Origin: Colwellia sp. 39_35_sub15_T18
GTDB taxonomy: Bacteria > Pseudomonadota > Gammaproteobacteria > Enterobacterales > Alteromonadaceae
Assembly: GCA_002162675.1 (NCBI GenBank)
Contig: MAAE01000004.1
Coordinates: forward strand, 1-64,000
Length of the DNA: 64,000 bases
Direction of reading: 5' to 3'
Below the pieces are notes generated by a model, which was not told where the DNA came from, did not search any database, and saw only the letters and a list, made by a program, of their open reading frames with translations. Below are positions 1 through 64,000 of the stretch, piece after piece (the stretch's first letter is position 1; every line of letters begins with the position of its first letter). Position numbers and translations under genes: made by a program.

Positions 1-102
1 CAGTATTATGTTTATTCATGCTCTGCTTTTGGGATAGATAGTGGTTTGGCGATTACTATCAGATCAAATTCAGAGCATGAATTCAATTGTTTTATTCCTT
101 AA
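1..102 (+). CDS. C-terminal end of an unknown protein (cut by window edge)
   Basis: An open frame enters from the left edge and ends at a TAA at 100-102, giving 33 residues. The composition looks protein-like, but no family can be named from so little. A start codon for a following gene lies 10 bases downstream, so the two may be co-transcribed. Confidence 0.45.
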   Translation, partial: QYYVYSCSAFGIDSGLAITIRSNSEHEFNCFIP

Positions 103-112
103 GATCCAACCT

Positions 113-917
113 ATGAACTCCTACTATAGACGCTAAATTAATATTTCAAAAAGATATTTTTGATAATCATTATTCTTTTGATGTTGGGATCTATTTTCCA
201 ATCATTAACGATCTAAATAGTCCGTATTTTAAAACAAGATTCAAAAGTGATTTTTTCGACATTGTACTTACTCATAAAACCAATAAGTTAAATTTCAAGT
301 TTCAATTTGAAGACTGTGAGTTTGATATTTACTATTTTAAAAAAGCTCTTCAATTTATTTCAGATTTATTTAATGGGGAAAAACTGGAACTATTTATTGA
401 TGGTAAAGGTGGAAAACAATTTTTAGGAGCGTTAACTGCTCCTAACCAGTTCATTGATCATCAAAAGGAGTTAGAGACCCTTGATAAAATTATAAAAATA
501 ATAAAGTACTTTGATTTCAACGGCTCCATTAGAGCTGATTATAATGAACTCTGTTATTTAGGGGATACGATTGCCCCATTTTATGATTTGTTACATTCCC
601 CAACAGCAAACTTCGCAGTTTCTTTTAGTGTACAAGATGGAGAAATAGATACGAGCGCTCCGCTTGTTGCAATAGGTAGTATCAAATTTCGTCTAAGCAA
701 TAAGTTATTTATTATTCTTTATTCAACAGAAGGTGTTCCAACGAAGAATGATACAGAAAAAAAGAGAAAATACATTTTACAAGGTAACTTAATTAAAATA
801 GAGAAGAAATTAGTTTGTGATTTGAAATCGGTGCCTTCTGACGACGAGATTTTAAAAGCATTAAAATTAATTGAATCTACCTTTGAAGACATATTAATTG
901 TAATCTTGAATAAGTAG
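113..917 (+). pseudogene. Unknown protein gene, start codon out of frame with the body
   Basis: A reading frame is open from 117 to the stop at 915-917 (about 266 codons) with no in-frame ATG before 588. The nearest sensible start, ATG at 113-115, is one base out of register and meets a stop at 134-136. Removing one A at 116-117 would join this ATG to the long frame. The simplest reading is a one-base insertion just after the start codon, either a real mutation or a sequencing error. The alternative is a shorter 109-residue product from 588 or a non-standard start. The product is rich in Lys, Phe and Ile, shows no signal peptide or membrane segment, and belongs to no family I recognise. Confidence 0.5.
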
Positions 918-1335
918 TATTCAATTTAATTAGTTAGCTATTGATTGAATTTTTTTGCGAGTAAGAGTTTACAACTACTTTAGGGATTACGACCCAGAAC
1001 TGGAACCCTGTAACAAGGATCGTCACGGTTAAAATTTGAATCCAAAGCCTCGCAAGGGGCTATATTAGCAGGCTATATCTAAAGTTATATTTTTCAAAAG
1101 CCATCGATAACTGGCTTTGATAATTTTGAATGTGGTTATTAACTTAACAACCACAATAGTGGTATAAGTAACCCAAGTTCATGCAGTATTGCTAATAATG
1201 TTCCAAATCAATACCCTACAGAGACTTCATAAAGCAATTCTTTTACCATGATATTTTCTTAAAGTTAGTGTAATTCTAACTCATGAAGTAATGCAATAAG
1301 ACAAGAGCTTTCATCTCTCTAAATAAATAAAGACA
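918..1335. other. Intergenic stretch, one hairpin
   Basis: About 420 bases lie between the unknown gene and the 3' end of the adaptor gene. The only structure I see is a 7-bp hairpin, AAAGCCA at 1097-1103 with TGGCTTT at 1112-1118. I found no tRNA, no convincing reading frame and no strong terminator. Confidence 0.4.
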
Positions 1336-2709
1336 CTACTGCACAATAACGCTTTGCCCTTCTTTCAATCTTTCAGCACCACGAATGGCAATGTTATCGC
1401 CGCGTTGTAAATCTCCGACAATAGTGACGCGATCGAAACTGCCTTTACCCACTTTCACTAGTAAACGGTGTGCTTTGTTATCGGCATCAACTTTGACCAC
1501 AAAAGTCCCCTCTTTACGAACAATTAACGCATCGCGGCTAACCGTTAAACTAAGCTGTGTGTCTTGAACAGGCACAGTCACTTTAACCAATTGCCCTGCG
1601 GTCCAAAACTCGTTTAAATGCTCAGGTATCTGAATACGCACTTCAAATGTTTGTGAGCGCGGATCGGTGCTAGGGATCACCGAAGTCACTTGCGTTGATA
1701 TAGCTTGTCCTATCGCTTGTAAATTTAGCTCAAGTCCTTTGCGCACATACGCTAAATATTTAACCGGTACGTATAAGCGTACTTCTAAATGTTCGGTATC
1801 AAGTAACTTTAATAATACCTCGCTACGATTGATATCCGTGCCGGCACGTACCACACGCTCGGTCACTACACCATCAAATGGGGCTTTGACGGTAGCTCTG
1901 CGCAGTTCATCTTCAATTTGCTTTAATTTTAATGTGGCAATTTCACTATCCGCTTGTGCTAATTCATATTGAGATTTAGTTTGATCTAATTGAAATTGTG
2001 ACGTTGAGTTGGTTTTTCTTAACTTCTGCAAACGTTGTAATTCATTATTAAAATAACGCGCGTTGATGCTAGCGCGCTTAATTTGCGCTTTTTGCTCAGA
2101 CTGTTTCAATTGCAACGGCAGTAAGTCCATTTTAGCTAACACATCTCCTTGGCGCACCATAATGCCCGGCTCTTGTAACCATTCTAATCGGCCATCAACA
2201 CCCGCGGTAATATTGACATAAGAGCGGCTATGCAATGTTCCCATTAGATCAGCGGTGGCTGCTAAAGAGATTTCCGTCACTTGGTCTATTTCTACTGGGC
2301 TTGCGGGGGGCTCTGCTGCATTTGCCCAAGAACACGCCAATAATAAACAGACCACTGAACCTATGCTTACTTTTTTAAAGCTAAGGTTTTTGTAACGGCT
2401 CACCACCGAGTCGCGATGCTTCACCGAGGGCTCTACGAGCCTACACCGAGGATTTTCACTGCTCGGTGAAGTGCGTAGCACCTCGGTGCTCTCTGTGGTC
2501 AATATTTTTGAACTGAATAAATACAAACTTCTAAAACTAAGGCTTTTGTAACGGTTCACCACCGAGCCGCGATGCTTCACAGAGGGCTCTGCGAGCCGAC
2601 ACAGAGGCTTTATTATGCTCGGTGAAGTGCGTAGCACCTCGGTGCTCTCTGTGGTCAATATTTTTGAACTGAATAAATACAAATTTTTAAAGCTAAAATT
2701 TTCTAACAT
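1336..2709 (-). CDS. RND efflux periplasmic adaptor (MFP/HlyD-like) with repeat insertion in the signal-peptide region
   Basis: This is the periplasmic adaptor that would link the RND pump encoded just upstream to an outer-membrane channel. From about residue 130 the protein has the usual parts: a lipoyl/barrel half (GVDGRLEWLQEPGIMVRQGD), a long coiled-coil hairpin (about 195-245), the second half (ATVKAPFDGVVTERVVRAG) and a C-terminal beta-barrel. A GAGGAG ribosome site precedes the ATG at 2709. The first residues, MLENFSF, are followed by two 52-residue repeats and then by KKVSIG and a hydrophobic stretch with an LLAC/ANA site. Removing the 312 bases restores a normal signal peptide. As written, the export signal is buried about 105 residues in, so secretion may fail. 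No in-frame ATG lies between the repeats and the hydrophobic stretch. The adaptor assignment is firm, its activity is not. Confidence 0.85.
   Translation of the reverse strand: MLENFSFKNLYLFSSKILTTESTEVLRTSPSIIKPLCRLAEPSVKHRGSVVNRYKSLSFRSLYLFSSKILTTESTEVLRTSPSSENPRCRLVEPSVKHRDSVVSRYKNLSFKKVSIGSVVCLLLACSWANAAEPPASPVEIDQVTEISLAATADLMGTLHSRSYVNITAGVDGRLEWLQEPGIMVRQGDVLAKMDLLPLQLKQSEQKAQIKRASINARYFNNELQRLQKLRKTNSTSQFQLDQTKSQYELAQADSEIATLKLKQIEDELRRATVKAPFDGVVTERVVRAGTDINRSEVLLKLLDTEHLEVRLYVPVKYLAYVRKGLELNLQAIGQAISTQVTSVIPSTDPRSQTFEVRIQIPEHLNEFWTAGQLVKVTVPVQDTQLSLTVSRDALIVRKEGTFVVKVDADNKAHRLLVKVGKGSFDRVTIVGDLQRGDNIAIRGAERLKEGQSVIVQ
2378..2689 (-). repeat. Two tandem copies of a 156-bp element inside a coding region
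   Basis: Copy 1 is 2378-2533 and copy 2 is 2534-2689. The spacing is exactly 156 bases (52 codons), so the frame stays open. Each copy holds palindromic blocks around CTCGGTGAAGTGCG/TAGCACCTCGGTG and ends in CTCTGTGGTCAATATTTTTG. The string TTTTTAAAGCTAA flanks the pair on both sides, which could be a target duplication. A diverged relative lies at about 6055-6168. Confidence 0.9.
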
Positions 2710-2754
2710 AATTTTCTCCTCTCCACATTCTTAACTAAACTTTTAACTAAACTT

Positions 2755-5700
2755 TTAGTTAAGTCGAGCTGATAATGGTGACTCTTTTTGAAGTTCAGCG
2801 TGTAGATCTTCAACGTTATTATTTTGTAAGTCTAGATTTTGATTAGACTCATTACTCGATGATTTTTCCCCCAGCCTTAATAGGCTTGGAAACAACACCA
2901 AAGTAAAAATGGCGCTGATAAACATGCCGCCGACAATCACGGTGGCAAGTCCTCGGTATATTTCGCTGCCAACGCCGGGCATGACCATTAATGGCAACAT
3001 ACCAAACAAGCTGGTTAATGTGCTCATATAAACAGGCCTAGCACGAATACGAATGGCTTGCGCGACAGCACGTCGTCTTGATAAACCTTCTTTTTCAGCC
3101 TGCCTCGTTTGGTCAACAATCAAAATGGCATTGTTTACCACTAAGCCAAGCAAAATAATAAAACCAATCATGGTCAGTAAATCTAACGATTGGTAAGTCA
3201 CTAAATTCAATAAATTTAAACCGACAACACCACCGGCAACAGCTAATGGCATAACCAATAACACCAACAAACTATCTTTAGGTGACTTAAATAATGCCGT
3301 CATTAACAAAAACAAAATCACTAATGCCAAAACAAAGTTTTTGATCATATCGTTAATGGCCGCGGCCATTTTATTGGCATTACCACTGAGTTGAATAGAA
3401 GCCTCAATGGGTAGTTGCTCCTGCATTTTAGGAATAACTTTTTCATTAATGGCGGCTAATGCTTCTTCCATCGACATGGTTGCCGGCGGCGTGATCTGGA
3501 TGCTAATGGTTCTTTTACCGTCAACACGCCTTAAGCTTGTAGGTCCTGCGGTTCTTGAAAGCGTGGTTAACTCTCCGAGTGTTTGAATACCGGCTAAGGG
3601 CGAATGAATGGGCAAAGCGGCTAATTCATCAGGCGTTTGCCACTGCTCACCGCGTAAAATAACATTAACCCTATCGTTACCATCAAAATATTCGCCGATA
3701 AATAAACCACTGGTATAAGCACGAATAGCATTAGCAACATCGCGGCGAGTTAAGCCTGCCTGAGTGATCCGCTGATCTTTAGGAGTCAATTTCAATTCCG
3801 GTTCAGACAAACTTAAGCCCGGATTTGGAAAGGCCGTTGTATCTGCCATCGTATCATTAATAGCATCAATGCCCACTTGTGCTACTGACATTAGGCTTTC
3901 AATATCAGGCCCTTGAACATTAATTTCTACCGTTCGACCATTGCCCCCTCCTGAAACATTGATCATAGAGCCTCGAAACAAGAAAGCTTGCGTATCAGGC
4001 AGCCCCCCTAACACCTCAGAACGAATAACATCCATCAACTCTTCAACCCGTGTTGGGTCTGCCGCATAAATAAATCCGCCCGTAGCACCCGAGCCAAACG
4101 AGTAAAAATTATAGCTTTTTATTTTTGGTGATTTTTCACCCGAAAGATAAGGGGCTAGCCTTTCTTTCACCAGTGAGGCCATTTCTTTTTCAATAAAGTC
4201 AACATTGCCACCAGGCGGCATATCCAAACTAAAAAAGAAGCCGTCAATTGGCGCACGCGGCATAAAGTCGGTTTTAGGCATAAGTAAAACAATCACTAAA
4301 ATAGCGCCGCCCAACAAGAAGGAAATCCAGCTAAGGCGTTTAGTTTGGCTATTAGTTAAACGCATGACTAAGCTGGTTAACTTTTCCCAGTAATGGCCAA
4401 AGGGATCATTATCAATTTGAGCTTTAAGCCAATAGCGACTGGCGATAGGTAAAATAGTAATAGCCGTTACCAGTGAGGCGATAACCGCAATAGAAAGCGT
4501 TAGCGCTAAATCAGAAAATAATTGCCCTTCAATACCGGCCATAAATAAAATAGGTAAAAATATGGCAACACTGGTGGCTGTAGAGGCAAATAATGCGCCG
4601 GTAACTTGCAACGCGCCGCGCATTACCGCCTTGTTACCGTCCATCCCTAAACCACGTAGCCGTACTATATTTTCTTGTACTATAATGGCGGCATCTAACA
4701 CTAGGCCAACAGAAAAAGCTAGACCCGCTAACGAGATAACATTCAGGCTACGATCAAAAACACTTAAAGCCACAAAAGCCACCATGAGTGAAATAGGAAT
4801 AGTCACCGCTATGATGAGAATATTCCGCCAACCACGTAAAAATAACCATAGAATAATCAAGGCTAAGACTATCCCTAAACCAAGATTGTTTTGCACTAAT
4901 TTCAAGGCATTACGAATATGCACGGAGGAATCAAAACTGAGTTCAATAACCAAACCCGCGGCTTTCAATGGCCCGTCATTAAGATCTTTTATGGCGATGT
5001 TTATTTCATCTAATAGCGCGACAGTATTAGCATCATTTTGCCGTTTTAAGGTGAAGTAATAGGAAGGCTGACCACTTCTCATATTAAAGCCAAAACGATC
5101 CACCAGAGTATTTTCAACGCTGGCAATATCTTTTAAATAAATTGGTCGTTCACCGCTGTAACCAATGATCATTTCGGTTAAATTACTAACATCATATTGC
5201 CCTGAAAAGCGCACGGTATATTGACGTCGACCCACATTAGCAACACCGGCAGAAACATCGCTGGCACGGGCAATGGTTGAGCTAATATCGGCCAGTGATA
5301 AACCTAATGAAGCAGTGCGCAAGGGATCAAAAGTTATTCTTAATTCCCTAGGGCGGTGGCTCTGTAAATTTACCTGCCCCATACCTTGAATGCGAGAAAA
5401 CCTTGGCCGCACCACATCTTCTATCAATTTTTGATATTGACCTAGGTCTTGTGCTGGATTATCAGGTAAGGTTTTTATCATTAAAGAGGCGGTATTAGGT
5501 CCCCCTCGCCCGCCACCAGCAGACACGATAGGATCCATGGCATCAAGTGGTATCGGTGGCGCTTGATTAAGGTTATTAATGACATCAAGCATGGCTTTTT
5601 GCATGTCAGCACCAACATCAAAGGTCAGCGTTATATTACCAAAACCACGGCGAATATTAGTGGTCACCTTAGTGACACCTTGAGTATTCTTAACCACATT

Positions 5701-5904
5701 TTCAATCGGCTCAATAATCACCGATTCCATTTCAGCAGGGGCTGCACTTCGCCAACCGGTAAAAATATTAATTTGTGGCTGTTCAATGTCTGGGGTTAAT
5801 TGAATGGGTAACTTGAAAACACTCATCAAGCCAAACACCATCACCAAAGCAACAATGACAATAATAGCCGCAGGATTTTTTAAAGCGGTACGAGTTAAAT
5901 TCAT
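2755..5904 (-). CDS. RND-family efflux permease (HAE1-like)
   Basis: An inner-membrane, proton-driven pump subunit of 1049 residues, the usual length for the family. TM1 is at about 13-33, then come the first periplasmic loop, TM2-7 (about 338-560), the second large loop and TM8-12 (about 860-1010). The TM4 motif reads GLVLDAAIIVQEN: one of the two acidic residues normal in AcrB-type pumps is Ala here. The TM10 motif is GLVVNNAILIVD, with Asn where AcrB has Lys. The permease gene precedes its adaptor gene by 45 bases, the reverse of the common order. No outer-membrane factor gene is adjacent. Substrate cannot be told from sequence; the arsenic operon starts divergently 490 bases away, but a link is only speculative. 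Confidence 0.9.
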   Translation of the reverse strand: MNLTRTALKNPAAIIVIVALVMVFGLMSVFKLPIQLTPDIEQPQINIFTGWRSAAPAEMESVIIEPIENVVKNTQGVTKVTTNIRRGFGNITLTFDVGADMQKAMLDVINNLNQAPPIPLDAMDPIVSAGGGRGGPNTASLMIKTLPDNPAQDLGQYQKLIEDVVRPRFSRIQGMGQVNLQSHRPRELRITFDPLRTASLGLSLADISSTIARASDVSAGVANVGRRQYTVRFSGQYDVSNLTEMIIGYSGERPIYLKDIASVENTLVDRFGFNMRSGQPSYYFTLKRQNDANTVALLDEINIAIKDLNDGPLKAAGLVIELSFDSSVHIRNALKLVQNNLGLGIVLALIILWLFLRGWRNILIIAVTIPISLMVAFVALSVFDRSLNVISLAGLAFSVGLVLDAAIIVQENIVRLRGLGMDGNKAVMRGALQVTGALFASTATSVAIFLPILFMAGIEGQLFSDLALTLSIAVIASLVTAITILPIASRYWLKAQIDNDPFGHYWEKLTSLVMRLTNSQTKRLSWISFLLGGAILVIVLLMPKTDFMPRAPIDGFFFSLDMPPGGNVDFIEKEMASLVKERLAPYLSGEKSPKIKSYNFYSFGSGATGGFIYAADPTRVEELMDVIRSEVLGGLPDTQAFLFRGSMINVSGGGNGRTVEINVQGPDIESLMSVAQVGIDAINDTMADTTAFPNPGLSLSEPELKLTPKDQRITQAGLTRRDVANAIRAYTSGLFIGEYFDGNDRVNVILRGEQWQTPDELAALPIHSPLAGIQTLGELTTLSRTAGPTSLRRVDGKRTISIQITPPATMSMEEALAAINEKVIPKMQEQLPIEASIQLSGNANKMAAAINDMIKNFVLALVILFLLMTALFKSPKDSLLVLLVMPLAVAGGVVGLNLLNLVTYQSLDLLTMIGFIILLGLVVNNAILIVDQTRQAEKEGLSRRRAVAQAIRIRARPVYMSTLTSLFGMLPLMVMPGVGSEIYRGLATVIVGGMFISAIFTLVLFPSLLRLGEKSSSNESNQNLDLQNNNVEDLHAELQKESPLSARLN

Positions 5905-6054
5905 TATCCGACCCTAATTGTACTAATTTGTACTAACGTTAAATCTTGGCAGCATTATAGATAATGCGGCAACAAACCTTAAAAGAGATCAGATAAGTTA
6001 CATTCTTTTTACGACAAAAGGTGGATTTGAAACAAACAGTTACAAACAGTTACG

Positions 6055-6168
6055 ATTTGACAGAGGGTTCTAGAACCAATATAGAGCATTTTTTCTTCTT
6101 GGCGTCTGTGTGTGACGCCTATATGAACTCTGTGGTAAAGGTTTTAAGCTGAATAAAGACAAAAAGCC
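6055..6168. repeat. Diverged copy of the 156-bp element in a 490-base intergenic region
   Basis: The block has the same layout as the copies at 2378-2689: an ACAGAGGG start, a central palindrome (GGCGTC...GACGCC) and an end reading CTCTGTGGT, then GCTGAATAAAGACAAA. The central stem differs in sequence but keeps pairing. Just before it, ACAAACAGTT occurs twice (6032 and 6042). The rest of 5905-6393 should hold the divergent promoters for the efflux pair and the arsenic operon, but no operator is clear enough to name. Confidence 0.6.
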
Positions 6169-6402
6169 ACTGTTAAATTACGCTTTCAAAAAAGAACCCT
6201 TTTTAAAAGTTTGAAAGATAACCAACACACTGCAGGTCTCTTTTTACTGCTCACTTTCGAATTCTATAACGAAAGTATCACAAAGAAATAACATTTTCTT
6301 ATTCCCCTAAAAATGGGTTGCTCTGCCCGTTGATGTGCAGTAATTTTATCCAAATTAACGAGTACACATAAACAACTAAATTTAACCTATTGAGTGAGTG
6401 TA

Positions 6403-7266
6403 ATGAAAATGAAGCTAAAAACTAATCAACAAGACGTCAGTAAGATACTTAAAAAATTATCTTTTTCAGTCATCGCTTTATCGATGACCTTGGTTTCGGT
6501 AAATGCCTCAGCGGGTGCTTGGGTCGGTGAGAAAGGGAAAGGTTATGTAAAGTTAGGTTATGCCGATTATGATTCAAATACCTACCGAGGCGATGATCCT
6601 TCGTTTGAGAGCTTTAAGGGTCAAAACACCTCAATTTATGCCGAGCACGGTTTAGGCAATGACTTCGCTCTCTACGGCTCACTGTTATACCAATCTTATG
6701 ATCAAGTCGACACTATTACCGGTACAAGCAGTGCTAGCGGCTTTAGCGATACTGAAATAGGCCTTCGTTATCAATGGCAAGCAGACCCCTTTGTATTATC
6801 AACCTCTTTTCTAGTTAAAACCCCTTTTTTATATGAAAAAGAAGACGGACTCGGTAACGGCCAAGAAGACTATGAAGTTAAAGTTTTATTAGGTCGAGGC
6901 TTAGATGAATATGGTTATATCGGTGCCGAGTTTGGTTATCGCTTGCGCAGTGGTGAACCATCAGATGAATATCGTTATTTGATTGAGTATGGCTTTAATA
7001 TCAACAAGAACATGTATTTTCGTACCAAGTTAGACGGCATCTTAAGTGCAGAAAATTCTGACGTAACAAATACCGCAATTTCAGGTAATTTATCAAACCC
7101 GTTAGAATTCGATTCAGGAAAGGTTGAGTTAACAACGGGTTGGAATTTCAATAAAAACAGTTCATTGCAAGGTTTTGGGCTTGAATTAACCTATACCCGC
7201 GAAATTTACGGCAACAACATTCTTGAAGGTAATAGTATTCAACTAGGTATTACTAAGGTTTATTAA
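6403..7266 (+). CDS. Outer-membrane beta-barrel protein, first gene of the arsenic operon
   Basis: The start is taken as ATG 6403; an in-frame GTG at 6394 would add three residues. A signal peptide ends near VNASA at about residue 37. The mature protein of about 250 residues is made of alternating short amphipathic strands rich in Tyr, Gly and charged turns and ends in ...IQLGITKVY, typical of barrel proteins. It is likely a porin-like or surface protein. Only three bases separate it from the next gene, so it belongs to the ten-gene operon. I cannot assign a substrate. Export or anchoring of the operon's product is a guess from context. Confidence 0.6.
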   Translation: MKMKLKTNQQDVSKILKKLSFSVIALSMTLVSVNASAGAWVGEKGKGYVKLGYADYDSNTYRGDDPSFESFKGQNTSIYAEHGLGNDFALYGSLLYQSYDQVDTITGTSSASGFSDTEIGLRYQWQADPFVLSTSFLVKTPFLYEKEDGLGNGQEDYEVKVLLGRGLDEYGYIGAEFGYRLRSGEPSDEYRYLIEYGFNINKNMYFRTKLDGILSAENSDVTNTAISGNLSNPLEFDSGKVELTTGWNFNKNSSLQGFGLELTYTREIYGNNILEGNSIQLGITKVY

Positions 7267-7269
7267 ATC

Positions 7270-8772
7270 ATGTCGTTAATTGGTTCGTTAGTACTCGCTA
7301 CTCATTTTTTATTATTAGGGATTTTATCCTTATTTGGTCTACATCGTTTATCTATGGTGATGCGTTGGTTTCGTTATCGAACATTTGCACCCAAAGCACC
7401 GGCAACGTTTAAAGAGTTGCCCAAAGTGACCGTGCAGATCCCACTGTATAATGAAAGATTAGTGGCGAAAAGAATTGTTGATACTATTGTCTTGCTTGAA
7501 TACCCTAAAGATCGTTTACAAATACAAATTGTTGATGATTCAAATGATGATACTAGCGCTTTAATTGCCGAACGTGTCTTACATTACCAGCAGCAAGGTT
7601 TTAATATTGACCATGTACAACGAACCAATCGTCGTGGCTTTAAGGCGGGTGCGTTAAAAGATGCCATGGCCACGGCAGATGGTGAATTTATTGCTATTTT
7701 TGATGCTGACTTTATTCCAAGTGCTGATACTTTATTAAAGAGCATTCATTATTTTACCCAAACTGATATTGCCATGGTGCAATTACGATGGGAGCATTTG
7801 AACCGCCGTAGTAGCCTGTTAACAAAAACACAAGCTATCATGCTGGACGCGCATTTCGCGCTTGAACAACAAGTACGTTGCGCTAGCAATATGTTGTTTA
7901 ACTTTAATGGTACCGCGGGCATTTGGCGAACCGCCGCCATTATCGATGCCGGGCATTGGAGCGCAGATACCTTAACTGAAGATCTTGACTTAAGTTATCG
8001 TGCCCAACTGGCGGGTTGGAAGATGCAGTACTTAAACGAAGTGACTTGTCCGGGTGAATTACCTGCCGATATGAATGCCTTTAAAACTCAGCAATACCGT
8101 TGGGCTAAAGGTGGCGTACAGGTAATGCTGAAAATGCTGAAAACGGTGTGGCAAGCAAAAATCCCTTTCATTAAAAAAGTTGAATCGACTTTTCATTTAT
8201 CAAATAACTTAGCGTATTTGGTAATGTTACTCGATACCTTATTGTTCTTATTACCTAGCCTATATTTACGCGCAAAGCACGACTTTGTAAATATATGGTG
8301 GTTGGATGTCACCTTATTGTTAATGTCTTCAGGCGGCCATATTGCCTATCTATATTTTGGTCAAATTGTTTTAGGTCGTTCAAAAATTCGTGCCTTAGCT
8401 AAAGTGCCCAGCTTAGTTTTGTTAGGCATACAACTGGCCATTAATAATGCTAAAGCTGGCTTGGAAGCCTTAATGGGTAAAAAAAGTGAATTTGTCCGTA
8501 CGCCAAAAACCGGTGAGTTAGCACAAAGTAGCAATAGCCACGATGGTAATAGACAGCAAACATTAACATCAAAAAACAGCTCCCATTATAAGCCTTTGCC
8601 GCCTAAAGGTGCGCTGTTTGAATTCCTTATTGCCGTAATATATATGATGGTTTTCGTGTGGGCTATCACTTATCAACATTGGTTTATGTTGCCGTTTATT
8701 TCGCTGCTAGCGCTTGGCTTTGTTATGTCTGCAGTCAATAGCTTTTATAGCCATTATCAGCTGTCTAGATAA
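7270..8772 (+). CDS. Membrane GT2 glycosyltransferase (cellulose/mannan-synthase-like)
   Basis: This inner-membrane processive-type family 2 glycosyltransferase has 500 residues. An N-terminal membrane segment (about 5-30) is followed by the GT-A domain with DDSNDDT (89-95), DADF (145-148), TEDLDLSYR (236-244) and QQYRW (274-278), the full D, D, D, QxxRW set. Two C-terminal membrane blocks lie at about 312-375 and 455-490. The closest general type is the CESA-like beta-glucan or glucomannan synthase group. The gene starts 3 bases after the barrel gene and is followed within 8 bases by another membrane glycosyltransferase. Sugar donor and acceptor are unknown; the arsenic context suggests glycosylation of a lipid or arsenosugar product. 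Confidence 0.85.
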   Translation: MSLIGSLVLATHFLLLGILSLFGLHRLSMVMRWFRYRTFAPKAPATFKELPKVTVQIPLYNERLVAKRIVDTIVLLEYPKDRLQIQIVDDSNDDTSALIAERVLHYQQQGFNIDHVQRTNRRGFKAGALKDAMATADGEFIAIFDADFIPSADTLLKSIHYFTQTDIAMVQLRWEHLNRRSSLLTKTQAIMLDAHFALEQQVRCASNMLFNFNGTAGIWRTAAIIDAGHWSADTLTEDLDLSYRAQLAGWKMQYLNEVTCPGELPADMNAFKTQQYRWAKGGVQVMLKMLKTVWQAKIPFIKKVESTFHLSNNLAYLVMLLDTLLFLLPSLYLRAKHDFVNIWWLDVTLLLMSSGGHIAYLYFGQIVLGRSKIRALAKVPSLVLLGIQLAINNAKAGLEALMGKKSEFVRTPKTGELAQSSNSHDGNRQQTLTSKNSSHYKPLPPKGALFEFLIAVIYMMVFVWAITYQHWFMLPFISLLALGFVMSAVNSFYSHYQLSR

Positions 8773-8780
8773 TCTTAAAA

Positions 8781-10349
8781 ATGACTCTGTATTCCATAAA
8801 GCCAAACCTAACCAAAGTAACTAAGTCTTGGCTTTATTTTGGTAGTTTGGCTTGTGTAGTACTGCTCAGCTTTGCCAGTAATTTTTTGTCTGCAATAGCA
8901 CAAGGCCAGAGCGCACTTTCTGTTGAAAATATAGGTGTTTACACCATCATTCAATATTGTTTGATGGCCTTTTTTATGTTGTTGGCTTGGTTTACATCGC
9001 CAAAATCATCACAGTTAAAAAACTATAAAGCCTTATTAATCACCGCTTTTTTAGTGCGTATCGTCTTAATTGATGTCACTCCTTATACCTCTAACGACGC
9101 CAGTCGCTATTTATTTGATGGCCGCATTGCTTATGAAGGTTTTGATCCTTATCGCATTAGCCATGATGCTGAAGAGTTAACGCAATTACGTGCTAAGTGG
9201 CAGCCGCCACAAGAGCATGCGACTTATGTCACCATTTATCCGCCCTTGGCCTTAGCTTTATTCTCTTTTTCGTCTTCATTTGGTGTCGACCACGCTGAGT
9301 TAGCCTGGAAGTGCTTATTATTACTGGCTGGGTTACTCACCGTTTGGATCTCGGCTTTGGTACTAAAAAAAGCAGCAAAGTTAGAAAACTTGCCGCTAGT
9401 GGCTTTATCACCCTTGCTTATTCTAGAAACAGGCGTCGGTTTACACCTTGACGCTTTTTCTGCCCTCGCGGTTATTAGCGCGCTTTATCTATGGCAACGA
9501 CAATTACTTTTATATTGTGGTGTCGCCATTGGCATCGGTATGTCATTAAAAGTGCTACCGGTCATGTTGTTGCTGCCATTGTTTTTTTTACAAAAATCAC
9601 TAAAACACTCCTTTACTTTAGTGCTTGGCTGGGTTGTTACCCTAGCCCTCATTTACGGTGCCACGGTCACTTTAGGCTATTTACCCGTTGGCAGTATTGG
9701 CGTGTTTTTTGAGAAATGGCGCAACGCTGCCCCTGTTTTTATGGCCTTAGAGAGCCTGTTTAGCGGTGTTCAACTCGTCGTAGCGTTAATTATTATTACC
9801 ATAACGACGGTGCTCATCATTGCTTATATAAGTTTTAAGCAAGATAGCGACACCCAAACGAATCCCAAAAATAATCCCAGAAAAAATACCGATACTATCT
9901 ACCTCTGCATGCAAGCGTCTTTGGCTTTACCTCTTATTTTAAGTCCGGTGCTCTTTCCTTGGTATTTAATGCCATTAATACCCTTATTAGCCTTACGACC
10001 TAATATTTTTTTACTCGCTTGGTCATTACTGATGCCACTGACTTATGAAGTGCTGGGCGACTTTCTTTGTTGTCAGCAATGGCAGCCTGCTCATTGGCCG
10101 ACAGTATTACTGGCAGTTTTGTATGCTTTAACTGTGCTTAAAATAATCTATTACAGCATTACAAAACATAATGAAAAACAGCGTAAAAAGAAGAGCAAAC
10201 TCGATGAATCCTGTCCAACCGGCACCTTGTCTTTTGCCGAAATAAATAGAAAAACCTCTGCCGTGATAAAAAAAGACACTTTAGCTGCTAGCCCTGTGCA
10301 AATGGCAGAAAGATCGCTTGGCGACATTAACATAATTGAGATTAAATAA
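8781..10349 (+). CDS. Polytopic membrane glycosyltransferase (GT87/MptB-like)
   Basis: A 522-residue protein with roughly ten or more membrane segments between residues 15 and 465 and a charged C-terminal tail. An early loop carries NDASRYLFDGR, GFDPYRI and YPPLA, resembling the acidic DxxxYxxdGr and G-x-PY loops of polyprenyl-phosphate-sugar-dependent (GT-C fold) mannosyltransferases. Such enzymes move a sugar from a lipid-phosphate carrier on the outer face of the membrane. The stop overlaps the next start by one base (TAATG), and the next gene is a Dpm1-like enzyme that could make just such a lipid-linked donor. The family is inferred from layout and loop motifs. Confidence 0.65.
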   Translation: MTLYSIKPNLTKVTKSWLYFGSLACVVLLSFASNFLSAIAQGQSALSVENIGVYTIIQYCLMAFFMLLAWFTSPKSSQLKNYKALLITAFLVRIVLIDVTPYTSNDASRYLFDGRIAYEGFDPYRISHDAEELTQLRAKWQPPQEHATYVTIYPPLALALFSFSSSFGVDHAELAWKCLLLLAGLLTVWISALVLKKAAKLENLPLVALSPLLILETGVGLHLDAFSALAVISALYLWQRQLLLYCGVAIGIGMSLKVLPVMLLLPLFFLQKSLKHSFTLVLGWVVTLALIYGATVTLGYLPVGSIGVFFEKWRNAAPVFMALESLFSGVQLVVALIIITITTVLIIAYISFKQDSDTQTNPKNNPRKNTDTIYLCMQASLALPLILSPVLFPWYLMPLIPLLALRPNIFLLAWSLLMPLTYEVLGDFLCCQQWQPAHWPTVLLAVLYALTVLKIIYYSITKHNEKQRKKKSKLDESCPTGTLSFAEINRKTSAVIKKDTLAASPVQMAERSLGDINIIEIK

Positions 10350-11101
10350 TGTATAAAGGTCATAAAGTTGCCGTTGTTATTCCGGCGCTCAATGAAGAAA
10401 AAGCCATTGGTGTGGTGGTCGGTAATTTAATGGCTTTAAGGTGCGATGAGCTGAACGTTATTGATGATATTGTTGTCTGCGATAACGGCTCAACGGATAA
10501 TACCGCGCAAGTCGCCCGTACCAAGGGCGCACAAGTCGTACGACAAACAACGCCTGGTTATGGCATAGCCTGTTTAACCGCCATAGCGCAACTTCCTGCT
10601 TGCGATATTGTGCTTTTTGTTGATGGTGACGATTCATGTTTTGCCGAACAAGCACTAGGGTTATTAAGCGGTATTGTTAATGGCGACGACCTCGCCATTG
10701 GCTCTAGAACATTGGGCATTATTGAGTCGGGTGCGCTCACTAAACCGCAATTATTTGGTAATTGGCTGGCGAGTCATTTAATCACCTTATTTTGGCGACA
10801 AAAAATAACGGACTTAGGCCCATACAGAGCCATACGTTTTTCATCGCTGCAGGCTTTAAATATGGTCGATAAAACCTTTGGCTGGACGGTAGAAATGCAA
10901 GTTAAAGCGATTATTCATGGCATGACGGTTAATGAATACTCGGTTGACTCTAAAGTACGTATTGGTCAATCAAAAATTAGCGGTACTATTATCGGTTCAA
11001 TTAAAGCGGGCATCGGTATTTTATCAATGATCGCCAAACTGTTTATACGCCAATCAGCCCTTAAGAGTTCGATAAAGCCTAAGGTCAACAGCTGTGAATA
11101 A
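10349..11101 (+). CDS. GT2 glycosyltransferase, dolichyl/polyprenyl-phosphate sugar synthase-like
   Basis: This 250-residue GT-A enzyme opens with VAVVIPALNEEKAIG, then DNGSTDNT (45-52) and DGDDS (92-96), the nucleotide-sugar and metal-binding motifs of Dpm1-type transferases. It lacks the long C-terminal membrane pair of ArnC/GtrB types but has a hydrophobic patch at about 210-235. The likely reaction is transfer of a hexose from a nucleotide sugar to polyprenyl phosphate. Type 2 rSAM/selenodomain-associated transferases are also GT2 proteins, so it could be the functional equivalent of those. It overlaps the DUF547 gene by 8 bases. Confidence 0.75.
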   Translation: MYKGHKVAVVIPALNEEKAIGVVVGNLMALRCDELNVIDDIVVCDNGSTDNTAQVARTKGAQVVRQTTPGYGIACLTAIAQLPACDIVLFVDGDDSCFAEQALGLLSGIVNGDDLAIGSRTLGIIESGALTKPQLFGNWLASHLITLFWRQKITDLGPYRAIRFSSLQALNMVDKTFGWTVEMQVKAIIHGMTVNEYSVDSKVRIGQSKISGTIIGSIKAGIGILSMIAKLFIRQSALKSSIKPKVNSCE

Positions 11102-11984
11102 AGGCCGCTCTTTCATTGTTGTTGTCGTTCTTATCGGCATCGCTATTGGTGTCGCTATGGCCCTCAAAGGCTACTCACTTTATCAAGCGACCCGCGCTAA
11201 TGCGGTGGTTTATTGGCAAGCCAGCGACGAAAGCAACCAACAAAAAATTACCCACGGTTTATGGCAAGCGTTTTTATCAAGCTACTTGAGTGATGATAGT
11301 CGCGGCTCACGTACCTTAGATTATCAAAGCGTGACGAAACAAGATAAGCAAAAGCTCAGCGACTATATCAACACATTACAGAGCTTAGACCCAAGGCGAT
11401 ACCCCAAAAACGAGCAATTGGCTTATTGGGTCAATTTATATAATGCCCTAGTTATTAATCTGGTGCTGAGACACTACCCTATTGATTCAATTAAAAATAT
11501 TGGCGACGGTTTAACGGGTCCTTGGAATATAGAGCTAGCCACCATTGCAGGTAAACAGGTGACCTTAAACCAAATAGAACATGGTATATTAAGGCCTTTA
11601 TGGCAAGACAATCGCATTCATTATGTCATTAATTGCGCCAGCATTGGTTGTCCTGATTTACCACCACAGCCGTTTTCAAGCGTTAACATTAACAAACAGT
11701 TAAATGAGGCCGCCATCCGCTTTATTAACCAGCACAAGGCGGTGCAGTTAGCGAATAACACCTTAACGCTTTCTAGCATCTATAACTGGTTTGCTGTTGA
11801 TTTTGGCAGTTCAGATCAAAATATTATCAAACATATCAAAGCTTATGCCCTGCCAGAGCTGAAAAGCGAACTTGAACATTTTTCAGGCACCATTGAATTT
11901 GATTATAACTGGAAATTAAATTCGACAAAGCAGGTCTCTATAAAAGCGCCAATGATAAAAGCGCCGATGACAAAAAGTCATTAG
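11094..11984 (+). CDS. DUF547 domain protein, membrane-anchored
   Basis: The start is a GTG inside the preceding gene. The protein has 296 residues: an N-terminal hydrophobic anchor or uncleaved signal (about 7-25), then a DUF547 domain with YWVNLYNALVIN (111-122) and INCASIGCPDL (179-189). The conserved Asn and two Cys of the family are present. DUF547 has no established reaction, and its Cys-containing core recalls papain/transglutaminase-like folds. DUF547 proteins recur near radical SAM and type 1/type 2 transferase genes, which fits this operon. Presence of the domain is clear, function is not. Confidence 0.8.
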   Translation: MNKGRSFIVVVVLIGIAIGVAMALKGYSLYQATRANAVVYWQASDESNQQKITHGLWQAFLSSYLSDDSRGSRTLDYQSVTKQDKQKLSDYINTLQSLDPRRYPKNEQLAYWVNLYNALVINLVLRHYPIDSIKNIGDGLTGPWNIELATIAGKQVTLNQIEHGILRPLWQDNRIHYVINCASIGCPDLPPQPFSSVNINKQLNEAAIRFINQHKAVQLANNTLTLSSIYNWFAVDFGSSDQNIIKHIKAYALPELKSELEHFSGTIEFDYNWKLNSTKQVSIKAPMIKAPMTKSH

Positions 11985-12007
11985 CGATACATAAGTTGTG
12001 ATTAAAA

Positions 12008-12799
12008 ATGAACCTAATAAAGCCGAGTAGCATGACACAAAGCCAATTAAGCCGACCAGAGCAGCTAAAGCAACTAAAGCAGTTAAAGCAACGAAATAAA
12101 AGGCCATTAAACGAGCCAACCTTGGTGCTTTTTTGCAAGCGTCCTAAGCTAAACCAAGGCAAACAACGCTTAGCTGAAGACTCTACTGCCGAAAGCGCCC
12201 TTAAAATAGCACAGGCACTATTAGCTTGCGCCATTGAAGATGCAAACGCTTGGCAAGGGCCGGTGGTTATTGCTTGCTCAAACAATAACGATATTGAGTG
12301 GGCACAATCTCTAGCCAATAACATACAAGTGATAACGCAATTACCTGCAGGGAAGTCGGGCAATCTAGGTGAGCGATTAAATTACGTTGACCGCCAATTG
12401 CGCGCGCAAGGGCACCAAAAATTAGTGATTATTGGTACTGATGCACCAATACTCGATAACGAACATTTTCAAGCGGCTATCTTCGCGTTACAAAGCCATG
12501 ATATTGCTTTAAGTCATGCTGATGATGGCGGCGTCGTGATTATGGCGAATAAAGTGCCTTGGCCAATGTTAACCGATTTACCGTGGAGTACTAACGAATT
12601 ATCACAGTCATTATTGTTGCACTGTCAGCAACAAAAACTCACGGTGCAATATAGTTTACCCGGTTATGATGTTGACTATATTACTGATCTTAAAAAACTT
12701 TTTATTGACCTACAAACTGATCTGCGCCCAGCACGACAAGCACTATTACAGACAATTAACGAATTTTTTGCTATTCCAGAGGTAATTTCCCATGCATGA
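12008..12799 (+). CDS. CofC-like transferase, arsenosugar/rSAM-selenodomain-associated type 1
   Basis: A 263-residue protein with the small GT-A/nucleotidyltransferase fold. Motifs are FCKRPKLNQGKQRLA (42-56, the nucleotide-binding loop), LGERL (120-124), GTDAPIL (143-149), ADDGG (171-175) and PWSTNEL. These match the family once called rSAM/selenodomain-associated transferase 1 (TIGR04282) and since linked to arsenosugar synthesis. Members are thought to work on the sugar produced after ArsM and the radical SAM step. The first 33 residues are extra to the domain and contain a Lys-Gln-Leu repeat from a short DNA repeat at about 12065-12090. It overlaps arsM by 8 bases. Confidence 0.85.
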   Translation: MNLIKPSSMTQSQLSRPEQLKQLKQLKQRNKRPLNEPTLVLFCKRPKLNQGKQRLAEDSTAESALKIAQALLACAIEDANAWQGPVVIACSNNNDIEWAQSLANNIQVITQLPAGKSGNLGERLNYVDRQLRAQGHQKLVIIGTDAPILDNEHFQAAIFALQSHDIALSHADDGGVVIMANKVPWPMLTDLPWSTNELSQSLLLHCQQQKLTVQYSLPGYDVDYITDLKKLFIDLQTDLRPARQALLQTINEFFAIPEVISHA

Positions 12800-13913
12800 T
12801 ATTGTAAAAGACTATTACGGCAACGTACTTAAAGGCTCTGATGATTTACAGACCAACGCTTGCTGTACCGACGACAACTTGTCGTCATCACTCAAAGTTA
12901 TCCTATCAAACATTCATGATGAGGTGATGTCACGTTATTACGGTTGCGGCCTTGTTACCCCTGAGCTACTTGCCGGTTGTCATGTTTTAGATTTAGGTTG
13001 TGGCGCTGGCCGAGACTGTTATGCCATGGCACAAATGGTTGGCGAAACAGGTTTTGTGACGGGTGTTGACATGACCGATGAGCAGTTGGCCGTTGCTAAT
13101 CAACATGTAGAGTATCATCGCGAAAAGTTTGGTTATGAAAAAGCTAATACCAAATTTTTAAAGGGCTATATTGAAAAACTCGATGAGCTAAACATTGCCG
13201 ATAACAGTATCGACGTGGTCATCTCTAACTGTGTTATTAATTTAAGCCCCGACAAACATGCGGTACTCAACGAAATATTCCGTATTTTAAAACCCGGTGG
13301 TGAAATATACTTTTCTGATGTTTACGCCGATAAACGCGTACCCGCGCACTTAAAAGACGATCCGTTATTATATGGCGAATGTTTAAGTGGTGCCCTTTAT
13401 TGGCATGATTTTGAAAATTTAGCTAAAAGCGTCGGCTTTGTTGAGCCACGTTTAGTAAATAGCCGTGCGATTACCATTGATAATAACGAGCTAGCGACAC
13501 GCATTGAAGATGTAAATTTCACCTCGGCAACCTATCGATTATTCAAGGCTGAAGGGTTAGAGACAGACGGACAAAATTACGCGCAAACAGTGACCTACCA
13601 AGGCACTATTATCGAGCACGAGGCAATGTTAACGTTAGATCAAAAAAACACCTTTATTGCTCAGCAAGCCACTAACATTAGCGGCAATACCTGGCATACA
13701 CTCAAGCAATCTAGATTTGCTGAGCACTTCGTGTTTAACGGCGACTTTAGTAAACACTTGGGGTTATTTGCCGCAACTGATGAGCAATTCGACTTTATTG
13801 ATGATCACGCAGAAAATCACGCAAGTGCTCCATCAAGTAATAACAGTACATCATCAAGTTGCTGCGCTCCTGCTCCAGCTCCTGATCAAAAAAATAAATC
13901 GAGCTGCTGCTAG
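12792..13913 (+). CDS. arsM: Arsenite S-adenosylmethionine methyltransferase ArsM
   Basis: The enzyme methylates trivalent arsenic with S-adenosylmethionine, giving mono- and dimethylarsenic. The protein has 373 residues. The class I methyltransferase domain shows HVLDLGCGAGRDCY (64-77), VTGVDMT (89-95) and LKPGGEIYFSDVY (166-178). The arsenic-binding cysteines of the family are in place: C24/C25 near the N-terminus, C147 in SNCVINLSPDK and C197 in GECLSGAL. A low-complexity tail of Ser, Ala and Pro carries two more Cys pairs at the very end. The gene overlaps its neighbours on both sides, the radical SAM gene starting within the stop codon, so tight co-expression is expected. Confidence 0.92.
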   Translation: MHDIVKDYYGNVLKGSDDLQTNACCTDDNLSSSLKVILSNIHDEVMSRYYGCGLVTPELLAGCHVLDLGCGAGRDCYAMAQMVGETGFVTGVDMTDEQLAVANQHVEYHREKFGYEKANTKFLKGYIEKLDELNIADNSIDVVISNCVINLSPDKHAVLNEIFRILKPGGEIYFSDVYADKRVPAHLKDDPLLYGECLSGALYWHDFENLAKSVGFVEPRLVNSRAITIDNNELATRIEDVNFTSATYRLFKAEGLETDGQNYAQTVTYQGTIIEHEAMLTLDQKNTFIAQQATNISGNTWHTLKQSRFAEHFVFNGDFSKHLGLFAATDEQFDFIDDHAENHASAPSSNNSTSSSCCAPAPAPDQKNKSSCC

Positions 13914-14830
13914 TGACAACTTTAGCTAAAAGTGACAGCTGGTTATATACGCCCTCAGGTGAAACACGAGGCTATATTCAACCCCATGCCTTAACTGAAC
14001 TTTGGTTCCATACCGGCACTAAGTGCAATTTAGCCTGTGATTTTTGTTTGGAGGGTTCAAGCCCGTCGGATAAGCGTTTATTAACACCCAAATTGGCCGA
14101 GGTGAAACCGTTTATTGATGAGGCATTAAGCTTGGGTGTTGAACAATTTTCTTTTACTGGTGGCGAACCATTTTTAGCGAAAGACATCATCGACATACTT
14201 GATTATGCTTCACAATTTAAACCTTGCTTAGTGTTAACTAATGGCACCGACCCTTTGCTGAAACGCTTTGATGCCTTACTAGCTCTGCAAAAGAAAAATC
14301 AACACCCTATCTCTTTTCGCATCAGCATTGACTCGCCCACTGAGCAAACTCACGATCAAGGCCGTGGCACTGGCACGTTTACTAAAGCCTTCATTGGTAT
14401 GCGCTTATTACACAACCATGGTTTTAATGTTTCGCTTGCTCGTCATATCGCTAAAGATGAAAACACCGCTTTAGTTGAGCAACAATACAAAGATTTGTTT
14501 GAACTGAATGGTTTGTCTCGTGACATGCTCATGGTGGCTTTTCCTGATTTTTTAACGCCAGGCTCATTGCCTGATGTGCCACATATCACCACAAAATGTA
14601 TGACAAGCTACCAAAATGAAACACAGCGTAAGCAATACATGTGTGCAAATTCAAAAATGATCATCAAAAAAGATGACGAAATGCAGGTATACGCCTGCAC
14701 ACTTGTTGATGATGATGATGACTACTTTTTGTCAAACTCTTTAACACAAAGTATGAATAAAAAAGTTAATTTAAAACACCACCGTTGCTATAGCTGCTTT
14801 GCCTTTGGCGCCAGCTGTAGTGAAATGTAA
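13913..14830 (+). CDS. Radical SAM protein of the arsenic operon (not classical ArsS)
   Basis: A GTG start overlaps the arsM stop (TAGTG). The 305-residue protein carries the radical SAM cluster motif as C38-x3-C42-x2-C45, a glycine motif FTGGEPF and a barrel core. The C-terminal third holds several more cysteines, ending CYSCFAFGASC, which suggests an auxiliary metal site of the SPASM/twitch kind. In known arsenosugar pathways a radical SAM enzyme (ArsS) adds a 5'-deoxyadenosyl group to dimethylarsenic. Classical ArsS has a CxxxCxHCH-type motif followed by DAGP, which is absent here, so this is either a different enzyme for the same step or a different chemistry. ArsL of arsinothricin synthesis is another possible relative. 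The family is certain, the reaction inferred. Confidence 0.8.
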   Translation: MTTLAKSDSWLYTPSGETRGYIQPHALTELWFHTGTKCNLACDFCLEGSSPSDKRLLTPKLAEVKPFIDEALSLGVEQFSFTGGEPFLAKDIIDILDYASQFKPCLVLTNGTDPLLKRFDALLALQKKNQHPISFRISIDSPTEQTHDQGRGTGTFTKAFIGMRLLHNHGFNVSLARHIAKDENTALVEQQYKDLFELNGLSRDMLMVAFPDFLTPGSLPDVPHITTKCMTSYQNETQRKQYMCANSKMIIKKDDEMQVYACTLVDDDDDYFLSNSLTQSMNKKVNLKHHRCYSCFAFGASCSEM

Positions 14831-14839
14831 GGAAGTAAT

Positions 14840-15262
14840 ATGAAATCTATACTATTTTTGTGTACCGGTAATTCTTGTCGAAGCCAAATGGCGCATGGTT
14901 TTGCCAACTCATTGTTAAGCGAGCAATTTATTAGCTACTCAGCGGGTATTGCTGCCCACGGGTTAAATCAATCCGCCGTGCAGGTGATGAACGAAGTAGG
15001 CATAGATATTAGCCAGCATCAATCCCAAACCTTAAGCGAATTTGATACCGAACAGTTTGACTACGTGGTGGCTGTTTGTGAACATGCTGCCAGCAACTGC
15101 CCTACCTTTCCAGCAAAAACAAATGTTATTCTTCATCAGTTTGACGATCCCCCTAAGCTCGCCAAAAAAGAAACAACACCCGAAGGCGCTTTATCTCACT
15201 ACCGACGGGTCCGTGATGAAATTAAAACTTGGATCACCGAATTACCTACACAAATAAATTAA
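14840..15262 (+). CDS. arsC: Arsenate reductase, low-molecular-weight phosphatase/thioredoxin type
   Basis: The protein reduces arsenate to arsenite. Its 140 residues match the family. The phosphatase loop is CTGNSCR (C8-x5-R14), and the second and third redox cysteines lie in VCEHAASNCP, as in thioredoxin-coupled ArsC. FDDPPKL supplies the downstream Asp region. The ribosome site GGAAG sits just before the ATG, nine bases after the radical SAM gene. It would feed arsenite to ArsM. No arsenite efflux pump and no ArsR gene is found in the window, unlike an ordinary ars resistance operon. Confidence 0.9.
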   Translation: MKSILFLCTGNSCRSQMAHGFANSLLSEQFISYSAGIAAHGLNQSAVQVMNEVGIDISQHQSQTLSEFDTEQFDYVVAVCEHAASNCPTFPAKTNVILHQFDDPPKLAKKETTPEGALSHYRRVRDEIKTWITELPTQIN

Positions 15263-15290
15263 CTTACCTAACCTAAACTAATTCAACCTA

Positions 15291-15350
15291 AAAAAAGCTA
15301 AACGAAGCTAAACGAAGCTAAACGAAGCTAAACGAAGCTAAACGAAGCTA
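15291..15350 (+). repeat. Tandem array of a 10-bp unit
   Basis: Five perfect copies of AACGAAGCTA fill 15301-15350, preceded by one variant copy (AAAAAAGCTA, 15291-15300). The array sits in the 115-base gap between arsC and the phosphorylase gene, the only wide gap inside the operon. Confidence 0.95.
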
Positions 15351-15377
15351 AATTAAATCAAGAATAGGAAAAATATC

Positions 15378-16226
15378 ATGTTAGCAATTATTGGCGGTAC
15401 TGGTGTTTATGGCATTGACGGTTTAAAGATCATTGAACAACACAACATTGATACCCCTTACGGTGAACCATCGGCTGCCATTGTGCGAGGTATGTACCAA
15501 AACAAAGAGATTCTTTTTTTACCCCGCCATGGTGAAACACACTCACTATTGCCTTCTGAAGTAAATTATCGCGCCAATATTTGGGCACTTAAAAGCTTAG
15601 GAGTTAAACAAATTATTGGCTTGTCTGCGGTGGGTAGCTTGCAACAAGAAATAAAGCCCGGTGACTTAGCCATTGCTGATCAATACTTTGATTTTATCAA
15701 AAGCCCTCGTGACAAAACCTTTTTTGGTCAAGGCTTGGTCGCACATATTTCTACCGCCGAACCCACATGTACTGCGTTGGCTGACGCCATAACTACCGCC
15801 GCCAATACTTGCTCGATAAACATTCATCGCAACAAAACCTATGCCTGTGTTGATGGCCCCCGATTAGGCACAAAAGCGGAAAGTTTATTTCTAAAAAACG
15901 CCGCGGGTTGCGACTTAGTGGGCATGACTAATGTCCCTGAAGTTTTTTTAGCGCGCGAAGCGCAAATTTGTTATTGCACCATAGGTATCGCCACCGATTA
16001 TGACAGCTGGAAAGATGATCCCAGCGAACATGTGACAGTAGAACAAGTGATTAGCCGTTACGGTGACAGTATAACGAAAGCAAAAAACGTACTGGAATCT
16101 TATATCAAAGGACTGCCCGCACAATGTACTAGTGGCTGTAACCACGCCTTAGCAAGTGCCGTATTAACCCCTGTTGATACCATGTCTGCTGAGCAAAAAA
16201 CGTTATTTTCTGTGCTATCAAAGTAG
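15378..16226 (+). CDS. MTA phosphorylase-like nucleoside phosphorylase, last gene of the arsenic operon
   Basis: A 282-residue member of the PNP/MTAP (type 2) phosphorylase family. Visible motifs: IIGGTGVYGI (4-13), PRHGETHSLLPSEVNYRAN (49-67) for phosphate and sugar binding, VGMTNVPEVFLARE (181-194) and ATDYDSW (205-211), whose aspartates recognise adenine in MTA phosphorylases. The usual substrate is 5'-methylthioadenosine. Placed after ArsM and a radical SAM enzyme, it could instead cleave 5'-deoxy-5'-dimethylarsinoyl-adenosine to adenine and an arsenoribose-1-phosphate. The segment near 159-163 reads DGPRL, a small departure from the common form. The family is sure, the arsenic substrate is inference. 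Confidence 0.85.
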   Translation: MLAIIGGTGVYGIDGLKIIEQHNIDTPYGEPSAAIVRGMYQNKEILFLPRHGETHSLLPSEVNYRANIWALKSLGVKQIIGLSAVGSLQQEIKPGDLAIADQYFDFIKSPRDKTFFGQGLVAHISTAEPTCTALADAITTAANTCSINIHRNKTYACVDGPRLGTKAESLFLKNAAGCDLVGMTNVPEVFLAREAQICYCTIGIATDYDSWKDDPSEHVTVEQVISRYGDSITKAKNVLESYIKGLPAQCTSGCNHALASAVLTPVDTMSAEQKTLFSVLSK

Positions 16227-16316
16227 CTTTTAAGCCTTTTATGCTCACTGAACGGGAAATAACGTAATAGACTTGGTATTATTGCCTTATAACAGTAAGT
16301 AATAACAGTCGAAACC

Positions 16317-16859
16317 ATGCCTTCAAAAATACAACTTAGCAAAGAAGACCTTAGAAAATACAAGCCAAATAGAGATGAATACTTAAACAAGCCAAAGATT
16401 CCTTTGGTCGTGGTATTAGACAATGTCACTAATAGTTACAACATTGGTGCTTTTATTCGTTTGGCTGATGCTTTTGCTATCGAAAAAGTCATTGTCTGCG
16501 GCGCGCTAACGATTTCAGATAAAAAGCTGAAAAAAGCCTCTAGAAATGAAGCTAAATGGGTTTGCGTTGAATATAGTGATAGCACCACCACAAGCTTACA
16601 AACCCTATTAGATGAAGGGTATGCGGTTTACAGTGTTGAGCTGTGCCATGAGTCAGTTGATTACAGTGACCTTGCTTACCCCTCTCGCTGCGTATTGGTA
16701 TTAGGCAATGAACGCAAAGGCGTGAGTGAAGCCGCATTAAAATTAAGTCACCAACAAATACATATTCCTATGTTTGGTATGGGTAACTCGCTCAATGTTT
16801 CAACCGCCGGAGCAATTGTTTTAGCCGAATGTGCGAATCAAATGAGAAAACAGCAGTAA
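16317..16859 (+). CDS. TrmH/SpoU-family RNA 2'-O-methyltransferase
   Basis: A SPOUT-fold RNA ribose methyltransferase of 180 residues with no N-terminal substrate-binding extension beyond about 28 residues. Motif 1 is NVTNSYNIGAFIR, motif 2 LVLGNERKGVSEAAL, motif 3 IHIPMFGMGNSLNVSTA, forming the knotted SAM site. It probably modifies a tRNA or rRNA; the exact position cannot be told. It starts 90 bases after the phosphorylase stop and is probably not part of the arsenic pathway. Part of its 3' end is duplicated at 17787-17890. Confidence 0.85.
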   Translation: MPSKIQLSKEDLRKYKPNRDEYLNKPKIPLVVVLDNVTNSYNIGAFIRLADAFAIEKVIVCGALTISDKKLKKASRNEAKWVCVEYSDSTTTSLQTLLDEGYAVYSVELCHESVDYSDLAYPSRCVLVLGNERKGVSEAALKLSHQQIHIPMFGMGNSLNVSTAGAIVLAECANQMRKQQ

Positions 16860-16866
16860 CCACTAT

Positions 16867-17121
16867 TTGAGCGAGCGAACAAGACAACAAGAAAAGATAC
16901 TTCATGATTGGCTTGATGCACATTGTGGCAAAAAGATAGTTTCGATTGAAATAGGGGCTGGTACGGCAATCCCCTCAGTACGTATTGCTCGCTCTAACAA
17001 TACTAAAAGCTTAATTCGAATTAACCCAGCACATTACAATGTATTTAAAGGACAAAATACTATACCAATCAAAATGTCAGCTTTATCAGCACTTACTGAA
17101 ATAGATAAGCTATTATCTTAA
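16867..17121 (+). pseudogene. Fragment resembling the C-terminus of a Sir2-like deacylase
   Basis: The 84-codon frame can only start at a TTG directly after the methylase gene. Its sequence KKIVSIEIGAGTAIPSVR and RINPAHYNVF resembles the last Rossmann strand and end of Sir2-type NAD-dependent deacylases, while the catalytic first two thirds are missing. It therefore looks like a truncated gene end joined to the trmH stop by rearrangement. The family call rests on short motifs. Confidence 0.45.
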
Positions 17122-17184
17122 TACTCACCTTTAAGCTTAGTCGGGTTAAAGTCAGGAATATTATCAATGTATTAAGGAGTTATT

Positions 17185-17685
17185 TTGTTAGAAACTAAAC
17201 AAGAATCAGGTTTTGAATTTGTAAAAGCTGGAAAATTTTCCCTCTCTGATACACCGTGCCAATTAAAAAATTATACATTAACAGTTAAGCTCGACTTATA
17301 TATCCAAGACTTTGAAAAAGCTGACGAGACGGCCTACTTCATCACCTGTGAAGATAAAATAGTCTACGTTGGCGAATATACCTATAACTTAAAAGATAGA
17401 TGGTTAACGAGAATGCATGCTAACCATCATATGCATGACAATATTGAAAATTCTCTAGAAGCAGAAAAACAACTATACCTTTGGTTATGTATATCCCCTT
17501 ATTGTGATATTGCTGGAGAAGGTAAGCTTAATATTAGCAAATCACTAGAACAAAAAATAATGAACGTGCGTAAACCTGAGTGGAATAAAAGAAATAAAAA
17601 TTCAGAAGCAAAGGAGTGGAGAGAAGAGCACTGTAAAAGTGTAACTGACATATTAAAAGAACATAACACTCAGATTCTAGTATAG
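17185..17685 (+). CDS. GIY-YIG-like domain protein
   Basis: The start is a TTG at 17185 preceded by a strong AAGGAG site six bases upstream, which decides it. The protein has 166 residues. The core AYFITCEDKIVYVGEY with a following LKDRW resembles the GIY-YIG nuclease signature (YFI...YVG, then Arg), and a Glu further on (SLEAEKQLYLW) could be the metal ligand. No signal peptide or membrane segment is seen. Similar stand-alone proteins occur among restriction-like or mobile nucleases. It lies among gene fragments, which fits acquired DNA. The family call is tentative. Confidence 0.5.
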   Translation: MLETKQESGFEFVKAGKFSLSDTPCQLKNYTLTVKLDLYIQDFEKADETAYFITCEDKIVYVGEYTYNLKDRWLTRMHANHHMHDNIENSLEAEKQLYLWLCISPYCDIAGEGKLNISKSLEQKIMNVRKPEWNKRNKNSEAKEWREEHCKSVTDILKEHNTQILV

Positions 17686-17786
17686 ATGATTCAATGTTAA
17701 CCAAGGTGCAAGGGAAACAACTCTGAATGTCAAATTAGATGAGCACCTTGGTTATTCTTATATGAAAAATCCCACCAAAATAACAA

Positions 17787-17960
17787 TCCAATGAAAAGCG
17801 AAGGCATGAGTGAAGCTGCATTACAATTAAGTCATCAAAAAACACATATCCCTATGTTTGGCATGGGCAACTCTTTAAATGTTTCAACAGCAAGTGACTG
17901 TAATCACGCCTTAGCCAGTGCTATGTCTTTGGATAAAAAACGTTATTTATCATACTGTAA
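17787..17960 (+). pseudogene. Chimeric fragment: trmH end joined to phosphorylase end
   Basis: From 17787 to about 17890 the DNA is a diverged copy of the trmH segment coding GNERKGVSEAAL to LNVSTA. At about 17891 it switches to a copy of the end of the phosphorylase gene (SGCNHALASA ... LFSVLSK), with an internal deletion. The joined frame can still be read as about 80 codons but has no intact domain. It records an earlier duplication of the 15378-16859 region followed by deletion. Confidence 0.8.
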
Positions 17961-18038
17961 GCGTAACCGTTTTTTATTAAGAAAGGTATTCACCACATAT
18001 TTTGTAGAATTGTTAACCTTTATACTCATTTAACCTTT

Positions 18039-18092
18039 ATACTCATGATACTTCAAAATATCTGTTTCAGGATTTCGAGGTAACATGAGTAT
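18039..18092. repeat. 54-bp palindromic element, copy 1
   Basis: The ends ATACTCATG and CATGAGTAT are inverted repeats, and the interior keeps further pairing (GATACTTCAA / TTTCGAGGTAAC region). A second copy of the same layout is at 37531-37583. Just upstream AACCTTTATACTCAT is directly repeated (18015 and 18033). It lies past the 3' end of the receptor gene and could also act as a terminator. Confidence 0.7.
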
Positions 18093-18102
18093 ATGTATGC
18101 GG

Positions 18103-20448
18103 TTAAAACTCATGCTTTAATTTCAGTCCGATAGCTCTTGGTTCTTCAATCCAACCCGATACGGGTAGCACGTTGGCAGTAAAATTTCTTTTTTGTCTTT
18201 TGTTTGCGGTAAAATCAACCAAGTTTTGACCATAGAGTGTTAATTGTGTACTTTCGCTGCCAAACACTTGCCAGGTTAATGACGCATTCAATCGAATATC
18301 CTTGCCATAAATATCTTTATCTTGAACCGTTTGTTTAACGGCTGCCAACAGTGCTTTATTGTCGTTATATTCCATTAATTCACTGGCACTTAAGGCATTG
18401 GTATCAACTTCTGCATAGGCGTTTTCATACATAGCATAAAGATCATTGCCGTACTCGTACTGCCAAATAATTCGCGCATCGACATGAATTAACCAATGGT
18501 CATTAATTTTATAATCAAACCACAACTTAGTATGTTGATTGGCCCAGTCATTCAAGCTATTACCCGTGCTCGTTTGGGTTAAGTAATCTCGTTTATAAAA
18601 CATATCTGAATAACTGATAAATTGCGTCGCCGAGCCATCGTTTTGTTTCAATTTAAAGTCCCAGTCAATCAGCTCAAAGAAAGAATGATTAATACCAAAT
18701 GAAAAAGAATCTGTACGATAACTCATTTCAGGTTCAATACCGTAAGCTTTAATTACCCCAAGTAAATTAAGGTTACTGCCGTTCCAAGAAAAGATTTCCG
18801 ACTTATTATGGTATCCCGTAATAGCAAAATATAAATGCTCAGAATGCTGTCGATGAAAAGAAATTTCATGCGTTGTTGAATGCTCAGGATCGGCCTCATC
18901 CATTCTGTCATTAATTTCTAGCCAATATAATTCCATCATGGTATTCATACGTAAGGATCGTTGCCACGAGGCTTTAAGGGTATTTCGGTCACTGGCTTGG
19001 TAAACAAAGGCTATGCGGGGAGAGATCATATAATCTGTTTGATCATTTTTATCAATTCTACCCGAAATAATCGTGCTTAAGTCTGACGAAAACTGGTAGT
19101 TAATTTCAGTCGCTAAAGAATAAGTATTAGTAGACCAGCCGTTGGTTAATTTTGCCACCCTACTTGGTCTAATTGTTCCACCACTGCCATCACCTTGATA
19201 TATTGAATTTTCGCTGATAAACGCTTGCCCGCCAGCACGCGCCAGAAAGCTATTGGCTGACTCGCCCCAAGGAGCAGAAATAGTATCATAAGACCATTCC
19301 ACAGCACCGGCCAATGACAGAAACTCAGTAGCTTGATAATTTAATGTACTACGAAAGTAAAGTTCATCTTCTGAAAAGCCATACCTTCTGTTAAGTGGAT
19401 GTGTTGGGGCAAGCGAGGTATCACGCTCTGCTGTGTCTAGATAATCTTCAGAGTCAAAACTTAATAGGCTATCAATCTCAAGTGAGTCGGTAATGACCTG
19501 TGAATTTTCTAAGGTAAAAATATAATAACGACTTTGGAACATCCGCCGATCTTGCATACGCCCCTGTAGTTCCCTTTGGGTGGCAGTTTTAAGTTGTCCT
19601 GAATTATTATAACGGCTCCAAAATCGCCATTGTTCAGAAAAGTCGATATCCAAATAAAGTTTAACTTGCGGATCGCCCTTATAATCGCCGTAATAGCCTT
19701 GAAGCGGGTTATCATCCAAATCATTAAAAACATCGCCACCTTTATAGCCAAATAGCCCATTCGACTTAGCTTGAAAAATACGAAAGTCATCACTACCTGC
19801 GGTATCCACCACACTGGCATACATAAACACATTGGCGTTTGAAATTTCAGTGCCATAACTTACATTAAGTGATTTGCTATCATAACCGTGGTTATAACCT
19901 ACTGATGCTTTAAGTCCCATGTGATTAAGGGCTTGTTTGGTAATGATATTAATAACACCGGTAATGGCTCCTGGTCCATGAGTTACTGAGCCGGGTCCTC
20001 TTACCACTTCAATCTTTTGAATATCGCCCATATCCCAATTGCGTAACTCAACCATCGAGCCCTGAAAAGATTTTTGGTTAACAGGTTTACCATTCACTAA
20101 CAACAGAGTTTGAAAGTGTCGCACTCCCATCCCACGAATTACCAATGTCGAGCCAGTAGCACCATTTTGGGTTACTAATAATCCCGGCACATAGGATTCG
20201 AGCAAATCTATTAAATTACGTGCAGGAGTTGTAGAAATTTGCTCTTGAGTAATGATGGTAATCGCAGATGGGGAGTTTTTTATCGATTTTTTTACGAGAT
20301 TACCCGTGTCAACCTCAAGCTCCATAAGCTCTTCTAGGGTTAAAGAAAATAGGTCGATAGGCTCATCACCACTATAAACACTGAATGAAACAAGAAGAAC
20401 GAAAATAACTAAAAAAACGTCTATTGCTTTATACAAGGCATGAAACAT
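18103..20448 (-). CDS. TonB-dependent outer-membrane receptor
   Basis: A 781-residue outer-membrane transporter driven by TonB. The N-terminal signal peptide (about 1-27) is followed by a LFSLTLEELMELEV segment common in this receptor branch. The plug domain runs from about 50 to 175 (SAITIITQEQI, VIRGMGVRHFQTLLLVNGKP, VEVVRGPGSVTHGPGAITG), and the 22-strand barrel ends in LKLKHEF with the expected terminal Phe. The sequence is intact. Substrate cannot be told; the branch includes iron-chelate, vitamin and peptide receptors. The gene stands alone, with no neighbouring transport or regulator genes. Confidence 0.9.
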   Translation of the reverse strand: MFHALYKAIDVFLVIFVLLVSFSVYSGDEPIDLFSLTLEELMELEVDTGNLVKKSIKNSPSAITIITQEQISTTPARNLIDLLESYVPGLLVTQNGATGSTLVIRGMGVRHFQTLLLVNGKPVNQKSFQGSMVELRNWDMGDIQKIEVVRGPGSVTHGPGAITGVINIITKQALNHMGLKASVGYNHGYDSKSLNVSYGTEISNANVFMYASVVDTAGSDDFRIFQAKSNGLFGYKGGDVFNDLDDNPLQGYYGDYKGDPQVKLYLDIDFSEQWRFWSRYNNSGQLKTATQRELQGRMQDRRMFQSRYYIFTLENSQVITDSLEIDSLLSFDSEDYLDTAERDTSLAPTHPLNRRYGFSEDELYFRSTLNYQATEFLSLAGAVEWSYDTISAPWGESANSFLARAGGQAFISENSIYQGDGSGGTIRPSRVAKLTNGWSTNTYSLATEINYQFSSDLSTIISGRIDKNDQTDYMISPRIAFVYQASDRNTLKASWQRSLRMNTMMELYWLEINDRMDEADPEHSTTHEISFHRQHSEHLYFAITGYHNKSEIFSWNGSNLNLLGVIKAYGIEPEMSYRTDSFSFGINHSFFELIDWDFKLKQNDGSATQFISYSDMFYKRDYLTQTSTGNSLNDWANQHTKLWFDYKINDHWLIHVDARIIWQYEYGNDLYAMYENAYAEVDTNALSASELMEYNDNKALLAAVKQTVQDKDIYGKDIRLNASLTWQVFGSESTQLTLYGQNLVDFTANKRQKRNFTANVLPVSGWIEEPRAIGLKLKHEF

Positions 20449-20595
20449 TTAATCTCCCTGACAACTTTTAATGAATTCTCTGGTTTAACGGTAAATCATT
20501 AATCATATAAGAAATCTTTTCTCCAAGAGTAGTGTATATTGTGGTGAAAAGGAAATTTGAAACTGAGTATCTGGCTCTATGTTATTTTGGCACAC

Positions 20596-21207
20596 TTAGC
20601 TATGGTGAGCTAAAAATTTAGCAACATTGGCTTTAGGTGTTTTAGCCAATTTTTGCACTAATGAAAATGACACCTCTTCAACGGCTGTTTGTTGCTGAAT
20701 ATCATCAAGCATGGCTAACCACAGCTTAGCCGTCATTTCAGAGTCGTATAATGCTCTATGAAAGCTACCATTTGAGGCAATATTTTTGTAATTAATCAAT
20801 GTCGCTAACTTATGATTAGGCGCTGCTTGGTACAGCCGACGAGATACCAGTAACGAACAAGCAAACTGACCATCATAAGCTGATGAAATTCGCTTTAACT
20901 CGCTATCTAAAAAACGTTTATCAAATGAAGCATTATGCGCAACAAGGTTTTGTCCTTGAATAAAGTCAGCAAAACGAGCCATCACTTCATTACATGGCGC
21001 AGCTTTACTGAGCATTTTGTTAGTAATGCCGGTGTAATCTTCAATAAAATAACTAACAGCTCGTCCCGGATTCATTAATTCTTGAAAGCGCGCTGTTACT
21101 TCACCATTTTCAAGCTTAACCGCACCTATTTCAATAGCTCTATCACCATTATCAGGTGATAGACCCGTTGTTTCAAAATCTAAAATTATTAGCGAGTTAG
21201 CATTCAT
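20596..21207 (-). CDS. DnaQ-like 3'-5' exonuclease (DEDDh)
   Basis: A 203-residue single-domain exonuclease. Exo I is LDFETTGLSP (9-18, Asp and Glu metal ligands), Exo II VAHNASFDKRFL, and Exo III HRALYDSEMT with the His and Asp of the DEDDh type. Such proteins trim DNA or RNA 3' ends; this one resembles the DNA polymerase III epsilon/ExoX group rather than RNase T by its motif spacing. No polymerase gene is adjacent. It is followed by the TonB receptor gene on the same strand, 147 bases away. Confidence 0.85.
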   Translation of the reverse strand: MNANSLIILDFETTGLSPDNGDRAIEIGAVKLENGEVTARFQELMNPGRAVSYFIEDYTGITNKMLSKAAPCNEVMARFADFIQGQNLVAHNASFDKRFLDSELKRISSAYDGQFACSLLVSRRLYQAAPNHKLATLINYKNIASNGSFHRALYDSEMTAKLWLAMLDDIQQQTAVEEVSFSLVQKLAKTPKANVAKFLAHHS

Positions 21208-21281
21208 ATTATTTAGTTACTATGTTATTAGCGTTAAGAGATTGAGCCATATTTGGAGGCTTATTATTATCAGAAAGTTTA

Positions 21282-21790
21282 TCAGGCAAGACGTTGATGC
21301 GCCATGAAGGCATCGCCGTTTACCACCGATATAATGCCAGTTTCATCAACATGTAATGCTTGATAAGTCGTTTGCAGCGCTTTCTTTATCACGGCTTCTG
21401 CGCCAGAGGACTTTACCAAGGTCGCAGCCTGCTCATTAAAGTTAAACAAACTACTGGCACTGATTGGGATACCGAGTTGGTCGGCAAAATATGCTTCAAT
21501 GCGGTTATAAGGGAGCAATTGATATTGGCATAAGTAAACCGCATAGACTTTTACACCAACACCGTATTAAATAGGGCCGTTAACGCCTTCAGGAAATTCA
21601 CCTACAAAACGTTTTCCCCGCGAATTCTCAAGGATTTGCGCTCGATATTCTGTCACCACTTTACTGATGTCTATATCGACGACCTGTTTTTTTTAAAACC
21701 AACTTCCCGGTAGCTACCTTGAGGTAAAAAATCACGGTCAACCAAAATGACTTCTACCTCATCGGGCTATTAGGTAATAGCCCTAGCTTG
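21282..21790 (-). pseudogene. IS66-family transposase remnant
   Basis: Reading the minus strand from about 21740, the translation shows IS66 transposase pieces in order: VVDIDISKVVTEYRAQILEN, EFPEGVNGPI, a stop codon where Gln is expected, YGVGVKVYAVYLCQYQLLPY, then a 78-codon stretch ADQLGIPISASSLFNF to LHVDETGI. A run of Ts at 21690-21697 marks a frame change near the start. The DDE catalytic domain beyond HVDETG is missing. It is dead, with no terminal repeats found. Confidence 0.8.
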
Positions 21791-21876
21791 GCATACTGGC
21801 GGGATCGGTGAATAGTTACATAATTTTTAACTTATCAGTACCCTGATTATGTATAAGTGAATTAGACCTAGATTCA

Positions 21877-23718
21877 CTAGTTCATCTTGGCTCTTCCTTC
21901 TTCAGCGCTAATTATCTGCACTATATTCACGATTTCATCTTTTTTACTGTGATCTATAACAGCAGCTGTCGTGCCATTCTCTAATTTTAGTACTCCTCGA
22001 GGGCATACTGAAGAACAAACGCCACAACCAACACAAGAAGCTCGTACGATATCTTCACCTCGTTGGGCATAAGAACGAACATCTATACCCATTTCACAAT
22101 ACGTAGAACAGTTGCCACAAGAAATACACTGGCTACCGTTTGTGGTGATGCGAAAGCGTGATTTATACCTTTGTATTAGACCGATATAAGCAGCAAGCGG
22201 ACAACCAAAACGACACCATACTCGGTTACCCAATTTGGGATAAAAGCCTGTGCCAATAACCCCCGAAAATAGCGCACCAATAAAGAAACCATAACCACTG
22301 CGAAGTGAATAAGTATCAATGCCCGCAATTGTTTTTACACCGGTAAAGTATGTGTAAAGTGCTGTTGCTGTCATTATGATACATAAAATTAATACGCTAT
22401 GAATAACAACCCGCTCTAGTCGCCAAGCGTTAACTGACTTATTTGATAAATGTCGGTATGGATCACCTGCTGTTTCGGCTAGACCACCACAACCACATAC
22501 CCAAGAGCAGTACCAGCGCTTGCCAAAAAAGTAAGTGAATATTGGCACACCAAGTACAAATAGGGTGATCCCCCAAACTAACATAAACATGCCAATATCA
22601 CCGCTTGAGCTTAGACTGTCTAAGTTCCAAGCATCAAAGAAGTCATAGTCTAGCGGCCACATGTTTTTGAGATCAGTTGATGGTTGGTTCAGTTTAATCA
22701 GAATTTCAGGTAGGAGAAAAGCAAAACACGATTGAAAAAAGATAATAGAACCCGTTCTTGCGATATGATAATTGCTATGGCGATATTTAATAAACATGCG
22801 TATGCCCATAACCACAATAGCCAAGGTATATATAAAGCCATAAATAGACCAAGCGCTAGCACCATTGCCATTAAGTGCTTTAAATAGCGGATCAACAAGT
22901 GAAACCCATTCAACTATATATTCAGGGAAAAAGTATAACGCGATATACACCAGCACTAAAAATGTCATCACTAACATGCCAATTAAGCCGCCATTGGTTG
23001 CCGAATTTTTAAAAACATTATTATTTTTAATTCCTGCTGGCCCAGAAAACTTTTCCGGAATGATGTACATCAGCGCGCCAATGGTTGCCAATACCACAGA
23101 AAACAAAAAGAATGCTGCCGTGTTTTTTGACACTATGCCCGATGATGAACTTTTAACTAGTGCATAAATATATTGCCCAATAGCGTAGTTATCAATGCGT
23201 TTTTCAGCGAGTACGTTTGCGTTTATTTCAACTGCTTTTTCGTTTATCACTTGACTGATTTCAGCTAGGTTTTTTCCTTGCTGGCCAGCTAACCAACCCG
23301 TGTAATCAGAGAGTTTTTTAGTTTTATAAGCTGCATAGTCATCTTGAGTATTAAAAACAGCAGTCAAAATATTCAGGTCGTAATAACCCATGGTGTTAAC
23401 TTGGGTTAAAATAGATTCGATGTCAGTACTTGAAAGATGATATCGCTGATAAACGGTTTCGTTATAATGATTAAAAGTATTCCTAATACCTTCAATAAAA
23501 CTGAATTTGTTCGTAACCGTGGTATTCATCAATTGGGTTAAATGTGGCTGAATAAGTTGCCGGTGTGTTGAGTGATTAATTGAAGAGCTTAAGACTTGTT
23601 CGGTAAGCTTATATTGATTTAAAAACAACATACCGACAAAAACAAAAAAACCAATAACTAACATGACTAAGCCAGATTTTCTAACCGGAGCTATCCAGGC
23701 CAAATTTTGATTATGCAT
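21877..23718 (-). CDS. Membrane 4Fe-4S protein (NosR/NapH-like)
   Basis: A 613-residue membrane electron carrier. One membrane segment (about 15-33) is followed by an extracytoplasmic domain (about 35-195), then about seven membrane segments. Conserved cysteine blocks are YCSWVCGCGGLAETAGD (near 405), CRFGCP (near 510), and two ferredoxin clusters, CISCGNCSTYC and CVGCGVCSSVCP (about 535-570), facing the cytoplasm. This layout is that of NapH/NosR/CcoG-type polyferredoxins that pass electrons across the membrane. Its start overlaps the stop of the upstream flavoprotein gene by 8 bases, so the two form one electron-transfer unit. No terminal reductase gene is nearby. Confidence 0.8.
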   Translation of the reverse strand: MHNQNLAWIAPVRKSGLVMLVIGFFVFVGMLFLNQYKLTEQVLSSSINHSTHRQLIQPHLTQLMNTTVTNKFSFIEGIRNTFNHYNETVYQRYHLSSTDIESILTQVNTMGYYDLNILTAVFNTQDDYAAYKTKKLSDYTGWLAGQQGKNLAEISQVINEKAVEINANVLAEKRIDNYAIGQYIYALVKSSSSGIVSKNTAAFFLFSVVLATIGALMYIIPEKFSGPAGIKNNNVFKNSATNGGLIGMLVMTFLVLVYIALYFFPEYIVEWVSLVDPLFKALNGNGASAWSIYGFIYTLAIVVMGIRMFIKYRHSNYHIARTGSIIFFQSCFAFLLPEILIKLNQPSTDLKNMWPLDYDFFDAWNLDSLSSSGDIGMFMLVWGITLFVLGVPIFTYFFGKRWYCSWVCGCGGLAETAGDPYRHLSNKSVNAWRLERVVIHSVLILCIIMTATALYTYFTGVKTIAGIDTYSLRSGYGFFIGALFSGVIGTGFYPKLGNRVWCRFGCPLAAYIGLIQRYKSRFRITTNGSQCISCGNCSTYCEMGIDVRSYAQRGEDIVRASCVGCGVCSSVCPRGVLKLENGTTAAVIDHSKKDEIVNIVQIISAEEGRAKMN

Positions 23719-25057
23719 AAGTGTGCTCCTTAGTGAAACGTTTGCTTAACCATTGCAATGGCGACAGTGTTAATTGGTTATTGGGGTGTTGTTGATTAAA
23801 GGCAGCGATAATATCTTTTTCATAACGCCGGTAAAATTCAGGATCAAAATTAGCATCGCGCAAATTTTGTAATACATACTTTAAGGTACAGTTATTGGCG
23901 AGCCAATTCTGCCAAATATTATGACGCATACGAATGCCAAAGGTATTTATGCCCGTTACAATTTGAGTTTCATGCTGATAAGTAATTCTAATGCATATAT
24001 TTTGTTCAGCATGCTGCCAATAAAAAGACTCAATTCCGTCAACTGGCTCATTAGAGACAAAACCATAGGTTTGATATTCAACATCAAAAAATTTGGCTGA
24101 GTTAAACCATACACCACGCTCATATTGAGTTCGCTTACCTGCAATTGTTTTGGCCAGTGTCTCACCCTGCATTTTTCCTGTATACCAAAGGGGTTCAATG
24201 CGATTACGCCCGTCAACGACTTCTATTTCAGCGCAGTCACCAGCAGCATAAACACCAGGAATATTGGTTTCCAGAAAGTCATTAACCAAAATTCCCCGCC
24301 CAACTGCAATGTTACTCTTTGCTGCTAGCTCAATATTTGGATGAACGCCCACAGATAAGCCAACAAAACCACAGGCTATTTCCTCCCCAGTATTGGTGAT
24401 AATCGCATTAACTCGACCATCAACATCCGCAGTAATTTCTTTCAATTCAGTTTCAAATCTAAAGTCAATACCATGGTGCTCAGCATGTTTTTGTACCAAC
24501 TCAGCTTCACCATGTGGCAGGATATTGCCCCAGAAGCGATCTTCTCGTACTAAAAAAGTAACTTGAATTCCTCTTGAAATCAGCATTTCAGCCATTTCTA
24601 CGCCAATTAAACCACCACCAACCATTACCGCTCGTTTGGCATATTTACTATTGTTCTCCATCAGTTCAAGATCCTGATAGCTAAACAAGGTTTGCACACC
24701 AGGAAGATCTTGTCCTGGCCAACCAAATTTATTGGATTGTGAGCCCGTTGCCAGTACTAACTGACTATAATCAATATGCTCGCCTGAGGCTAACGTGAGT
24801 ATTTTTTCATCGGTATTGATGTCAGTTATCTGTCCCTGTTTTAAATCAATACGATTTTTCTGCCAAAAATGATCTTCATAGGGTTTAGTATGCTCAAATT
24901 TCATATGCCCCATAAAAACGTACATTAAAGCCGTGCGAGAAAAAAAATGTTCCGTCTCGGCCGAAATAATCAAGATATTCATATCACTGAGTTTTCGAAC
25001 ATGGCGCGCAACGGTAACTCCAGATATACCATTGCCGATAATGACAAGTTTGCTCAT
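23711..25057 (-). CDS. FAD-dependent pyridine nucleotide oxidoreductase
   Basis: A 448-residue flavoprotein. The FAD motif is VIIGNGISGVTVARH (5-19), the NAD(P) motif VMVGGGLIGVEMAEML (about 144-159), and the second FAD site VYAAGDCAEI (about 268-277). Active-site Cys pairs are not evident, so it is nearer to ferredoxin/rubredoxin reductases and nitrite-reductase-type flavoproteins than to disulfide reductases. It probably takes electrons from NAD(P)H and, given the overlap with the polyferredoxin gene, hands them to that membrane protein or receives them from it. Direction and partners are inference. Confidence 0.8.
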   Translation of the reverse strand: MSKLVIIGNGISGVTVARHVRKLSDMNILIISAETEHFFSRTALMYVFMGHMKFEHTKPYEDHFWQKNRIDLKQGQITDINTDEKILTLASGEHIDYSQLVLATGSQSNKFGWPGQDLPGVQTLFSYQDLELMENNSKYAKRAVMVGGGLIGVEMAEMLISRGIQVTFLVREDRFWGNILPHGEAELVQKHAEHHGIDFRFETELKEITADVDGRVNAIITNTGEEIACGFVGLSVGVHPNIELAAKSNIAVGRGILVNDFLETNIPGVYAAGDCAEIEVVDGRNRIEPLWYTGKMQGETLAKTIAGKRTQYERGVWFNSAKFFDVEYQTYGFVSNEPVDGIESFYWQHAEQNICIRITYQHETQIVTGINTFGIRMRHNIWQNWLANNCTLKYVLQNLRDANFDPEFYRRYEKDIIAAFNQQHPNNQLTLSPLQWLSKRFTKEHTYA

Positions 25058-25153
25058 ATAAATTTATCCTTTGAAATGTTCAGGCTGTGGTTCCTTAAAG
25101 AGTTCACTTTAGCAAAGTGATAATGGTTAATGCTTCACAAAAACATCACAATT

Positions 25154-25336
25154 TTATAAAAAACAATCACAAAGTTGATGATCAAAAATACCTTTTCTTA
25201 GCGCAATAGTGCAATAAACGCTGATTATGTGAGCTGTTCGAGGATCATTAAAAAGAGTAATGCGTCCGAGTTGATGCGAATGATTGTGCCTAATATGGTC
25301 GAGTAATAATTGATAGGTCTGGTTCTTGTTTAGCAT
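25154..25336 (-). CDS. Possible small protein of unknown function
   Basis: A 60-codon frame with a His-rich start (DHIRHNHSHQ) and two Cys near the end. No clear ribosome site precedes the ATG, and no family is recognised. It may be a chance frame or a gene remnant. Confidence 0.25.
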   Translation of the reverse strand: MLNKNQTYQLLLDHIRHNHSHQLGRITLFNDPRTAHIISVYCTIALRKGIFDHQLCDCFL

Positions 25337-25742
25337 GATTGAATTTTATTTATAACCAATCAGCGGCGACCTATATTGGTGTTGGGTCATCCTTTTGAGA
25401 AACCCAGAAGACCACAGTTTCTCTAGTGGTAGATACATTAATGGCGGATGGTAAAATGGTTATCAGCGAGGCTAGGATTGTAAATATTGATTGACCCATT
25501 GTTCTCGATAACATTTTTGCTTCCTGAGAGATTAATAGCGACTTAGATAATAGATGAAATTAGTTACTGTGAAATCACGGAGAAATCACAAAAGTATACG
25601 TTTTATCAGCAGAGACAACGTAAACCCAATAATGACTTTTTAATGAGGAAATTTGAAATTGATAATCAATTGTTATATTTACGTGATAATTAACCACTGA
25701 ATAGATATTAGAATGAGATGGTAATAATGTTTATGGCACATA
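25337..25742. other. Intergenic stretch before the PiT remnant
   Basis: About 400 bases with no convincing gene. A 16-base string, GTTTATGGCACATATT (last base varies), is directly repeated at 25729 and 25745, right at the point where PiT-like coding sequence begins, and may mark a rearrangement junction. Confidence 0.4.
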
Positions 25743-26024
25743 TTGTTTATGGCACATATATTAAGCGCTGCATCCGTATCTTTCGCCCGAGGATTAAATG
25801 ATACACCAAAGATTGCAGGGCTTTTTGTCGCAGTAGCGATGTTAAACATACAGTTTGGTATACCAGTGTCGACGACTCATGTTTCAGTTGGCTCAATTTT
25901 TGGTGCCAGTATGTTAACTGAAGAACGAAATCATAAAATGATCAACAGCATACTTCTTTTATGGGTAATAACGTTACCCTCTGCGATGCTATTTAGCAGA
26001 GTCATTTATTGGCTATTATCATAG
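25743..26024 (+). pseudogene. C-terminal remnant of a PiT-type phosphate transporter
   Basis: The 93 codons match the second conserved half of PiT transporters: SFARGLNDTPKIAGL and GIPVSTTHVSVGSIFG, the repeated phosphate-permease signature, and a final membrane helix. Intact PiT proteins are about 400 residues or longer, so the first three quarters are missing. The frame begins at a short duplicated string. Function is unlikely. Confidence 0.8.
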
Positions 26025-26031
26025 GAACAAG

Positions 26032-27819
26032 ATGAACATCACTTTGAGTAAAACTAATCGGTATTTTTTAAAGCGAAGAGATGGTATGAGACTGTTCGGA
26101 TTACTGCTCTGCATTTTATTGGTTGCCTGTGGTGATGCTAAAACAGATCCTGAACCTCCAGCTCCACCTCCAAATAAAGCAGCAGAAATAATATCGGTAC
26201 AATTGAATCGAACGAATGTACCCAGGTACAAAAAATTAGAGATGCAGCTGGAATTAAATACACAATATGTTAATCCGTATGATCAGCGAGAAGTACGAAT
26301 AGAGGTTACTTTTACCGCGCCAGATGGTGCAGTAATTTTGGTTTCTGGATATTGGGATCGAAACTGGAAAGTGCGTTTTACTCCCTCACAAGTGGGGCAA
26401 TGGCAATATTCTATCACGGTAGCAGATACCAACGGGTTAAGTGAACCACATACCAATAATTTCACCGTAAGCACCTCGAATGAACCGGGTTGGTTGTTGC
26501 CCGGTAATCAGGTTGATTCGACCTACAGTAGTCGATATTTGGCTCACCATGATGGCAGCCCATTTTATGGCGTTGGCCATGGAGATGTATTTTCTATTTT
26601 TTCTGGGGCTTTTGATGTTGAAGATTTATTCTTAAATATGCATCAAGCCAAAGAAAATTATTTTTTGTGGTGGCCTCAATTCTATTTCTCTCTTCTGGTT
26701 GACAACTATGATGATTATAATTTAGCTAATGCTGATGTGATTGATTCCGTTGTTCAGCGCACAGCTGACGAAGGTCTTTTTCTGATATTTACCGTTTGGG
26801 ATCATTCTCAGTTAAGGGACTCTTCACACGCTTGGTCTGACGGTAGATGGTGGCGCAATGGTTTCAAAAACTTAGTCAGTGCCGATGACTTTTTTACTAA
26901 CGAAGAAGCCTGGGCATGGCAAGAAAATTGGTATAGATATATTATAGCCCGTTGGGGTTACAGCCCATCAATCGCAATGTGGCAGACGGTTTCCGAAATT
27001 GATGGTACAAATGCCTATGAGAACATCAACCCATGGCATGAAAAAATTAATAATTATTTCATTGAAAATGATCCTTATCGACACCCGACAACGGCCAGTA
27101 TGTCAGGTGATTTAAAATGGGATCAAGGACATAATGTTATGGATATGCCCCAGGTTCATATTTATGCTGATCTACAACCCGGTAATAGCATTTTAACGGT
27201 GAATACAGCAAAGGTTGTTGCAGAGTACACACAAGCTATGTGGCTACTTGTCGACAGACCTAACTGGATAGGCGAGTTTGGTGTCATTAATAACCGCAAC
27301 GATGTAGATCAAAATTATTATCCCGAATTATTTCACAATGCTATCTGGGCGGCATTGGGTGCAGGCGCTGCTATGACGCCTACTGAATGGAATGATTTTA
27401 ATACCTGGGGAACTATGACTGATGAAATGAAACAACATATCTCCTATCTGAGTGATTTTGTATCTTTGTTGCCATTAGCAGCGTGGGATCCCGTGCCATT
27501 AGAGATTGGTAGTACAAGCCATAGGATACGAGCCTGGGGATTGGCAGGTAAACAGGGCGGGTTTGTTTGGGTGCAAGATCATACCTTAGAAGGCCTAGAT
27601 ATTGCGTTGGTTCGTGCCGGAAAAGAAGTGCGCGCTAATGTTTCTGTTAATATAAGCGGTTTAAGTTCCGGGCGATACAGAATATTTCCTTATAATACCT
27701 GGTCAGGTCAATTTAGCGATAGTTTTGATATAACGTGTGAAATACAAGTTGATCCTATTTGTACAATCCTTTTGCCAGAATTCACTTCTGATATAGCATT
27801 TCGTCTAGAGCTTCTGTAA
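26032..27819 (+). CDS. Lipoprotein glycoside hydrolase with DUF5060-like N-terminal domain
   Basis: The protein has 595 residues from ATG 26032 (AGGAA site); an in-frame ATG at 26086 would give a cleaner lipoprotein signal, MRLFGLLLCILLVAC, with the lipid-carrying Cys. After a Pro-rich linker comes an Ig-like DUF5060 domain (about 50-155, PDGAVILVSGYWDRNWKVRF), then a TIM-barrel domain (about 175-490). Likely catalytic acids are Glu in WQTVSEIDGTN and in WIGEFGV, the clan A pattern. A short beta domain ends the protein. It should cleave a polysaccharide at the cell surface; the target is unknown. No polysaccharide-utilisation genes flank it. Confidence 0.75.
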   Translation: MNITLSKTNRYFLKRRDGMRLFGLLLCILLVACGDAKTDPEPPAPPPNKAAEIISVQLNRTNVPRYKKLEMQLELNTQYVNPYDQREVRIEVTFTAPDGAVILVSGYWDRNWKVRFTPSQVGQWQYSITVADTNGLSEPHTNNFTVSTSNEPGWLLPGNQVDSTYSSRYLAHHDGSPFYGVGHGDVFSIFSGAFDVEDLFLNMHQAKENYFLWWPQFYFSLLVDNYDDYNLANADVIDSVVQRTADEGLFLIFTVWDHSQLRDSSHAWSDGRWWRNGFKNLVSADDFFTNEEAWAWQENWYRYIIARWGYSPSIAMWQTVSEIDGTNAYENINPWHEKINNYFIENDPYRHPTTASMSGDLKWDQGHNVMDMPQVHIYADLQPGNSILTVNTAKVVAEYTQAMWLLVDRPNWIGEFGVINNRNDVDQNYYPELFHNAIWAALGAGAAMTPTEWNDFNTWGTMTDEMKQHISYLSDFVSLLPLAAWDPVPLEIGSTSHRIRAWGLAGKQGGFVWVQDHTLEGLDIALVRAGKEVRANVSVNISGLSSGRYRIFPYNTWSGQFSDSFDITCEIQVDPICTILLPEFTSDIAFRLELL

Positions 27820-27827
27820 TGTAGCCA

Positions 27828-28025
27828 TTACTGTATTTTCTCAGATAATTTATCTTTGTTAACCTTAAACTCAAGAAATTCTTCATACACTTGAGAAAAC
27901 AATGGTGCCGTAGATTCTGACTCTGTCAGTGTTGGTACTATAACTTGCTGAACAGTAGGTTTCGGTGCCAGTAATCCTTGTAATTCCCGCTCGCCAATAT
28001 AGTCTTCAGTGAAAATGGACGACAT
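27828..28025 (-). pseudogene. N-terminal fragment of a tyrosine recombinase (integrase)
   Basis: The 65 codons resemble the start of phage-type integrases: an Asp/Glu-rich leader, then LFSQVYEEFLEFKVNKDKLSEK, like the beginning of the core-binding helical domain. The catalytic domain is absent. It lies just beyond the 3' end of rnpB on the same strand, a position typical of element integration next to a structural RNA gene. Confidence 0.45.
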
Positions 28026-28105
28026 TAGCTCACTTTAAGAACCGTGTACCAATCCGTGTACCATTTTTTGATGGTAATAAATTGATTTGAAAGGATTTTA
28101 GCTAG

Positions 28106-28136
28106 CCGCTTGATTATTTACTAGATAATCAAGCGG
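28106..28136. terminator. Perfect 12-bp hairpin downstream of rnpB
   Basis: CCGCTTGATTAT at 28106-28117 pairs perfectly with ATAATCAAGCGG at 28125-28136 across a 7-base loop. It follows rnpB by 12 bases in the direction of transcription. There is no good U-run on either strand, so it may be a stabilising stem or an integration-site feature rather than a classical terminator. Confidence 0.5.
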
Positions 28137-28147
28137 TTACTAAAATT

Positions 28148-28565
28148 GGTGAGCTGACACTATAAGCCGGGTTTTGTATCTTCCTTACTAAAAGTAAAGA
28201 AAGTGACAATCATTCGTCTAGGCCTTAAATCGCTTTAAGGCTCAAGCAACCTACCCGGTTTCCACGCGAGCCACGCTTATACTATTTAAACTTGCGTTCA
28301 AGTAGTCATGAAACCCTATTTGGTCTTGCTCCGGGTGGAGTTTACCTTGCAATTACTGTTACCAGCAATCCGGTGCGCTCTTACCGCACCCTTTCAGCCT
28401 TACCTGTGAATCCCGAAGGAAACCATCGGCGGTCTTCTCTCTGCTGCACTTGTCGTCGGCTTACGCCGCCCAGGCGTTACCTGGCACCCTGCTCATTGGA
28501 GCCCGGACTTTCCTCCCGCTAGAAATACTTACGTAAACTAGCCAGCGATTGTCTGGTCAACTCGG
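28148..28565 (-). ncRNA. rnpB: RNase P RNA, bacterial type A
   Basis: The catalytic RNA that matures tRNA 5' ends. Conserved blocks are clear on the minus strand: the 5' GTTGACCAGACAATCG, then AGGAAAGTCCGGGCTCC, GGGTGCCAGGTAACGCCTGG, GGTAAACTCCACCCGGAGCA, and the 3' AACCCGGCTTATAGTGTCAG. Length is about 418 bases against about 377 in E. coli; a longer helix before GAAACCGGGTAGG and a longer one near the 3' end account for the difference. Confidence 0.95.
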
Positions 28566-28634
28566 GGCGCATTTTACTTGATTTGATAAAAATGTCTATG
28601 GCTAAGTTCAGATAAAAAAACAGATGATATTGCG

Positions 28635-29489
28635 CTAACCTTCTTTAAAACTTAGCGCGATATCGTACAAGGCATTTTTCTTAACACCATGAATCTCAGC
28701 AGCGATAGCACAGGCTGTTTTAGGTTTCATTTCAGCCAAGAGTAATCTTAAGGTTTTAATCACTTCAGCTGAAATTTCATCGGGATCGGCTTTATAACCT
28801 TCTATGATCAGCACCATTTCACCTTTAAGCTGATTGGGGTCTTGCTCAAGCCATGCCAACAAATTTTCGGCGCTATCTGAATGAACCGTTTCAAAGGTTT
28901 TCGTTAGTTCACGGGCAATTACCACATAACGCTCGCCACCTAACGTGGTAACAACATCTTTTATGGTGTCTATGGCTCGTCTTGGCGCATCGTAAAAAAC
29001 CATAGTTCTTGGCTCATTCACTAATGCTAGCAGCGTGCTTTGCCTTGCCCCTGATTTAGACGGTAAAAAACCTTCAAAAGAAAACCTATCGGTGGGCAAT
29101 CCAGCCACACTTAGCGCTGAAATAGCCGCACAAGCACCAGGAATGGGTGAAACAGCTAAACCTAAACTGCGACAATGGCGCACTAAATGAAAACCGGGAT
29201 CACTGATCAGTGGTGTGCCCGCATCAGACACTAGCGCGATACTCTTGCCTTCTTGCAATAAACTAGCAATATAGTCTTGTCGCTGACGCTCATTATGATC
29301 ATGCATCGACAAGGTTTTATTTTTTATTGAGAATGCCGATAATAACTTGCCCGTGTGGCGTGTATCTTCACAGGCTATGATGTCAACTTGCGCCAACACC
29401 TCAAGTGCTCTGGTGCTAATATCACCTAAATTACCAATAGGGGTGGCAACAATATATAAGGTGCCTTTATCAATGCAGGTTTCACTCAT
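28635..29489 (-). CDS. rsmI: 16S rRNA 2'-O-ribose C1402 methyltransferase RsmI
   Basis: A 284-residue tetrapyrrole-methylase-fold enzyme. Family motifs are LYIVATPIGNLGDIS (11-25), CEDTRHT (39-45), LVSDAGTPLISDPG, PIPGACAAISALSVAGLP and the C-terminal helical part. It methylates C1402 in the decoding centre together with RsmH. The gene is divergent from lpoA, 91 bases apart, as in E. coli and relatives, with rnpB on its other side. Confidence 0.95.
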   Translation of the reverse strand: MSETCIDKGTLYIVATPIGNLGDISTRALEVLAQVDIIACEDTRHTGKLLSAFSIKNKTLSMHDHNERQRQDYIASLLQEGKSIALVSDAGTPLISDPGFHLVRHCRSLGLAVSPIPGACAAISALSVAGLPTDRFSFEGFLPSKSGARQSTLLALVNEPRTMVFYDAPRRAIDTIKDVVTTLGGERYVVIARELTKTFETVHSDSAENLLAWLEQDPNQLKGEMVLIIEGYKADPDEISAEVIKTLRLLLAEMKPKTACAIAAEIHGVKKNALYDIALSFKEG

Positions 29490-29580
29490 TTTAAATTACT
29501 TAACGTCAATAGTTGAGACTAGGTCAGATGACGTTTATTATAACCCTACACAGAGATAAAAATGCACGGATTTTTCCACT

Positions 29581-31593
29581 TTGAGCCAAACTAATTTTTC
29601 AGCCTTTTGTTTAAAGGAATTAACCTTAATTCGGCTACTCAAGCAAAAGCGCAGCAATATTCTATTCTCTTTAGTACTGCTAATCACAGTATTTATCAGT
29701 GCTTGCAGTACCCAGTCTTCGATCAAAAAAACATCCACAGTAACCACAACATCCGTAAAAACGCTTGATGGTGCAAGCGAAGAAAGAACCGCTAAAGAGC
29801 TATTAACGTTGGCACAATCACTGAACGAGCAATCAGCAGCGCTTAAGCAACAAGACAAAATTAACGAATTATTAGTATCAGCCAGTGAATTATTTTTGCA
29901 AGAGCAGAATTACCTTAAAGCACTGTGGTTAGCCAATAAAGTCAGTGATTTAGTAGACGACCAACAAAGCATTTACCCATTATTACTGGTAAAAGCGGCA
30001 AGTTTACAAGCATTAAATTATACCGAACAAGCATACCAACAACTGCAATTAGCGCAAGAGTTGGTAGTAAATTCTGCCAGTCTGCAAAGTGAGTACTTAC
30101 AAAATGAGAACCTACAAAGTGAGGAGTCAGCAAATGGTCACCCGCCATTGGCTTTTACCTTAGCTTATTACCAAACCTTAAGTGAGGTGTTGTTAGCAAA
30201 ATATCAGCTAGCCGCTTCCACTTCAGCGCAACTAATGGCTTTTTCAATGAACGATCATGCTACCGAGCAAGATGTTTGGCTTTTGTGGCAACAATTAAGC
30301 TCACTTAACTCTTGGCAGTTAACACAAGTGAGTAAAGATAAGCCGCCATTTTTCAATGGTTGGCAACAACTATTACACTACAGCCATAAGTTTGGTGCTA
30401 ATCCTACGCAATTTATCCGTTATTTATCGCTATGGCAAAAAAAATATCCCACTCATCCTGCTCGCCTTATTGTCGATGAATTAACAAAATCAGAACTTAT
30501 ATTAGATACTATTGAAAACATCGCAGTGTTACTGCCATTAAGTGGCGCTCAAGCAGGTGCAGGATTAGCTGCTCAGCAAGGTGTACTGGCCGCATATAAA
30601 AACAATACTAAGGTAAATATTCATTTTATTGATACTAACGTTTTAGATTGGCGCAATATCGCTAGCCGCTTTAGCGAGTTAAAGGTAGATCATGTTATAG
30701 GGCCCTTGTTAAAAGCTCATGTTGATAACTACCTAACCATGAGCGAAGAAAACATTGAGTTACAAATTCCTACCTTGCTGCTCAATTTACCGCAGCAAGA
30801 TACTTTAGCAAATTATCAAAGTGCTCTTTCGATGCGCCCAGAAAGTGAAGCACAACAAGCAGCAACCGTGTTAAGTCAACAGAATTACCGCTCTGCCATT
30901 ATTTTAAGCCATCAAGATAAAGTATCGAAACGCATAGCGTTAGCTTTTAGCGAACAATGGCAAAAAATAACCGCAAAAACTGTTGATATTGTTTACTTTA
31001 ATCAAGGTAAACAAATGCAAAATAGCTTAAAAGAAAGCTTAGATGTTAATACCAGTCAAGCACGTATTAACCAGCTTACCAGCCGTTTAAAGCAAAACAT
31101 TAAAACAGAAACCAGAAATCGTCGTGATATAGATATGATTTACTTGGTTGGCTCTCAAGCACAAACTCGATTAATTAAGCCTTATATTGACGTAAATATT
31201 AGCCCTTTTGCTAAAGTCATTCCTGTTTATGCTAGCTCAAGAAGCCATAGCCATTTTAATGATCTTAATAACAAAAGTAGTTTAAGTGATTTACAAAATT
31301 TAACCTTCACTCAAATGCCTTGGCTGTTAACCTCTAAACAACAAAATAAATCATTATCACAACTTAGTTACAAATTATGGCCACAGCGTACTGACAGTTT
31401 ATCGCGAATATTTGCAATGGGGTTTGACAGCTATAACGTCTTGCCAAAAATTTCGTTAATGCGACAAGCATCTTATATCCGTCATTTCGGACAAACGGGT
31501 ACTTTAAAGCTTGGTGATAACAATATTTTGACCCGTAGCCTTATTTGGGGTCGTTACCAAAGTAATAAGGTGACCGAAATTGTTATGGACTAA
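29581..31593 (+). CDS. lpoA: Penicillin-binding protein activator LpoA
   Basis: This outer-membrane lipoprotein activates PBP1A in peptidoglycan synthesis. The 670 residues are close to the E. coli length (678). The signal ends in the lipobox ISAC (Cys near 42). A TPR-like N-terminal domain (about 60-290) is followed by a periplasmic-binding-protein-like domain starting IAVLLPLSGAQAGAG. The only reasonable start is the TTG at 29581; no ATG lies before the signal peptide. The end overlaps yraN by 14 bases. Confidence 0.9.
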   Translation: MSQTNFSAFCLKELTLIRLLKQKRSNILFSLVLLITVFISACSTQSSIKKTSTVTTTSVKTLDGASEERTAKELLTLAQSLNEQSAALKQQDKINELLVSASELFLQEQNYLKALWLANKVSDLVDDQQSIYPLLLVKAASLQALNYTEQAYQQLQLAQELVVNSASLQSEYLQNENLQSEESANGHPPLAFTLAYYQTLSEVLLAKYQLAASTSAQLMAFSMNDHATEQDVWLLWQQLSSLNSWQLTQVSKDKPPFFNGWQQLLHYSHKFGANPTQFIRYLSLWQKKYPTHPARLIVDELTKSELILDTIENIAVLLPLSGAQAGAGLAAQQGVLAAYKNNTKVNIHFIDTNVLDWRNIASRFSELKVDHVIGPLLKAHVDNYLTMSEENIELQIPTLLLNLPQQDTLANYQSALSMRPESEAQQAATVLSQQNYRSAIILSHQDKVSKRIALAFSEQWQKITAKTVDIVYFNQGKQMQNSLKESLDVNTSQARINQLTSRLKQNIKTETRNRRDIDMIYLVGSQAQTRLIKPYIDVNISPFAKVIPVYASSRSHSHFNDLNNKSSLSDLQNLTFTQMPWLLTSKQQNKSLSQLSYKLWPQRTDSLSRIFAMGFDSYNVLPKISLMRQASYIRHFGQTGTLKLGDNNILTRSLIWGRYQSNKVTEIVMD

Positions 31594-31954
31594 AAAAAAT
31601 ACCACCAGAGTCACAGGTGCAATTACCGAGCAATTTGCCAAACACTATTTGATGCAGCAAGGCTTAACTTTTGTTGATGAAAACGTTCACTGTCGACAAG
31701 GTGAAATAGACCTCATTATGCAAGATGATACAACCTTGGTTTTTGTTGAAGTAAAGTACCGAAAAAACAATCACTTTGGCGGCGCTATTGCAGCTGTTTC
31801 AGTGGCTAAACAAAATAAAATTAAGTATTGTGCGACATTTTATCTCCATAAAATGAATTTAAATGAATATAATACCCCTTGTCGATTTGATGTTATTGCC
31901 TTAGAGGGTGATATTAGTCAGCCACAGGTAAGCTGGCTAAAAAATGCATTTTAA
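31580..31954 (+). CDS. yraN: YraN/UPF0102 nuclease-like protein
   Basis: 124 residues with a restriction-endonuclease-like fold. The signature is RQGEIDLIMQDD followed by LVFVEVKYRKNNHFGGA, giving the E...D...ExK arrangement of metal-dependent nucleases. The start is TTG 31580 inside the end of lpoA, which implies translational coupling. Its cellular role is not settled, although its place between lpoA and diaA is widely conserved. Confidence 0.9.
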   Translation: MLWTKKNTTRVTGAITEQFAKHYLMQQGLTFVDENVHCRQGEIDLIMQDDTTLVFVEVKYRKNNHFGGAIAAVSVAKQNKIKYCATFYLHKMNLNEYNTPCRFDVIALEGDISQPQVSWLKNAF

Positions 31955-31996
31955 TGTTCACAGAAAACTTAACAACACCGGAGCTACTTCCCCCTA

Positions 31997-32587
31997 ATGT
32001 TAGAACAGATTCAAAACAACTTTACCGAAAGCATACAAACTCAAATAGCGGCCACTGAAGAGCTTTCTTCTGCCATTGAGCTGGCAGGAATGACCATGGT
32101 ACAAGGCCTACTTGCCGGTAATAAAATACTTAGCTGTGGCAATAGTGGCTCTGCCGCTCTAACCCAACATTTTTGTAGCCAGTTGCTCAATCGTTTTGAA
32201 ACAGAGCGCCCCAGCCTACCCGCTATCAGTCTTGTCGCAAGTAGCTCAATCATGACTTCTATTGCTAGTGATTCACAATATGATGAAGTATTTTCCAAAC
32301 AAATTCGTGCCTTAGGTCACAATGGCGATGTTTTATTAGCGGTTTCTGCTAGTGGCAATGATCAAAGTGTTATAAAAGCCGTTGAGAGTGCCGTTTCACG
32401 CGATATGCCCATTATTGCCTTAACCGGTTGTGATGGCGGAGATATATCGGGCTTGCTTGGCGAGCATGATGTTGAAATTCGCGTGCCCTCAGCACGCACT
32501 GCGCGTATTAACGAAGTACACTTAATTGTATTGCACTGTTTATGTGAAATTATCGATACCACCTTATTTCCTCAATCGGAGTCTTAA
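31997..32587 (+). CDS. diaA: SIS-domain protein DiaA (DnaA initiator-associating factor)
   Basis: A 196-residue SIS-fold protein like phosphoheptose isomerase GmhA. Motifs are [20 protein letters not shown] and [18 protein letters not shown], the phosphosugar-binding loops. In this neighbourhood (lpoA-yraN-diaA-dolP) the protein is DiaA, which binds DnaA and promotes its assembly at oriC. An isomerase role cannot be excluded from sequence alone. Confidence 0.88.
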
Positions 32588-32592
32588 CAACC

Positions 32593-33198
32593 ATGTTTAG
32601 CTTTTCTCAACTCAGCCAATTCAAATCAATGAAAGCCATGAAATTAGTCACGTTACTCACTTTAGTTGCTGTTTTACAAGGCTGTGCGGCCGCGGCCGTA
32701 GTTGCTATTACTACAGGCGCGTCAATGGCGACAGATAGACGCAGTGTTGGCAACCAAATTGACGACCAAAATATCGAATTAGAAGCTTATAATGAAATAA
32801 CCAAAAATAAATCGCTCAACGAAAATGCCAACTTGCATATCATTAGCCTTAATGGCTCGGTATTAATTATTGGTCAAACGCCCAATACTTACTTAAGAGA
32901 TCAGGCAATAAAAATTATTAATGCCATTGATGGCGTTGTTAAAATTCACAACCAAATTAGAATAGGCAATGTGACTTCAATTACCACCCAAACCAATGAT
33001 GTTTGGTTAACCTCAAAAGTTAAAACCGCACTGTTTTCAAGCGATGAAATTAATGGCAATGACATTAAGGTGATTACCGAAAATGCCGAAGTATTCTTAA
33101 TGGGTCTAGTGTCGAAAAAAGAAGCGAATGCCGCGATTGAAATAACGCGAAATATTAGCGGTGTTAATAGAGTTTTTAAAGCGTTTGAGTATTTATAA
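32593..33198 (+). CDS. dolP: Dual BON-domain lipoprotein DolP (YraP)
   Basis: An outer-membrane lipoprotein of 201 residues. The signal is MKLVTLLTLVAVLQGC with the lipobox Cys, preceded by an N-terminal extension of about 16 residues; ATGs at codons 13 and 16 would remove it. Two BON domains follow (about 65-125 and 135-200), each with the hVxxGxV-type core (LNGSVLIIGQTPN; ENAEVFLMGLVSK). DolP helps keep the outer membrane intact. The start lies five bases after diaA. Confidence 0.88.
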   Translation: MFSFSQLSQFKSMKAMKLVTLLTLVAVLQGCAAAAVVAITTGASMATDRRSVGNQIDDQNIELEAYNEITKNKSLNENANLHIISLNGSVLIIGQTPNTYLRDQAIKIINAIDGVVKIHNQIRIGNVTSITTQTNDVWLTSKVKTALFSSDEINGNDIKVITENAEVFLMGLVSKKEANAAIEITRNISGVNRVFKAFEYL

Positions 33199-33260
33199 AA
33201 AAGCCGCAAGTAATAAGAGAGTATTTACATAACAAGAAAAATACGATTCCCTGTTTCTAA

Positions 33261-33313
33261 ATTTCCCGCCTACAGTATTGATTAATACACCGTAGGCGAG
33301 AATTTATTCGCAC
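33261..33313. repeat. REP-like palindrome between dolP and sspB
   Basis: CGCCTACAGTATT pairs with AATACACCGTAGGCG, followed by GAGAATTTATTCGC. The sequence matches the REP family that surrounds the transposase gene at 37611. It sits between convergent genes and may also end both transcripts. Confidence 0.75.
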
Positions 33314-33326
33314 TAAGCAAATCAAG

Positions 33327-33800
33327 CTATTTTATGACTTTTAAGCTTGCTTTGCCTTTTGCTGATTTTTTCGGTTTTGCCGCTTTATCTGAAGAGGATA
33401 CACTGCTTAAACTAGGTTTAGCTTTGCTCTCAATATCATCCTCAACAACAATTTCTTCATCACTTGGATGCTCAATTGGTAGCGAAGTACCCACACCATT
33501 TTCTTTCGCGTAAATAGCCGCAACAGCCCCATAGGGCACAGTGATATGTTCAAGCTTACCGCCAAAACGGGCACTAAACTCAATAGCATTATTACTCAAG
33601 GCAATAGTTCCGACAGCAGAAGCGGCAATATTTAACACTATTTGCCCTTCGGCTACATAAGTCATAGGTACTAGAACACCATAAACATTGACATCAACGA
33701 CAATGTAAGGTGTTAAATCATTATCAGAAATCCAGTCATAATAAGCTCTAACGAGGTAGGACTTATTAGAACTCATTTTCACTGAAGATAAATCAGCCAT
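33327..33800 (-). CDS. sspB: ClpXP adaptor SspB
   Basis: The adaptor delivers ssrA-tagged peptides from stalled ribosomes to ClpXP. It has 157 residues: a globular tag-binding domain (about 10-110, RAYYDWISDNDLTPYIVVD, VLNIAASAVGTIALSNN, FSARFGG), an acidic variable linker (EEIVVEDDIE) and a basic C-terminal tail where the ClpX-docking module lies. The start overlaps the sspA stop by one base, the usual sspAB operon. Confidence 0.93.
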   Translation of the reverse strand: MADLSSVKMSSNKSYLVRAYYDWISDNDLTPYIVVDVNVYGVLVPMTYVAEGQIVLNIAASAVGTIALSNNAIEFSARFGGKLEHITVPYGAVAAIYAKENGVGTSLPIEHPSDEEIVVEDDIESKAKPSLSSVSSSDKAAKPKKSAKGKASLKVIK

Positions 33801-34441
33801 TAAGCTGGATGACCAAAACGTAATTCACGCTCAGCTTCGGTTAACGACGCTTGGAATGACTCACGTTCAAATAAACGTAGCATGTATGTTTTCAACTCTT
33901 TTGAGCCTTGACCAGCAAGTTCAATACCAAAAGCAGGTAAACGCCATAATAATGGTGCTAAATAACAATCGACTAAACTGTATTCTTCACTCATAAAATA
34001 AGGTGCTTCATTAAGAATTGGAGCCACGCTAAGTAAGCTTTCTTTCAATTCTTGACGTGCTTTTTCAGCTTCAGCAGCAGTACCGGTTTGAATTTTTGCC
34101 GCTAAACTATACCAATCATGTTCAATGCGGTGCATCATCAAACGACTACGACCACGTGATACAGGGTAAACAGGCATTAATGGTGGATGAGGAAAACGTT
34201 CATCTAAATATTCAATGATGATTTTAGCTTCATATAAAGCTAATTCACGATCAATTAATGTTGGTACTGTGCCGTAAGGATTTAAATCAATTAAATCTTC
34301 TGGCAAGTTTGCTAAATCAACAAAATTGATATCAACACCAACGCCCTTTTCTGCCAATACTATACGCGTTTGATGACTATACATATCATCAGCATGCGAG
34401 AATAACGTCATTACAGAACGTTTATTTGCTGCTACGGCCAT
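33800..34441 (-). CDS. sspA: Stringent starvation protein A
   Basis: A 213-residue protein of the glutathione-transferase fold that binds RNA polymerase and alters transcription under starvation. The thioredoxin-like half begins VMTLFSHADDMYSHQTRIVL and contains NPYGTVPTLIDRELALYEA, followed by the helical half with DCYLAPLLWRLPAFGIEL. It lacks a catalytic role in other bacteria. Cotranscribed with sspB downstream and preceded by a REP pair and petC. Confidence 0.93.
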   Translation of the reverse strand: MAVAANKRSVMTLFSHADDMYSHQTRIVLAEKGVGVDINFVDLANLPEDLIDLNPYGTVPTLIDRELALYEAKIIIEYLDERFPHPPLMPVYPVSRGRSRLMMHRIEHDWYSLAAKIQTGTAAEAEKARQELKESLLSVAPILNEAPYFMSEEYSLVDCYLAPLLWRLPAFGIELAGQGSKELKTYMLRLFERESFQASLTEAERELRFGHPA

Positions 34442-34468
34442 GGGGCCTCCTATTCTTTATAAAGCAAA

Positions 34469-34560
34469 AGCGCGATAAAGCTCCCGTAGGCGGGAACTTG
34501 TTCGCGCTAAAAAATAACATATAAATAAGCGCGATTACTTTCTACAAAGAACCCCGCTTA
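34469..34560. repeat. REP-like pair between sspA and petC
   Basis: The first unit (34469-34509) reads GCGCGATAAAG, then CCCGTAGGCGGG, then TTCGCGC. A second, partial unit at 34528-34560 begins AGCGCGATTACTTTCT. Same family as the copies near 37611. Confidence 0.75.
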
Positions 34561-34568
34561 TTTGATTG

Positions 34569-35279
34569 TTAGTGTACGTCTTTCCAATATTCTTTCTTAA
34601 GGAAATAAGAAATAATAAAGAAAACAAACAAGAAAATGAGTACATTGTAACCCATGCTTTCACGTTCAAGCTTGCTTGGCTCACCAACATATTCTAAAAA
34701 GTTGGTTAAATCACGAACAACAATATCGTACTCTTCTGTTGTTAAGCTACCGCCCATTGCTGGAGTAACATTACCGTGTTCATCAAGTGAACTAACACCT
34801 TGTAAGTCTTGCAATACGTGTGGCATACCTACATCTTTAAATACTTTATTGTTGACACCAAATGGGCGTTCACTGTCCATATAAAAAGAACGTAAATAAG
34901 TATATATCCAATCAGGGCTACGTAAACGCGCTTCAAGAGTTAAATCTGGTGGCGCAGTACCAAACCACTTAGCCGCTTCTTTTTTCGGCATGGTATTAGT
35001 AATATGATCACCCGATTTTTCACCTGTGTACATGTAGTTTTCAATACCATCAGCTTCTTCTATACCTAAATCTTTAAAGGTACGGTTATAACGTTGATAT
35101 TGTAACTGATGACAACCTAAACAATAATTTATGTAGGTTTTAAAACCATTTTTTAATGACTCTTTATCGGTTAAATCATTATTAGCATGATCTAAATTAG
35201 CACCACCTGATGACGCCAGTGCAGACAGTGACACTAAGGTAACTAAACCAAAAGCAAGCGCTTTAATTAAATTTTTCAT
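34569..35279 (-). CDS. petC: Cytochrome c1 of the bc1 complex
   Basis: The haem c subunit of ubiquinol-cytochrome c oxidoreductase in the inner membrane. 236 residues: signal peptide to about 22 (SALASSG), haem site CLGCH (about 53-57), the partner motif around APPDLTLEARLR, and a C-terminal membrane anchor (about 210-228). The start overlaps the petB stop by one base. Completes the petABC operon of aerobic respiration. Confidence 0.95.
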   Translation of the reverse strand: MKNLIKALAFGLVTLVSLSALASSGGANLDHANNDLTDKESLKNGFKTYINYCLGCHQLQYQRYNRTFKDLGIEEADGIENYMYTGEKSGDHITNTMPKKEAAKWFGTAPPDLTLEARLRSPDWIYTYLRSFYMDSERPFGVNNKVFKDVGMPHVLQDLQGVSSLDEHGNVTPAMGGSLTTEEYDIVVRDLTNFLEYVGEPSKLERESMGYNVLIFLFVFFIISYFLKKEYWKDVH

Positions 35280-36544
35280 TAGTGTGAAACCCTCTCTGGT
35301 ACTGGTTTACATTTTTCATTCTTAGAGTAGAACCAAAGCGCAACGAAGAAACCGAAATAACCAAAGGTAGCAATGATACCTATATTATTATATAACGGCG
35401 TTGCTGGTAATGTACCTAATGCACCCAATACTACAAAACAAACTGAGAACTGGATTAAGTTCAATAAATGTAATTTAGAACGATATTTAACTGACTTAAC
35501 CACACCGCGATCAAACCATGGCACAAGGAACAACACAATAATGGCTGAGAACATACCAATAGCGCCTAATAGCTTGTCTGGAATAACACGTAAAATAGTA
35601 TAGAAAGGACCAAAGTACCACACAGGGGCAATATGCTCAGGTGTTTTTAAACCATTGGCGGGTTCAAAGTTTGGCGCTTCCATAAAGTAACCGCCGCCTT
35701 CTGGCGCAAAGAACATTACCCAACAGAATAAAATTAAGAAACCAGCGACACCCATAATATCTTTTACTGAATAATAAGGATGGAACGGGATAGCATCAAC
35801 AATATCGTACTTATCCGTATATTGTTTATGGAAAGTAAACTTACTTTGTTCTTCAACAGGAACACTGCCTTTCGGTTTTTTAACATCGGTACCTTCAGGA
35901 TTATTTGAACCCACTTCATGTAAAGCTAAGATGTGCAAGAACACTAAGATAACTAAGACCAATGGCATTGCAATCACGTGTAAAGCGAAGAAGCGATTTA
36001 AGGTAGCACCAGAGATAACATAATCACCACGGATCCACAGTGTTAAATCATCACCTATGACTGGAATTGCACCAAACAAGGAGATAATAACCTGTGCGCC
36101 CCAGTACGACATGTTGCCCCAAGGTAATAAATAGCCCATAAATGCTTCAGCCATTAACACCAAGAAGATCAACATACCGAAGATCCATAATAATTCACGT
36201 GGTTTTTGATACGAACCATACATAAGGCCGCGCATCATGTGCATATAAACCACAATGAAGAACGCTGACGCGCCTGTTGAATGCATATAACGCAGCAACC
36301 AACCGTAATCAACATCACGCATAATATATTCAACACTAGCAAATGCACCATCGCCTGACGGTTCATAGCTCATGGTTAACCATATACCTGTTAAAATTTG
36401 GTTTACTAGCACTAACATGGCTAACGAGCCAAAAAAGTACCAAAAGTTAAAGTTTTTCGGTGCAGGATATTGTGCCACATGCTTATTCCAAGCATCTGTA
36501 ACAGGTAAACGCTTGTCTATCCAAGCCATAAAATTAGTTAACAT
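35279..36544 (-). CDS. petB: Cytochrome b of the bc1 complex
   Basis: 421 residues with eight membrane helices. The four haem-ligand histidines lie in MHSTGASAFFIVVYMHMM and FALHVIAMPLVLVILVFLH. The quinol-oxidation site motif appears as PVWYFGPFYTILR (PVWY for the usual PEWY), as in many proteobacteria. A one-base overlap with both neighbours shows a single transcript. Confidence 0.95.
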   Translation of the reverse strand: MLTNFMAWIDKRLPVTDAWNKHVAQYPAPKNFNFWYFFGSLAMLVLVNQILTGIWLTMSYEPSGDGAFASVEYIMRDVDYGWLLRYMHSTGASAFFIVVYMHMMRGLMYGSYQKPRELLWIFGMLIFLVLMAEAFMGYLLPWGNMSYWGAQVIISLFGAIPVIGDDLTLWIRGDYVISGATLNRFFALHVIAMPLVLVILVFLHILALHEVGSNNPEGTDVKKPKGSVPVEEQSKFTFHKQYTDKYDIVDAIPFHPYYSVKDIMGVAGFLILFCWVMFFAPEGGGYFMEAPNFEPANGLKTPEHIAPVWYFGPFYTILRVIPDKLLGAIGMFSAIIVLFLVPWFDRGVVKSVKYRSKLHLLNLIQFSVCFVVLGALGTLPATPLYNNIGIIATFGYFGFFVALWFYSKNEKCKPVPERVSH

Positions 36545-37134
36545 TATGCATCTCCCTGCCCAACACCAATTAATAAGGTATCTTCGCTGGTGAATGAATG
36601 CTCAGGAACCACTAAATTCAATGGTGCAGGAACCCCTTGAAAAACACGACCAGCCATATCGAATTTACTACCATGACAGGGACAAAAGAAACCTTCACTC
36701 ACGCCTTCAACGAATTGATCAAAGTCGCCGCCATGATAAGTAGGAGCACAACCTAAGTGAGTACAAACCCCTAGTGCTACCAAAAATTCAGGTTTAATTG
36801 AGCGATAAGCATTCGTTGCATAACTAGGCTGTTGCGCTTTTTCAGAATTAGGATCGCGTAACTGGTCATCATGTTTAGCTAAACCATTCACCGTTGCTTC
36901 AGTACGGCGAACTACATAAACAGGTTTACCACGCCATTCAGCACGGATTAATTGACCAGGCTCTATTTTACCTACATTGACTTCTACTGGAGCACCCGCA
37001 GCTTTCGCACGAGCACTTGGATTCCAGGAACCAATGAAGGGCACAGCCACGCCGACCACACCAGCACCACCAACAACGGCAGTAGCCGCAGTTAAGAAGC
37101 GTCGGCGGCCGTTATTCACAGGCACATTGCTCAT
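36544..37134 (-). CDS. petA: Rieske iron-sulfur subunit of the bc1 complex
   Basis: 196 residues with a Tat-type signal (GRRRFLTAATAVVGGAG), an anchor helix and the Rieske domain holding a 2Fe-2S cluster at CTHLGCAP and CPCHGSKFD. It takes electrons from quinol and passes them to cytochrome c1. First gene of petABC, read leftward; the promoter should lie upstream of 37134. Confidence 0.95.
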   Translation of the reverse strand: MSNVPVNNGRRRFLTAATAVVGGAGVVGVAVPFIGSWNPSARAKAAGAPVEVNVGKIEPGQLIRAEWRGKPVYVVRRTEATVNGLAKHDDQLRDPNSEKAQQPSYATNAYRSIKPEFLVALGVCTHLGCAPTYHGGDFDQFVEGVSEGFFCPCHGSKFDMAGRVFQGVPAPLNLVVPEHSFTSEDTLLIGVGQGDA

Positions 37135-37399
37135 TCACACTCTCCAATTCACATTGATTACCAAACAATTATTATTAACCTTACTGATCATATATTTACC
37201 TCAGTATGAACCAGCATAGTCTTTATTTTTGTTTGATCAAATTAATACCAAGCGGTATATCGACAAAAAATTTTTCTGATCATAAAGAAATAGGTGGTTT
37301 TTTACAAGATAAAAAGGGGCTTAAGCACTGTAAAAATAGAAATATTTTGATATTCATCGCCTTTTTACCAAACAGCCGCAATTACCTTTGCTCCAAGTT

Positions 37400-37496
37400 G
37401 AGCCGTCTGAGTATTTAACACCAAAAACGCGATTACCCTTTATTCAAATTAAACTGCCTATGTGCATCCCCGTAGGCGGGAATTTATTCGCGCTAA
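37400..37496. repeat. REP-like units upstream of the transposase gene
   Basis: Contains GTCTGAGTATTTAACACC, ACGCGATTA and CCCCGTAGGCGGG followed by AATTTATTCGCGC. The same blocks recur downstream of the transposase at 38068-38227, so the gene is bracketed by REP units. Confidence 0.8.
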
Positions 37497-37530
37497 TAAC
37501 TTGGTAAATTTAACCTTATTAATCTAATGT

Positions 37531-37583
37531 ATACCCATGATACCTCAAGATGCGAACCCTGCACCTTGAAGTAAAATGGGTAT
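37531..37583. repeat. 53-bp palindromic element, copy 2
   Basis: Starts ATACCCATGATACCTCAAGA and ends TTGAAGTAAAATGGGTAT, so the outer and inner arms pair. Same architecture as the element at 18039-18092. It ends 28 bases before the transposase start. Confidence 0.75.
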
Positions 37584-37610
37584 AGATAAACATAGACAAA
37601 AGGATTTGAC

Positions 37611-38066
37611 ATGCACAACTCACACTTATTACGCAAAGGAAGAGTATCTCAACCCTTTCACTTTTACGTTATTACAGTTGCGACTAAAAACAGAAATAAT
37701 TTATTTACGTCATTATCAATTGCACAAAAAGTTATCAATGAACTCTACACTTTGGAAAATGAACAAGCAGTCAAAACTATCAGTTATGTCCTTATGCCAG
37801 ATCATATACACTGGCAATTTCAATTGTTAACAAAATATACTTTAGCTGAGATTATAAAACGTTTTAAAGGTAGAAGTACTCAGTCAATCAATAAATTTAC
37901 CCATCAAAAAGGTAGTATTTGGCAACCTGATTATTTTGATCATCAGATAAAAAATGAAGCTGATTTAATTAATCAAGCTCGCTATATTGTGGCCAATCCA
38001 TTGCGAGCAGGCATAGTGAAAAATATTGATGAATATCCATTTTGGAATTGTATTTATTTAAAATAG
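37611..38066 (+). CDS. REP-associated tyrosine transposase (RAYT, Y1 family)
   Basis: A 151-residue Y1 transposase of the IS200-like group. The HUH metal site reads MPDHIHWQF, the N-terminal strand HFYVITVATKNRNN is typical, and the helix with the catalytic Tyr is in NQARYIVANPLRAGI. RAYTs act on REP hairpins, and REP units lie on both sides here (37400-37496, 38068-38227) with more scattered over the window. The length fits the family and the gene appears intact. It separates petABC from rpsI-rplM. Confidence 0.9.
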   Translation: MHNSHLLRKGRVSQPFHFYVITVATKNRNNLFTSLSIAQKVINELYTLENEQAVKTISYVLMPDHIHWQFQLLTKYTLAEIIKRFKGRSTQSINKFTHQKGSIWQPDYFDHQIKNEADLINQARYIVANPLRAGIVKNIDEYPFWNCIYLK

Positions 38067-38067
38067 G

Positions 38068-38227
38068 CAAGCGCGCGATTACTATTTCTCAAATAAATCG
38101 ACCTGAGCATTTAACACCAAACCGCGCGATTAAAATCCCGCCTACGCGCATTTCCTCGTAGGCGAGGATTTATTCGCGCTACACGTACTTCCCCGTAGGC
38201 GGCTTATTTTGAAAAAGTATTCGCGCT
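38068..38227. repeat. REP-like cluster downstream of the transposase gene
   Basis: At least two and a half units: AGCGCGCGATTACTATTTCT, GAGCATTTAACACC, CCGCGCGATTAAAATCCCGCC facing CCTCGTAGGCGAGGA, TTATTCGCGC, then CCCCGTAGGCGGC and TATTCGCGCTAAAGC. They are arranged as inverted pairs. Confidence 0.8.
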
Positions 38228-38248
38228 AAAGCACTTATCATCAGACAT

Positions 38249-38276
38249 AAAAAAACCGACATAAAGTCGGTTTTTT
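38249..38276 (-). terminator. Rho-independent terminator of rplM-rpsI
   Basis: On the minus strand CCGAC, a 5-base loop and GTCGG are followed by seven Ts; the plus strand shows AAAAAAACCGAC ATAAA GTCGGTTTTTT. It could work in both directions, ending REP/RAYT transcripts as well. Confidence 0.85.
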
Positions 38277-38303
38277 GAAGATATTGTTGAATTCTAAATA
38301 TTC

Positions 38304-38392
38304 TGGATTTAAAGAAGCCGTCAAGTTGTGAGCCCCTGAGCTTAGGTGTACTAAGTGATTGGGGCGAACAACGCAGACAATGCCGTATAAAT
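38304..38392 (-). other. Structured element in the rpsI trailer
   Basis: Nested pairing is visible: GGATTTA/TAAATCC outside, then GTTGT/ACAAC, GCCCC/GGGGC and CTTAG/CTAAG. The whole lies between the rpsI stop and its terminator and so is transcribed with rplM-rpsI. On the minus strand it contains GGCATTGTCTGCGTTGTTCG. I recall similar sequences scattered in other Alteromonadales genomes, so it may be a dispersed repeat rather than a ribosomal-protein regulator. Confidence 0.5.
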
Positions 38393-38409
38393 CCTGAACA
38401 TGACGAATT

Positions 38410-38802
38410 TTAACGTTTTGAGAACTGTGGCTTCTTACGTGCTTTATGTAAGCCCACTTTCTTACGCTCAACTTTACGCGCATCACGAGTAACGAAGCCA
38501 GCTTTACGTAAATCACTACGGAAAGTTTCATCGAACTCCATTAATGCACGAGTAATACCGTGACGAATCGCGCCAGCTTGACCAGAAATACCACCACCAA
38601 CTACAGTGATGCTAAAATCAAACTTTTCTAACATTTCAACTAACTCTAATGGTTGACGAACAACCATACGAGCAGTTTCACGACCGAAGTACTCAGAAAT
38701 GTCACGTTTGTTAATTGTGATTGCACCGTTACCAGCTTTCATAAACACACGAGCAGTTGAGCTCTTGCGACGACCAGTACCGTAATATTGATTATCAGCC
38801 AT
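38410..38802 (-). CDS. rpsI: Ribosomal protein S9 (uS9)
   Basis: 130 residues of the small-subunit protein, complete: [15 protein letters not shown] at the start, [15 protein letters not shown] in the centre, and the basic tail ending KKPQFSKR that reaches the P-site tRNA. Starts three bases after rplM in the standard rplM-rpsI operon. Confidence 0.97.
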
Positions 38803-38805
38803 TGC

Positions 38806-39234
38806 TTAAAGCTCCAAAAGTTGTGGTTGTTGTGCAGTATGTGCGTGCTCAGCACCCGCATATACTTTCAATTTGCGAAACATGTCACGACCTAAAGGAC
38901 CTTTAGGTAACATGCCTTTAACAGCAAATTCAAGAACACGTGTTGGTGCTTTTTCAATTAGCTTTTCAAAGCTAATTTGCTTAAGACCACCAGGGAATTC
39001 AGTATGCGAATAGTAAATTTTACCCTTCGCTTTATTACCAGTTACACGTACTTTCTCAGCATTAATAACAACGATATAATCGCCAGTATCTACATGAGGA
39101 GTATATTCTGGTTTATGCTTACCGCGTAGACGGGTTGCAATTTCAGTAGCGATACGACCTAAAGTTTTATCTTCGGCGTCCACTAAGAACCATTCGCGTT
39201 GTACGCTTGCTGGTTTAGCTACAAAAGTTTTCAT
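38806..39234 (-). CDS. rplM: Ribosomal protein L13 (uL13)
   Basis: 142 residues from the ATG at 39234, which gives the conserved MKTFVAKP start; an upstream in-frame ATG at 39246 would add four residues not seen in the family. Motifs: [35 protein letters not shown], and [19 protein letters not shown]. First gene of the operon with rpsI. Confidence 0.96.
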
Positions 39235-39246
39235 TAAAAAACCCAA

Positions 39247-40025
39247 TATTAAATATGTTACTTAAATAACAAGCCAACCTGCATTTAAAATAAATTCAGT
39301 TTGCCCTGTCGGTTAAAATAGACCACGCAATTACCCCTTCGAGTATCGAGCCTAACGCCTTTAAAATCACTTGTCCCATAGGATAAAACCAAAGAAACAA
39401 GACTATAAAAAGACAGTTTGTAACGTAGGGAGCGCGGATTATACAGAATAATAACGAGAAGATCACGCGCATTCTTAAATAAACACCAATAGGCTGCTTG
39501 CCTGACACAAAAATAGTTATTCAATGCTCGCGGCTTTGTCACTTTATAAGCGTATTAGCACGAAACTTAATGCTTAATGCTTAATGCTTAGCGGGATAAG
39601 TGCTTAGTGCATTAGGCAAATGATAGCTGCAGCCTCAATCAAACCCTTTTTGATATATTTTTAATGTACTTTTAATGTAGTAAGCACACTAAAAAATCAT
39701 CAATTCATTCATTTTAAAGACAATATTAGCATTTTTTTATATTTAACCTTTACATGCGCTTTAAGTTGTTTATATTAACGATGACTTCTGGGTATAGAAT
39801 TACCGATAAAGAAGTTAGCAAGTGAAGAAGTTAGTCAATAAGAAAGTTAATAAAGTGTTAACTTTGCTTGTTTTTTGTTTATTGCTGTTAATTTAACTTA
39901 GCGCGTAAGTAAAAAACTATTGAAAACAAAAATGAAAACAAAAAAAACGCAACATTATTTTACATTTATCAAAATATGTCGCATATTAACCACAGCCCCC
40001 GTAGAAATTGATGGAAACTATTACT
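39247..40025. other. AT-rich divergent intergenic region between rplM and pilA
   Basis: About 780 bases. It should hold the leftward rplM promoter and the rightward pilA promoter. Visible items are the heptamer-like repeat AATGCTT three times around 39568-39590, and a hairpin AAAGTTAA / TTAACTTT at about 39842-39865 followed by a T-rich stretch. I saw no clear sigma-54 (GG-N10-GC) site. Short frames on the minus strand here look spurious. Confidence 0.4.
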
Positions 40026-40487
40026 ATGAAAAACTTAAACGCAATGAACAAAATGACTAATAAAGCTCAAAAAGGTTTTACCCTAATTGAATTGATGATT
40101 GTAGTTGCCATTATCGGTATTTTGGCGGCTGTGGCATTGCCTGCTTATCAGACATATACACAAAGAGCTGAATTTTCTGAGGTTGTATTGGCCGCCACTC
40201 CTGCAAAAACAGCAATTACGATATGTGTCACTACAGGTGGTGCAGCTGGAAACTGCCATCAATTAGATGATGGTACTGATGGTGCTGACAATGGTTGGGC
40301 TAATGCTGGCTTAGTAGATACTGTTGCTATTTCAGGAACAGCTGCGGCTCCTATAGTGACATCAACATCTGAAGCGACTTTAGGTGATGGCACAGAAGCT
40401 TTTTCTTTTATTTTAACTGGTGATGTAGTTGGTTCTGCTGTAACATGGATACAGTCAGGAACATGCGAAGGCGCTGGTTTATGTTAA
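40026..40487 (+). CDS. pilA: Type IV major pilin PilA
   Basis: The structural subunit of the type IV pilus. The start is set at ATG 40026; ATG 40011 would add five residues. The leader ends KAQKG, cut before [18 protein letters not shown], with Glu at mature position 5. The mature protein is about 137 residues. Two Cys pairs occur, one in [12 protein letters not shown] and one at the very end (CEGAGLC), the latter like the C-terminal disulfide loop of pseudopilins and pilins. It is followed by its own terminator, and pilB lies 1.2 kb downstream instead of close by. Confidence 0.93.
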
Positions 40488-40540
40488 TAGCATAAACGGG
40501 GTCAGAACAACTTTAACCCTTTTCATTTGACCTAATTTTT

Positions 40541-40563
40541 AAAGCTCCCTCGGGAGCTTTTTT
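40541..40563 (+). terminator. Terminator after pilA
   Basis: AAAGCTCC, a 4-base loop CTCG and GGAGCTTT are followed by a T-run. It is a strong rho-independent form and separates abundant pilA transcription from the genes beyond. Confidence 0.85.
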
Positions 40564-40628
40564 ATTGCCTGTTTTATTACTATTACCCATATTACCGATA
40601 AGATAAATAAAAAATTTGCCAAACAAAA

Positions 40629-40655
40629 AAGAACGTACAATAACAAGTACAACTC
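40629..40655 (+). promoter_or_regulatory. Possible autoregulatory operator of the toxin-antitoxin module
   Basis: GTACAATAACAAGTACAA lies 20 to 40 bases before the antitoxin start and has two GTACA cores; YefM-type repressors bind TGTACA-like half sites. A TACAAT hexamer inside it could be a -10 box. Tentative. Confidence 0.3.
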
Positions 40656-40673
40656 ATTACTGAGATAAAACTT

Positions 40674-40928
40674 ATGCAAACAATCAGCTATTCATCATTT
40701 AGAAGCAATCTAGCTAGCACATTAGATAAAGTCAATAATGATCATGCTCCTGTGATGATCACTCGCCAAAATGGTAAACCCGCAATCATTATGTCGGTTG
40801 AAGACTTTAATGCTTATGAAGAAACTCACTACCTAATAGCAAGCCCTAAAAATGCTCAGCGGTTAAATCAAGCCATGGCAGAAATATCTGCAAATAATAC
40901 CCGTGAGAATGGGCTTATTGAAGAATGA
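40674..40928 (+). CDS. yefM: Antitoxin of the YefM/Phd family
   Basis: 84 residues. The N-terminal DNA-binding fold reads ISYSSFRSNLASTLDKVNND, then VMITRQNGKPAIIMSVEDFNAYEET, the Phd/YefM signature; the C-terminal part would wrap the toxin. The stop TGA overlaps the toxin ATG by three bases (ATGA). The antitoxin is intact although its toxin gene is interrupted. Confidence 0.92.
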   Translation: MQTISYSSFRSNLASTLDKVNNDHAPVMITRQNGKPAIIMSVEDFNAYEETHYLIASPKNAQRLNQAMAEISANNTRENGLIEE

Positions 40929-41179
40929 TTTTGTCGTGAGCTGAACATGCTTGGCAAGATTATTTATATTGGCAAGCAACAGATAAAAAAGCCTTAAAGC
41001 GTATAAATTTGTTAATTAAAGACATTAAACGCCAGCCCTTTAATGGTATAGAAGAGCCTGAACCTTTAAAGCACAATTGGTCAGGGTTCTGGTCTAGAAG
41101 AATTAATAAAGAACATAGAATTGTTTATAAGGTAACCGACACTACTGTTATTATTGCTCAATGCCGTTACCATTATTAA
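40925..41179 (+). pseudogene. yoeB: YoeB toxin gene with a stop at codon 5
   Basis: The frame from ATG 40925 to TAA 41177-41179 encodes a full 84-codon YoeB: AWQDYLYWQ near the start, IKRQPFNGIEEPEPLKHNW, WSRRINKEHRIVYKV and the ending CRYHY, so the catalytic Glu, Arg and His are all present. Codon 5 is TGA (40937-40939) where family members commonly have Trp (SWS/AW). A single G-to-A change explains it. In other bacteria this is a ribosome-dependent mRNA endonuclease. The rest of the frame has no further damage, so the stop is recent, or an artefact. Confidence 0.9.
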
Positions 41180-41206
41180 CTTAAATTCAGCTAATAAAAA
41201 ATCAAT

Positions 41207-41249
41207 GGGGTCAGAAATAAAAGGGGGTCAGAACAACTTTACCCCCTTT
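41207..41249. repeat. GGGGTCAGAA repeat units
   Basis: GGGGTCAGAA occurs at 41207-41216 and as GGGGGTCAGAACAACTTTACCCCC at 41224-41247, an imperfect inverted repeat. A similar copy is at 40498-40520 after pilA. Such strings are scattered in many gammaproteobacteria near small transposases. Confidence 0.6.
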
Positions 41250-41407
41250 CATTTAGTTAAATTAGTCAAAATTAGCCAAAATTAGTCAATGTTATTTTTC
41301 TACACCCCCCTTTTGCTCGCCCTCTTTTTTCTACCACTACGTGTCGCCCCGTTAATCGTTCAATGTTCAACTTGAATCGATCACTTCCAAGTGCCAAGAT
41401 TTTAGGG

Positions 41408-41587
41408 ATTAAATGATATAGGAGAGCCTGAACCTTTAAAGCACAATTGGTCAGGGCGCTGCGGCTCTGCTCTAGAAGAATTAATAAAGAACATAGAGTT
41501 GTTTATAATTTTTTATAAGGTAATCGACACTGCTGTTATTATTGCTCAATGTCGTTACCATTATTAACTTAAATTCAGCTAATAAAA
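41408..41587 (+). pseudogene. Second, damaged copy of the yoeB 3' half
   Basis: The DNA from about 41408 repeats 41037-41190, including GAGAGCCTGAACC, the codons around HNWSG, INKEHR, and the sequence past the stop (CTTAAATTCAGCTAATAAAA). It carries an insertion reading CGCTGCGGCTCTGC and another of about 10 bases after GTTTATAA, both breaking the frame. The copy sits 230 bases downstream of the first. Confidence 0.85.
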
Positions 41588-41671
41588 CTTTTGTGCTTTT
41601 AACCCAATTTAAGTTACACTAAAAATTGACGTGTTCATTGAGTTTATTCAAAAGGTTACCTGCAAAAACTT

Positions 41672-43372
41672 ATGAAAGGGAATCACCAACAATCAAGCGT
41701 TTTATCCGCACTTTCCAAGGAACACCTTGTTCCCCTTAGCAGCATTGATGATATTTGTGCTGACTACAGCGGCAAAAACAAACCCTTTATTCGCTATTTA
41801 GTTGAAGATAAAAACTTTGACAGCAAAAAAATTGCCAAAATTCTCGCTCATAAATTTGGTTACCCTTACATACAACTGACTAATTTTGATACCACGCTCG
41901 TTCCTGAAGGCATACGTAACGAAAAATTGATCACCAAACACAATGCCCTGCCATTATTTTTACGTGGCAAGGTATTGTTTGTTGCCATGTCAGACCCTAC
42001 TAATTTAGATGCCTTAGAAGAAATTCAGTTTAATACTGGCTTTAGTACTGAATTAGTATTAACCGATGAGCAGGGTTTACAAACCTGCATTGAAAAAGTA
42101 TTAGAAGAAGAAAGCGACGCCCTCGATATTACTGATATTGACTCAGAAGAGCTATCGGGCTTAGAGGTTCAAGAAGAAAATAAAGAAGACGACGCGGGTA
42201 CCGGTGAAGACGATGCCCCGATTGTGGTTTTTATCAATAAAATACTCTTAGACGCGATAAAAAAAGGCGCTTCAGATTTACATTTTGAACCTTATGAAAA
42301 AACTTTTCGTATTCGTTTTCGTATCGATGGCATATTAGCTGAAATTGCCCGTCCGCCGGTGTCTTTATCATCACGTATGGCGGCACGGCTTAAAGTCATG
42401 TCAAAACTTGATATTGCCGAACGTCGTGTGCCACAAGATGGCCGAATTAAACTAGCCCTGTCTAAGAAAAAATCTATTGATTTTCGGGTTAGCACTCTAC
42501 CCACCATGTGGGGCGAAAAAATTGTAATGCGTATCTTAGACTCATCAAGTGCTATGCTAGGCATTGATATGTTAGGTTACGAGGCAGAGCAGAAACAAAT
42601 ATATACTGAAGCGTTAGATCAGCCCCAAGGCATGATTTTGGTAACCGGGCCAACAGGCTCAGGTAAAACCGTATCGCTATATACCGGTTTGAATATATTA
42701 AACACCGCTGAACGCAATATTTCCACCGCAGAAGACCCCGTAGAAATTAACCTTGAAGGGATTAACCAAGTACAAATTAATAATCGTGCTGGTTTAACAT
42801 TCCCCAGTGCTTTGCGTTCGTTCTTACGTCAAGATCCCGATATTGTTATGGTAGGTGAAATACGAGATTTAGAAACTGCCGAAATAGCAATAAAAGCGGC
42901 ACAAACGGGTCACTTGGTTTTGTCCACGCTACATACTAATTCAGCCGCAGAAACCCTAACACGTTTACTCAATATGGGTGTACCCTCATATAACGTTGCC
43001 AGCTCGGTAAGTATTATTATCGCGCAACGTTTAGCAAGGCGTTTATGCCCGCAATGTAAAGAGCATGAAGAATTAACTGAACTACAGCTTGCCGAGCAAG
43101 GTTTTCCTGCCGATAAGCTCAGCGACATAAAGCTATTTAAAGCCGTGGGTTGTGAGCAATGTACCGGTGGCTATAAAGGCCGAGTAGGGATTTATGAAGT
43201 AATAAAAATTAGCCCTAAAATTTCGTCTATTATTATGGAAGGGGGCAACTCCCTTGATATTGCCAAGCAATGTCAAAAAGAGGGTTATAACAATTTACGG
43301 CAATCTGGGTTAATAAAAGCGATGAACGGCATGACCAGCCTTAAAGAAATAAACCGAGTCACCAGCACATAG
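41672..43372 (+). CDS. pilB: Type IV pilus assembly ATPase PilB
   Basis: The hexameric motor that extends the pilus. 566 residues: N-terminal domain (about 1-160), then the ATPase core with Walker A GPTGSGKT, the Asp box TAEDPVEI, Walker [12 protein letters not shown] and the His box THTNSAAE-like [10 protein letters not shown] zinc tetracysteine, CPQC ... CEQC, follows. All functional parts are present. 35 bases separate it from pilC. Confidence 0.96.
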
Positions 43373-43407
43373 GCATTTAGCCAATATAAACAAAACAGGT
43401 AAAACTT

Positions 43408-44655
43408 ATGGCCACAGCAATAGCAAAAAAAAATGCCCCAAAAGTAAAGCCCTTAGATGTTTTTATCTGGCATGGGGTTAACCGCAAAGGTAAGAAAATT
43501 AATGGTGAACTGTCTGCCAAGAATATTATTGAACTTAAAGCTCAGTTACGCAAGCAAGGCATCACCCCGAGTAAAGTAAAGAAAAAAGCTAAACCCTTAT
43601 TTGGTCTAGGTGGTGATAAAGCCATTACCCCGGGTGATATTGCTGTGATATCACGGCAAATTGCCACTATGCTAGGCGCAGGTGTGCCTTTGGTACAAAC
43701 CATTGAAATGATCGGTAAGGGCCATAACAATGGCAATATGCAAAAATTATTAGGCGAAATAGGTAATAAACTTTCCTCGGGTATTCCGTTATCCGATTGC
43801 CTGCGTGATCATCCTAGACAGTTTGATGACTTATATTGTGACTTAGTGGCCTCTGGTGAGCAGTCGGGTTCGCTCGAAACTATTTACGATAGAATAGCTA
43901 CTTACAAAGAAAAAGCCGAAGCGTTAAAAGCTAAAATTAAAAAGGCCATGACTTACCCTATTGCGGTATTAGTGATAGCGGCAGTTGTCACCTCAATATT
44001 ATTAATTTTTGTAGTGCCGGTTTTTCAAGAAATTTTTGCTGGCTTTGGTGCGGAATTACCTGGTTTTACCCTATTTGTAGTGGGAATTTCTGACTTTATG
44101 GTTGCCTATTGGCATTTAGGTTTGGGAGCTGTTTTTGCCTTTATATTTTTATTCAAACGCACCCATAGGAATAGCCAAAAGCTGCGTGATCAAGTAGATA
44201 GGCAAATATTAAAACTACCCGTTATTGGTGATTTATTAGAAAAAGCCGCCGTTGCCCGTTATGCCCGCACTCTCTCTACCACGTTTGCCGCAGGTGTACC
44301 GTTAATTGATGCCTTAGAGTCTGCCGCTGGCGCTTCAGGTAACGCAGTATTTCGTGATGCTATTTTAGAAGTACGCGCTGAGGTTACATCAGGTATGCAA
44401 ATGAACCTTGCTATGCGTAATGTTAATATATTTCCTGATATGGTTATTCAAATGGTTGCCATTGGGGAAGAGTCTGGTGCGGTTGATGACATGCTAGCAA
44501 AAGTGGCCAATGTTTATGAAACCGAAGTGGATAATGCCGTTGACAATTTAACGGCGCTGTTAGAGCCAATGATTATGGCTGTGCTGGGTGTCGTTATTGG
44601 TGGTTTGATTATTGCCATGTACTTGCCTATTTTCCAAATTGGTATGGTTGTTTAA
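43408..44655 (+). CDS. pilC: Type IV pilus inner-membrane platform protein PilC
   Basis: 415 residues of the GspF family. Two homologous cytoplasmic domains (about 75-190 and 280-395) share the signature ATMLGAGVPLVQTIE / STTFAAGVPLIDALE, with membrane helices near 178-210, 225-250 and 385-410. The platform couples PilB to pilin. Gene order pilB-pilC-pilD is standard. Confidence 0.96.
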   Translation: MATAIAKKNAPKVKPLDVFIWHGVNRKGKKINGELSAKNIIELKAQLRKQGITPSKVKKKAKPLFGLGGDKAITPGDIAVISRQIATMLGAGVPLVQTIEMIGKGHNNGNMQKLLGEIGNKLSSGIPLSDCLRDHPRQFDDLYCDLVASGEQSGSLETIYDRIATYKEKAEALKAKIKKAMTYPIAVLVIAAVVTSILLIFVVPVFQEIFAGFGAELPGFTLFVVGISDFMVAYWHLGLGAVFAFIFLFKRTHRNSQKLRDQVDRQILKLPVIGDLLEKAAVARYARTLSTTFAAGVPLIDALESAAGASGNAVFRDAILEVRAEVTSGMQMNLAMRNVNIFPDMVIQMVAIGEESGAVDDMLAKVANVYETEVDNAVDNLTALLEPMIMAVLGVVIGGLIIAMYLPIFQIGMVV

Positions 44656-44694
44656 ATCGCGTTACTTTATGCAAATATAAGTGTCGCAGTAAGG

Positions 44695-44727
44695 GTTCCT
44701 GAGTCAGGTAGATTGAGGAACTTTTTT
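44695..44727 (+). terminator. Terminator-like hairpin between pilC and pilD
   Basis: GTTCCT pairs with AGGAAC across a 15-base loop, followed by six Ts (44722-44727). The stem is short, so termination may be partial and lower pilD expression relative to pilBC. Confidence 0.55.
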
Positions 44728-44756
44728 ATTTATCATTTTGTTTTTTTGAGTAAGTT

Positions 44757-45641
44757 ATGTTTGAGCAAACCTTAGTATTTTTCCAACAATCCACCACTAG
44801 CTTTTATCTATTTGTGACTATTTTTTCATTGATAATCGGCAGTTTCCTCAATGTCGTTGTTTATCGTTTACCCAAAATGATGCAGTACGCTTGGTATCAT
44901 GAGTGTCGTGAATTTTTAGCCGAAGAAGTTAAAGATATTCCAGAGCAAAAGTTAGCTTATATGACCTTATCTAAGCCTGATTCTACTTGCCCTAAATGTG
45001 ACCATAAAATTCGTTTTTACGAAAATATTCCTGTGGTAAGTTGGTTATTTTTAAAAGGTAAATGTGGTCAATGTAACAATGCTATTTCACTACGTTATCC
45101 ACTGGTTGAAACGGCAACGGCACTATTAAGTTTACTGGTTGCGCAACACTTTGGTGTCACTATTGAAACCGTATTGGTATTAATACTAACCTGGGGACTA
45201 ATCAGCTTAACCCTAATTGATCTTGACCAGATGCTATTACCCGATCAAATTGTAATGCCGTTACTCTGGTTTGGGTTACTCATTAATATTAACGGTACTT
45301 TTGTTCCGCTTACTGAAGCAGTTATTGGCGCTGCGGTTGGTTATATGAGTTTATTTAGCGTTTTTTGGCTGTTTAAATTATTCACAGGCAAAGAGGGCAT
45401 GGGTCATGGTGACTTTAAATTATTTGCGCTATTCGGTGCTTGGATTGGCTGGCAATTATTACCAATTCTTATTTTAATGGCTTCTGTTGTTGGCGCTATT
45501 GTTGGTATCACGTTAATGGTATTTAAAAACCACCAGCGCGGGCAAGCAATACCTTTTGGCCCTTATTTAGCTGTTGCCGGCTTTATCACCTTTTTATGGG
45601 GTGAAGGTATTTGGGCTTGGTATCTTCTGCAACTTGGTTAA
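44757..45641 (+). CDS. pilD: Prepilin peptidase/N-methyltransferase PilD
   Basis: A 294-residue inner-membrane aspartic protease that cuts and methylates pilins. The zinc loop has two CxxC pairs (CPKCDHK ... CGQCN), the membrane domain carries the catalytic aspartates in LIDLDQMLLPD and GMGHGDFKLFALFGAW. Length and layout are normal. Together with PilA-C it completes the basic pilus set. Confidence 0.96.
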   Translation: MFEQTLVFFQQSTTSFYLFVTIFSLIIGSFLNVVVYRLPKMMQYAWYHECREFLAEEVKDIPEQKLAYMTLSKPDSTCPKCDHKIRFYENIPVVSWLFLKGKCGQCNNAISLRYPLVETATALLSLLVAQHFGVTIETVLVLILTWGLISLTLIDLDQMLLPDQIVMPLLWFGLLININGTFVPLTEAVIGAAVGYMSLFSVFWLFKLFTGKEGMGHGDFKLFALFGAWIGWQLLPILILMASVVGAIVGITLMVFKNHQRGQAIPFGPYLAVAGFITFLWGEGIWAWYLLQLG

Positions 45642-45674
45642 TATTCAAGTTAGTAAATAAATAAATAGGTAAGT

Positions 45675-46280
45675 ATGTCTGATTTTATTGTTGGTCTCAC
45701 TGGCGGTATTGGTAGTGGTAAAACTACCGTAGCAAATCTTTTTATTGAGCTGGGTATAGATATTATTGATGCTGATATTATTGCCCGGGATGTCGTGGCA
45801 AAAGGCAGCCCGGCATTACACGCTATCCGTGATCATTTTGGTGCTGAATTTATTCAAACTGACGGGCAATTAAATAGAGCTTTACTACGCAAACAAATAT
45901 TTAGTCATGATAAAGATAAATTATGGCTAAACAAGCTATTGCATCCGCTTATTAACGAGCAAACTCTTGCTCAAATAAAAGCAACTTCAAGCCCGTACTG
46001 CCTTTTAGTGGCACCATTATTAATTGAAAATAACTTAACGACTTTAGTGAATCGGGTTTTAGTTGTTGATGTTACCGAGGCAACCCAAATAGCACGAACA
46101 ACCCTGCGTGATAAAAACTCAACAACACAAGTGCAAGCCATAATAAACAGCCAAATTGGTAGAGAAAGCAGGCTAACACACGCTGATGACTTATTGAATA
46201 ACGACGATTGCTCGTTAACATCACTGAGAGCCTCTGTGCTTGAATTACACCAAGCTTACCTAAAATTAGCACAACATTAG
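45675..46280 (+). CDS. coaE: Dephospho-CoA kinase
   Basis: Last step of coenzyme A synthesis. 201 residues with the P-loop GLTGGIGSGKTTVANLF (8-24), the DADIIARD substrate motif and the LID region. Starts 33 bases after pilD; the pilD-coaE-zapD-yacG order is conserved in gammaproteobacteria. Confidence 0.95.
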   Translation: MSDFIVGLTGGIGSGKTTVANLFIELGIDIIDADIIARDVVAKGSPALHAIRDHFGAEFIQTDGQLNRALLRKQIFSHDKDKLWLNKLLHPLINEQTLAQIKATSSPYCLLVAPLLIENNLTTLVNRVLVVDVTEATQIARTTLRDKNSTTQVQAIINSQIGRESRLTHADDLLNNDDCSLTSLRASVLELHQAYLKLAQH

Positions 46281-46405
46281 TATCAAGAATTTATCTGGCA
46301 CTGACAAGGTGTAAAATCAATCTATAAATAATTCGCCATTTAAGTATTCTATCGTTAATATACCAAACTAACTGCCTACATAATTTGAAATCAGATAACA
46401 TTTGC

Positions 46406-47167
46406 ATGACCACGATTTTATATGAACATCCGCTCAATGAGCGCATTCGTAATTATCTGAAGCTTGAGCAGCTACTTGCCCAAGCGTATAACTGTGCAAA
46501 TAGTGATGTCGCTATTGCTAATATTCAATATAGCTATCAAGTATTTTTTAATGCCTTATTCGCTATCATTGATAGCTTAGAGCGTGGAGATATTAGAGGT
46601 GACTTAATTAAAGATTTAGAAAAATTACAACAAAGTTTAGTTATTTGGTCGCAAGCTCCCGACATAGACACCAGCGTTTTAGAGACAAATTTACGTGAAA
46701 CAGTGGCTTTAAGCAGTCATTTAAAGGCGAGTATACAAACTTGGTGCCAGTTAAAAGATCACAAATTAATTGCCAGTTTAAAACAGCGTTTTGCCATTCA
46801 AGGAGGCAGTTCAAGTTTCGATTTACCACAATTACAATTTTGGCTACATCAAAAAACTGAACAAATAAAGGCGGACATCAAACATTGGTTATCCTTATTA
46901 GCTGGTATTAGCGATTCGCTGGCCTTAGTACTCAAGTTTATTCGCCAACGTGCCGAGTTTGAAACCATTGAAACTGAAAGCGGCTTCTATCAAGATAGTG
47001 GTGAAGGTTTATTATTATTACGCATTAAAGTAGCGCAAAGTGCCCAATACTACCCGACCGTAAGCGGTAATAGGTTTCGTTACTCTATTCGTTTTATGTT
47101 ACCTTGTGAGAAAAATGGTCGTCGATATTCAAACCAATCGACTGTGTTTCAGTTGGCTCGCTGTTAA
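46406..47167 (+). CDS. zapD: Cell division factor ZapD
   Basis: The protein bundles FtsZ filaments at the Z-ring. Start chosen at ATG 46406 (MTTILYEHPLNERIR), the conserved beginning; an in-frame TTG 21 bases upstream is less likely. 253 residues, mostly helical (about 1-140), then a beta domain with SGFYQDSGEG and YPTVSGNRFRYSIRFM. Matches the E. coli protein in size. Confidence 0.93.
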   Translation: MTTILYEHPLNERIRNYLKLEQLLAQAYNCANSDVAIANIQYSYQVFFNALFAIIDSLERGDIRGDLIKDLEKLQQSLVIWSQAPDIDTSVLETNLRETVALSSHLKASIQTWCQLKDHKLIASLKQRFAIQGGSSSFDLPQLQFWLHQKTEQIKADIKHWLSLLAGISDSLALVLKFIRQRAEFETIETESGFYQDSGEGLLLLRIKVAQSAQYYPTVSGNRFRYSIRFMLPCEKNGRRYSNQSTVFQLARC

Positions 47168-47204
47168 TCGCTAATATAGATTAATCACTAATTTTGATAG
47201 ATTA

Positions 47205-47245
47205 AAGCGCGATTACTTTTTCTTTAAATTAAGCCGCCTACAAAC
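47205..47245. repeat. REP-like half unit after zapD
   Basis: AAGCGCGATTACTTTTTC followed by AAGCCGCCTAC, the two hallmark blocks of the family, here without the inverted partner. Confidence 0.6.
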
Positions 47246-47296
47246 AAGTATGGTGGTATAATCTTGGGTAAACCTTGTAAGTATTTGTTGTTGATT

Positions 47297-47533
47297 ATGA
47301 CCTTAAAAGTACCCTGCCCAAATTGTAATAAAGATGTGACTTGGCATTCAAGCAGTGAGTTTCGCCCCTTTTGTAGTAAACGTTGCCAACTTATTGATTT
47401 AGGTGAATGGGCTGATGAAGGACATAAAATAAGTCAATCTATTCAAGGTGCAACGCCACTAACAGAAGAAATGCTTGATGCCATGGAAGATGAGTTTATC
47501 TTAAACAACAAATTTTTTGTTGAACCAGAGTAA
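47297..47533 (+). CDS. yacG: DNA gyrase inhibitor YacG (zinc protein)
   Basis: 78 residues from ATG 47297 ([10 protein letters not shown]); an upstream TTG frame extension is not conserved. Four Cys in CPNC and CSKRC bind zinc, followed by [13 protein letters not shown]. The family binds and inhibits GyrB. The acidic C-terminal tail is normal. Confidence 0.92.
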
Positions 47534-47700
47534 ATATAGCTGTGTTGTATTCCTGTGTTGATGCGCCATAGACGGGAACTTACGCTATACAGATATAGCT
47601 TCTTAGACAATGCAGAAGCATATTGTCCTGTTTGCGCTTATATTGATTAAAGACAGCGCAATTAAAAACAAACACGATTAAAATCCTGCCGACAATACAA

Positions 47701-48111
47701 TCATATTTTTATAGTGACGAGTTTTTCTATGATGACTTGATTAGCCGCTGGAAAATCTAATTGTTGCAGCTCGTTAAATGAAAACCAGCCTTGCTGCTGA
47801 CCTTCTTGAGCAGTAGGCTCTCCACTGTAATTATCCACCACAAACACTTCTAGGCACACTTTTTTATCACCATAGTCGTGGCTGATAACTGTCAGTGGCA
47901 AACAAGAAAGTACATCAATGGCAACTTCTTCTTTAAGCTCTCTAGCCAGTGCTTGCGCGACAGTTTCACCATTTTCCACCTTACCACCAGGGAATTCCCA
48001 TTTGCCACCTTGATGACTATGCTCAAGGCGCTTGGTAAGAAAGTATTGCGTTTGTTGTTGCTCGTTAGTGGCAACAATGACCCCAACGGCAACATGGATG
48101 ATTTTAGACAT
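47701..48111 (-). CDS. mutT: 8-oxo-dGTP pyrophosphatase MutT
   Basis: 136 residues of the Nudix family that clears oxidised GTP from the nucleotide pool. The Nudix box is GGKVENGETVAQALARELKE, preceded by KWEFPGGK. Lies downstream of secA on the same strand, the usual arrangement, with a REP unit in between. The WFSFNELQQLDFPAAN end matches MutT proper. Confidence 0.92.
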   Translation of the reverse strand: MSKIIHVAVGVIVATNEQQQTQYFLTKRLEHSHQGGKWEFPGGKVENGETVAQALARELKEEVAIDVLSCLPLTVISHDYGDKKVCLEVFVVDNYSGEPTAQEGQQQGWFSFNELQQLDFPAANQVIIEKLVTIKI

Positions 48112-48150
48112 AAATAAATGATAGTGATTAAATAGGATGCAATTGCTTTT

Positions 48151-48214
48151 GTAGGCGGGAACTTGTTCGCGCTCAAAAAGCGCGATTATTTTTACTTAAA
48201 ATAACAAGCCTACG
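48151..48214. repeat. REP-like pair between mutT and secA
   Basis: GTAGGCGGGAACTTGTTCGC then AAAAAGCGCGATTATTTTTA and CAAGCCTAC: an inverted pair of the REP family. Confidence 0.75.
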
Positions 48215-48264
48215 AGTTAATAGTAACGAGTAACAAAGTGCTTACTTCGAAACTCGTCACATTT

Positions 48265-50961
48265 CTAGGTTAACTTACCATGGCATTGTTTGTATTTCTT
48301 GCCTGAACCACAAGGGCAAGGTTCATTACGCCCAACGCGTGGCATTTGTGGCTTATCTTCTATGCTTGCTGCGCTTTGATGTTGAAACTCTGCTGGGGTT
48401 TCTGATTTTCTATGTTGCTCTTCTACAGCTTCGACATCAGATTCAGCCTGAATTTGCACTTTTGATAAAATACCGACCACATCAAATTTCAAGTTATCTA
48501 ACATTTCGCTAAATAATTCAAAAGATTCGCGCTTGAATTCTTGCTTAGGGTTTTTCTGTGCATGAGCACGTAAACCAATGCCTTGACGTAAATGATCCAT
48601 AGCCGCTAAATGCTCTTTCCAATGAGAGTCTAAGCTTTGTAACATAACCGCCTTCTCAAATTGACGTAAGACATCGCTGCCAACAACGTCTTCTTTGTTT
48701 TTGTACTCTTGCTCAAATTGGACAACAATTTTTTCACGCAAGCTTTCTTCATGCAGCTTTTTATCATCTTCTAACCATTGAGCAACAGGTAAGTCAGTAT
48801 TAAACTCACCTTTAAGCTGTTCTTCAAGGGCGGTAATATCCCACATTTCAGCTAATGATTGCGGTGGAATATGACTATCAATAACACCATTAATCACATC
48901 ACCACGAATAGCTTGCACTACCTCGCCGATATCGGCTTCATCAAGCAATTCATTGCGCTGCTCGTAAATTACGCCACGTTGATCATTAGCAACATCATCA
49001 TATTCTAATAATTGCTTACGCATATCAAAGTTGCGACCTTCTACTTTGCGTTGGGCATTTTCAATACTGCGCGTAACCCAAGGATGCTCAATAGCCTCAC
49101 CATGCTCCATACCTAGTTTACGCATCATGTTAGAAATACGTTCAGAGGCAAAAATACGCATCAGCGAATCTTCCATTGACAGGTAGAAACGAGTAGCTCC
49201 AGCATCACCTTGACGACCTGAACGGCCACGTAGCTGGTTATCAATACGGCGTGATTCATGACGCTCAGTAGCAACAATTTTCAAGCCACCTAATTCAAGT
49301 ACACGGTCATGATCAATTTTCCATTGCGCTTTAGTTGCTTCAACCTGCTCTGCGGTTGGTTGATTCAGTTTCGCAATAATTGCGTCTAAATTACCACCAA
49401 GTACAATATCAGTACCACGACCCGCCATGTTGGTGGCGATAGTTACTGCGTTTTCTTTACCAGCATCGGCAACAATTTCAGCTTCTTGAGCATGAAATTT
49501 AGCGTTAAGCACTTTATGTTTAATCTTTGCTTTCTTTAAAAAGCTTGATAAAAATTCTGAAGTTTCAATGGAGATAGTGCCCACTAAGACTGGCTGACCA
49601 CGTTTAACACAGTCTTTAATGTCTTCTAAGATTGCTTCAAACTTTTCTTCCGTTGTTAAATAGATCAAATCCGCCATATCATCACGGATCATAGCTCTAT
49701 GCGTGGGGATAATAACCGTTTCTAAACCATAAATATGTTGAAACTCAAAAGCTTCGGTATCGGCTGTACCTGTCATACCCGATAGTTTTTGGTAAATTCT
49801 AAAGAAGTTTTGGAAAGTAATTGAAGCTAGCGTTTGGTTTTCATTTTGAATATTAACGCCTTCTTTAGCTTCTACCGCTTGGTGTAAACCTTCAGACCAG
49901 CGACGCCCTTCCATTGTTCGACCAGTGTGCTCATCAACAATGACAATTTCACCTTCTTTAACTATGTAATCAATATCTTTTTGGAACAATTTATGGGCAC
50001 GAAGTGCCGCCATAACATGATGAAGTAAGGTGATATTTGATGCCGAAAATAAAGTTTCACCTGCTTGAATTAAGCCTTTTTCAGCCATGATTTCTTCAAT
50101 ATGCACTTGACCACGTTCGGTTAGATAAATTTGCTTGGCTTTTTCATCAATAGTAAAATCACCTTCCACAAAATCTTCTGACTGTCCGGTATCTTCGTCT
50201 TTATCTTCTTCGCTTTGTATTTCAAGTGTTGGCACTATGGTGTTAATGCTTTTATATAGCGCTGAGCTGTCTTCTGCTTGTCCTGAAATAATCAGTGGCG
50301 TTCTAGCTTCATCAATTAAGATAGAATCAACTTCATCAACAATGGCAAAGTTTAGATTTTTCTGCGCACGCTCTTCTGGTGAGAAAACCATATTATCGCG
50401 CAGGTAATCAAAACCAAATTCGTTGTTAGTACCGTAAGTAACATCTGATTGGTAAGCAGCTTGCTTATCCTGCGGTGTCATACCCGCAATATTACAACCA
50501 ACGGTTAGCCCTAAAAATTCAAATAACGGTCGACTCCAATCGGCATCACGGGTGGCTAAGTAATCATTTACTGTGATCACGTGAACACCATTCCCCGTTA
50601 AGGCATTTAGGTATGATGGCAAAGTCGCGGTTAGCGTTTTACCTTCACCAGTACGCATTTCAGCAATTTTTCCGTCATTTAAGACCATACCGCCGATCAT
50701 TTGTACGTCAAAGTGACGCATTTCAAAGACACGCTTACTCGCTTCTCGCACGACGGCAAAAGCTTCCGGTAAAATTTGCTCTAGGGTTTCGTTATTGGCA
50801 AGACGCTCTTTAAATTCAGCTGTTTTCGCTTGCAATTCATCATCGCTAAGTGCTTCAAGAATTGGTTCTAGGGCATTTATTTTTTGTACTTCTTTGCTCA
50901 TCTTTTTCAGTAATCTATCGTTACGACTACCAAACATTTTTGTTAACAACTTTACAAACAT
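48265..50961 (-). CDS. secA: Preprotein translocase ATPase SecA
   Basis: 898 residues. Walker A is MRTGEGKT, Walker [17 protein letters not shown], followed by the preprotein-binding domain (with an acidic insertion near 250-265), the second nucleotide-binding fold ([15 protein letters not shown]), the helical scaffold and a zinc-binding C-terminal tail ([14 protein letters not shown]). It drives proteins through SecYEG. Upstream is a peptidase gene; I saw no SecM-type arrest peptide. Confidence 0.97.
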
Positions 50962-51087
50962 CTTATTTAAACCATTTTTTGAATTTTAGAGTGCAAATCA
51001 TTTTGCACATCGAGTGAATATTGTTTTTTTGCAGATTGCTGCAAGTAGTTCATCGAACTAAAGCACGATCTACAGTTTCTTTTTACG

Positions 51088-52026
51088 TTATTTAGCTTTA
51101 CGGTAAACAAATTTTAGCGGATTAATTTGTTTATTATTATGCAAAATTTCATAGTGTACATGAGGGCCTGTTGAACGCCCGGTACTACCCATACGTGCAA
51201 TTACTTGGCCTTTAGTGACAACGTCACCAACATTAACCAATAATTTTTTGTTGTGTCCGTAACGTGTTTTTAAACCATCGCCATGATTAATTTCTATCAA
51301 TTGTCCGTAACCATAGCGATTATCTGCCCAACTAACCACACCGGCAGCCGTTGCGATAATTGCACCGTCTTCTTTACCCGCAAAATCAATACCTTTATGC
51401 ATTGCCGGCCTACCATGAAAAGGATCTTTTCGCATACCATAGTAAGAAGATAACCAGCCTTTACTTATTGGACGACCAGATAAATAACGCGTATTTTCTA
51501 TATGGTGACCTAAGTTTAAAGATTCAAGCATCTGCAACTGATTTTCTTCATGTTTTAGTGATGCTTCTAAACTTGAAATTTCACTTAATAGCTGCACGAA
51601 TGATTTTCGTATCGTTTCACCATCAACTGCTGAAGGACCACCACTTGGTGGTGCTTGTTGAAAGTTAAATTCTTGCTGTGGAATATTGGCGTTATCGGCT
51701 AAACGCTCACCTAAAGCATTTAAACGCAACACTTGTGATTGTAATTCAGCAAGTTTAATGGTGAGAGCGGTAAGCTGTTGTTTTTTAAGTGTCACTAATT
51801 TATTTGTAGCTTGGCTATCATCATTAGTTTGCTGCGCTAAGGAAGCGCTAATAGGCAGGTAATCTAGTTGTTCTGTTGGCTGCTCGCCTGATGAGAATAT
51901 CAAATGTATAACAATACCTGAAATTAAAGCAAAAACTAACACAGCCGAAAGCCAATGCAGCTTATTTAAGCGCATTGAAAATCTTACATTCTTTCCACGG
52001 TATAGTAGTGTTAAACTCATAATCAT
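51088..52026 (-). CDS. M23 (LytM-type) peptidase or divisome regulator
   Basis: 312 residues, with one N-terminal membrane helix (about 22-46), a coiled-coil region (about 75-175) and a C-terminal LytM domain. The zinc ligands HKGID (His and Asp) and HVHYE (His) are present, so it may be a true endopeptidase rather than an inactive EnvC/NlpD-like activator. The start could be codon 1 or 3. It lies between lpxC and secA, where E. coli has secM; M23 genes are common at this spot in related marine bacteria. Confidence 0.85.
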   Translation of the reverse strand: MIMSLTLLYRGKNVRFSMRLNKLHWLSAVLVFALISGIVIHLIFSSGEQPTEQLDYLPISASLAQQTNDDSQATNKLVTLKKQQLTALTIKLAELQSQVLRLNALGERLADNANIPQQEFNFQQAPPSGGPSAVDGETIRKSFVQLLSEISSLEASLKHEENQLQMLESLNLGHHIENTRYLSGRPISKGWLSSYYGMRKDPFHGRPAMHKGIDFAGKEDGAIIATAAGVVSWADNRYGYGQLIEINHGDGLKTRYGHNKKLLVNVGDVVTKGQVIARMGSTGRSTGPHVHYEILHNNKQINPLKFVYRKAK

Positions 52027-52081
52027 TGCTCGGGGATAAGTCCCCTCCTACAAAACAAACAAATAAGCTGGTGTTCTTTTT

Positions 52082-52561
52082 ATGGCTCGTAGACCCAAAG
52101 CACCCAAAGACATGTCAACGCTATTTAATTCGACGACAGGCACTTTGGCACAAATTAAGGCAAAAACCAACTCATTGAATCAATTGTGCGACATTGTACG
52201 ACAAATATGTCCTGACCTACCAGAAGATGCGTTCAATATTACTAATTTCGTCAATAATACTTTACTTATTGAGGTTAAATCTCCGGTATGGGGACAACGC
52301 CTTCAATTCGAACGTAATAATATTTGTCAGCTTTTAAATAAAAAAACCCAAGGACAGTTTTGCCACATTGAGATCAAAGTTAACCCTTATGGGCATCAGC
52401 AAGCGGCAAAAAAAATGAGTTACGAGCGAAAAACGACAACAGCTGCAACGCAAAATATTTCAATGAATACGGCAAAGCATTTACTAGAAGTTGCTGAAAA
52501 TGCGCCAAAAGGTTTGAAAGAGAAGCTAGAGAAATTGGCGAGTATTGCCAAGCGCGAATAA
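52082..52561 (+). CDS. dciA: DciA-type helicase loader (DUF721)
   Basis: 159 residues. The DUF721 core at about 20-95 (LNQLCDIVRQICPD, LLIEVKSPVWGQRLQFERNN) is the KH-like domain of DciA, which loads the replicative helicase DnaB in bacteria without phage-derived DnaC. A basic, disordered tail follows. It is divergent from the peptidase gene and faces lpxC tail to tail, its usual position. Confidence 0.85.
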   Translation: MARRPKAPKDMSTLFNSTTGTLAQIKAKTNSLNQLCDIVRQICPDLPEDAFNITNFVNNTLLIEVKSPVWGQRLQFERNNICQLLNKKTQGQFCHIEIKVNPYGHQQAAKKMSYERKTTTAATQNISMNTAKHLLEVAENAPKGLKEKLEKLASIAKRE

Positions 52562-52635
52562 ATTCCCGCCTACAAAAAATAAAGAATCACACGGCTAAAG
52601 CAAGGAAGTGCTACAGCGCGAACAAGTTCGCGCTA
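52562..52635. repeat. REP-like pair between dciA and lpxC
   Basis: ATTCCCGCCTAC at the left and GCGCGAACAAGTTCGCGC at the right, the latter a perfect palindrome. It lies between the ends of convergent genes and may serve as terminator too. Confidence 0.75.
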
Positions 52636-52642
52636 ATGTAAA

Positions 52643-53563
52643 CTAAAAGGCACTGGCACTGATTTCTTGGTATTCAATAGGGGCAGGATCATTGTCTTGC
52701 TCAAACGTAACCCATTCCCAAGCATCTTGTTGCTTAAACACTTCTCTTAGCAACATATTGTTTAGTCCATGCCCAGATTTAAATGCATTCAGTTCACCTA
52801 AAATACTGGCACTGCCCATATAAAGATCGCCAATAGCATCTAAAATTTTATGTTTTACAAATTCATCATCGTAACGTAATTCATTTTTATTTAGCATGCG
52901 ATAATCATCAAGCACAATAGCGTTTTCTAAACTACCACCTAAGGCAAGATTATGAGAGCGGAGAAACTCAATATCTTTCATAAAACCAAAAGTACGGGCG
53001 CGGCTTATTTCTTTAATAAAAGAACAACTAGAAAAGTCCATACTCATGGTTTGACAGGTAGTCGCAATAACAGGGTGGTCAAACTCAATAGCAAAATTCA
53101 CTCTAAAACCATTATAAGGTAATAGTTCTGCCCATTTGTCGCCTTCTTCAACACGAATAGCTTTTTTGATACGAATAAAGCGTTTCGGGGCATTTTGGGT
53201 TTCAATGCCCACGGACTGAATTAAGTAAACAAAAGGTAAGGCACTGCCATCCATAATTGGAATTTCAGGGGCATCAACATCAATAACTAAGTTATCAATG
53301 CCTAAACCAGCAACTGCTGACAATAAATGCTCTACCGTAGAAATTTTAACTTGCTGCTCATTAACCAAACAGGTACACAATGTGGTTTCGCCCACAGCAT
53401 CGGGCGTCGCTTTGATGTCAACCACAGGGTCAAGATCAACGCGACGAAATACAATACCGGTGTTTGCTGGCGCAGGTCGGAGAGTAACCTGCACTTTTTC
53501 ACCTTTATGTAATCCAACACCTAAGGTTGAAACGCTTGTTTTCAGTGTACGTTGCTTAATCAT
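52643..53563 (-). CDS. lpxC: UDP-3-O-acyl-N-acetylglucosamine deacetylase LpxC
   Basis: The committed zinc-dependent step of lipid A synthesis. 306 residues; zinc ligands lie in STVEHLLSA (His) and [11 protein letters not shown] (His, Asp), and the C-terminal catalytic His in FKSGHGLNN. It follows ftsZ after 350 bases, the standard end of the dcw cluster. Confidence 0.97.
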
Positions 53564-53912
53564 ATCAGCCTCGCTTGCTTCGCTTATAACTATGTATTTA
53601 TTTACTGCTGGCTTATTCGCTTTTTACCCTGTTTACCAGCTATTTTCCATATAAAGGCTAAACTAGGTAAATTTATTAAACAAACAAAACAGCACGCCTA
53701 ATTTTGGCGGGCGCATAATATAACAAAAATAGCTAATAAAATCAAAACTGCTACTTTTTGGCTACTTTTTGGCAATATCTTCAGTTGTGCTGCTGTACTT
53801 GCCAGTTACATAAAAGTAACTATTAGCCTACGCCGACAACCTAAGGTAAACCAGTATCAATTTGTCATTTTACTACGGTAATTTGTTATTGTATTAATTC
53901 ATCTAAACGGTA
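53564..53912. other. Intergenic region between ftsZ and lpxC
   Basis: About 350 bases. Short hairpins occur (GCGCCCGCC/GGCGGGCGC-like at 53694-53715; AGTTAC/GTAACT near 53806-53820), but no U-run terminator is clear. The lpxC promoter is probably here. No gene is seen. Confidence 0.35.
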
Positions 53913-55076
53913 TTAGTCAGCTTGCTTGCGCAAAAATGCTGGAATATCCAAATAATTATCTAAATCAGCATGGGCAACCTTCTGCACGTTACTGTCGGTC
54001 ATTGTTATTGGTTCCGCATTTGCATCCATTTGTGGTGCCGCTGTAGGGGTATAATCACCACCAACAACTTTTGGCTCAACCATAGGTGCTGGGTTAACAA
54101 GGGTGATATCTGGCTTGATTTCAGCACCAATACCCGTTGCAACAACAGTGACTCTCAATTCTTCCGTCATTTCAGGGTCGATAACTGCGCCCACAACTAC
54201 GGTGGCATTTTCACTAGCAAAGGCTTTTACCGCATTACCAACAGTTTCAAACTCATCAATGCTGATATCCATGCCTGCGGTGATATTGACTAAAATACCG
54301 CGAGCACCTGCTAAGTCAACATCTTCAAGTAATGGACTTGAGATTGCCGATTCGGCAGCTTCTTCTGCTCTATCTTCACCTGATGCAATGCCAGAACCCA
54401 TCATGGCAGTACCCATTTCAGACATTACGGTGCGCACATCGGCAAAATCGACATTGATTAAACCCGGACGCGTAATTAGCTCGGCAATACCTTGTACCGC
54501 GCCAAGTAAAACATTATTTGCCGCTTTAAAAGCATCAAGTAAACTCGTGCCAGGGCCAAGCACTTTTAATAACTTTTCGTTAGGAATAGTAATTAAAGAG
54601 TCAACGCTTTTTGATAATGCCTCAATGCCTTGGTCAGCGTAATTCATACGCTTTTTACCTTCGAATGGGAATGGTTTAGTTACCACGGCAACGGTTAAAA
54701 TGCCCATTTCTTTTGCTACTTCGGCAACCACTGGTGCGGCACCTGTACCTGTGCCACCGCCCATACCAGCAGCAATAAAGATCATATCGGCACCTTGTAA
54801 GGTTTGTGCGATAGTGTCTCTATCTTCTTCTGCCGCTTGACGACCTATATTAGGGTTAGCGCCAGCGCCAAGCCCCTTAGTGACATCAGAGCCTAATTGC
54901 AAAGTCACATTAGCCGACGAGTTACGTAGCGCTTGTGAATCAGTGTTTGCCGTTATAAATTCAACACCTTCAATGGTTTGACTTACCATGTGTTCAACAG
55001 CGTTACCGCCACCGCCGCCAACACCGATGACCTTTATAATTGCTTCTTCGTTATGATCTTCCATCAGTTCAAACAT
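53913..55076 (-). CDS. ftsZ: Cell division protein FtsZ
   Basis: The tubulin-like GTPase of the Z-ring. Start at ATG 55076 ([12 protein letters not shown]), with a GGAGAG site; an upstream in-frame start at 55121 is not conserved. 387 residues: [26 protein letters not shown] (tubulin signature), the T7 loop NVDFADVR, a variable linker and the C-terminal peptide [12 protein letters not shown] that binds FtsA, ZipA and ZapD. Confidence 0.97.
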
Positions 55077-55227
55077 TTTCTCTCTCCGTTTTTTTACTAA
55101 ATTGATCAGACTAACGCCCAACCTAAAAAAATTACTTTATCGACAAAGTGTATGTCTATTCGCGTGTATACTTTTCAACATACAACGCCTACTGTTAGTC
55201 TTTATATAAAGGCTAAAGTATAAAAAA

Positions 55228-56463
55228 CTAAAACTCGCCTTTAAACCAAGCATGCAGTCGTGACCACAAATTACTAACACCTACTGATTTACTTTGCTCT
55301 TGTATGCCTGATTCATGGGCTTGCAAGCCATAATGCAACAAACCCACCACAGTGGCGTAACTTGCATCGTCTACATATTCTTTCAAGCCCTGTACCGCTA
55401 ATGGCTTGGCAAGGCGTACTGGCATTTGAAATACTTCTTCTGCAAATTCAACAACGCCTTCCATTTTTGCTGTGCCACCAGTAAGTACATAGCCTGCCGC
55501 AATTTGATCTTCTAAACCGGCTTCGCGTACTTCTTCTTGAATAAGTTCAAATAACTCATGATATCTGGGTTCAACAACTTCCGATAAGGTATGACGTGAC
55601 ATGGTACGGGCTGGGCGACCACCAACACTAGGCACTTCAATGCTGTCTTCCATGCTAACTAAGTGTTTTAACGCACAGGCATATTGCACTTTAATATCTT
55701 CAGCATGGCTTAGTGGGGTGCGAAATATTTTGGCAATGTCACTGGTCACTTGATTGCCTGCCACTGGAATTACGGCAGTGTGTCTTAGCGCGCCACCGGT
55801 AAAAATTGATATATCCATGGTGCCGGCCCCCATATCAACCACACAAATACCCAATTCTTTTTCATCGTCAGTTAACACCGCATAACTTGAAGCCAGTGCT
55901 GAAAAAATTAACTGATCGGCACTTAAATTACAGCGCTCAACACATTTCACTAAATTTTTTGCCATATCGTTAGCACAGGTAACAATATGCACCTTAGCTT
56001 CCATGCGAACGCCTGACATGCCAATGGGGCTTTTAATACCATCTTGACAATCAATACTGTATTCTTGCGGCAATACGTGCAACATACGACGTTCAGCAGA
56101 AATAGGCACAGAGCGAGCCGTATGAATAACGTTATCAACGTCTTCTTGAATCACTTCTTTATCATTAATTGGCACCATGCCATTTTCATTTTGGCAGCTG
56201 ATATGTTTACCAGAAATACCTAAATAAATTGAGCTAATTTGGCAATCAGCCATTAACTCAGCTTCATTAATCGCTCGCTGGATAGACTGAATAACCAAAT
56301 TAAGATCGTTTACGCCACCTTTGTCCATGCCTCGAGCAGGTTGATTACCAACCCCGACAATGCTTAGCTGGTGATCAGGCGTTATTTCTCCAACGGCAAC
56401 GGAAATTTTAGACGTACCAATATCTAATCCAACCACTAAATTTCTTTCGGTAACTTTAGGCAT
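55228..56463 (-). CDS. ftsA: Cell division protein FtsA
   Basis: The actin-like protein that ties FtsZ to the membrane. 411 residues: VVGLDIGTSKISVAVGEI (phosphate 1), CVVDMGAGTMDISIF (phosphate 2), VLTGGTAKMEGV (adenosine), and the amphipathic tail NLWSRLHAWFKGEF. Overlaps ftsQ by 8 bases. Confidence 0.97.
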   Translation of the reverse strand: MPKVTERNLVVGLDIGTSKISVAVGEITPDHQLSIVGVGNQPARGMDKGGVNDLNLVIQSIQRAINEAELMADCQISSIYLGISGKHISCQNENGMVPINDKEVIQEDVDNVIHTARSVPISAERRMLHVLPQEYSIDCQDGIKSPIGMSGVRMEAKVHIVTCANDMAKNLVKCVERCNLSADQLIFSALASSYAVLTDDEKELGICVVDMGAGTMDISIFTGGALRHTAVIPVAGNQVTSDIAKIFRTPLSHAEDIKVQYACALKHLVSMEDSIEVPSVGGRPARTMSRHTLSEVVEPRYHELFELIQEEVREAGLEDQIAAGYVLTGGTAKMEGVVEFAEEVFQMPVRLAKPLAVQGLKEYVDDASYATVVGLLHYGLQAHESGIQEQSKSVGVSNLWSRLHAWFKGEF

Positions 56464-57343
56464 GTAAGGTAAACTCTTTATTCGTTATTTTCATTTCTTC
56501 AGAAAATGCTTTTATGTTGCGCATTTTTACCCATCTATTCGATTGTTTTTTAAACGATAAATTCGCTATTGACTTCCAACCAACCGCCAACCCGGTATCA
56601 TAGCGCAAATCGATATAATCCACTGCTTGTTTTAACTGTTTTTTGTTATTCTTTTTAGCTTTTATTTTTTGCTTTAAATGTGATTTTATTAAAGGATAAA
56701 CATCCATAAATCTTTGAATGCGCTCAACCCTTTCTTCTCGCCCTAAATTAAGCATAACGCCATCATTTAGCGTTAGTTGCCATGAGAATCGTTCACTAAG
56801 TACTAATTCATCAATAGCCAAATTGCTATACTCTAATAAACCATTTAAATTGCTATAGTTTTCCAAAGCAAGTAACTCACTTCCTTCTGGACCAAAGAAC
56901 TGCGGTAACGCTTGATTTAGCCGAGCAATATCCGCTTGAAAAGCTTTGCCAAACTGATTCAGCAAAAAATCACCATTCCATAAGGCGATTGGCGTTTGAT
57001 CAACCACATAAATTTTCACTTCGTCTGGCCATTGCTTTCTCACTGAAACTGAATAAACCCACGGCAGTGCCGATACTTGCACCTGAATATCATTAACATC
57101 AACTTCAAAAAAATTGCCTAGATCTATTTGGCTTATAGCCGTCATCACATCTTGGCGTTTGGTATAAGGCATTTCACCACTGATCACCACTGAATTTACG
57201 GGTGAGTTTTCTTGACCAAACACTTGTTGAGATAACCACCAAGCAGCACTAATTAAACTAATAAGCACCACAACAAAAAATGCCAAACCAAGGCCAAAAG
57301 CCAAGACATGCTGATTTTTCGTGGTTAGTTGCTTATTACTCAT
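56456..57343 (-). CDS. ftsQ: Cell division protein FtsQ
   Basis: A bitopic divisome protein of 295 residues. A cytoplasmic start, membrane helix (about 14-40), POTRA domain (VNSVVISGEMPYTKRQDV, about 46-115) and the beta domain ending in IDLRYDTGLAVGW. It bridges early and late division proteins. The C-terminal tail after that motif is about 50 residues, slightly long. Confidence 0.93.
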   Translation of the reverse strand: MSNKQLTTKNQHVLAFGLGLAFFVVVLISLISAAWWLSQQVFGQENSPVNSVVISGEMPYTKRQDVMTAISQIDLGNFFEVDVNDIQVQVSALPWVYSVSVRKQWPDEVKIYVVDQTPIALWNGDFLLNQFGKAFQADIARLNQALPQFFGPEGSELLALENYSNLNGLLEYSNLAIDELVLSERFSWQLTLNDGVMLNLGREERVERIQRFMDVYPLIKSHLKQKIKAKKNNKKQLKQAVDYIDLRYDTGLAVGWKSIANLSFKKQSNRWVKMRNIKAFSEEMKITNKEFTLHA

Positions 57344-57369
57344 ATCATTATTCGCGGTTAAAACCGCCC

Positions 57370-58302
57370 CTATATACTCAATAACACGATGCGTTCAACC
57401 AATTCACTGAAGGTTAAACCATGTACTTTTGCCGCTTTCGGTACTAATGACGTTTGTGTCATTCCCGGTACTGTATTCACTTCGAGTAACTGCCATTCAC
57501 CTTGGCTATTTTGCATTAAATCAACTCGTCCCCAACCACTAGCACCCGTTGCTTTAAAGGCCTGTAACGATAAGGCTTTAATTTGTGCTTCTTGCGCTGG
57601 TGCTAAGCCACAAGGGCAATGGTATTGTGTGCTGTTAGATTGATATTTAGCTTCGTAATCATAAAATTCACGCGGTGTTTCCATGTGAATCGCTGGCAAT
57701 GCTTCATCACCTAAAATAGCGACAGTATATTCAGGACCATCGATCCAAGCCTCTAATAAAACATCACCATCAAAACCAAAAGCTTCCACCAAGGCGTTAT
57801 GCAATTTTTCATCACTATCAGCCATCGCCATGCCAATACTTGAACCTTCATGAGCTGGCTTAACCATCACCTTGCCGCCTAAATCATTTAGCAACTTAGC
57901 AACATCAAGTTGAGCAAACTCTGTTTTTGTCACCACAGCAAAAGGGGCCGTAGGCAAATCACAGGCTTTAAATATTTGCTTGCTACGCACCTTATCCATA
58001 GATAAGGCAGAGCCTAAAACATTGGAACCTGTATACGCGATCCCTAACGACTCGAGTGCCCCTTGCAAACAGCCATCTTCACCGCCACGACCATGCAAAG
58101 CGATAAAAACTCGCTTGATACCTTGCTCAACCAAGTCCATTAAGGGTTGTGCTTTAGTGTCCATCAAAACAACGTTAAAACCGGCTTGCTCTAACCCTTG
58201 TGCAATGGCCTTACCTGAGTTGAGCGACACCTCACGCTCTGCTGAATTACCGCCATATAAAACCGCAATAGGCTGCTTTTTAACTTCAGCAATATTCATC
58301 AT
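57370..58302 (-). CDS. ddlB: D-alanine--D-alanine ligase
   Basis: Makes the D-Ala-D-Ala end of the peptidoglycan stem. 310 residues of the ATP-grasp type: [46 protein letters not shown] and [16 protein letters not shown]. Overlaps murC by one base. Confidence 0.96.
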
Positions 58303-59756
58303 TAAGCCTTAGCAACTTGTAATAAATCATGGTCTGATAAGTTTCTCGCTACAGCACCAATGTTACCGGCACCTTGGGTGATCACCATGTCATTATCTTG
58401 TAATTGTGCCGCTAAAAGTTCAGGCAGCTTGTCAACATCGCTGACATACACAGGCTCAATTTGGCCGCGTTGACGAATAGAGCGGGCTAAACTTTTACTG
58501 TCGGCTGTTATAATAGCTGCCTCACCAGCGCTATAAACATCGAGTAGAAATAAACAATCGACTTCTGATAACACTTCCACAAAGTCTTCATATAAGTCAC
58601 GAGTACGCGAATAACGGTGTGGTTGAAATACCATCACTAAACGCTTATCAGGCCAACCTGTACGCATAGCTAAAATGGTGGCTTTCACCTCACTGGGGTG
58701 ATGACCGTAATCATCCACTAACACCATATCACCTGCACTTGTGCTTAAATCAGCCAGTTGTTCAAAACGACGACCAATACCGGCAAACTCCGTTAAGGCT
58801 TGGCAAATAGCCTCATCATCAATGCCTTCATCTTTGGCCACCGCAACCCCTGCCAGCGCATTAAGTACATTGTGTTGTCCAGGTAAATTAACACTCATAT
58901 CAAGTGGTGGTTGACCGTCCATTTCTACAGTAAAATAGCTAACGCTAGCGTCTTGCTGATAATTAACCGCACGAATATCAGCATCTTGTGAAAAACCATA
59001 GGTGATCACTTGACGGCTAATACGAGGTAATAGTTCACGCACCACAGGATTGTCGATACAAACCACCGCTAAGCCATAAAAAGGCAGATTATGTAAAAAT
59101 TCAATATAAGTATCTTTGAGTTTTTCAAAGTCGCCTTGGTACGTTTCCATGTGATCAGCATCAATATTGGTAATGACTGACACCATAGGTTGTAAATGTA
59201 AAAACGAGGCATCACTTTCATCGGCTTCGGCGACTAAATAGCGACTACTACCCAAACGGGCATTAGTACCAGCACTATTAAGTAAACCGCCAATAACAAA
59301 GGTTGGATCTAACTGGCCTTGGGCAAAAATACTGGCAATTAAACTGGTTGTGGTGGTTTTTCCGTGAGTGCCCGCAATGGCAATACCATGGCGAAAACGC
59401 ATTAATTCTGCTAGCATTTCTGCGCGGCGAACCACAGGAATACGCGCTGCTTTTGCTGCCAATAACTCAGGGTTATTTTTATCGATGGCAGTAGAAACGA
59501 CAATAACGCTAGCCCCGATAATATTGTCGCTAGCATGGCCAATATAAACAGTAGCACCAAGATCGACTAACCTTTTTACCACTTGATTTTCGCCAATATC
59601 AGAGCCTGAAATTTGGTAGCCTTCATTAAGTAATACTTCAGCAATACCGCCCATACCAGCACCACCAATACCGACAAAATGAATGTGCTTAACACGGCGC
59701 ATTTCTGGTACTTTTGTTAAGCTAGTTAAGCTGTTTTTTCTTGCTGTTTGACTCAT
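58302..59756 (-). CDS. murC: UDP-N-acetylmuramate--L-alanine ligase
   Basis: Adds the first stem-peptide residue. 484 residues: the UDP-binding [19 protein letters not shown] loop [14 protein letters not shown], central [10 protein letters not shown], and the C-terminal domain [14 protein letters not shown]. Normal length. 32 bases separate it from murG. Confidence 0.97.
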
Positions 59757-59788
59757 AGTATTACTCTATTTTAACGCTATATTAGCTG

Positions 59789-60919
59789 TTACTTGCCAGT
59801 AGGTATTAACTGCTGGCATATTTGCGCAACCTTGCTGGTTGCATTGACATCGGCGGCAGCAAAAGCTGCTTGCGCCATAATGTTCAAAATCTGTTTTTCA
59901 CTAAATAAATCTTGTAAGGTTTTTGCTAAACTCTCACTAGTTAACTCATGTTGCTTTATTAATGTTGCCGCTCCGCGTGCCACTAGGTACTGAGCATTTT
60001 TAGTTTGATGATCATCAACAGCGTGCGGCAAAGGCACAAAAATAGCCGGTTTTGCCGCCATTGCTAACTCTGATACCGTTAAGGCACCTGCGCGACAGAT
60101 AACAATATCAGCCCATTGATAGGCACTTGCCATATCTTTTATAAACTCAGTGACTCGCACTTGCTCATTAGCAAAGTGATGTTGATTATAAGCATCAACC
60201 ACTTCGACTTGCTTATCCTTTCCCGTTTGGTGCCAAATATTAAAAGCGGGTTGCTCTGCTTGTCGTTTTACTAATTCGGCAAAGCTTGGGGGGATTATTT
60301 GGTTTAGCACTTGCGCCCCCAAACTACCGCCAATAACTAATATATTGTTGCTAGTTTTAGCCGTTACTTCTTTGCTAATATCAGCATTTTTCTGAGCATG
60401 TTCACCAATACTTGCTCTTAAAGGGTTCCCCACCACTTGCGCGTCTATTTTCGTCTCAAACGCATCTGGAAAAGCACAACAAACCTTATTGGCAATACGA
60501 CTTAACAATCGGTTAGTTAAACCCGCAGCGGCATTTTGCTCATGCACCACTAGCGGCTTTTTCATTAACCATGCCGCTAAACCACCTGGGGCACTGGCAT
60601 AACCGCCCATCCCCAAAACCACATCGGGTTTAATGGTTTTTATTACCTGAATTCCTTGCCATAACGATGCGACTAATTTAAACGGCAACTTCAGCCATGA
60701 CAACAAACCTTTATTACGCAGGCCACTGATATTAATAAAGGAAATATCATAACCGTGCTCAGGCACTAAATTGGCTTCCATTTTATCTGCTGTGCCTAGC
60801 CAATGTATCTGCCAGCCTTGTTGCTTTAACATATCTGCCACGGCAAGGCCGGGAAAAATATGGCCTCCCGTACCTCCTGCCATCACTAACAAAATTGGAG
60901 AGTCACTTTTACTTCTCAT
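59789..60919 (-). CDS. murG: UDP-GlcNAc lipid I transferase MurG
   Basis: The GT-B enzyme that turns lipid I into lipid II at the inner membrane. Start at ATG 60919 with the site AGGGGA eight bases before it; 376 residues. Motifs: VMAGGTGGHIFPGLA, GMGGYASAPGGLAAW, VHEQNAAAGLTNR, GGSLGAQVLN, and CRAGALTVSELA. The first 13-16 codons and the ribosome site are duplicated upstream in an 88-bp tandem repeat, creating a short frame that ends inside the murG start region. An in-frame start at 60964 would add 15 residues encoded by the repeat. Confidence 0.95.
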   Translation of the reverse strand: MRSKSDSPILLVMAGGTGGHIFPGLAVADMLKQQGWQIHWLGTADKMEANLVPEHGYDISFINISGLRNKGLLSWLKLPFKLVASLWQGIQVIKTIKPDVVLGMGGYASAPGGLAAWLMKKPLVVHEQNAAAGLTNRLLSRIANKVCCAFPDAFETKIDAQVVGNPLRASIGEHAQKNADISKEVTAKTSNNILVIGGSLGAQVLNQIIPPSFAELVKRQAEQPAFNIWHQTGKDKQVEVVDAYNQHHFANEQVRVTEFIKDMASAYQWADIVICRAGALTVSELAMAAKPAIFVPLPHAVDDHQTKNAQYLVARGAATLIKQHELTSESLAKTLQDLFSEKQILNIMAQAAFAAADVNATSKVAQICQQLIPTGK

Positions 60920-61076
60920 ACTTTCCCCTAGGAAAAATATACCCAACCATGCAAGTAAAACCACCAGCCATCACTAACAAAATTGGAGAGTCACTTTTAC
61001 TTCTCATACTTTCCCCTAGGAAAAATATGCCCAACCATGCAAGTAAAACCACCAGCCATCACTAACAAAATCGGAG
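60879..61076 (-). repeat. 88-bp tandem repeat over the murG start
   Basis: Copy 1 is 60879-60966, copy 2 is 60967-61054 and a partial third copy is 61055-61076. Copies 1 and 2 differ at one base (ATATACCC versus ATATGCCC). Each holds the AGGGGAAAG site, the ATG and the first murG codons. As 88 is not a multiple of 3, the upstream copy is out of frame with murG. Confidence 0.95.
60909..61007 (-). CDS. Leader peptide created by the murG duplication
   Basis: The duplicated start at 61007, with the same AGGGGA site as murG, opens a 32-codon frame. It repeats the first 16 residues of MurG, changes at the repeat junction (FTCMVGY) and stops at TAA 60909-60911, nine bases past the murG ATG. Translation ending here could couple to murG or reduce its initiation. 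Whether it is translated is unknown. Confidence 0.5.
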   Translation of the reverse strand: MRSKSDSPILLVMAGGFTCMVGYIFPRGKYEK

Positions 61077-61103
61077 GATTCGCTGGAAAATTCGCTGTGC
61101 TAA

Positions 61104-62357
61104 TCATTTCTGTCCCCGACTTTTAGAAGACGTGGCTTGAATACTTTGCATACGCAACTCATGATCTATGCGAATTAATATCACCACCGCGATGGTCATA
61201 ATGATCATCGAGCTGCCGCCATAACTGATTAACGGCATAGTTAGCCCTTTAGTGGGAACTATACCGGCACTGGCGCCAACATTAACCGCCGCCTGAAAAC
61301 ACATCCAAATACCAATGGCGTAAGCAAAAAAACCTTCAAAAAACTTCTCTTTCGCTAGCGCCTTGCGCCCTAAAATAAGCGCTTTGTAGACCATAATCAT
61401 GCTCAACAGCAAAATAACCGCCACACCAACAAAGCCAAACTCTTCAGCTAATACCGCCATCACAAAATCAGTGTGTGCTTCGGGTAAATATTCTAATTTT
61501 TGAATGCTATTGCCTAAGCCCTGACCAAAAATTTCACCTCGGCCGTAGGCCATTAGTGATTGTGTTAATTGATAGCCACTACCAAAAGGATCTTGCCAGG
61601 GATCTAAAAAGCTGGTGATTCGACGCCAGCGATAAGGCTCAAATATGGCTAATAACGACAGTAAAACCACGCCAACTGAGGCTAAACTAATGAATTGCCA
61701 TAGTTTTGCGCCCGCTAAAAACAACAAACCAAAGGTAGTGACGAACATGACAATAATTGTGCCCAAATCTGGCTGTCTTAACAGTAAAGCAGCCAGCACA
61801 GCAAACACCACGAGGGGCTTAGCAAAGCCTTTCCAGTCTTCCATGACTTGATCACGTCGACGTACTAAATAAGCGGCTAAATAGCAAAAGAAAAACAACT
61901 TTGCTGGCTCTGCCGCTTGCACGGTTATTGGTCCTAAAACAATCCAGCGCGTTGAACCATTCACTGAGCGGCCAATCAGTAATACTGTTACTAGCAGAAA
62001 AATACCAAATATCAGTAAATAACCGCTATTTTTTTGCCACCACGACATAGGAATTTGCAAAGCAACACCAGCAATACCTAAACTCAAAACAATATAAATG
62101 CTATGGCGAATAACAAAATGAAAAGGGTTATTAAATAAGCGCTCTGCCACGGGCATTGATGAGCTAGCCACCATGATAAGCCCGATCATATACATGCTTA
62201 GCGCTATAATAATAAAGCTGCGATCAAATACCGCATAGTCGTGGTTAGCTTGTTTTTGCTCGGCATTAAAGACTTGAGCTAGCTTGTCGCCAATACTTGT
62301 TGCTAAACTTTTTATCGCTGTCAGCGGTAGTTTCATTTGCTCTGTTGAGGTAGTCAT
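61104..62357 (-). CDS. ftsW: Septal peptidoglycan polymerase FtsW
   Basis: A SEDS-family glycosyltransferase of 417 residues with about ten membrane helices. Family motifs: [51 protein letters not shown] and [14 protein letters not shown]. It polymerises lipid II with FtsI. An N-terminal cytoplasmic part of about 45 residues is normal. The start overlaps murD by 4 bases. Confidence 0.96.
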
Positions 62358-63853
62358 TTTTTCGCCTCTGTTAAGGTTTTGACTACCGCCATAAACTGTT
62401 CGCCACGCTCAGCGAAACTTTTGAACATATCAAAACTGGCGCACGCGGGCGATAATAAAACGATATCACCGGCCTTGGCATTCGCTTGTGCTAATACCAC
62501 AGCGGCATGTAAATCGCTGACATGCTGTGACTTACCCATGTCACTTGTTAATTGCGCAATTTTGTCGCCATCTTGACCTAAAGTGATCACTTGGCTAACT
62601 TGTTGTGCAAGTGGCTCTGCCAATGGGCTAAAGTCAGCGCCTTTGCCTTCACCACCGGCGATAACAATTAAATTTTGCTGCGCGGAAAGTGTTTTGGCTA
62701 AACCGTTAATCGCCGCTAAAGTCGCACCGACATTGGTGGCTTTCGAGTCATTAATCCAAGTGATACCATCAGGAGTGCTTATTCGTTGGCAGCGATGTGC
62801 TAAGCCAGCAAATCCTGCGAGATTTTCTACCATGGCCGTTAATGACCAACCAGCGCTATAGCCTAACGCTAATACCGCTAAGTAATTGAGCGCATTATGC
62901 ATGCCCGCCAATGGTAGCTCGTCTAAGGCAATGAGGTTTTTATCGCCAAAGGCTAAATAAGCTTTATTATTTTGTTTGTCTTTACTTTCAAGCTTGTGCT
63001 CACTAGCAAAACGAACACCAAATTGCCCTTGTGCAGGTGCATCACTACCAAAAGACATTTGCTTTTCAATGACCCTTGGCTCAACTTCTTGTTCAGCCTT
63101 TTGTTCAGCTTCTTGCTCACAGTAAGGCACCGCTGTTGCAACATCGTCACGGTTAGTAATGGCTAACTTACCTTGTTGATAAATACTTTGTTTAATGGCC
63201 TGATAATTAGCCATTGTTTGATGACGATCTAAATGATCATCACTAACATTTAAAACGGTGGTGGCAATCGCCTGCATACTTTTTAAGGTTTCTAACTGAA
63301 AACTAGATAATTCTAAAATAACGAGTTCAGGTAATGCGTTTGCTGCATTGCTATGTGATTGAGTAAATAAGTCTAAAACTGGCTGACCAATATTGCCGCC
63401 AAGCTGAGCATTAATGCCTAATTTTTTCGCTAAATAATCTAATAACGACACCACGGTAGATTTACCGTTTGAGCCAGTCACCGCTAACATGTCCATAGGA
63501 TGACGGCGCTGATTATTAACTTGACAAAATAACTCAACATCCCCTAACACTTGACAGTCAGCGTTAATAAATGCTGCTATCTCCGCTATTGAACTATCAA
63601 TACCTGGGCTGATCAATATCACCTCGGCCTGAGCAATTAACTCAGCATGCCATTTTCCTAGTGATAAACTGACTTGTGGAAATTCGTCTTTAAAGGTTTG
63701 CTGGTTATAATCATGGGTAAATGGATTCAAGCGAGAATCATTAACAGCAAAACATAAGCCTTGCGCCGCTAAAAAGCGCGCACAGGACATACCCGTAAGC
63801 CCAGCGCCCAGCACAAGTATTTGTTTATGTTTAAATGCCGTTAATAATGTCAT
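62354..63853 (-). CDS. murD: UDP-N-acetylmuramoyl-L-alanine--D-glutamate ligase
   Basis: Adds D-glutamate to the stem peptide. 499 residues: [19 protein letters not shown] loop [30 protein letters not shown] and [11 protein letters not shown]. It is longer than the E. coli enzyme (about 438) because of an insertion at about 235-285 with a Glu/Gln/Lys-rich repeat ([13 protein letters not shown]). Confidence 0.96.
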
Positions 63854-63902
63854 TTATACTTTCTATCTCTCTTGCTCAATATTTTATACTTAACGAATCG
63901 AC

Positions 63903-64000
63903 TTAACGAAGTTTCAATGTCGCTAAACCAATCAGCACTAAAATTAAGGATATAATCCAAAAACGCACTATCACTCTCGGCTCTGGCCAGCCTTTTAATT
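63903..64000 (-). CDS. mraY: MraY C-terminal end (cut by window edge)
   Basis: The last 32 codons of phospho-N-acetylmuramoyl-pentapeptide transferase: [20 protein letters not shown] is the conserved end of MraY, finishing in a hydrophobic helix and LKLR. The gene lies 50 bases before murD, as expected in the mraY-murD-ftsW order. Confidence 0.9.

Follow-up and report, generated by a model that had tools for sequence, protein, structure and literature searches.

A Colwellia operon that may join arsenosugar synthesis to membrane glycosylation

Within a 64,000-nucleotide stretch of contig MAAE01000004.1 from Colwellia sp. 39_35_sub15_T18 (hereafter the window), ten consecutive open reading frames on the + strand (6403-16226 in the ORF list) comprise an operon that, on balance, is predicted to build an arsenosugar and then hand it to a membrane glycosylation route. 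The arsenic core of this pathway, up to free or phosphorylated arsenoribose, is likely to operate as proposed; the membrane transfer of the arsenosugar is a reasoned guess, which we put forward tentatively.

Operon organization and proposed pathway

Eight of the nine junctions overlap or span at most 23 bases, in agreement with the first-pass annotation of this DNA, which described ten same-strand genes mostly overlapping or at most 25 bases apart. The sole wide junction, from ArsC to the MTAP-type phosphorylase, spans 115 bases and contains a 10-base tandem repeat of 5.8 copies (15295..15352, + strand). Pfam and NCBIfam profiles upheld the earlier family calls (GT2, GT87, GT2, DUF547, DUF2064, methyltransferase, Radical_SAM, LMWPc/ArsC and PNP/MTAP), and the operon proteins scored below the cut-offs of all four NCBIfam arsenosugar models, TIGR04167, TIGR04282, TIGR04283 and NF038099. 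The same gene set was found again in other genomes, and the grouping is therefore not due to chance. Comparative genomics splits the operon into two predicted modules. Module A (DUF2064, ArsM, radical SAM, ArsC and the MTAP-type phosphorylase) is by its gene content a coherent, putative arsenosugar cassette; module B (barrel, processive GT2, GT-C/GT87, DPM1-like GT2 and DUF547) looks like polyprenyl-phosphate glycosylation.

A profile search of the ten genes detected neither an ArsR regulator nor an ArsB/Acr3 pump, so that the operon does not conform to a classical ars resistance operon. The earlier statement that no ArsR and no efflux pump are present thus holds for the operon itself; just upstream, in divergent orientation, lie genes for a pump of the RND type and its HlyD-type partner (1336-5904).

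Each step of the proposed pathway is drawn from family membership and gene neighbourhood. ArsC would reduce arsenate to arsenite, ArsM would convert arsenite to dimethylarsenic, and the radical SAM protein, in place of ArsS, would put 5'-deoxyadenosyl on arsenic to yield 5'-deoxy-5'-dimethylarsinoyl-adenosine (DDMAA). The phosphorylase would then cut adenine from DDMAA, giving 5-deoxy-5-dimethylarsinoyl-ribose-1-phosphate, a sugar that the CofC-like DUF2064 protein may activate or transfer. The usual TIGR04283 glycosyltransferase is missing from the operon; a DPM1/AglJ-type GT2 is present, which could load arsenoribose onto polyprenyl phosphate. From there the GT-C/GT87 protein would transfer it, at the periplasmic face of the membrane, to a lipid or glycan that the processive GT2 helps to make. 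Arsenosugar synthesis is described as beginning with ArsM and the radical SAM enzyme ArsS (PMC8552651, PMC12159101), a pathway attributed to Synechocystis in work cited therein (Xue 2019; Cheng 2021). The operon shares with that pathway the pairing of an arsenic methyltransferase with a radical SAM protein, but differs in its distinct radical SAM family, its phosphorylase and its membrane glycosylation genes.

The glycosylation module and its link to the arsenic genes

The genes of module B all lie on the + strand. The first (6403..7266, with a possible GTG start at 6394) encodes a putative outer-membrane barrel protein with an N-terminal hydrophobic segment and an aromatic C-terminus; it matches no family in Pfam or NCBIfam, and its orthologues end in F or Y in 11 of 11 rows (one genome twice). 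It is followed by a membrane GT2 of the processive, PgaC/CelA-like type (7270..8772; Glyco_tranf_2_3, 85 bits), in which D145, D147, D238, D240 and Q274/R277/W278 are invariant in eight rows. The GT-C/GT87-like membrane glycosyltransferase (8781..10349) scores 24.3 bits for GT87, just below the 25-bit gathering score; its structure model has a GT-C fold, PF09594 is listed in precomputed Pfam annotations for many of at least 120 homologues, and the enzyme is expected to use a polyprenyl-phosphate sugar. The second GT2 (10349..11101) is nearer to AglJ (117.8 bits, cut-off 325) than to TIGR04283 (38.8 bits, cut-off 182), scores 72.5 bits for dolichyl-P hexose transferase (cut-off 375), and is a candidate polyprenyl-phosphate glycosyltransferase. 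The DUF547 protein (11094..11984; PF04784, 86.9 bits) has an N-terminal hydrophobic segment, with H176, C181 and C186 invariant in nine rows. The adjacency of an AglJ/DPM1-like GT2 and a protein modelled with a GT-C fold resembles polyprenyl-phosphate glycosylation of the PimE, ArnT and ALG3 type, but the operon's version is linked to arsenic genes.

The strongest competitor to an arsenosugar handed from one module to the other is that a single transcript serves two functions, module A making a soluble arsenosugar for detoxification and module B an arsenic-free envelope glycan or glycolipid of the ordinary sort, paired by co-regulation or because a chance fusion was passed down in a handful of families. 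We consider this a serious contender, if somewhat short of an even chance. The first-pass annotation had called for a comparison of gene neighbourhoods, which gave a divided answer. Within the order, the radical SAM gene is present in all nine of the 394 genomes that have GT87, eight times in the same operon; this argues against separate functions, though six of the nine belong to a single genus. So does a Kordiimonadaceae MAG (L117) in which GT2b-, GT87- and DUF547-like genes border the cassette in another arrangement, as does a DUF547 gene adjoining canonical ArsS at another locus (L152). The glycosylation genes were, however, found once without arsM, the pattern that the annotation had named as contrary to its proposal: Pseudoalteromonas plasmid pPBSW1 (L171) carries the barrel, both module-B GT2s, GT87, a YpdA-like gene, DUF2064 and a TIGR04283-like GT (130.7 bits against a cut-off of 182), without DUF547. 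The 25 kb stretch examined there lacks arsM and MTAP, and a search of the 906 kb plasmid record at E 1e-30 detected nothing matching the radical SAM protein. Two functions are also favoured by a MAG with the modules on different contigs (G451), and by the wider spread of module A alone, GT87 being present at 5 of 41 well-flanked loci (those with 6 kb to either side, from the best 80 of 236 relatives) of the radical SAM family described below as rSAM-X. Of the earlier proposal that the operon makes an arsenosugar and passes it to a glycolipid or surface glycan, the biosynthetic character of the arsenic half is retained; that the arsenosugar is the sugar moved by the membrane glycosyltransferases is kept as a tentative reading.

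An MTAP-type phosphorylase shared with ArsS loci

The last gene (15378..16226, + strand) encodes an MTAP-family phosphorylase that passes the TIGR01694 cut-off (284.1 bits, cut-off 274.85) and is assigned to an arsenosugar-linked subfamily by its GPRLG motif. Among solved chains, RsfP and MTAPs such as 1v4n and 2a8y come closest to it; at this motif four aligned solved chains read GPRFS or GPQFS. Across 274 genomes, its best matches after its own and that of G199 were in G285 (56%) and G168 (49%), in each of which the phosphorylase gene lies directly downstream of canonical ArsS and retains GPRLG. The operon enzyme groups with these ArsS-adjacent proteins in a tree (support 93/97, 19 of 25 rows), a grouping to be read with the first value under the tool's mark of 95, a midpoint root, few controls and a tool warning about long branches where the group meets the L148/L149 controls. 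A single bacterial family (f133) accounts for both ArsS-adjacent phosphorylases, and because of this we grade the arsenic core slightly lower than we otherwise would. Among the best 80 of 236 rSAM-X loci, 20 have an MTAP match within 6 kb, and GPRLG is present in 16 of the 18 MTAPs that cover the motif; at two loci from Kiritimatiellae the motif is GNRFS. No MTAP lies in the three further ArsS regions examined (L152-L154). The phosphorylase is a good candidate for releasing adenine from DDMAA, and the GPRLG motif together with the ArsS neighbours suggests a main substrate other than MTA. In an algal scheme, this removal is given to a proposed nucleosidase (PMC10456119).

Counting against the main reading, genes of the MTAP type turn up in much of the class (195 of 274 genomes), and in two of six MTAP-bearing relatives (G058 and G052) the MTAP is a distant one (39%) that is encoded elsewhere in the genome and reads GPRLE. 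Radical SAM enzymes commonly release 5'-deoxyadenosine, and the phosphorylase might be a housekeeping enzyme that clears 5'-deoxyadenosine or MTA from SAM enzymes outside the carbon-arsenic pathway, as its passing of the MTAP cut-off would allow. We judge this rather improbable: an adenosylating radical SAM enzyme would not be expected to give off 5'-deoxyadenosine stoichiometrically, the subfamily is common to two radical SAM families of distant kinship, each of which accompanies arsenosugar genes, and no MTAP match at E 0.001 was found in 34 of 37 genomes searched within the genus.

A second radical SAM family and the arsenic cassette

The radical SAM protein (13913..14830, + strand) had been taken for the known partner of ArsM. 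With a TIGR04167 score of 44.7 bits against a cut-off of 300, it falls by profile outside canonical ArsS, in a different, distantly related family, here termed rSAM-X. The two share 19% identity over the core in a profile alignment, and by BLASTP 1 of 12 ArsS sequences aligns with rSAM-X (residues 27-303, 23%). The CxxxCxxC motif is present (C38, C42 and C45), and these cysteines, together with C229, C244, C262, C292 and C295, are invariant in 56 rows, with C302 nearly so; the structure model has a pLDDT of 90.3. Within 274 genomes rSAM-X occurs in six and ArsS in 137 with no overlap (chance 0.015), and ArsS was found in 1 of 48 genomes drawn from rSAM-X loci; the two families thus seem to replace each other across genomes. 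Among the best 120 of 2864 database matches, names as listed are absent, generic or those of other radical SAM proteins (MoaA, AslB etc.), none of them arsenic-related. We propose rSAM-X as a candidate arsenic adenosyltransferase that would adenosylate dimethylarsenite to DDMAA.

The surroundings of rSAM-X are consistent with this role. Within the 41 well-flanked loci (from the best 80 of 236), DUF2064 is present in 29, a TIGR04283-type GT2 in 25, ArsM in only 19 and MTAP in 11; 35 have at least one of ArsM, DUF2064 and TIGR04283. The limited share with ArsM, and the six loci from which the core genes are wholly missing, count against the proposal. ArsM, the radical SAM protein, DUF2064, GT2 and the phosphorylase co-occur in several phyla. 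This recurrence, and the phosphorylase subfamily adjoining canonical ArsS, bear out the earlier description of the arsenic half as biosynthetic rather than plain resistance. Among 61 relatives, a strong radical SAM match (at least 56% identity), ArsM and MTAP are confined to the same six genomes; a weaker radical SAM match of some kind occurs in 51.

It is distinctly unlikely that the enzyme instead makes another carbon-arsenic bond, for example by transferring 3-amino-3-carboxypropyl in the manner of ArsL in arsinothricin synthesis, or that its target is a glycan or peptide. Its non-ArsS profile leaves room for such chemistry, as do the solved structures closest to it in sequence or fold, which are other radical SAM enzymes (SkfB, BlsE, SuiB and viperin). 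In the arsQML arsinothricin cluster, as described in PMC8552651, arsM likewise adjoins a radical SAM gene. That account puts ArsL at 428 residues and says that it transfers the 3-amino-3-carboxypropyl group; its account of the cluster does not name the phosphorylase, DUF2064 and membrane GTs present in our operon. An adjacent nucleoside phosphorylase better fits an adenosyl group on arsenic, and ArsS clusters have DUF2064 and TIGR04283 neighbours too (L152, at 209.4 and 270 bits, both over cut-off; L153, by weaker matches).

The DUF2064 protein (12008..12799, + strand; PF09837, 61.6) is a CofC-like nucleotidyl- or glycosyl-transferase. The earlier family call was sound, and the protein comes close to TIGR04282, matching it full-length but at 119.5 bits, under the cut-off of 134; 3cgx is its only solved-structure match. 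Fusions of DUF2064 occur with ArsM at L027/L053 (one genome) and at L049, and with a TIGR04283-like GT2 at L089. The ArsM-type arsenite methyltransferase (12792..13913, + strand; PRK11873, 191.4 bits, below the cut-off of 263) has a Cys-rich tail; C24, C25, C52, C147 and C197 do not vary across 40 aligned rows and presumably correspond to the known arsenite-binding and disulfide-cascade cysteines. The thioredoxin-type arsenate reductase ArsC (14840..15262, + strand; TIGR02691, 141.6 bits, below the cut-off of 174.3) has C8, C13, R14, C80 and C87 invariant in 10 aligned rows, which we take to be the catalytic Cys triad and Arg. In both alignments gapped cells were ignored, and a few rows represent one genome twice. 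Since ArsC has all its catalytic residues, and the DUF2064 and GT genes would be left unexplained, it is very improbable that the phosphorylase aids arsenate reduction by arsenolysis in a reduction and methylation detoxification set, as might be supposed from mammalian purine nucleoside phosphorylase, reported to reduce arsenate in vitro (PMC12608789).

The travelling of one phosphorylase subfamily with two distantly related radical SAM families offers a concrete candidate gene for adenine removal. Should rSAM-X function as proposed, genomes without ArsS would join the predicted makers of arsenosugars. Marine organisms widely contain arsenosugars and arsenolipids. In its fullest and more doubtful form, our proposal is that marine Alteromonadales and their relatives make polyprenyl-phosphate-linked arsenoribose by a second, distantly related arsenic adenosyltransferase and a dedicated DDMAA phosphorylase, which a GT-C enzyme would then install on an envelope lipid or polysaccharide, arsenic becoming a covalent part of the surface glycan. 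If the membrane module does act on arsenoribose, it would constitute a bacterial route to envelope-bound organoarsenic.

The operon and its surroundings

ORF calling bore out the ten reading frames that the first-pass annotation had placed on the plus strand at 6403-16226, and family scans agree with the labels it had given them. The genes comprise a module A (DUF2064, ArsM, a radical SAM protein, ArsC and an MTAP-type phosphorylase) and a module B (a barrel, a processive GT2, a GT87-like protein, a second GT2 and DUF547). Eight of the nine junctions overlap or leave at most 23 bases, with a single 115-base gap preceding the last gene, and alignment shows that ArsM and ArsC retain their invariant cysteines. 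The complete operon also occurs in Colwellia psychrerythraea GAB14E and Pseudocolwellia agarivorans. Promoter prediction across the window gave no excess over shuffled sequence (26 against 26.3), and terminator prediction gave 16 against 12.1 in shuffles (sd 3.8).

The surroundings bear several marks of their own. Divergent to the operon, an RND efflux pump of the AcrB family with an HlyD-type partner occupies 1336-5904, and a 156-base tandem repeat (2376-2696) coincides in part with the beginning of the HlyD-like ORF. On the far side, a short ORF at 17791-18033 is assembled from duplicated pieces of neighboring genes; its first piece (97 nt) matches the terminal part of the TrmH-like (SpoU methylase) gene (16711-16807) at 85% identity, and the next (29 nt) matches bases 16131-16159, within the closing stretch of the phosphorylase gene, at 90%. 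Judged from these matches, the ORF looks like the scar of a rearranged duplication. What remains of a Pit-type phosphate transporter, 93 residues matching the end of the PF01384 profile, lies at 25743-26024 and adjoins a DUF5060 gene (26032-27819). The operon of C. psychrerythraea GAB14E (loci L027/L053) is itself immediately followed by a DUF5060 gene and by one for a transporter-like protein of 396 residues. The minus strand at 21877-25057 carries genes for a NapH-like polyferredoxin and an FAD-dependent reductase. By their N-terminal letters these correspond to genes immediately upstream of the L053 operon, so the operon seems to have moved relative to them.

The radical SAM family and its neighborhoods

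The radical SAM protein (13913-14830) scores 44.7 bits against the ArsS model (TIGR04167), whose cut-off is 300. Profile-profile comparison with ArsS sequences gave an alignment restricted to the radical SAM core at 19% identity, while BLASTP matched 12 of 12 ArsS sequences weakly, one of them (from L136) over residues 27-303, nearly the whole length, at 23% identity. The profile score rules out ArsS itself, the profile comparison aligning the core alone; with the weak BLASTP matches, these data identify the protein as a distant homolog of ArsS that lies outside that family. A C-terminal cysteine pattern common to both (CYxC, 6-7 residues, C) was seen by eye, and was left out as evidence because it resembles what we take to be general twitch/SPASM cysteines. 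Within an alignment of 56 members, CxxxCxxC and five more cysteines are invariant, and C302 nearly so. The structure model (pLDDT 90.3) has generic top fold matches, including SkfB, BlsE, SuiB and viperins. Searching the PDB by sequence returned distant radical SAM enzymes only (17 sequences, best 44.3 bits), and the best 120 of 2864 protein matches at E 1e-40 or better are unnamed or carry generic or other radical SAM names.

Scanning genome contigs with this protein identified at least 236 relatives, and the neighborhoods of the best 80 were examined. Among the 41 loci from these 80 with 6 kb on both sides, the radical SAM gene lies near DUF2064 in 29, a TIGR04283-type GT2 in 25, ArsM in 19, MTAP and a TVP38-like gene in 11 each, ArsC and DUF547 in six each, and GT87 in five. 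At least one of DUF2064, the TIGR04283-type GT2 and ArsM accompanies it in 35 of these 41, and none of the three lies within 6 kb in the other six (L071, L103, L106, L113, L114 and L124). An FAD-oxidoreductase neighbor (19 of 41) was dropped as evidence, since the query also matches ordinary dihydrolipoamide dehydrogenases, as in L048. Checks by blastp identified DUF2064-ArsM fusions in L027/L053 and L049, and a fusion of DUF2064 to a TIGR04283-like GT2 in L089. On a Marinobacter adhaerens plasmid (L172, 6001-6886), the radical SAM copy matches as two fragments, lacks a CDS annotation and looks broken.

Across 274 genomes of the class, ArsS was detected in 137, of which 134 exceed the cut-off. 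The radical SAM family occurs in six, including a weak match in G262 (187 bits), and none of the 274 holds both (chance 0.015). Of 50 genomes chosen from the 80 radical SAM loci, 48 were searched, and a single one, G363 (the genome of L107), has ArsS. These distributions suggest that ArsS and the radical SAM family replace each other. Separately, 134 of 274 sampled genomes over the NCBIfam ArsS cut-off is more than expected for a rare arsenosugar trait, and the function assigned to that model may deserve review.

The putative membrane glycosylation module

The modeled GT87-like protein (pLDDT 89.7) adopts a GT-C fold, closest in the VIA comparison to ALG3, a GPI mannosyltransferase, chains that we take to be PIG-U-type, ALG6, PimE and ArnT; Foldseek alone gave no match under E 0.001, and the second comparison, by VIA, was clear. 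The adjoining GT2 is AglJ/DPM1-like, and the pair look like a polyprenyl-phosphate sugar route. GT87 is present in nine of 394 genomes of the order, spread over four genera, one of which supplies six. In eight (the window, G199, G396, G416, G494, G507, G520 and G657) GT87, ArsM and the radical SAM gene lie together in a single operon, and in the ninth (G451) the two modules lie on different contigs.

Module composition varies between loci. A YpdA-like and NapH-like redox gene, absent in the window, lies between GT87 and GT2 in L046, L048, L049, L147, L164, L169, L170 and L171 (L048 and L164 being one genome); its domains were scanned in L046 and L147, and elsewhere it was recognized from its likeness to the L046 gene or from its place and length. 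In L046 (4238-6592) and relatives, a YpdA-like flavoprotein is fused to a NapH-like ferredoxin domain. Genes resembling the second GT2, GT87 and DUF547 flank the cassette on the opposite strand in an alphaproteobacterial MAG (L117), and in L152 DUF547 adjoins canonical ArsS, beside TIGR04283 and TIGR04282 genes over their cut-offs.

The strongest alternative is that modules A and B have separate functions. Pseudoalteromonas plasmid pPBSW1 carries, in order, a barrel, GT2, GT87, a YpdA-like gene, GT2, DUF2064 and a TIGR04283-like GT (130.7 bits, cut-off 182). Neither annotation nor search detected arsM or MTAP in this 25 kb stretch, and no radical SAM match was found at E 1e-30 on the plasmid record, the part of that genome that the search covered. 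Most of module B can thus adjoin DUF2064 without arsenic genes beside it, which keeps separate functions alive as a serious contender, though one we hold at somewhat below even chances.

The phosphorylase and the probable arsenosugar pathway

Among 61 relatives, the strong matches to the radical SAM protein (at least 56% identity) fall in the same six genomes as the ArsM matches and the MTAP matches. Were the two independent, the probability of the radical SAM/MTAP overlap would be 1.8e-8, a value that is indicative only, the genomes being related; in two of the six (G058 and G052) MTAP is distant, elsewhere in the genome. Although co-occurrence holds in these relatives, MTAP-like genes are widespread in the class, occurring in 195 of 274 genomes, and therefore only the phosphorylase subfamily and its neighbors were taken as evidence.

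The motif GPRLG[TS] is present in 19 of 25 aligned MTAP rows (17 genomes), the other six having GNRFS, GPQFS or GPRLE; four solved MTAPs aligned with the phosphorylase have GPRFS or GPQFS. All MTAP matches lying no more than 6 kb away in the best 80 of at least 236 loci were checked, giving 20 loci, 18 of which span the motif: 16 have GPRLG, and the remaining two, both Kiritimatiellae, GNRFS. The tree of the 25 rows places 17 sequences from radical SAM family operons and two ArsS-adjacent ones in one group of 19 with support 93/97. The value of 93 falls short of the 95 mark, the tree was rooted at its midpoint, controls are few, and the program warned of long branches meeting. Based on these comparisons, we read the phosphorylase as arsenosugar-dedicated, and its substrate would be 5'-deoxy-5'-dimethylarsinoyl-adenosine.

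After its own genome and G199, its closest matches in the 274 genomes are in G285 (56%) and G168 (49%), directly downstream of canonical ArsS in each. Both genomes come from a single bacterial family (f133), and MTAP is absent from the three further ArsS regions examined (L152-L154); the ArsS-phosphorylase pairing is thus one lineage's. Because both ArsS-adjacent phosphorylases come from one family, we lowered our confidence in the arsenosugar core and in the overall reading, and raised that in a housekeeping enzyme outside the pathway, which we nevertheless consider unlikely.

Among the literature matches listed, by title and start of abstract and with subscription journals mostly outside, the operon, the radical SAM family and a phosphorylase in arsenosugar synthesis are undescribed. 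Attachment of the arsenosugar to the membrane is a conjecture that we hold below even chances. Overall, an arsenosugar core is the probable function of module A, and we lean modestly towards the combined reading of an operon that would build an arsenosugar and may pass it to a membrane glycosylation route.
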